From assembly GCA_026770585.1 (NCBI GenBank), contig MU646802.1, positions 98,483-125,000 on the forward strand: a stretch of DNA of 26,518 bases. Direction: 5' to 3'. Every line of letters starts with the position of its first letter. Positions within the stretch are counted from its first letter, which is position 1. Position numbers and translations under genes: made by a program. Origin of the DNA: Baffinella frigidus. Taxonomy: Eukaryota; Cryptophyceae; Cryptomonadales; Baffinellaceae. Shown here one piece after another: positions 1 through 26,518 of this stretch. The notes below the pieces were generated by a model. The model was not told the DNA's origin, did no database searches, and saw nothing but the letters and a program-made list of their open reading frames with translations.

Positions 1-23
1 GGGGGGGGGGGGGGGGGGGGGGG
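1..23. other. Poly-G run at left edge
   Basis: The window opens with 23 consecutive G and closes with runs of C. This looks like a contig breaking at homopolymers or a library/assembly artefact. No gene is implied. Confidence 0.8.
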
Positions 24-55
24 TGAGCGAGGGTTCCGCGGAAGCAGGCGCAGGT

Positions 56-162
56 GTTACTCGCGAATAGGAACATGCGCCGCCCCTAGGGTGGTCTTAT
101 GCTACTAGGGATACGCCTACTGTAGGAACCTAGGGCGGTGCGTGTTCTTAAATTCGAGTAAC
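56..162. mobile_element. Palindromic MITE-like element
   Basis: The left arm GTTACTCGCGAATAGGAACA matches, inverted, the right arm that ends TTCGAGTAAC. The inner arms CCGCCCCTAGG and CCTAGGGCGG continue the match. There is no coding capacity. A related element with TTATTCGCGA ends lies at 8710-8814. This fits a non-autonomous inverted-repeat transposon; I could not define a target-site duplication. Confidence 0.6.
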
Positions 163-319
163 CCCTGTATTGCTAGCAGGAGAGAGTCGGGAATGTTCGC
201 ATGATAGCTGCGCAAGAGGGTTGCAAGATGGCTGCGCATCGTCCAGATCTGATGTCCGCCGCATCTGAACCGGTTGTATCTAGCACGCGAGCGGGGTGGG
301 GTAAAGTGGGTGTGCCTGA

Positions 320-720
320 TTGAGTGAAGAGGGCGGTGAGGGTGAGGTCTTCAAGGGCCTCGACTTCGAAGAAAAGTCCGAACCACGCGGTCCCGTACGG
401 CACCCGCTCCAGCAGCGACATCACCTGCATTGGGAAAGAGAGATGTGTATTAGATACCCATACAGTCACCAACTCTTGAGTGGGAAAGAGTTGAGCCCTG
501 GACCCCTTTCCAAAGTCAATAAGTGAATTCCGGGTACACGTTTCAGATCGTGGGGTGGGATTTCGAAGAAGAGGGCGAGCCACGCCGTCCCATACAGCAC
601 CCGCTCCAGGAGCGACATCGCCTTCATTGGGAAAGAGCGGTTTGTATTAGATACCCATACAGTCACCAACTCTTGAGTGGGAAAGGATTTAGCCCTGGAC
701 CCCTTTCGAAGAAGATCTGG
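320..720 (-). repeat. Tandem duplication of about 197 bp carrying exon D
   Basis: Positions about 360-515 recur at about 560-714, offset by 197 bases, including the shared stretch around ATTGGGAAAGAG and TTAGATACCCATACAGTCAC. Each unit holds one copy of exon D (60 nt; 424-365 and 621-562). The lower copy has CAG at its 5' edge and a GT donor. The upper copy has AAG at its 5' edge and AT where the donor should be, so it is probably dead. Confidence 0.75.
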
Positions 721-1017
721 GGTTCAGCATCACGTGTGCAGACGGAGTCCTAGCAAGGGCCCGACTCGGGCAAGGCACAGGACTGTCTCGGGTGCATTCG
801 GGGTGTAAAGGTTATCTCAGGTGTGTTCGAGGGGTGGGGGTGGCGGGTGCATCGGGTAGCAGAATGGAGTGGAGACAATTTCCTGAGCTAAAGCTAACGA
901 ATTCGTACAGCAAACCCAGTATGTCAAGTTAACAGAAGTGAGGTGCACCGGTTAGGAGAAGGGAGTGGAGACAAACTGCTCGGGCAAGGAGAAGGATTAT
1001 CGCGGGTGTTTTCGGGC

Positions 1018-1057
<40 letters not shown>

Positions 1058-4000
1058 GCTCTCTCGCTCTCTCTCGCTCCATCTCTCTCTCACACTCTCT
1101 CTATCTCTGTCTGTAAGATGGGTGGGTGAAAACCGGGTAGGAGAAGGGAGTAGAGACAAACTGCTCCTCCGTGTCGCCAAGCCTCCGCTTCGATGGCCTG
1201 ATCACCTGCTCGCCACACCTCTCTAAGTAACCGGATTATCCTTTCTTCGTCTGCTTCTTCTTCTTCGTATGTTTTTTGATTACTCGCACGCCTTAAGACG
1301 CGTGCTCCAAACGTCTATGCGCCTCAAGACGAGGCCGCCTCAAAACGCTAACACCCCTGCTATCATCCCGTTCAACACTCGACCCTGTGGGTAAGAAGAA
1401 GAGAGTAGAAACAAACTGCTCCTCCGCGTCGCCCAGTCTCCGCTTCGATGGCCTGATCACCTGCTCGCCACACCGTTGAGGGTGTAGGGTGTAGGGTGTA
1501 GGGTGTAGGGTGTGGGGTGTAGGGTGTAGGGTGTAAGGTGTAGGGTGTAGGGTGTAGGGTGTAGGGTGTAGGGTGTAGGGTGTAAGGTGTAGGGTGTGGG
1601 GTGTGTTTATCAACACCCTGCCATGATCTATTTCAACACACTCGACACTGTTGCCGCTTCGATGGCCAGATCACCTGATCGCCACGCCATTTGGGGTTTA
1701 ATAAGCGGTTAGCGGGGGCGGAAGGTGCCCCCTGGCAGGGGTAGGAGAACTCTGACACGGCAGGTAGGGGAAATAAACGATGAGCGGAGAGTTGGGCGGG
1801 GGGGGGTAGGGTTTATGGTTTAGAGGTTAGGGTTGGGGGCGTGCCTCGAGGGTCGGGAGGCGTTTGTCGACCACGAACTTTTCGAGGTACTCCTTGTATG
1901 TCATGCCTAGCTCCGCCGCCTGCATTTCGGGTTCAAGTTAAGGGTGTATTATTTATGGTTGAGGGTTTACGGTCCGAGGGATTTAGGATTTATGATTTTG
2001 CGGTTGATATTTAGGGGGGGTTGGGGGTTGGTTCGAGGTAGTCAACGTATGTCATGCCTAGCTTCTCCACCTGCAGGGCAGGGAGGTTAGTGTTTAGGGT
2101 TCAGGGTTGAGGGTTGAGGGTTGATGGTTTAGGGTTTGGGGTTTAGGGTTTAGGATTTAGGCTTTAGGGTCTGGGGTTTAGGGTTTAAGGTTCAGGGTTT
2201 ACGGCGTAGGGTTTTAGGTGCAGGGGTTATGGTTTAGGGTGAAGGGGCGCTCAGGGTTTAGTGAGGAACTGTTCGAGGTAGTCCACGTATCACATGCCTA
2301 GCTGCTCCACCTGATGTTAGGGTTTAGGGTTTGAGTTTAGGGTGTGTGATGTATGGTTGAGGGTTGACGATGCGAGGGATTCAGGATTTGGGGGTTATGT
2401 TTAGGGTTTAGGGTTTAGGGTTTAGGGATTCGAGGTAGTCCACGTATGGCATCTCTAGCTGCTCCGTCTGCAGGGTGGGGATGTTAGGGTTTGGGGAATG
2501 GGGTTTATAGGTGGGGGGTTATGGTGTAGAGGTTGGGGTTCAAGTTTCGGGTTTATGGGTCATGGTTCAGGGTTTACGATCCGAGAGGTTCAGATTAGGG
2601 GATTGTCTTTAGGGTTTGATTTCAGGTTGGGGGTTTAGGGTTTAGGACGCAGTGTCATGGCGTAGGATTTGGAGTTTAAGGTTGAAGTCTTAGGACTTAG
2701 GTTTAGGGTTTAGGGTTTAGGGTTTGGGGTTTAGAGTTTAGGGTTTAGGGTGTGGGGTTCAGGGTTTCGGGTTTAGGGGTTTCGGGTTTAGGATTTAGGG
2801 TTTACGTTTAGGATTTAGGGTTGGTGGTTTATAATTTGGGTTTATTGTTCAGAGTTTAGGGTGTAGGGTTTAGGGTTTAGGGTTCAGGGTTTAGGGTTGA
2901 GGGTTTAGGGTTCAGGGTTCAGGGTAAAGGGTTCAGAGGTTTGGGTTCAGGGCTCAGCGGTTAGAGTTGATGGTGGTGGACAACCTTGAGAATGTTCTCC
3001 TCAGCGCGCAGCAGCCGCTTGCTCGGGTCGGTGTCACCATCAATCCTAACCACTAAGCCCTAAACGCCATGAATCCTAACCACTCAGCCCTAAACACCAT
3101 CAATCCCAAACACTGAGCCCTAACCCAAGAAACCAGAAACCAGAAACCCTGAACCATGTTTGAACCTTGTTAAACCCTGAACCCTAAACCCGAAACCCTA
3201 CGGTTCAAGATTGAACCTTGAGAATGTTCTCTCCAGAGCGCTTCAGCCTCTAGCTCGGGGTCCTAACCACTGAGCCCTGATCAAGAAACTAGAAACCAGA
3301 AACCAAAAAAAACAGAACCCTGAACCTTGAGGATGTTCTCTTCAGCGAGCCGCAGCCGCTTGCTCGGATCGGTGTCGCGCGCCTGCGCCTGCGGTCGGGA
3401 GCAACTTCAGAAACCAGCAACTTAAGAAACCATAGAGAGCGACTTAAGAAACCATAGAGCGCAACTTAAGAAACCATAGAGGGGATTAGCTATGGCCCAT
3501 AGTAAATCAATTAGGCGATTAGAGCCGCTTGCTCGGATCGGTGTCACGCGCCTGCGCCTGCAGTCGGGAGCAACTTCAGAAACCGTAGAGAGCAACTTAA
3601 GAAACCGACGCAACGCTGCCCGTGAGTCGCTCCTCCTTTTTCGCATCCTAATCCAGGAGCATCCTTCAATTTTCTGAAAATGGGCACCGAAATTTACTAC
3701 GCAGGGCTCCTGCTAGTAATAGTAAAGCAAATGCGTAGTCAATGTCGTTGCCTATTTTCATTTAATTAAATGATGTTCCCGGATGAATCCTGTGTTTCGA
3801 GGGGCCGCGAGGAACTCCGTCAGTGCCATCTCAAGACACATCTCCTCACCTCTCTTCGCAAGACATATCCCCTGAGCTTTACTCCCAGGACACATCTCCT
3901 CAGCTTGCCTCTCAACACATTTCTCCTCAGCTTACCTCCCAAGAAATTTATCCCCATCTTTCCTCTCAACACACATCTCCTCAACTTTCCTCCCAAGCCT

Positions 4001-4371
4001 ATTCCAGACTTTGAAGAAGGTATCGGTGCTCCCCGCTGACATCCTCAGATCGTCTTTGCCGGGACCCCTGACGTGTACCACAAGTCGCCAGATTCCGGCG
4101 AGCTCCAGTACAAATCAAGGGGATGAAAAAGGCGATCACGCTTTGAGGAGTGGTCCACGCAACGATGACCTGTTGATCAAATCCCTGTGTTTTCAAAGTC
4201 AACGCGCCTTCAATCGCCCACAAATCTGTCAACTAATCCGGGTTCCGGGTTAAATTAATTTTATAAGTGCAAGGACTAATAGAAAGACTCAACAAAAACA
4301 CCTGTTTGGTACACAGACCATCGTCGCGTGGGGGGGACCTTGAAGTAGGTGTCGGTGCTCCCCGCTGACAT
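365..4371 (-). CDS. Unrecognised split gene with multiplied exons (partial)
   Basis: Short exon-like pieces on the minus strand share phase 0 and each has CAG upstream and GT downstream. In order: a possible first exon MSAGSTDTYFK (4371-4339, or its copy 4042-4010); exon A, ARDTDPSKRLRLAEENILK (3382-3326); exon B, AAELGMTYKEYLEKF (1919-1875); exon C, VIRPSKRRLGDTEEQF (1205-1158 or 1460-1413); exon D, VMSLLERVPYGTAWFGLFFE (424-365). Joined, they stay in frame without stops. The 3' end would lie beyond the left edge. Exons A to D each occur two to four times, and most extra copies are damaged by a stop, a frameshift or a lost splice site. I recognise no family: A and B look helical and charged, and D has a hydrophobic stretch. 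The order is inferred from position and phase. The MSAG piece could instead be an internal exon, because AG precedes its ATG in both copies. No transcript evidence is available. Confidence 0.45.
1015..1110. repeat. (CT)n microsatellite
   Basis: Nearly pure CT repeat with occasional CTCG interruptions. It lies between exon D and the first exon C copy of the left minus-strand gene. Confidence 0.9.
1158..1685 (-). repeat. Three copies of exon C
   Basis: Full copies lie at 1205-1158 and 1460-1413. Both read VIRPSKRRLGD(T/A)EEQF after AGCAG and end at TTT followed by GTCTCT or GTTTCT. A third copy, around 1674-1654, keeps only the first half. Fragments of the 3' end with the donor region recur near 970-985 and 865-885. 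The two full copies differ by Thr/Ala and look equally usable, so alternative use cannot be excluded. Confidence 0.6.
1479..1607. repeat. TGTAGGG heptamer array
   Basis: About 18 near-perfect GTGTAGG units of period 7. The array sits on the acceptor side of an exon C copy. Confidence 0.9.
1790..2960. repeat. Degenerate TTTAGGG array interrupted by exon B copies
   Basis: Telomere-type TTTAGGG with many variants (TTCAGGG, TTGAGGG, TTTGGGG). It is interrupted four times by related non-repeat stretches that are exon B copies. The CCCTAAA strand is the sense strand of the minus-strand gene. Confidence 0.85.
1875..2470 (-). repeat. Four copies of exon B
   Basis: The copies start at 1919, 2070, 2310 and 2467 (minus strand). 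The first reads AAELGMTYKEYLEKF and continues to a GTGGTC donor. The second reads VEKLGMTYVDYLE. The third carries an in-frame TGA after VEQLGM. The fourth reads TEQLEMPYVDYLE and then runs into heptamers. The shared G(M)xYxxYLE core shows that the frame is real. Only the copy at 1919-1875 has both a CAG acceptor and a GT donor. Confidence 0.65.
2985..3574 (-). repeat. Copies of exon A
   Basis: The intact copy is 3382-3326 (CAG before, GTTCAG after). The copy at about 3034-2985 keeps DTDPSKRLLRAEENILK and its GT donor but has no AG acceptor. The copy at about 3264-3214 is frameshifted. The copy at about 3551-3521 keeps the CAG acceptor but hits a stop after ARDTDPSKRL. Tandem AAGAAACC motifs lie between the copies. 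Confidence 0.6.
3048..3200. repeat. Degenerate CCCTAAA array
   Basis: AACCCTAA-type and AGCCCTAA-type units in the opposite orientation to the array at 1.8-2.9 kb, between exon A copies. Confidence 0.7.
3682..3752. mobile_element. Short palindromic MITE-like element
   Basis: Ends GGCACCGAAATTTACTACGC and, inverted, GCGTAGTCAATGTCGTTGCC. Relatives lie at 17332-17402 and 24215-24275, with core GGCAACGAAATTACTACAC. Confidence 0.55.
3823..4007 (+). repeat. 27-bp tandem repeat, about seven units
   Basis: Units resemble ACACATCTCCTCAGCTTACC plus CYCAA. On the plus strand the array is open in one frame as a nine-residue repeat of the form SQDTSPHLS. It ends against a copy of the MSAG exon on the other strand. 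I read it as an intronic minisatellite; a Ser/Pro repeat protein is the alternative. Confidence 0.75.
4010..4371 (-). repeat. Duplicated candidate first exon
   Basis: Two copies share GAGG plus an 11-codon stretch: MSAGSTDTFFK (4042-4010, donor GTCTGG) and MSAGSTDTYFK (4371-4339, donor GTCCCC). Similarity stops just upstream of the ATG. The boundary at AG-GATG means this could also be an internal exon with an AG acceptor. Confidence 0.5.
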
Positions 4372-4412
4372 CCTCCCTCCAGCTCCGCCCGCCAGCTCCG
4401 TCACCTTCACCC

Positions 4413-4453
4413 AGGGAGAGAGAGAGCGAGAGAGAGGGAGAGAGAGAGAGAGA

Positions 4454-4484
<31 letters not shown>

Positions 4485-4485
4485 G
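4413..4485. repeat. (GA)n microsatellite
   Basis: Pure GA tract with occasional GGGA interruptions. The rest of 4490-4990 holds no gene I can support; it includes a hairpin at about 4562-4608 with arms around CACACACCAGCCAAACC. Confidence 0.9.
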
Positions 4486-5014
4486 ACAGTGCGTTGAGTA
4501 CCAATAGAAACCAGGTGCATTAATTACCGATTGAAATCAAAACGGCCACCGTGTATTCCCGCACACACCAGCCAAACCCTCGAGGCTCAACGGTTTGGCC
4601 GGTGTGTACTCCCTACGGAATGCCGGTGTTGGGTTGACGCCGAAATGCACTCTGAGCCAGCGCATTTCACCTTAGTCAACTCCCCCTGAAAACCAAAGCC
4701 TTAAGTCAAATGAATAAAGAAATGGCAACTTACTGCCGAGGATCAGCTTTGTTGTCTTAGGTAAAATATCCTGGCGGGCAGTGAAATGATGGCGTCCAAC
4801 GTTACCCTTCAACCGTGCAGGCTCAAACTTGGCGATACCCCTTCCCACACAGAGGACTTCGAAGGGACTTCGAACAACCCATCAGCGATAAGACATACGA
4901 CCCTACGGTAGGCATTAGCGTGGGCACATAGGGGTGTTCCTACGGATAAGGTAACGCAAAATGGCACAGATTGGGCCATATTGTCCCTCGGTAGCCAGCT
5001 GTGTGGAACGACTG

Positions 5015-5178
5015 CTGCGCGCAGCATACCACCAGCCCTCCGAGGTGGACCAAATCGAGGCTGGGGCATGCGCCAATTCCTCGGGCGGCACCTTTGAAAA
5101 CGAACGTGCCACCCGAGGAGATGGCTCCAACAATCGTCGATATGCTCCGCTTCGCAGGGCTGGTGGTCCAGCGCAGAG
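5015..5178. mobile_element. Imperfect palindromic element
   Basis: CACCAGCCCT near the left end pairs with AGGGCTGGTG at the right end. An internal stem CCTCGGGCGGCAC pairs with GTGCCACCCGAGG. Several overlapping frames are open across it, but that follows from its symmetry. A related element with CCACCAG ends lies at 19801-19977. Confidence 0.5.
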
Positions 5179-5297
5179 CACACCGCACTTCCCAACTGAT
5201 CAATCGCGGCAAGAGTTGCGGGCAGTGCAGTAGATTGATCCCAAGAGTCTCTGGGGGGGTTGAACGCAAGTACAGATCTGAAGGTAGCCAGAGACAT

Positions 5298-5517
5298 TTG
5301 GGTTTAGGGTTTAGGGTTTAGGGTTCAGGATTTAGGGTTTAGGGTTAAGGGTTAAGGGATAAGGGGCTAGGGGTCAGGGTTTAGGGTTCAGGTTTTAGGG
5401 TTTTAGGGTGTGGGGTTTGGGGATTAAGATGTAGTTTTTAGGATTCAGGGTTTGGTTTTTAGGGTTTAGGGTTTAGGGTTTAGGGTTTGGGGTTTAGGGT
5501 TTATGGTTTAGGGTTTG
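5298..5517. repeat. TTTAGGG heptamer array
   Basis: Telomere-type heptamers directly abutting the 3' end of the minus-strand gene at 5.5 kb. One CCCTAAA unit supplies that gene's stop codon. Confidence 0.9.
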
Positions 5518-6141
5518 GCCCAGTGGACGCACGGGGGCGGGTCGGGAGGCACCTCCCATTCGGTGTCGCTGAACACAAACTCACTGATGATGCTCTCCGT
5601 GAGACCCTGCGCCCCCGCCGCATGACACAGATCAACATGCCGTGAGGAGGCCGAGCATGCCAACGTGCACGATGCATCAACGCTACCCTGCAGGTGGCGG
5701 GGGAGGGGGGGGGGCGTGCGGTACAGGGGAGAGGTGGGGACGCACCTCGTCGTCGTCGCGCGAAAGCGACACTCGGTTCATCCAGTTTCTCACTTCCCTG
5801 GCAGCGTTCAACACCCCCGGCACGCTCTTCTTCGTGGTGTCCCACGCGGAGAAATCCGTGTTCCCCTGCGAGGCCCCGCCCTTCCCCCCCTGCCCTGACG
5901 CGCCAGCTGGCTCGTCGGCGTTGAGGAACTTGTCCTGCCGCCGAATCATTACCACCCCCCCGGGTCCCCCGGGTCGTTGCCCCGGCCGCGCGCATGCTGC
6001 TTTGCTGAACCGGCTGAGAGCTGCCAGCCCAGACAGCGGCGTGTGCGGCCGGAGCGCCGCTGGTGGGGAAGCGAAGCCGGCGGCGGACGCCAGCACGGAG
6101 AAGGCGACCGCAAGCCGCCCGACGGACGCGGAGGGTCCCAT
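5508..6141 (-). CDS. Putative plastid-targeted protein, two exons
   Basis: Exon 1 runs 6141-5746 (132 codons) from an ATG in the context GAACGAAATGGG to a good donor, GAG-GTGCGT. Exon 2 ends at TAA 5508 and starts either at 5606 (GCGCAG) or at 5687 (CTGCAG after a long C-rich tract). Both are phase 0, giving 164 or 191 residues. The N-terminus has a hydrophobic core, LAVAFSVLASAAGFA, as a signal peptide. A basic Ser/Pro/Ala-rich stretch follows (about residues 25-60), as in bipartite plastid-targeting leaders of secondary-plastid algae. The mature part has a Gly-rich linker, then NTDFSAWDTTKKSVPGVLNA and an acidic end. The C-terminus includes ESIISEFVFSDTEWEVPP and HWAKP. I do not recognise the family. 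The stop codon lies inside the adjacent heptamer array. Signal prediction is by eye. Secretion instead of plastid import is the alternative. Confidence 0.6.
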
Positions 6142-6431
6142 TTCGTTCTCTTGCAGGAAAGGAGGGGGGGTTGACGCTTTTGGGGAACTCCGCCACCAAC
6201 GGGGGGAGGAGCTCAGTTGAGGTGAGACCTGCCGCCAAGAGCTGCGAGGCTCCTCCACTGCGAGCCCCCTCTTAGACCTGCGAAAGAGCCCCGCAACACG
6301 CCGCCGAGGGATCTGCGAACAAGGGCCTTGCGAGCAGCACAGCGTGAAGAGCGAGTGCACCAAGCTCCTACGGCTCCTTGGCCGCACACTTCACTGGTCC
6401 AGCGCCAGCCTCGAACGCCGGCACTGCGTCC
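6142..6431. promoter_or_regulatory. Divergent promoter region with GCGAR cluster
   Basis: This 290-bp gap separates the start codons of a minus gene (6141) and a plus gene (6432). It holds a run of GCGAG/GCGAA motifs at 6244, 6260, 6280, 6315, 6330 and 6351, all in one orientation and mostly 15-21 bp apart, most preceded by T. No TATA box is evident. A bidirectional promoter is inferred. Confidence 0.45.
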
Positions 6432-7391
6432 ATGGCTTCGCAGCACCGCCCCATCTTCCCCCCGCCGATGTTCGCGTCCAACAGTGCCTCAGCATCGCTC
6501 CAGCTGCCCAGCCCGATTTTCAAAGACCAGCAACCCCCTCGCGGAGAACCCTCGGCGTCAACAGGTGCCCTCCCGCCAAGACAGTCACGACCAACCGGCT
6601 GCCACCCATCCCCAGAGCGGCGTCAATGTTAGCGTTGGGGCTGCAGGACCACCACTCGAACCTTTCGTCGCCGTTCCAACCCCGCTCATCAACCCACGCC
6701 AACTCCCCCCCCCGTGCGCACAGGGCCCGGCACGCTCCCCATGCGCGTCGAAGATCTCATGGCCGCCTCCGCCCCCTCCACGCCGCCGCAACCCCGCTCC
6801 TCGGCCCCTGCCCGCCTCCCCGACACCCACGCCGCGCCCAACTCCTCCTACACGGCCTACACTCCACACGCCGCGAGCGCCGCACCCCCGCACGCCATCT
6901 CCGCAGGCCGCGACGCGCCCCCCCCCTGCGGCGACTGCGCACAGGCCGCGACACGCGCGGCCCGATGGGCCGTCGCGGGGCTCTCCCCCCCTCTCCTCCC
7001 GCCCGGCCCCGCGCCTCACTCGCGTTGCTCGCGCTGCGGAGGAGCGCAGGGGGCTGGGGGAATGGGCTCCGCGATCCTCGCGCACCTGGACAATCTCCGG
7101 ACGCGGTCGCGAATGCAGGCGTCCCAGCCGGGCGCGAGTGCAGCACGCGCGTGGGAGGGGGCTGGGGCGGATCTGGCTGCCGGGGGCGGGATGTGGCGCC
7201 CTCACCACTCCAACGCCCCAAGGGCGGATCTGACTGGCGGGGGAGGGGGGGAGGGCGCGGACGTAGGGGGGCGGAAGGGAGGGGAGGCAGGGGGGGCGGC
7301 GGGAAGGCCGGGACCGGTGACGCCTTCGAGGATTCTTGGGTCGACACAGTGTCTTAGCTTTGAGGAGCGAGCGCCACAGATGATCATCTGA
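6432..7391 (+). CDS. Pro/Ala/Ser-rich disordered protein, two exons
   Basis: The ATG at 6432 (CGTCCATGGC context) opens MASQHRPIFPPPMFASNSAS. The reading frame meets a stop at 6630. A GT donor at 6565 (AACAG-GTGCCC) and an acceptor at 6723 (GCGCACAG) are both phase 1 and remove it. Exon 2 (from 6724) then reads ...PGTLPMRVEDLMAASAPS and stays open to TGA at 7391. The product is low complexity, rich in Pro, Ala, Ser and Arg, with scattered cysteines (CGDC, CSRC) and one more ordinary patch, MGSAILAHLDNLRTRSRMQA. The G-rich end after about 7150 may be intron rather than exon; a GTGGGA donor lies near 7150. GC content is extreme, so other frames are also open. No family recognised. The start and the first intron are the best supported parts. 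Confidence 0.4.
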
Positions 7392-7556
7392 TTTCCGGTT
7401 TTTGAATTCAGTTGAGAAGAATCGCCGTTTCGCCGAACCCTTCTTCTGGTTTTACCGAACCCTTCTTCTTTCCGTTTTGCCGAGCTCGCCCGGTCAGAAA
7501 CAGCCTCGGTGGGGGTGCATATGGCGGCCGTGTTGGTAGTAATACAGGTCTTTCGG
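7392..7556. repeat. Short repeats downstream of the GC-rich gene
   Basis: Tandem CCGAACCCTTCTTCT-type units at 7432-7475 are followed by one copy of a dispersed motif, CCTCGGTGGGGGTGCATATG, at about 7501-7531. That motif also occurs at about 14005-14037 and 14179-14212. No gene seen. Confidence 0.6.
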
Positions 7557-7679
7557 TACAGGGGTACCTCGCTCATAAGAAACCGCCCCCCCCCCCCTAG
7601 GACCACCGTAGGGCCCTAGGCGTAGGCCTACTGTAGGGTCCTTAGGGGAGACGGTTTCTTATGTGCGAGGTACCCCTGA
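7557..7679. mobile_element. GGTACCTC-type MITE-like palindrome
   Basis: The left end GGGGTACCTCGCTCATAAGA is matched inverted at the right end (TTCTTATGTGCGAGGTACCCC). The centre is rich in CCTAGG and GTAGG steps. Relatives lie at 8126-8169 (partial), 8170-8288, 8326-8374 (partial) and 16407-16530. Chance frames across these ends explain several spurious short peptides. Confidence 0.75.
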
Positions 7680-7744
7680 AGTAATCAAGGTCTCTTGGTA
7701 GACTCGAGCGGCTGCGCAGGCTTCGGCGGACGTGTGTGGGTGCT

Positions 7745-7850
7745 GCGTCCTCAAGGTCCTTGAGGTTCTTCGAGCTCCCAACATAGGCGGCCCACGGAAC
7801 TTGTTCTGTAGAAAGGCCATGCTTCCTTTCGGATCACCGTGTGTGGGTGC
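7745..7850 (+). repeat. Dispersed repeat, first copy
   Basis: The core runs from GGTTCTTCGAGCTCCCAACA to CATGCTTCCTTTCGGATCA. About eleven copies occur: 7745-7850, 8000-8095 (inverted), 9330-9430 (inverted), 10893-11045 (inverted), 11776-11866, 11868-11955, 11987-12075, 12183-12320, 13310-13402, 13412-13470 and 13475-13605. In the inverted sense many translate to RDPKAKMLSLQSFL-like peptides, but stops and frameshifts vary between copies. This is therefore a non-coding repeat, not an exon family. Confidence 0.75.
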
Positions 7851-8125
7851 TGCGTGGTCACTACATATGTAATATCCCCTAAGTGCCCATAGGGTGAATA
7901 TTCACCCTTGAATATTCACCCTAACTCGCCCTAGGCAGGTCCTAGGGCCCTACCGTAGGGCGTATGAGCCTACTGGTCGGTTAAGGGATAAATCGAGTCT
8001 GTTTGTGGCTTTCTGCAGAACAAGTTCCAGGGTCCGCCTATGCTGGGAGCGCAAAGAACCTAAAGGACCTAAAGGGCGATGAAAGCAGGAACACGTTGCT
8101 TGGTGTGGTCTGATCTGGCTAGGGT

Positions 8126-8374
8126 GCAGGGGTACCTCACTCATAAGAGATCGCCCCCCCCTAGGACCCTACAGGGGTACCTCACTCATAAGAAACCGCA
8201 ACCCCCTAGGACCATACAGTAGGACCATGCCTAGGGTCCTAGGGTGGTCATAGCGGGGGGGGGGGGGTTAATGAGCGAGGTACCCTGACGTGTACAGTAG
8301 GCCCATGCCTAGCTAGGGCCCTATGGTGGCCCGTCATGTAGGGGGGAGGCGGTTTCTTATGAGCGAGGTACCCT
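8126..8374. mobile_element. Cluster of GGTACCTC-type MITE-like elements
   Basis: A partial element (8126-8169), a nearly complete palindrome (8170-8288) and a right-half element (8326-8374) lie head to tail, as if elements had inserted beside one another. A C7 and a G14 run are included. Confidence 0.65.
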
Positions 8375-8439
8375 TGTACATGTGACGCTTGACTCCGATC
8401 ACGCCCACTGCACATTTTTTGTTGAGCCGAAGGAGGGGA

Positions 8440-8515
8440 GGAAGCATGGATGAGCAGATAGAAGAAGACACTTTATTGAAGGAGCATGGAACTCCTGAGA
8501 CGGTGCGGGTTCTTG
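8440..8515 (-). other. Fossil 3'-end segment similar to glycosyltransferase 3' UTR
   Basis: This stretch shares GCAGATA, (A)GACA-TTTATTGAA and CCTGAGACGG in the same order as 14827-14880. There the motifs follow the glycosyltransferase stop codon and include its AATAAA signal. A third, shorter match is at about 14399-14425. It is probably a duplicated gene 3' end. Confidence 0.4.
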
Positions 8516-8603
8516 AGTTACGGGTTGGTGTACACGAGGTATCCCTGGATGCATTCGTTCGAGTCACCCCTGTACAGAGAGAGACCTTTATTACTACCAA
8601 TAA

Positions 8604-8700
8604 CCCTTAAGTGGCGAGTAGGCGCATACGCCCTACCGTAGGGCCCTAGGAACTGCCCAGGACCTCTTGGGGGTCAGGTTTGACCCGCTCGCCACTTAAG
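8604..8700. mobile_element. CCCTTAAGTGGC-ended palindromic element
   Basis: Ends CCCTTAAGTGGC and GCCACTTAAG. The centre has CCTACCGTAGGGCCCTAG. A close relative lies at 14682-14780, with the same ends and centre. Confidence 0.65.
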
Positions 8701-8709
8701 AGATAGGGG

Positions 8710-8814
8710 TTATTCGCGAATGAGGGCACGCACCGTTTTAGGGTTCTGCGGGAGGGCTAGTCCGAGGACCATAGGACCATCCTAGGGGCGGTGGGTGTCC
8801 TTATTCGCGAGTAC
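8710..8814. mobile_element. TTATTCGCGA-ended palindromic element
   Basis: Ends GTTATTCGCGAATGAGGGCA and, inverted, GTGTCCTTATTCGCGAGTAC. It lies immediately beside the element at 8604-8700 and belongs with the element at 56-162. Confidence 0.65.
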
Positions 8815-9234
8815 ATGTAACCCATGTACAGGAGTACCTCGGCTGCAAGGACACCTACCTGTGCTGGGTCGGTCGGTCGCCGTTGTCTCATATGAAACGC
8901 GGGCATGCCTGGAAAAAAAGCCAATTTTGGCCGAAAAAGTAAAGGGAGAAGTGCCCCGGCGGCGCCTCCCGCGGGGGTCTTGCCAGACGGGCCAAAAGGA
9001 AGTTTAAGGAGGGTCATAATTGGATGGCAAGCCATACAGGTGGGTTCCGAGGACACTTGTCGGGCGCAGCAGGACCCCTGAGGCATGAGAAGTGCGCCAT
9101 TGAGGTGAAATTGGTGATGAATTTCGACAAACGTGAAAAAAAAGTTGAAACTCGATGCAAACGCTGAAATTCGGTGCTTTGGTGCTTTGGTGCTTTTATT
9201 TACACTCACATCGAAGGCCACGGCCCACCTCACT

Positions 9235-9540
9235 CTTGAGGAGTTGGGAGTAATCTACGATTGAGCTCCTCGACCCGACCCGTGCGGATCCGACCGAGCC
9301 CCCTTTTCCCCCTTGAAAAAAGAAATCAAAAAAAAAATCAGAAAACAAAATGCTTTCTCTGCAGTCCTTTCTACAAAAGGGCGTGGCGTTGGGCTATGTT
9401 GGGAGCATTTAAAACCTAAAGGACATAAAAAGGCGTTAAGTTTGTGGGGCGACGTCGTCGATGGTCTGGTTGTTGTTCTGCCACGAATGGTAGCGTGAGG
9501 TGGTTATGTTAGTGATTGGTCTGTAGTTTCCTCTGTGCAC
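9235..9540. other. No gene seen
   Basis: A-rich tract near 9316-9345, then an inverted copy of the dispersed repeat (about 9330-9430), then unique sequence. No exon-like signal that I can support. Confidence 0.5.
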
Positions 9541-9795
9541 GGTTTAGGGTTTGGGGTTTGGGGTTTGGGGTTTGGGGCTCGGGGTTCGGGGTCTGGGGTT
9601 TGGGGTTTGGGGTTTGGGGTTTGGAGTTTGGGGTTTGGGGTTTGGGATTTGGGGTGTAGTGTTTTGGGTTCAGGTTTTAGGGTTTAGGGTTTGGGATTTG
9701 GGGTTTGGGGTTTCAGGTTTAGGGTTTAGGTTTTGGGGTTTAGGGTTTAGGGTTTAGGGTTTAGGGTTTAGGGTTTAGGGTTTCGGGTTTCGGGA
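9541..9795. repeat. TTTGGGG / TTTAGGG heptamer array
   Basis: It starts as TTTGGGG and passes into TTTAGGG, all with period 7. The long frame across it (GFGVWGL repeats) is only the translated repeat. Confidence 0.95.
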
Positions 9796-9999
9796 GAAGT
9801 GCTTCATCAAAAAATGAAGTTGGCTCGGGGTAGGTGTGAGTTGGGGATGTTCCCGTTATGCCGCCCAGTGCCCTGCCCGGTTTGTCACGTGAATTTGGCA
9901 CCTGTTTTCTAGGTGGATGCAGGTTTAGGGTTTAGGGTGTTTTGCGTTCGTTTATGCGAAAATATCAAAACGGTACGTGCGACCCCCGATGTCACTCCC

Positions 10000-10330
10000 G
10001 ATATCACCCCTACCTACCTACCAACCTACCTATCAGGATACCTACCTAGCCCTACACCTAGTGTAGGGCCCTACCCTACCCTACCAACTGAGGACGTGAA
10101 GACCCCTAAAAGGAGGCCGTACCCCACCCTACCTAACCTACCGTACCCTACCTAAACACTATCTAACCGCAACGCTTCAGGCCACTACGAGCTTTTACCT
10201 CAGGATCCTGCCTACCCTAATTAGGCCACACCCTACTTAAACCCCATCTGCCCTACCTAACCACTACACGACCGTACCTAAACACTACCAGCCCCAAACC
10301 GCGACCCTGCCTAAACCCTCTACAACGTTT
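10000..10330. repeat. CCTA-rich degenerate repeat
   Basis: Irregular CCTACCTA, CCCTACC and CCTAAAC units. A few CCCTAAAC units suggest decay from a heptamer array. No gene seen. Confidence 0.7.
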
Positions 10331-10439
10331 TTGCCACTTTCTTTAGCTCACACGGCCAATAAACGGGTTTCCCCATCCATTACTACACCGGGTTTTCCTA
10401 TGTTGCGTATGGGGAAGCTCCCTGTCACGCGGACGTCAC

Positions 10440-10600
10440 GCTGTCCAAACAGCCAAAATTGGCTAATTAAGAAAACTGCGAGCAAAACCAGTCGGTCTCT
10501 GTTTTCTTAACTTAAGAAAACGCACGAAAGCGGTCGGTCTGCATTTTCTTAAAGTTCAGAAAACGCAAGAAAGCGGTCGGGCGGTGCTTTTACATTTAAC
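10440..10600. repeat. TTTTCTTAA-TTAAGAAAAC short tandem palindromes
   Basis: Two to three units combine a self-complementary TTTTCTTAACTTAAGAAAAC core with GCGGTCGGTCTGC-type spacers. A second cluster with CCGGTCGG spacers lies at about 11240-11410. Confidence 0.55.
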
Positions 10601-11700
10601 AACGAGGCCTGTACATGCGAGTAAACGTACCCAGAACGGGTTGGTTGCGAGGGAAACGAGGTGGGGCGTAGAGAGAGCTTCTGGGTGCTTCGGATTGAGG
10701 GAAGAGGGGAACTCCGAACCTGAGGCGGGTTTTGACCATGTGAATGTCCACAAATCGGGACCAGAGGCATTCAACCCATGATGAGGGAAGAGGAGGGCGG
10801 AGAGCATAGGAGGCCATTCTCCCTGTAATCTAAAAATTTAATTTCGGTGTGTGTGCGAGCGTGTTCCCGGTTGGGGACTCCTCAAAGACCCCAAAAGAGT
10901 CGCCCTGTATCCCCTCTTCACGAGCCTCTGCACTGGAGAGCTAAACGCGATCCGAAAGCAAAAATGCTTTCTCTGCAGTCCTTTCTACGGAAGGGCGTGT
11001 CGTTGGCATATGTTGGGAGCATTGAAAACCTAAAGGACCTAAATTAAGTTGACCAATCTTAGAATCTGGTCTCAGGGTTCGTTGGGTGAGGGGTTGTTAA
11101 AATTTTAAAATCTTCACCGCTCGGGAACTCATTTTTCTCGGGAAGTTATTGGCGTGTTTTTCGGCCCATAAATGTGCAAGCTTCTTTCTTCTAAGGGGGG
11201 GGGTACGCGATGTGGGCCAAATTGTATTTTTAGCCGACACAGAATCCGGTCGGTCGCTGTTCCCTTAAACCCGAGAATCCGGTCGGTCCTACATTTTCTT
11301 AAATTAAGAAAACAGAAGGAGAATCCGGTCGGGGCCTTTTTCTTAAATCAAGAAAACGTAGGGGTCAGATCCGGTCCGTTTTCTCAAGGGGCGTTTTCTT
11401 GTACACAAGGTATCCCTGTACGGCCGCCAGATACACCACCACCGAGGCTGTGTCTAAGTAGGACAAGTAGGGATCCTGGGGTGTACGAGCTCGTACAGAC
11501 GTTATTCGTGAACAAGAGAACGCAGTGCCCATCACGCCGCGTGAAGCTGGGATAACTTTACAAACGAGTCGCTTTACAGATCAAGATTCTGCGAAAAATC
11601 CTTCAAATCCATGACCGAGCCAACTACAGAGACGGCCTGGACGACGTGGGGGGCGAGGGCGTGTCGGTCTTGGAGAGCTTTGCTCCGCCTCGAAGTCCTC

Positions 11701-11757
11701 AGCTTCGCGCGCGAAGGCCACCGCGCGCCGCTGCCCGCCGGACATGCCGCGGTCCCT
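11701..11757 (-). pseudogene. Fragment with ABC-transporter signature motif
   Basis: On the minus strand, after ACGCAG, the sequence reads DRGMSGGQRRAVAFAREA. This matches the LSGGQ-R-x-x-A-x-A-R signature of ABC ATPase domains. The expected Walker B (hydrophobic-DEP) does not follow in any nearby frame, and no GT donor is close. It is either one exon of a split gene whose neighbours I cannot find, or a relic. The plus strand is also open here (GLDDVGGEGVSVLESF), so coincidence is possible. The surrounding GC-rich island is about 11600-11765. Confidence 0.3.
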
Positions 11758-12384
11758 GCGTGCCCAGAAGCTGCCTTAGGTCCTTTAGGTTCTTTTAACT
11801 CCCACCATAGGCGGACACCGTAAACACCGGAACTTGTTCTGCAGAGAAGTCATGCTTCCTTTCGGATCCTTTAGGTCCTTCAGGTTCTTCGAGCTCCCAA
11901 CATAGGCGGACACCGGAACTTATCCTTCAGAAAATCCATGCTTCCTTTCGGATCACATCAGGCCCCCCGGTGCAGGATCACTTTCCTTTAGGTCCTTTAA
12001 GTTCTTCGAGCTCCCAACATAGGTGGAAACTGGAACTTATCTGCAGAAAATCCATGCTTCCTTTCGGATCACATGTCAGAACCTTTCGGATCACATGTCA
12101 GAACATTAAATTTTTAGATTACAGGGAGAATGGCCACCCGGTGCAGAGGATCGCAGCAGAATCCGGCAAACCGCGGTCCCGGATCCTTTAGGTCCTTCAG
12201 GTTTTAATTTTGCCCAACGTAGCCCAACGACACGTCCTTCCGTAGAAAGGATCTGCAGAAAAAGCATTTTTGCTTTCGGATCGCATTGAGCTCTCCAGTG
12301 CAGAGGCTTGTGAAGAGGGGATAGGTGGTTCTTATGGGGCGTTTGAGTTATCCCAAAGAGGAACGCACTCGCACACACACCAGA

Positions 12385-13325
12385 ACCCAATATTGGTATC
12401 CCATGGTTAAGCGCATACGAGCTCCAACCACGGATACCTCGGATGTCAGGGAGGAACCAGATTCCAAAAGGTGAGAGGGGTTGTGTGGGGGTGGGAAGTG
12501 AGATCAGTCAGAGAGAAACAGGTGGATGTGAAGAGGTTCCCCTCAATGTACAGTGGTGTATCCTTATTGGCCTGGTCTACCAGGGCTCATAACCTCTGGC
12601 GGAAGGGCTCCGCTCGGGCGCTAGAGACACACAGAGACATCGTGTGCGAGTTAGGCTTCACTGATAGAAGGACGGAGCCGCACGTGCAGTGGGCTTACAT
12701 CTCCTTATAGTGGACGTGACTGAGTGGACGTGGCCTGTGTAAAGTCACTCCGGGATCCTACATAGGGTAATATCCCCAGACTCCCCCTCACGAGGCTATG
12801 GGGGGTGAATGGATGATCCTATTGGGCTAGTAGCCCCAGATCTGGAGGTGTCAGTGAAAGTCAACCATTGGTCATTCTAATCGGGGCAACTTTTGCAGGC
12901 ATAGAGCTATTCCGTTAGGACTTGTCGCGTTTTCGATTTCGGGACTTCGAGACTTCGAGACTTCATTTGTACCATGAGATTCGAAACGGTTCGTTTTAAA
13001 ATGTTTTACGACCTTTATCTTGAAATCTCGAAGTCGAAAACGCGACAAGTCCTACCGAAATAGCTTTAGTAAATTGATAGGAAGGTTTGCAATGGACAAA
13101 CTAAATTTACTTTTGCTTTCTAATTAAATCTAATTAGGCGGCCTAACCGAAAAGTCGATTTGCCTGGGACTTCCATGGTTGGAGCATAGGAGCGTCAACC
13201 ACGGATACCCCAGAGGAAACACGGTTTCAAAAGGTTAGATAAGTTGTGTGTGGGTGTGAGGTGAGATCGCCTAGAAACTAAAGATGAGAGGAGATAGAGG
13301 TGGATGTGTAGGTCCTTTAGGTTCT
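12385..13325 (+). repeat. Two copies of a possible exon and its donor
   Basis: About 12400-12550 and 13165-13320 share CAACCACGGATACC, then a variable stretch, then CAAAAGGT(G/T)AGA and GAGGTGGATGTG. The first copy ends in a good donor context, AAAAG-GTGAGA; the second has AAAAG-GTTAGA. A palindromic element separates them. Upstream boundary and frame are unclear. Confidence 0.35.
12905..13065. mobile_element. MITE-like element with long inverted ends
   Basis: The left end AGCTATTCCGTTAGGACTTG (continuing TCGCGTTTTCGA) pairs with the right end (TCGAAAACGCGACAAGTCCTACCGAAATAGCT). It is AT-richer than its surroundings, about 160 bp, and non-coding. Confidence 0.75.
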
Positions 13326-13800
13326 TTAGGTTCTTCGAGCCCCCAACATAGGCGGACACCGGAACTGGTTCTGTAGAAAGGCCATGCTTCCTTTCGGATC
13401 ACAAGCCCGTTTAGGTCCTTTAGGTTTTAATTCCGCCCAACATATGCCAACGACACGCCATTCTGTAGTAGGGATCATTTAGGTCTTTTAGGTTTTAATT
13501 TCGCCCAACATAGCCCAACGACTCGCTCTTCCATAGAAAGGACTGCAGAGAAAGCATTTTTGCTTTCGGATCGCGTTGAGCTCTGCAGTGCAGAGGCTCG
13601 TGAAGGCCCGCCTCAGCGCCCGCAGCGCCCGCAACCAGCGGTCCGGCCCCATTTGCGCGAGCACCCCTGCGTCTCCGACCGTGAAAAGGGAAGGTGGCCA
13701 TCTGAAGAGCCACCTGGCTCTTCGAAAGCACCCCCCCGGATTTGCACCCACAGTTTGACCATCAATTTGTACCAGGAATCGATATCCGCACCCACTGGTC

Positions 13801-13990
13801 AAAGTGAATATACCGCCTGCACCACCTGCGGCAAGGCCTTCTCGCAGTCCGGCATCCTTGCAAAGCATATGCGCAGCCATTCCGGTGACCTGGTAAGAGT
13901 CGCACGACTTAAGCATGCACCACCTGCGGCAGGGCCTTCTCGCTCTCTCACAAACTCGCAAGGCCACCGCAAATCCATTCCCACAATCGA
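13801..13990 (+). pseudogene. C2H2 zinc-finger pieces, second copy degenerate
   Basis: The first finger reads CTTCGKAFSQSGILAKHMRS followed by H, a complete C-X2-C-X12-H-X3-H (from Cys at 13818). It is followed by SGDL and a strong donor-like GTAAGA. A second copy starting with Cys at 13916 reads CTTCGRAFSLSHKLARPPQI, then H. It lies 98 bp later, so out of frame, and has lost the first histidine. Tandem fingers normally repeat every 84 bp in frame. I see no other fingers and no clear start. It may be one exon of a split gene plus a decayed copy, or a relic. DNA binding is known of the family only. Confidence 0.5.
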
Positions 13991-14004
13991 TCCTGAGTGA
14001 GGGC

Positions 14005-14212
14005 ACAACCTCGGTGGGGGTGCACACATGGCGGCCGTGTCGGAATTAATAAAGGTCTCTCAAACTTTTCTGAGCCTCGGTTCCTTTCTGAGCCTTGTTT
14101 GCGCCTCTGTCTCCGTTCGTTCACACCGTGTAGAGTGCACACGACCTCTCTCTACATCCATCTAGGTCCTACTCTCACACAGCCTCGGTGGGGGTGCATA
14201 CATGGCGGCCGT
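14005..14212 (+). repeat. Two copies of the CCTCGGTGGGGG dispersed motif
   Basis: The copies at 14005-14037 and 14179-14212 share CCTCGGTGGGGGTGCA and CATGGCGGCCGT and are followed by GGTCTCTC. The third copy is at 7501-7531. Function unknown; it may be an end of a longer element. The rest of 14213-14680 holds no gene I can support. Confidence 0.6.
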
Positions 14213-14681
14213 CGTGCTGGTATTGACAACGGTCTCTCTGGTACGAACAGTTTTGTTATTAACAAAGGTATCTCTGTCGTCCTCAGCCCAGCATTGTTTT
14301 TATTGAATTTAGATGTTGCGTGGGCGGCTTGAAGGTACCCCAGGCAGGGCGCTTTGCTCTTAAGTCTACATAAATGACTTCTGTTCTCGCCCGAGGCGGG
14401 CCCGTCCCGAGACGGTCCTCACAGCGTCACGATCAAGGAGGAGGAAGAGGAAGAGGGTAGCGCCGTTCCAGCCCATCATGTCTCCTGCACCAAACCCTCG
14501 AGGACCAGACGGGAGGAAATGGACACGGTCCTCGGGGCAATGGTTCGGGAGGTCTCGGCACATCGGGTGGGCGGAGGAAGAGGAGAGGCCGGCACCTGAA
14601 ATGTTGCCGCCGTAATGTTTCAAGTCGGCCATCAGGCGAGATCGACTTGAAACATTACGCCAGCAAAATCTCAGCTTTTAG

Positions 14682-14780
14682 CCCTTAAGTGGCCAGTAGG
14701 CTCATACGCCCTACCGTAGGGCCCTAAGACCAGCCTAGGACCTCTTGGCCGTCAAATTTGAAGGCATGGCCACTTAAGGG
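14682..14780. mobile_element. CCCTTAAGTGGC-ended palindromic element
   Basis: Ends CCCTTAAGTGGCCAGTAGG and CATGGCCACTTAAGGG. It is a relative of 8604-8700. It lies about 100 bp beyond the glycosyltransferase stop codon. Confidence 0.7.
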
Positions 14781-14845
14781 GTCTACACATTCAGCCAGAC
14801 CCGCCTCGGGACAGACAAGGAGGCCTGGCAGATAGGAAAAGACAG

Positions 14846-14851
14846 TTTATT
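14846..14851 (-). terminator. AATAAA polyadenylation signal
   Basis: TTTATT on the plus strand reads AATAAA on the minus strand, 30 bases past the TGA at 14883-14881 of the glycosyltransferase gene. Position and sequence fit a canonical signal. Confidence 0.6.
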
Positions 14852-14880
14852 GAACGAGGATTGCCCTCCCGAGACGGACC

Positions 14881-17800
14881 TCACAGCTCGGAACGCGCGG
14901 GGGGCGTCCATGCCGCTACGGGGGAGCAGTACTCCCACCAGATCGATGCGAGGCCGTAGAGGGCCTGCAGCTTGGAGGAGAACGAGAGCTTCGAGCCTGC
15001 GACGTCGTACCATTGCTCGAGTGGGAACTCGTAGATGACTGCCTCGCACCTGCGGTTGGGGTTTGGAGGTTGGGGATTTGAGGATTGGGGTTTGGGGTTT
15101 TGGGTTTTGGGTTTTGGGTTTTGGGTTTTGGGTTTTGGGTTTTGGGTTTTGGGTTTGGGTGTAGGGTTTGGGGTTTGGGGTTTGGGGTTTAGGGTTTAGG
15201 GTTTAGGGTTTAGGGTTTAGGGTCTAGGGTCTAGGGTTTAGGGTTTAGGGTTTAGGGTTTAGGGTTAAGAGTTTATGATTAGGGTGTAGGGTTTAGGGTT
15301 TGGGGTTTATGGTTTATGGTTTAGGGTTTAGGGTTTAGGGTTTAGGTTGAGGGTTCAGGTTTAAGGTTTTAGGTTTAGGGTTTAGGTTTAGGGTTTGGGG
15401 TTTGGGGTTTGGGGTTTGGGGTTTGGGGTTCGGGATTTGGGGTATAGGGTTTACGCTCTAGGGTTTAGGGTTTAGGGTTTAGGGTTTAGGGTTTAGGGTT
15501 TAGGGTTTAGGGTCAAGGGTTTAGGGTTTAGGGTTTAGGCTTTAGGTTTTGGGGTTTAGGGTTTAGGTTTAGGGTCAAGATTTTAGGTTTTAGGTTTTAG
15601 GTATAGGTTTAGGGGTTTACGGTTTGGGGTTTGGGGTTTGGGGTTTGGGGTTTGGGGTTTGGGGTTTGGGTGTAGGGTTTAGGGTTTGGGGTTTGGGGTT
15701 TGGGGTTTAGGGTTTAGGGTTTAGGGTGTAGGGTTTAGGGTTTGGGGTTTAGGGTTTAGGGTTTAGGGTTNNNNNNNNNNNNNNNNNNNNNNNNNNNNNN
15801 NNAGGGTTTAGGGTTTAGGGTTTAGGGTTTAGGTTTTAGGGTTTAGGGTTCAGGGTTTAGGGTTAAGGATTTAGGTTCTATGTTTAGGGTTAGGGGTTAG
15901 GGTTCAGGGTGTAGGGTTAAGGTTTATGTTTAGGTTTAGGGTCAAGAGGTTTGGGGTTAGGGTTTAGGGGTGGGATTAGGGTTTAGGTTCAGGGTTTGGG
16001 GTTTGGGCTTTAGAGTTCCGCGCTGGACCACCACCACCCTGGGCGTGGGTGGCTCACTTTCCTCCGGGGGAGCTGGGAGCTGGGGCGAGGCCGTCCCGTT
16101 TCATTAAGGCTCATAGACGTTTATATCACTCAACTCACGGCTTGAGGGCCTGGCGTGTCTAGGACCTGTATCGAGAGTAATGAAGAAGAAGTAGAAGCAG
16201 GGTGAAGAGTCCTAGGTCTGTTTGTATGAAACTAGGCTCGCCATAAAAGCTTCTTAACCGCCCTTTAATACTGGAGTTTATTCTCTACATGTATTTTAGG
16301 GCGAGCCCAGTTTCACTCAGGCAGGGCTAGGAGTGTTGGAGCGCACCTGAACGTATCCCGGGGGGGCGCTTTGACTCTCTCTTTCGGGTGGAAAGTGGAC
16401 GGCCACTACAGGGGTACCTCACTCATAAGAAACCGCACCCCTCTAGGACCATACAGTAGGACCATGCCTAGGGTCCTAGGGTGGACCTAGGGGGGCGGCG
16501 GCGGTTTCTTATGAGCGATGCACCCCCGTACACGATGCCTCAGATTATCCTCCACCAGGTACACGTTTTAGGGTTTAGGGTTTCAGGTGGAGCGTGCCTG
16601 GGCGTTTCCCGGAGGGTGCGGAGCCTTCGACTGTCTCTTTCTGGTGGAGAGTGGACGGCCACCATAAGATGGTTGAGATGCTCCTCACACGTTCAGGGTT
16701 TAGGGTTTCAGGATTTGAAGGGTTTGAAGGGGAGCGTGTCTGGGCGTTTCCCCGGGGGGGGCGCTTTGAGGGTCTTGAAGCGCTCGACGAGCTCTACATC
16801 AAAGATAAAAACAGGCCAAAAGTCGATACCGCATGTGGTCAAGACGGGGAAGGCACACTCATTTAGTACCACGAAACGAAACGGTGCGTTCTGTAATTCC
16901 CAGTTATGAATCGGCGTGGTACCTGGGCGTTTCCCGGGGGGGTGCTTTGAGGGTCTTGAAGCGTGCGATGAGTTCTACGTCGAAGATCCACCCTGATGTG
17001 AAGGGCGCCGACAACGCCTGGTTTGGGTTTTGGGGTTGAGGGTTTGGGGTTTGGGGTTTGGGGTTTGGGGTTTGGGGTTTGGGGTTTGGGGTTGAGTGTT
17101 CAGTGTTAAGTGTTTCCGCACCCGACGGCCATAAGGTCTACGTTTTCACGAAGGCCATATTTGGTCATCTGAAGGGCCTCGTGTTTTCGCAACTTTATGT
17201 GCAAACACGTGGCCCTTCAGATCAATTTCGCGAAATTGTCGACCCCAAATTTGAATATTTGAGACCCCGAATTTGAATATTTTACACGACATAAACATAT
17301 GTACAGATACTGATCTGATTTTTTAAAAATCGGCAACGAAATTCACTTCACATAACGATCTTCATTAGTAATGTTCAAGCAAACGTGTAGTAATTTTCAT
17401 TGAAATCCAACGTGTTAGATTAAATCAGTTTGTCTATGAAATCTGAACGACAGAACGGATCTTTCTGGCGGCGTCGTCCTCTCCTCCCACCAAAACTATC
17501 TTGAGACTACCCTCAAGATAGCAAAAATGTAATTTAAATTCAAAATGATTTAATTTAAATTGCATAATTGAATCTGTTTTCATGTGAGGTCCTCCCGCAT
17601 CACTGCCTCAACCTAGTATTCCCTAACACTGCAGAAATACGCTAGTTGGTGTATGGTATTGGACTGCGGTAGGTCCTAGGGCCTAGTACCGCATCTCGTG
17701 TAGGGGCTGTAGGACCAACCCTTGACCCTAAACCTGAAACCTTAAACCCTCAATCTTAAACCCTAATCCCTAAGCCCTAAGCGATGAACCCTAAGCCCTA

Positions 17801-20800
17801 AGCCCTAAGCCCCAAGCCCTAAGCCCCAAACCATGAACCTTACACCATAAACCCTAAACGTAGGCTAAATACCAGTATTGGCAGCGTGTATGGGTGGGAA
17901 GGTTCCACCTCCTTCTGGATGGTACGGGGGTTGCCGAAACCCAAAACCCGAAACCCCGAAACCCGAAACCCGAAATCCGAAACCCGAAATCCCGAATCCC
18001 GAAACCCGAAATCCGAAATCCCGAAACCCCGAAACCCGAAATCCGAAACCCGAAACCCCGAAACCTGAAATCCCGAAATCCCGAAACCCGAAATCCTGAA
18101 ACCCGAAATCCCGAAACCCAAAATCCCGAAACCCAACACCCGAACCATAGAAGGGTGAGGGAAGGAGACCGCGCTGAGGTCGGGGGATCCAAAGGGATTT
18201 CGTGAATAACCCATGAGTGGATACTCCATAGCTCCTACGGTAGGTAATCCGCAGTGACGTAGGGTTATTCCTAGGGCCGTTCTAACGGAACGTCGGCCGC
18301 ATTGCCATATCTCGTGTAGGAGCTGTAGGGCCTGCCCTAAGCCCTAAGCCCTAAGCCCTAAGCCCTAAGCCCTAAGCCCTAAGCCCTAAGCCCTAAGCCC
18401 TAAACCGCAAACCATAAACCATAAACGTGGGCTGAACACCTGGGCCGAACACCTATGTTGGCAGCGTGTATGAGTGGGGAGCAGACCGCGGTGAGATCGG
18501 AGGAGAGTCGAATAGCGTGGGCTAAATAGCTACATTGGCAGAGTGTATGGGCAGGGAGGAGACCGCGCGGAGGTCGGGGAATCCAAAGGCATTTCGTGAA
18601 TAACCAATACGTGGATAATCCATAGATCCTACGGTAGGTAACTTGTGGGGACGTAGGGTTATTCCTAGGGCTTTCCTAACAGAACGTCGGTCGCATTGCC
18701 ATATTTCCCCTTCGAAGCCCGCTGTGTGGGGTGGGAGGGTGACCGCGCGGAGGTCAGGGGTGCCAGTGTGATGAGGTCGTGTTGCCAACGAGAGAGAGAG
18801 AAAAAAAGAGAGGGAGAGGGAGAGGGAGAGCGAGAGAGCGTGAGTTAGAGAGAGATAGGGAGGGAGAGAGTGAGAAAGAGAGCGAGAGAGAGCGAGTGAG
18901 ATAGGGCGAGAGAGAGAGAGAGCGAGCGAGCGAGAGAGAGCGAGTGAGATAGGGAGAGATAGAGAGAGAGAGAGAGAGCGAGCGAGATAGGGAGAGAGAT
19001 AGAGAGAGAGAGCGCGAGTGAGATATGGAGAGATAGAGAGCGAGTGAGATAGGAAGCGAGAGAGAGAGAGAGAGAGCGAGTGCGATAGGGGGGGGAGGAG
19101 AGGGAGAGAGAGAGAGAGGGAGAGAGACCGCGCGGAGATCGGGGGTGACGCGGAACATCTTAGCCCCGCACTGCGTATCGTAGATCGCCAGATCCAGAAC
19201 CTGCTTTCATACTTTCCCGTTAGGTCCCGTTTTTTTATTATAAAAAACACCATAGGCGCACCGTGGAACGAATGCTGCAGAATGGCCCTGCTTTTACCCC
19301 TTCACGAAGGAGAAAAGGCGCCAGCGTTTTCATTCTTTCTGCGCCCCCCCGAGCGCCCCCGCGTCCTTCACGCCTCACGCTTCAAAGTCTAGCTCTGCCT
19401 GAGTTTTATTCTGGCTCGTCCTAAAGGCTTTCTGTTCGCCTGTTTGTACTGGATTTCTGCTCTTAAATTCTTTGAAGGACGAGCCATAATAAAACTCGGA
19501 CAGAGCTTCAAAGTGCACGGGCGGACACGGCATCGACCTCTTGGCACACTGGACAGAGGACCCTACACCCTACACCTTACACCCTACACCCTACACCCTG
19601 CACCGCAAACCCTACACCTCAAGCCCTACACCCTCAACCAGGAGCGACGTCTGCACGATCCACCATCTAGCTCTGCCTGCGTTTTATTCTGGCTCGTCCT
19701 TGAAAGGATTGAAGGACGGAAATCCAGTACAAAAGGGCGAATAGAAAGCCTTGAGCACGAGCCAGAATAGAACTCAGGCAGAGCTGGACAATAGCGCCCA
19801 TGCCACCAGCCCTGGGAGGTGGCTCAAATTGCGGTCTCGAGTTTGAGCCATCTTACCTTACAGCGGGGTCGATTTGACCCCACTACAACTTGACAAGTCA
19901 CATTCTTTGTGCAAAATAAATTTTGGGATTTCTGTCCCAGACCATAAGTTGAGCCACCTCCAAGGACTAGTGGTGGTCTCCGGGGCTCAAAAGCAGGGGT
20001 GGCTCGGGGTTAGCAACCAGCGAACCGAGCGTCGCGATGATGCGTCCGAGCTATTGCCTGCTTCACCCTACACCCTACACCCTACACCCTACACCCTGAA
20101 CCTTACACCCTACACCTTACACCCTACACCCTGCACCCTACACCCTACACCCTACACCCTACACCCTCGAACCCAGGCAGGGCGCTGTGATGTCTTATCG
20201 CTTAGGTGTTATTCAAAATGCGTTCGAAATCTGCTGTGTGGGGAGGCTCGGGGTTAGCGACCAGCGAAGCGAGCGTCGCGAAGATCCGCCCGAGGTAATG
20301 CCTGCTCGGGTCCCGCTGAATGTCGCGCCCTAGCAGCGCGACCCTGTTGTGGAGTTTGGGGTTTAGGGTTTAGGGCTTGGGGTTTGGGGTTTGGGTTTAG
20401 GGTTTGGGGTTTAGGGTTTAGGGTTTAGGGTTTAGAGTTTAGGGTTTAGGGTTTAGTGTTTAGGGTCAAGGGTTTAGGTTTGAGGGTCCAGGGGCCAGGG
20501 TTTATGTTTAGGGTTTAGGGTTTAGGGTTTAGGGTTTAGGGTTTAGGGTTTACCGCGCGCCGAAGACCATCTCGAGGCGCGGCTGTTCGTCCAGCTTCGC
20601 GGCGAAGGGCTTGATGGTGCCTGATTTTTTTTTTTGTTCAGCGCCCAGCGTCTTGGGGCTGCTGTGGGCGGGTTTTCTGCCAGCGGCGCTGGCACCTGTG
20701 GGCGGGTGCAGGTGGGCGGAAGGGTTGTTGGGGGGGCTGGGTTCAGGGATGGATGTTTGTGGAGGATTGGGGAGGTGTGGTGTGGGTCGGACCGAGCGGG

Positions 20801-21496
20801 GTGGCGAGATCAGCGTCCCAGAACGCTACGTAGTCCGCTTCCGAGAGCGAGTGCGCCTGCGGCAGATCGCCACGGTCACCCAAGTTGGTACGGTCACCGC
20901 CCAATGTCGTGAGATCGCTTCGTTGGTATGCGGTATGCGGTATGCGGTATGCGGTTTGGGATATGGTGTTTGGGGTTCTCAGAGACATGCCGCGCGCGAT
21001 ACGGGGCAATATTCGCAGAGGTAAGGTGGTGGAAACTCCTCACAAAGCTCAGGTACCAATCCAGCTGCGACCCATCCCACATCCCCATCCTCTGGGAGGA
21101 CAGCGAGAAAATCCTTGGACTGTATGAAACAGAGGGGTGAGGTTCGACCGTCATCACGTGGTTGATCCCCTGCCGCACGGCCTCAGCCTTGCCCCCGTTC
21201 TTCGCCAGGTCAAGGACGAAGAGGTTCTTTGGGTGCGCGGCGGCGAGGATCTTGAGCACGCCGAGCGTCCCGTCCTTGGACCCGTCGTTGACAAACGTGA
21301 AGAAGACGTTCGCGTTGGCCGGATCGGACGCGTACGCCAGGAATTCCGCTCGTGGCAGCCGCTCCACCTCGTTGTAGCACGGCACCACGACGTGCGTGCT
21401 CCCCGCGGCGACGCCCTCCACCGCCGCTGCTAGCAGCATGCCCAGCACCACCGCCCACCGTACCATCCCAACCCCCCGCATCGCTCTGCCAGACAC
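14881..21496 (-). CDS. Family 2 glycosyltransferase (ALG5/DPM1-like), seven exons
   Basis: Exons: 21496-21158, 20856-20793, 20620-20554, 20343-20262, 19200-19129, 17017-16923, 15049-14881. The joins are GT-AG with matching phases (0,1,2,0,0,2), giving 295 residues and a TGA stop. The N-terminus has a hydrophobic leader (about residues 11-31; the start could also be Met6 or Met11). GT2 marks follow in order: VVVPCYNE (36-43), NDGSKDGT (70-77), [10 protein letters not shown] (101-110), [10 protein letters not shown] with the metal-binding DAD (127-129), [32 protein letters not shown] (191-201), WIFDVEL (218-224), and [17 protein letters not shown] near the C-terminus. These are diagnostic of enzymes moving sugar from a nucleotide donor to dolichyl or polyprenyl phosphate. 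The leader points to ER entry or anchoring, but donor sugar and compartment are not certain. Only about 13% of the span is coding. The introns (301, 172, 210, 1061, 2111 and 1873 bp) hold heptamer arrays, microsatellites, MITE-like palindromes and decayed exon copies. Confidence 0.88.
15055..16015. repeat. Large heptamer array in glycosyltransferase intron 6
   Basis: Blocks of TTTTGGG, TTTGGGG and TTTAGGG, each fairly homogeneous, with variants between. The array starts within about 10 bp of the exon 7 acceptor, so CCCCAAACC units form the pyrimidine-rich end of the intron. A sequencing gap interrupts it. Confidence 0.95.
15771..15802. other. Assembly gap (32 N)
   Basis: Run of N inside a TTTAGGG array. 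True array and intron length are unknown here. Confidence 0.99.
16211..16331. mobile_element. MITE-like element in intron 6
   Basis: The left end CCTAGGTCTGTTTGTATGAA (then ACTAGGCTCGCC) pairs with GGCGAGCCCAGTTTCACTCA (then GGCAGGGCTAGG). The layout resembles the elements at 19391-19507 and 19669-19785 (CTCTGCCTGAGTTTTATTCT ends). Confidence 0.65.
16335..16815 (-). repeat. Three decayed copies of glycosyltransferase exon 6 end
   Basis: All lie downstream of true exon 6 (17017-16923, donor CAG-GTACCA). Copy b (about 16815-16735) still reads [18 protein letters not shown], but has no AG acceptor, an extra C/G causing a frameshift, and GA at the donor. Copy c (about 16660-16597) has GC at the donor. 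Copy d (about 16400-16335) retains CAG-GTGCGC. Copies c and d share further upstream sequence (GGCCGTCCACT) that is absent from exon 6. Confidence 0.7.
16407..16530. mobile_element. GGTACCTC-type MITE-like palindrome in intron 6
   Basis: Same ends and CCTAGG-rich centre as the copies at 7.56-8.37 kb, here nested beside the exon 6 copies. It shows that these elements sit in introns of an intact gene. Confidence 0.75.
17035..17095. repeat. TTTGGGG heptamer array at exon 6 acceptor
   Basis: About eight TTTGGGG units starting about 15 bp upstream (in gene sense) of exon 6. On the sense strand they read CCCCAAA and end in ACCAG. Confidence 0.9.
17160..17225. repeat. Stem-loop
   Basis: ATCTGAAGGGCCTCGTGTTT pairs with AAACACGTGGCCCTTCAGAT around a short loop. 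It may be the end of a longer AT-rich insertion that runs to about 17590, in which I see no gene. Confidence 0.7.
17332..17402. mobile_element. Short palindromic MITE-like element in intron 5
   Basis: Ends GGCAACGAAATTCACTTCAC and, inverted, GTGTAGTAATTTTCATTG. Relatives at 3682-3752 and 24215-24275. Confidence 0.55.
17735..17865. repeat. CCCTAAG / CCCTAAA heptamer array
   Basis: Period-7 units AAGCCCT with a few AAACCCT. Orientation is opposite to the arrays in introns 3 and 6. Confidence 0.85.
17935..18150. repeat. CCCGAAA heptamer array
   Basis: CCCGAAA and TCCCGAAA units alternate, so periods of 7 and 8 both occur. The long frames here (RNPKPE or GFRVSGF repeats) are translated repeat. 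Confidence 0.9.
18170..18757 (-). repeat. Four copies of glycosyltransferase exon 5 tail with donor
   Basis: True exon 5 ends VTPDLRA at 19129, followed by GTCTCT. Further down the intron, minus-strand copies read GTPDLRA-GTCACC (about 18757-18736), [14 protein letters not shown] (about 18580-18550), SDLTA-GTCTGC (about 18500-18483) and [14 protein letters not shown] (about 18192-18170). All keep the GT. Two are joined to the same 70-bp palindrome (GAATAACC...GGTTATTC; 18202-18271 and 18598-18664), so the repeat unit is larger than the exon tail. Confidence 0.75.
18327..18430. repeat. CCCTAAG heptamer array
   Basis: About ten near-perfect AAGCCCT units, then AAACCAT units, inside intron 5. 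Confidence 0.9.
18788..19125. repeat. Long (GA)n microsatellite
   Basis: Over 300 bp of GA with GAGC, GATA and GTGA interruptions, beginning at the exon 5 donor. On the sense strand it is a CT tract. Confidence 0.95.
19391..19507. mobile_element. MITE-like element, copy 1
   Basis: Perfect AGCTCTGCCTGAG... left end pairing with ...CTCGGACAGAGCT. The inner arms TTTTATTCTGGCTCGTCC and GGACGAGCCATAATAAAA pair too. Length 117 bp. Confidence 0.85.
19560..19640. repeat. CCCTACA heptamer array
   Basis: Period-7 CCCTACA with CCTTACA and CCTGCAC variants, between two MITE-like copies in intron 4. Confidence 0.85.
19669..19785. mobile_element. MITE-like element, copy 2, inverted centre
   Basis: Same ends and length as 19391-19507, but the centre is in reverse orientation: copy 1 has GTACTGGATTTCTG, copy 2 has GAAATCCAGTAC. 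Either the whole element inserted inverted or the centre flipped between its arms. Confidence 0.85.
19801..19977. mobile_element. CCACCAG-ended palindromic element
   Basis: GCCACCAGCCCTGGGAGGTG (then GCTCAA) pairs with TTGAGCCACCTCCAAGGACT (then AGTGGTGG). An internal stem GGGGTCGA/TTGACCCC is present. It resembles 5015-5178. Confidence 0.6.
19991..20065 (-). pseudogene. Dead copy of glycosyltransferase exon 4
   Basis: This minus-strand stretch parallels true exon 4 (20343-20262) and its flank. Where exon 4 has [13 protein letters not shown], the copy reads Q[15 protein letters not shown], with TAG replacing the Tyr codon, and then keeps a GTTGCT donor. Intron sequence just past the donor (CTAACCCCGAGCC) is also shared, so the duplication covered exon plus intron. 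Confidence 0.8.
20065..20172. repeat. CCCTACA heptamer array
   Basis: About 15 CCCTACA units separating exon 4 from its dead copy. Confidence 0.9.
20351..20552. repeat. TTTAGGG array filling intron 3
   Basis: Nearly the whole 210-bp intron 3 is heptamer repeat. The donor itself (GCGCG-GTAAACCCTAAACCC on the sense strand) merges into the first repeat unit, and the acceptor AACAG lies about 8 bp past the last. Confidence 0.95.
20928..20955. repeat. TATGCGG heptamer array
   Basis: Four units of GGTATGC in glycosyltransferase intron 1. The period is again 7 but the sequence is unlike a telomere. Confidence 0.8.
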
Positions 21497-21789
21497 CGCA
21501 CGCGGCGGTGATGCCCCTCCTGCGCCTCTCAGCGCGCGTCTGGTTCACCGGCCTTGCCTCTGGTCCGGGGATCCAGGTTATTTGGCTCACCAAGTTGCTG
21601 CGCGAGGGGTCCTTTTTGCTCTCAAGTTGACGGCTCGCCAGGTAGATTGTCAACTTTAGAATAGTCTACGAACGAGGATTGAAGAGGACCAGCGGGGGTG
21701 GGAGGAGGAGGAGCACGTTGTCAAGGGGCATTTCCCCCAGCAGACGGTTCGATCACTAGGGGCATCACCCACGCCCAGTGGTGTCTCCG
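21497..21789. promoter_or_regulatory. Divergent promoter region
   Basis: 293 bp between the start codons of the glycosyltransferase (minus) and the TRAPPC10-like gene (plus). It contains a hairpin (AAGTTGAC...GTCAACTT, about 21624-21657). No TATA box or repeated motif as clear as that in 6142-6431. Confidence 0.45.
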
Positions 21790-24700
21790 ATGGTGGCGGA
21801 CAGCCTGGTGGCTGGCGCAGAGCCGCTGCTGGTTGCAGTCCACGGCGAGACGGACACCTGGGAGGAGCTCGAACCCCTGGTGCGGCGCCACTGCCAGCCG
21901 TTCGGGGGGTTCGCGTGGACACCGAAGCGCGCGGATCTGGACGCGGTTGTTGTCGAGCGGCTGGAGCTGCGGTTCCACGCCGCGGGGGATGCTGTCCTGG
22001 ACGAGGGCGCTCCGCCGCTGCAGTGGAGCAGCAGGAGTTTTCTGCACATTTTGGTGTTGCGGTGCGATGATGCGAAGGCGTACAAGGATTCTGTCTTCGA
22101 GCGGACGAGCGCGTGGGTAGCGTCCCTGCCTCTCACACGCATCGTGCTGATGCTTGACCAGTATTTGCACTCCCTCTCCCATCCCCGTGTCCAGTTTCAA
22201 AAATCTCAAGTGCAGTTCTTCAACAGCAGTGTAGAGTGATCTCAGCGAATCCATTCCTTCTCCCCACATCCGTTCCCACGGCTCAGGTTCTAGCGCCCCA
22301 GCCCAGAACCCCCCTTGCAACCCCTGACTCAGCACACATGGTTCGGGCGAAGAGATTTGGGAAAAGCTCGCTGGTCTGAATCCTTTTCACCAGGTGGCTG
22401 CGCGGACAGACGCCCGGCAGGAGCTGCTCCTGGTGCATGTGCAGCGACAGGCGCCCCGCCAGGCAACTCTCCCCCCCAAACTGCTGCCTGCCGAGGGGAT
22501 AGAAACGCTGCAAATGCTGGCGCGCCAGTTGCGGTCTCCGAACACACAAGTGTGTGCGCGGCACGCGGTTCTGTACCTGTTTGTTTGCATGATGCCAGCC
22601 ACTCCATGGGCGATCGCGCGGCAGCAGCATCCCAGCTCTGTCTCATTCAATTTGGGTCCACCAATTTGTTGAGCCCAGGCTCTTTCCCGCTCCAAAGTTG
22701 ACGGGTTTGTACCATACGACCAGCATGTCAACTTAAGAATTGTCCAACCGGATTGCAGGCAGAGCTACCACGCCAGAACCTTGGAAGAGGTCGCCAGAAG
22801 TCAATTCCTCCTGAGGGCAGTGGTTTTCAAAAGTCGACAACCGCTTTCAGATGCGGTTTAACAAAATCAACCCCCACCTTGAATCTGGCGTGGTAGGCAT
22901 CCGCGCATGCGAGGTGCCAGGCAGAGGCGCATCCCAACGCTGCCTCTCACCAAGATTTTTCCTCTGGCCAATTTTTCCCCTTTGACCAAGATGTTTCGGA
23001 TGTTTCCCTCGGACCAATCTGTTTCCTCTGACCAATCTGTTTCTCCTTTGACCAAGATGTTTCCCTCTTACCAAGATGTTTCCCTCTGACGAATCTCTTT
23101 CCACGGACCAATCTGTTCCCCCTCACCAGGATGATTCCTTTTACCAATATGATTCCTCTGACCAAGAGGTTTCCCTGTGCCCAATCTGTTTCCTCTGACC
23201 AAGATCTCAGACGAAAAGCTGGGTCCCGCGGCAGGCAACCTCGTTCGGTTTCAAGGCCGCCTCGTCTGCCGCTGCCACCCACAGGTCCCTAAACTCGAAA
23301 CCCTAAACGCTAAACCCTTAACCCTTAACCCTTAACCCTTAACCCTTAACCCTTAACCCTTGACCCCAACCACTGAACCATAAGCCCCAAACACTAAACC
23401 CCAAACCCCAAACCTTAAACCCTAAACCCTAAACCCTAAACCCTGAAACCTAAACCCAAAACCCCAAACCCTAAACCCTAAACCATAAACCCTAAACCCT
23501 AAACATCAAACCCCAAACCCCGCACCCTAAACCCTAAACCCTTAACCCTAAACCCTACACCCTAAACCCGAAATGGTAAAGCAGGAAGATGGTGGAGAAG
23601 TTGCGGGCGGACCTGAAGCTGGAATCGCGCATCGCATCCTTCGACTTCTCGCAATCCCCGCCCGCCTCCCTCGGTACGATTCGAGAGAGGGGGAGGGGAT
23701 GGGGGGGGGGGAGAGAGAGAGCGTGAGAGGGAGAGAGAGAGGCAGAGAGGGTTTAGATAGAGAGACGTCCACACACTTATGCACTGCCAGGCCAGAGATT
23801 TTGTAAAAGTCAATCCAACCACAAAATCTGTCAACTTAGAAACGAGGTACCTAGATTGGGTACTTCGAAAATCGATTTTTGTCTTGAGTTGACTAATATA
23901 AAAACTCCGCCCTGGCAGTGTAATGCGGCATCAACCTGTTTTCGGGGTGCTGTACCACCCCACACACTTCCGATGCGGGCCGGTCATAGACTCCTCGCCC
24001 CGATGCGGGCCTATCCCATGCCATTCCTCAGAGTGAACCGTCGATACCCCAATGCGGTATCAACCTGTTTTCGGGGCGATGTACCACCCTACAGTGTTGC
24101 TCTAGAATACCCACCGTAGTCAAACACGGTCTGTCCCGAGCCATTCCTGAGCGTGTGCCACTGGAGCGGGGAGAGCACTCTTATCGCGGCAAGTGTTTAT
24201 AATACGTACGTTTTGGCAACGAAATTACTATACACCTGGAGCTTCCGGTCACGTCCGTGTAGTAATTTTCGTTGCGAAACGGGTCGGAGACCCCCGAAAT
24301 CGTATTTATGATTAGTTGTCGTCCAGATGAACTCCGTGAAGCTTCGCGTGTGGGATGTCACGCGATACCTTCTGCACGGGAGGGCTGCCACGTCTTATCC
24401 GGGCAACCGCGTGCTCTTCAGGTGTTGGGACTACACTGTACAGTAGGACCCGGGGCTCCTAGGTCCGCGTTTCTCGTACGAGCCGAGCCCTAGGACCGTA
24501 GCGAAATACCTATCGCATGCCATTCCTGAGGAGGTGACGCTCCACATAGCAGACTTCACGGATACAGTCCATCTAAACTTCACGGATACAGTCCATCTAA
24601 ACTTCACGGATGCAGTCCATCTAAACTATTTGTACTAGAATCTTATCCATTGCCCTAGAACTTAACCGGAATTTCACCTTGCATTCACGGTGAAAAGGTC

Positions 24701-26034
24701 CTCGATCGCTGCTAAGTGGGCACACCACGCAGGGGACGAGGCGCACAAGGCGGACGCGCAGCTGCTGGGGGCGCTGATCTGCCAGGGGGTTATGGCTGCT
24801 GTCGATTCCCGCCGCGGAGAATACCAAGGTGCCACTCCTTTTCTTCTTCTTCTTTTTTTCTCCCTTTTTGTTTTTTCTTCCTTTTTTTGTGTTCTTCTTT
24901 CCTTTTTGGTGTTCTTCTTGTTCTTGTTCTTGTGGTTCTTGTTGTTCTTGTTCTTGTTCTTGTTCTTGTTCTTGTTCTTGTTCTTCTTGTTCTTCTTGTT
25001 CTTGTTCTTCTTGTTCTTGTTCTTGTTGTTGTTCTTGTTGTTCTTGTTGTTGTTCTTCTTCTTCTTGATTACTCTGGCGCCTATGAATGATCCAAACGCC
25101 TACGAGCCGGTACCACACAGTAGGCTTCGCATATCGAGTTCTTTGTTTTCGTGGTACTAATTGAGAACTTCTCGGTACAAAGTCGTCTTATTAATCGGCA
25201 TTTCGACCGGATTTTTGGTCGAATTTTCCTTCGAAGCCCACTGTATTGCTGCACTACTGTCAAATTGACATGGTGATGTTGGGCCACTCACTCAGTCATT
25301 TATTCATTTATTCATTCATGCATGCATTTCATCGTCATCCATCCATCCGTCCATCCGTCCATCCGTCCATCCGTCCATCCATCCATCCATCCGTTCATTC
25401 GTCATTCATTCGTCCTTCATGCACGCATTCATAAATCCACTCATTCATTTCATCATCCATGCATTCTTTCATCTCATCGTCATCCAATCATGCATCAACT
25501 CAGTCCATCCTCATCCATTCAGTTCATCACCCTCCATCCATCCATCCATCCATCCATCCATTCATTCATTCATTCTCATAGGGTAACGGCCTGAAAATGG
25601 GGTAGTTAGGCATACGGCATTGCCTAGGACCTTCTACCGTAGGCCGAGGGATCCTAGGACCAAAAAGTCTCGGCCTACGGTAGGAGGTCCTAGGCAATGC
25701 CGTAGGCCTAACTACCCCATTTTCAGGCCGTTACCCTATTAATTCGTTTGATGCATGCCACGAACGAATCATGGTCCGCAGCGGCAAACCGCATTTCATC
25801 ACGCGTTCATTCACTCATTCATGGTGGGCAGCGGCGGCGAGATGGCACTACTCTATCATGCCAAAAGTGATACTGATTCAGTGATCGTCCGAAATGAAAG
25901 TGACATCGTGGTGGTGGTGGGCAGCGGCGGCGTCGGCGGACGCGATAACAGGCGGGCGCGCGGACCTCGGGTCGGTGTTCCTCGCGCGCGATGCTCTCGC
26001 GGCCCTCTTCCTCTCTCTTGGCGCTCCTCGCGAG
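21790..26034 (+). CDS. TRAPPC10: TRAPP II subunit TRAPPC10/Trs130-like, 5' part
   Basis: Exons: 21790-22116, 22394-22533, 23585-23673, 24733-24828 and 25925-26034 (or from 25952). Phases match (0,2,1,1), every acceptor is CAG, and the gene must continue past the right edge. Exon 1 has FHAAGD and SFLHILVLRCDDAKAYKDSV, like the conserved FLHI..TC.D...YK segment near the N-terminus of TRAPPC10. Exon 2 gives TDARQELLLVHVQ, where the family has a WLIVYV-type strand. Exon 3 (KMVEKLRADLKLESRIASFD) resembles the KLRNDF...RC segment. Exon 4 has VDSRRGEYQ, where relatives have LDRR...YE. Exon 5 has FLARDALAALFLSL, matching the FF..KE.LA..FE helix. Using acceptor 25925 restores the usual spacing between these last two motifs. 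The protein would tether vesicles at the Golgi as part of TRAPP II. Identification rests on recalled family motifs, so it is moderately sure. Introns carry a CCCTAAA array, minisatellites and a long palindrome. Confidence 0.6.
22960..23215. repeat. Minisatellite of 17-20 bp units
   Basis: About a dozen variants of CTGACCAATCTGTTTCC and TTGACCAAGATGTTTCC in TRAPPC10-like intron 2. The charged peptides on the minus strand (RGNRLVRGK) are translated repeat. Confidence 0.9.
23285..23575. repeat. CCCTTAA then CCCTAAA heptamer array
   Basis: A clean block of AACCCTT passes into AAACCCT. It ends about 10 bp before the exon 3 acceptor (AAGCAG) at 23584, so CCCTAAAC units occupy the branch-point region on the sense strand. 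Confidence 0.95.
23688..23760. repeat. (GA)n / GAGG microsatellite
   Basis: It starts just past the exon 3 donor and includes a G10 run. The arrangement parallels the GA tract at the glycosyltransferase exon 5 donor. Confidence 0.85.
23925..24105. repeat. GCGGCATCAACCTGTTTTCGGGG tandem units
   Basis: ATGCGG(C/T)ATCAACCTGTTTTC with GTACCACCC recurs at about 23921-23965 and 24052-24095, with shorter GATGCGGGCC units between. Intronic; no gene seen. Confidence 0.6.
24215..24275. mobile_element. Short palindromic MITE-like element
   Basis: Ends GGCAACGAAATTACTATACA and GTGTAGTAATTTTCGTTGC. It is the best preserved of three family members. Confidence 0.65.
24553..24626. repeat. 24-bp tandem repeat, three units
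   Basis: Three near-identical copies of ACTTCACGGATACAGTCCAT plus CTAA. The third has GATGC for GATAC. Confidence 0.95.
24835..25070. repeat. TTCTTG microsatellite
   Basis: TTC-rich, then GTTCTT units, beginning at the exon 4 donor of the TRAPPC10-like gene. Poly-Leu/Val or EQEQ frames are translated repeat. Confidence 0.95.
25285..25575. repeat. CATT / CATC tetranucleotide repeat
   Basis: CATTCATT and CATCCATC blocks with CGTCCATC variants. Intronic. Apparent His/Pro/Ser-rich peptides are translated repeat. Confidence 0.95.
25578..25739. mobile_element. Near-perfect 162-bp palindrome
   Basis: ATAGGGTAACGGCCTGAAAA at the left equals, inverted, TTTTCAGGCCGTTACCCTAT at the right. Pairing continues through GGGGTAGTTAGGC and GCATTGCCTAGGACC almost to the centre (about 70 bp per arm). 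It is the best preserved inverted-repeat element in the window and so probably the youngest. It lies between TRAPPC10-like exons 4 and 5, just after the CATT repeat. Confidence 0.9.
25780..25850 (+). repeat. Copies of the TRAPPC10-like exon 5 start
   Basis: GGTGGGCAGCGGCGGCGAGA at about 25823-25843 repeats the acceptor and first bases of exon 5 (GGTGGGCAGCGGCGGCGTCG at 25917-25936). A weaker copy, GTCCGCAGCGGC, is at about 25770-25785. Here the acceptor side is multiplied, not the donor side. Confidence 0.5.
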
Positions 26035-26437
26035 GTTCTCCCTGCCCCACACGAGGCTATCCATGCGAACAGAATAAAATGACATTTTGAAAAATTGTGG
26101 GATATGATCACGTTTCCTCCTGCTTTTTCCGGGGGAAACGTGATCAATTGCTGACTGGTGGCGTGTTTCCTGGGTAATAATTCAATAATTGACTTATGAA
26201 TCTGTTCGCATGGATAGCCTCGTGTGGCCCAGGAGACGGCCTTTGTGTGTGACACCACGTTCTTACTATGCCTATCTTTCAGGTGTATCTATCCTTGTCC
26301 CCCCCCCAACAATTGCGGCGTCAGTGGCCTTCACACGCCTGCCGCTTCGTCCTTGTTAGTGCTCAACCCCCCTCAAGACTGATGCGAAAAAAACTTGAGG
26401 GGGGTAGAGCAGGCGGAAGATTCGTGCGTGTGTCCCC
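26035..26437. other. Intronic or unassigned sequence
   Basis: It holds a short inverted repeat GATCACGTTTCC/GGGGAAACGTGATC (about 26106-26144) and a hairpin CCCCCCTCAAG/CTTGAGGGGGG (about 26366-26406). No further exon recognised. Confidence 0.5.
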
Positions 26438-26518
26438 CCCCCCCCCCCCCCCCCCCCCCCTTGACAGACTCGAGCTGGTCCGTCCGCTGAAGCCCCCCCC
26501 CCCCCCCCCCCCCCCCCC
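26438..26518. other. Poly-C runs at right edge
   Basis: C runs at about 26435-26460 and 26493-26518 mirror the poly-G at the left edge. Probably contig breaks at homopolymers. Confidence 0.8.

Follow-up and report, generated by a model that had tools for sequence, protein, structure and literature searches.

The origin of newly gained intron sequence can seldom be traced easily. In the window, by which the whole analyzed stretch of 26,518 nucleotides is meant, introns of a glycosyltransferase gene carry short segments that resemble the ends of the adjacent exons, and the locus raises the question of whether these segments record how the introns grew. Part of the source of the intron sequence can be recognized here because the neighboring exon is conserved. 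Each copy would then be a fossil with an orientation, left by a single growth event, and the extent of its decay would allow its age to be judged.

Gene models and their surroundings

The DNA of the window is eukaryotic, with spliced genes, numerous inverted-repeat elements and TTTAGGG-type heptamer arrays. Three genes were modeled (Table 1). Among the 18 predicted introns, 16 start with GT and one with GC, all 18 end with AG, and one donor is misplaced in the model (t2-t3). The 293-amino-acid frame of the glycosyltransferase gene matches the Pfam family Glycos_transf_2 (E 2e-15), and a search of solved structures for protein relatives returned a single weak match, a bacterial glycosyltransferase (E 2e-4). 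The second gene showed no clear protein family in Pfam (best E 0.07) and stands as a predicted model without family support; the N-terminus of its product may be of a plastid-targeted type. An apparent GC donor of its exon eB is located at 1844-1845.

Heptamer arrays occupy 2688 of the 13929 intron bases versus 252 of the 9877 bases outside the three genes, with 25 runs listed. Two whole introns in two genes consist to about 95% of heptamer array (20344-20553, 0.95, and 23285-23584, 0.96, both TRF-masked). Four of 24 intron heptamer runs end within 30 nt of the acceptor, in the CCCTAAA sense orientation, and could serve there as a pyrimidine tract and branch-point-like sequence. A MITE-like inverted-repeat element recurs in intergenic and intron DNA (7559-7678, 8127-8378 and 16407-16530). 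Two adjoining C2H2 zinc-finger-like units (13815-13981; 69 nt, 74%; named by eye) lie in otherwise unassigned DNA. Runs of 23-27 G or C residues at both window ends (1-23, 26434-26460 and 26493-26518) and an internal run of N (15771-15802) mark possible assembly limits. No RNA family reached its gathering score in the window and no tRNA was detected there. Viral contigs contained no match to four DNA patterns derived from the repeat elements and from a stretch of heptamers, a protein scan of viral contigs gave 13 pattern matches of which none was confirmed as a relative, and searches of genome contigs with one pattern and of phage records yielded no match.

Exon-edge copies on both sides of the exons

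Every exon, together with 40 nt of flanking sequence, was first compared with its own gene. In addition, 36 probes for splice junctions, comprising at most 80 nt of exonic and 25 nt of intronic sequence, were searched against both strands of the repeat-masked window at E <= 0.01. Once self matches had been dropped, 34 rows remained; 33 of these collapse to 20 distinct copies because probes of short exons overlap, and the last is a weak match elsewhere (E 0.005). As a measure of chance, 100 dinucleotide shuffles of the repeat-masked window gave a mean of 0.19 hits and a maximum of three. A laxer sweep of each junction's own intron (E <= 0.5, 36 tests) produced four further hits, 11-17 nt long (the best at E 0.044, three on the wrong strand), which were set aside. 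Assembly error was considered as a source of the copies and rejected, since they differ from the exon by 3-21%.

Thirteen copies are exon tails (one of exon 4, four of exon 5, three of exon 6, one of e3 and two each of eA and eD) and seven are exon heads (one of eA, three of eB, two of eD and one of eC). Every one of the 20 reaches the splice junction, keeps the strand of its exon and lies in the intron adjoining it. Tails were found downstream in 13 of 13 cases and heads upstream in seven of seven, which corresponds to the expected side for 10 of 10 families; the true exons eA and eD are each accompanied by heads on their upstream and tails on their downstream side. The first-pass annotation of this DNA had described the copies as an exon end with its donor, a description that holds for the 13 tails and fails for the other seven, which are exon starts with their acceptor. 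All eight copies that it had placed in the glycosyltransferase gene, with their donors, were recovered, and its dead exon 4 copy with TAG in place of Tyr is visible in the codon alignment. Its statement that the pattern recurs in two other genes had to be narrowed to one: the second gene (347-6141) holds 12 copies, five tails and seven heads, and the TRAPPC10-like gene holds none. The pattern is real, well supported and broader than that annotation described.

Table 1. Genes, true exons and exon-edge copies in the window.
Feature	Position	Strand	Length, identity, E value or basis	Remarks
Glycosyltransferase gene	21481-14881	minus		7 exons, GT-AG introns, open 293-aa frame
Exon 4 (true)	20262..20343	-		flanked by AG/GT, 293-aa frame preserved
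Exon 4 tail, decayed copy	19996..20062	-	67 nt, 88%, E 4e-17	donor GT; Tyr codon to in-frame TAG
Exon 5 (true)	19129..19200	-	exon model	
Exon 5 tail copy 1	18733..18762	-	30 nt, 87%, E 1e-4	donor GT
Exon 5 tail copy 2	18553..18579	-	28 nt, 93%, E 1e-4	donor GT
Exon 5 tail copy 3	18472..18506	-	36 nt, 81%, E 0.005	donor GT
Exon 5 tail copy 4	18152..18186	-	probe comparison and self-comparison	donor GT
Exon 6 (true)	16923..17017	-	exon model	
Exon 6 tail copy 1	16740..16806	-	67 nt, 87%, E 2e-15	donor GA; 2-nt indel
Exon 6 tail copy 2	16594..16616	-	23 nt, 91%, E 0.002	donor GC
Exon 6 tail copy 3	16345..16374	-	30 nt, 87%, E 1e-4	donor GT
Second gene	6141 to about 347	minus		at least 7 predicted exons
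Exon e3 (true)	4339..4404	-	exon model	
e3 tail copy	4007..4046	-	40 nt, 92.5%, E 7e-10	donor GT
Exon eA (true)	3326..3388	-	exon model	
eA head copy	3523..3582	-	60 nt, 97%, E 2e-19	acceptor CAG; upstream of true eA
eA tail copy 1	3212..3258	-	47 nt, 83%	donor GT; in-frame stop
eA tail copy 2	2982..3034	-	53 nt, 91%, E 8e-14	donor GT
Exon eB (true)	1845..1919	-	exon model	donor GC
eB head copy 1	2429..2472	-	44 nt, 80%, E 2e-6	acceptor CAG
eB head copy 2	2266..2313	-	48 nt, 81%	acceptor CAG; in-frame stop
eB head copy 3	2032..2075	-	44 nt, 84%, E 4e-8	acceptor CAG
Exon eD (true)	1134..1205	-	exon model	
eD head copy 1	1654..1688	-	35 nt, 91%	acceptor CAG
eD head copy 2	1389..1474	-	86 nt, 92%, E 2e-25	exon nearly whole; acceptor CAG; donor lost
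eD tail copy 1	947..981	-	35 nt, 94%	donor GT; in-frame stop
eD tail copy 2	842..878	-	39 nt, 79%	donor AT
Exon eC (true)	347..424	-	exon model	predicted; 3' end provisional
eC head copy	559..646	-	in duplicated block 710-559 / 513-362 (152 nt, 88%; 45 nt apart)	acceptor AAG
Third gene, TRAPPC10-like	21790-26034	plus	TRAPPC10 resemblance, E 2e-5	under Pfam cut-off

Copies were detected in seven of the 18 introns: in seven of the 11 that are at least 600 nt long and in none of the seven shorter ones, an association that is partly built in, as long introns are longer partly through their copies. The 11 introns in which the searches detected no copies include all six of the TRAPPC10-like gene and the 1148-nt e2-e3 intron. 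The process is frequent and not universal even within the window.

Alignments and self-comparison revealed that the similarity crosses the junction into the intron. The shared intron sequence amounts to 22 nt at exon 4 and to 89 nt upstream of eC within the duplicated eC block, and the regions upstream of eB and of its head copy 1 share a stretch of 111 columns at 70%. The earlier claim that adjoining intron is part of the duplicated unit is borne out at these three exons, and all 20 copies are direct-orientation exon edges that reach the junction and lie beside their source, with shared intron flanks in several families, as a duplication across the junction would leave them. The four exon 5 tails are 28-36 nt long (81-93%), and at copy 4 the block 18313-18160 repeats 18707-18554, where copy 2 is located, over 154 nt at 86%; this duplicate takes in a tail copy together with the flank upstream of it. 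Changes absent from the exon are common to all three eB heads, whose ends fall at, or within about 6 nt of, one exon base. These shared changes and the 154-nt duplicate at exon 5 show that the series consist partly of copies of copies, and about ten founding duplications across junctions, or slightly more than that, could account for the 20 copies in 10 families.

Only a part of the distance from copy to copy is homologous: 67 of 244 nt at exon 4, 67 of 181 nt at exon 6 copy 1 and 40 of 329 nt at e3, with eC as the exception (152 of 197 nt). Self-comparison detected unrelated DNA between the repeats. The copies are not pure head-to-tail duplications of the whole spacing, which later insertion could explain. 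As the spacing is mostly unduplicated, filler arrived together with the duplication or elements were inserted later.

Neutral decay and competing explanations

For 19 of the 20 copies, substitutions were counted in stretches that align by codon without gaps. Exon 6 copy 2, too short and gapped, was omitted and exon 6 copy 1 was cut before its indel. The 19 copies contain 34 synonymous and 51 nonsynonymous differences and four in-frame stops. The nonsynonymous share of 0.600 (51/85) is to be compared with 0.602 expected for a neutral copy and a constrained exon over equal times, and with 0.751 if both were neutral (P 0.0015, an approximate value because copies within a family are not independent). 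The poor fit of the latter case indicates that the exons chosen as true are, as a group, the constrained ones. The exonic part of the copies decays neutrally. The splice dinucleotide was retained in 17 of the 20 copies (donors GT in 10, GC, GA and AT in one each; acceptors AG in seven of seven) and about 16 are expected under neutrality at 0.106 changes per site, so that a kept GT is no sign of use. GT is present in all four exon 5 copies, as had been pointed out, and does not speak for their function.

These data bear directly on the possibility that the copies are mutually exclusive exons, living or decayed, in which case whole exons would have been duplicated in tandem and one of them chosen, now or recently. 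Such an origin would suit eD head copy 2, which comprises nearly the whole exon with an intact acceptor and a compared stretch free of stops, the canonical splice dinucleotides, and exon 6 copy 1, which has five synonymous to two nonsynonymous changes before its indel. It is nevertheless very improbable, since 19 of the copies are partial exons and the twentieth has no donor, four of 19 contain in-frame stops, exon 6 copy 1 carries a 2-nt indel, dinucleotide retention is about what neutrality gives, and living or recently dead exons should show a lower nonsynonymous share than the one observed. The combination of both splice sites, an open frame and purifying selection was not found among the copies. 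The first-pass annotation had named decayed mutually exclusive exons as the alternative, and partial copies and neutral decay disfavor them. Transposable elements, for example introner-like ones, might instead insert at exon edges and leave the copies as target-site duplications. The inverted-repeat element at 16407-16530 does lie between exon 6 copies 2 and 3, a dispersed repeat (18729-18614) lies between exon 5 copies 1 and 2, element-like pieces were read by eye at exon 4 and e3, and a report on Amoebophrya introners describes direct repeats that overlap exon/intron boundaries (PMC7789003). Those direct repeats are 3-5 nt long, whereas the copies measure 23-88 nt by probe; the flanks of the element at 16407-16530 suggest, by eye, duplication of TA only, and no more than 45 nt separate the two eC copies. 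Introners would be marked by many similar introns across unrelated genes, with inverted ends and short duplications of the target; this combination was not found within the window, where the copied unit is the local exon edge, with one weak match elsewhere. An origin of the copies by insertion of elements is considered unlikely. A comparably low probability is given to the telomere-like heptamer arrays as the cause, through unequal exchange or single-strand annealing that multiplies the DNA between them. Arrays make up much of the intron sequence (see above) and are located between eB head copies 1 and 2, eB head copies 2 and 3, and eD head copies 1 and 2, but only six of the 20 intervals between successive members contain an array run of at least 28 nt. 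Exchange from array to array would moreover copy exons whole, without cuts inside them, and can account for the amplification of copies, not for the founding events.

The number of duplications at junctions was compared with that elsewhere in the introns. Local same-strand duplicate pairs within genes (28-700 nt spacing, E <= 0.05) touch an exon or a copy in 29 cases and do not in three; at the level of families, 10 are junction-spanning versus two intron-only. One of the latter, 19785/19507, pairs two inverted-repeat elements; the other, 24093/23964, was still counted although it belongs to the third gene. The pair 2642/2029, being intron flank of the eB heads, was left out. Plain self-comparison detects the exon 5 family through a copy-to-copy pair only; this family enters the 10 through the more sensitive probes, and the count somewhat favors junctions for this reason. 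Seven intergenic local duplicate pairs were also listed. With unchanged search settings, the expected junction share was simulated on the eight introns of the first two genes that measure at least 600 nt. It amounted to 0.09-0.12 for introns of their present length (P 2e-9 to 2e-8 for the observed 10 versus two) and to 0.43-0.58 for introns of 200 nt at the time of most events (P 0.006-0.07). Past introns of about 200 nt are a fair reading because seven of the 11 copy-free introns are 139-300 nt long, and even at this length plain random duplication fits uncomfortably, in a small sample. The junction excess is suggestive, a hint and no proof of a process aimed at splice junctions. The ratio of 10 to two families, set against these expected shares, allows for a reading, considered improbable, in which duplication in this lineage is targeted to junctions and tied to transcription or splicing, by way of junction breaks or pre-mRNA-templated repair, and would be a main engine of intron growth.

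Probable intron growth across splice junctions and related systems

Judged from the sequence, the introns have probably grown through local duplications that recurred across splice junctions and often came with filler, and of which only those that left a whole exon survive. Confidence in this reading is slightly lowered because the model of the second gene has no family match. The duplicated stretch would be short and comprise some exon edge and some adjoining intron, and the filler between copies may be element-like sequence, telomere-like heptamer array or sequence that could not be placed. After a duplication that spans the donor, the true exon and the first donor would remain intact and the second edge would fall into the downstream intron; after one that spans the acceptor, the last acceptor would stay with the whole exon and a spare edge would be left upstream. 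Splicing at the outer sites would render the copies invisible in the mRNA, so that they survive and decay neutrally, and duplications that break the exon, including those inside it, would be lost. Intronic copies would then be duplicated again with their flanks and give rise to series. Candidates for the duplicating step are template slippage and the repair of staggered double-strand breaks by fill-in and joining with filler. Sidedness would accordingly be set by selection, and eA and eD, with their heads upstream and tails downstream, match this prediction. If the pattern is common genome-wide, counts of such fossils would directly yield the rate, side and age of intron growth, and would tell special targeting of junctions from the mere recognizability of random duplications there.

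Literature searches, mostly outside subscription journals, retrieved no report of serial decayed copies of exon edges on both exon sides in the texts available, although this does not prove novelty. A tandem duplication that spans the boundary of intron and exon has been described for potato (PMC4974935) and in a review (PMC3443670). In the case described, the block likewise consists of an intron end and an exon start with splice signals, and one copy ends up intronic. That case is a single recent event which makes a new intron, whereas in the window about ten founding events would have lengthened seven existing introns, on both exon sides, serially and with decay. The Daphnia study (PMC4202315) reports that repair of staggered double-strand breaks leaves direct repeats, some of them common to the adjacent exon, and proposes that repeated bouts lengthen introns passively. 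Those Daphnia repeats that match one adjacent exon measure 4-12 bp, in contrast to the blocks in the window, for which the probes gave 23-88 nt and which with their flanks reach 154 nt. Interstitial telomeric insertions in horse and human (PMC7215372) are similar in that telomere-type repeats are inserted at repaired breaks and that the target is directly duplicated in 3 of 66 horse loci, with two further complex ones; the arrays of the window differ in separating some copies only, in their degenerate TTTAGGG type and in their concentration in introns. The gain of introns through tandem duplication in Drosophila (PMC2891723) shares with the window the duplication of coding sequence that turns intronic, and differs in that exonic proto-splice sites are duplicated and new introns created. 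Among these systems, the copies described here are best filed as a long, serial and two-sided variant of the junction-spanning duplication and staggered-break models.
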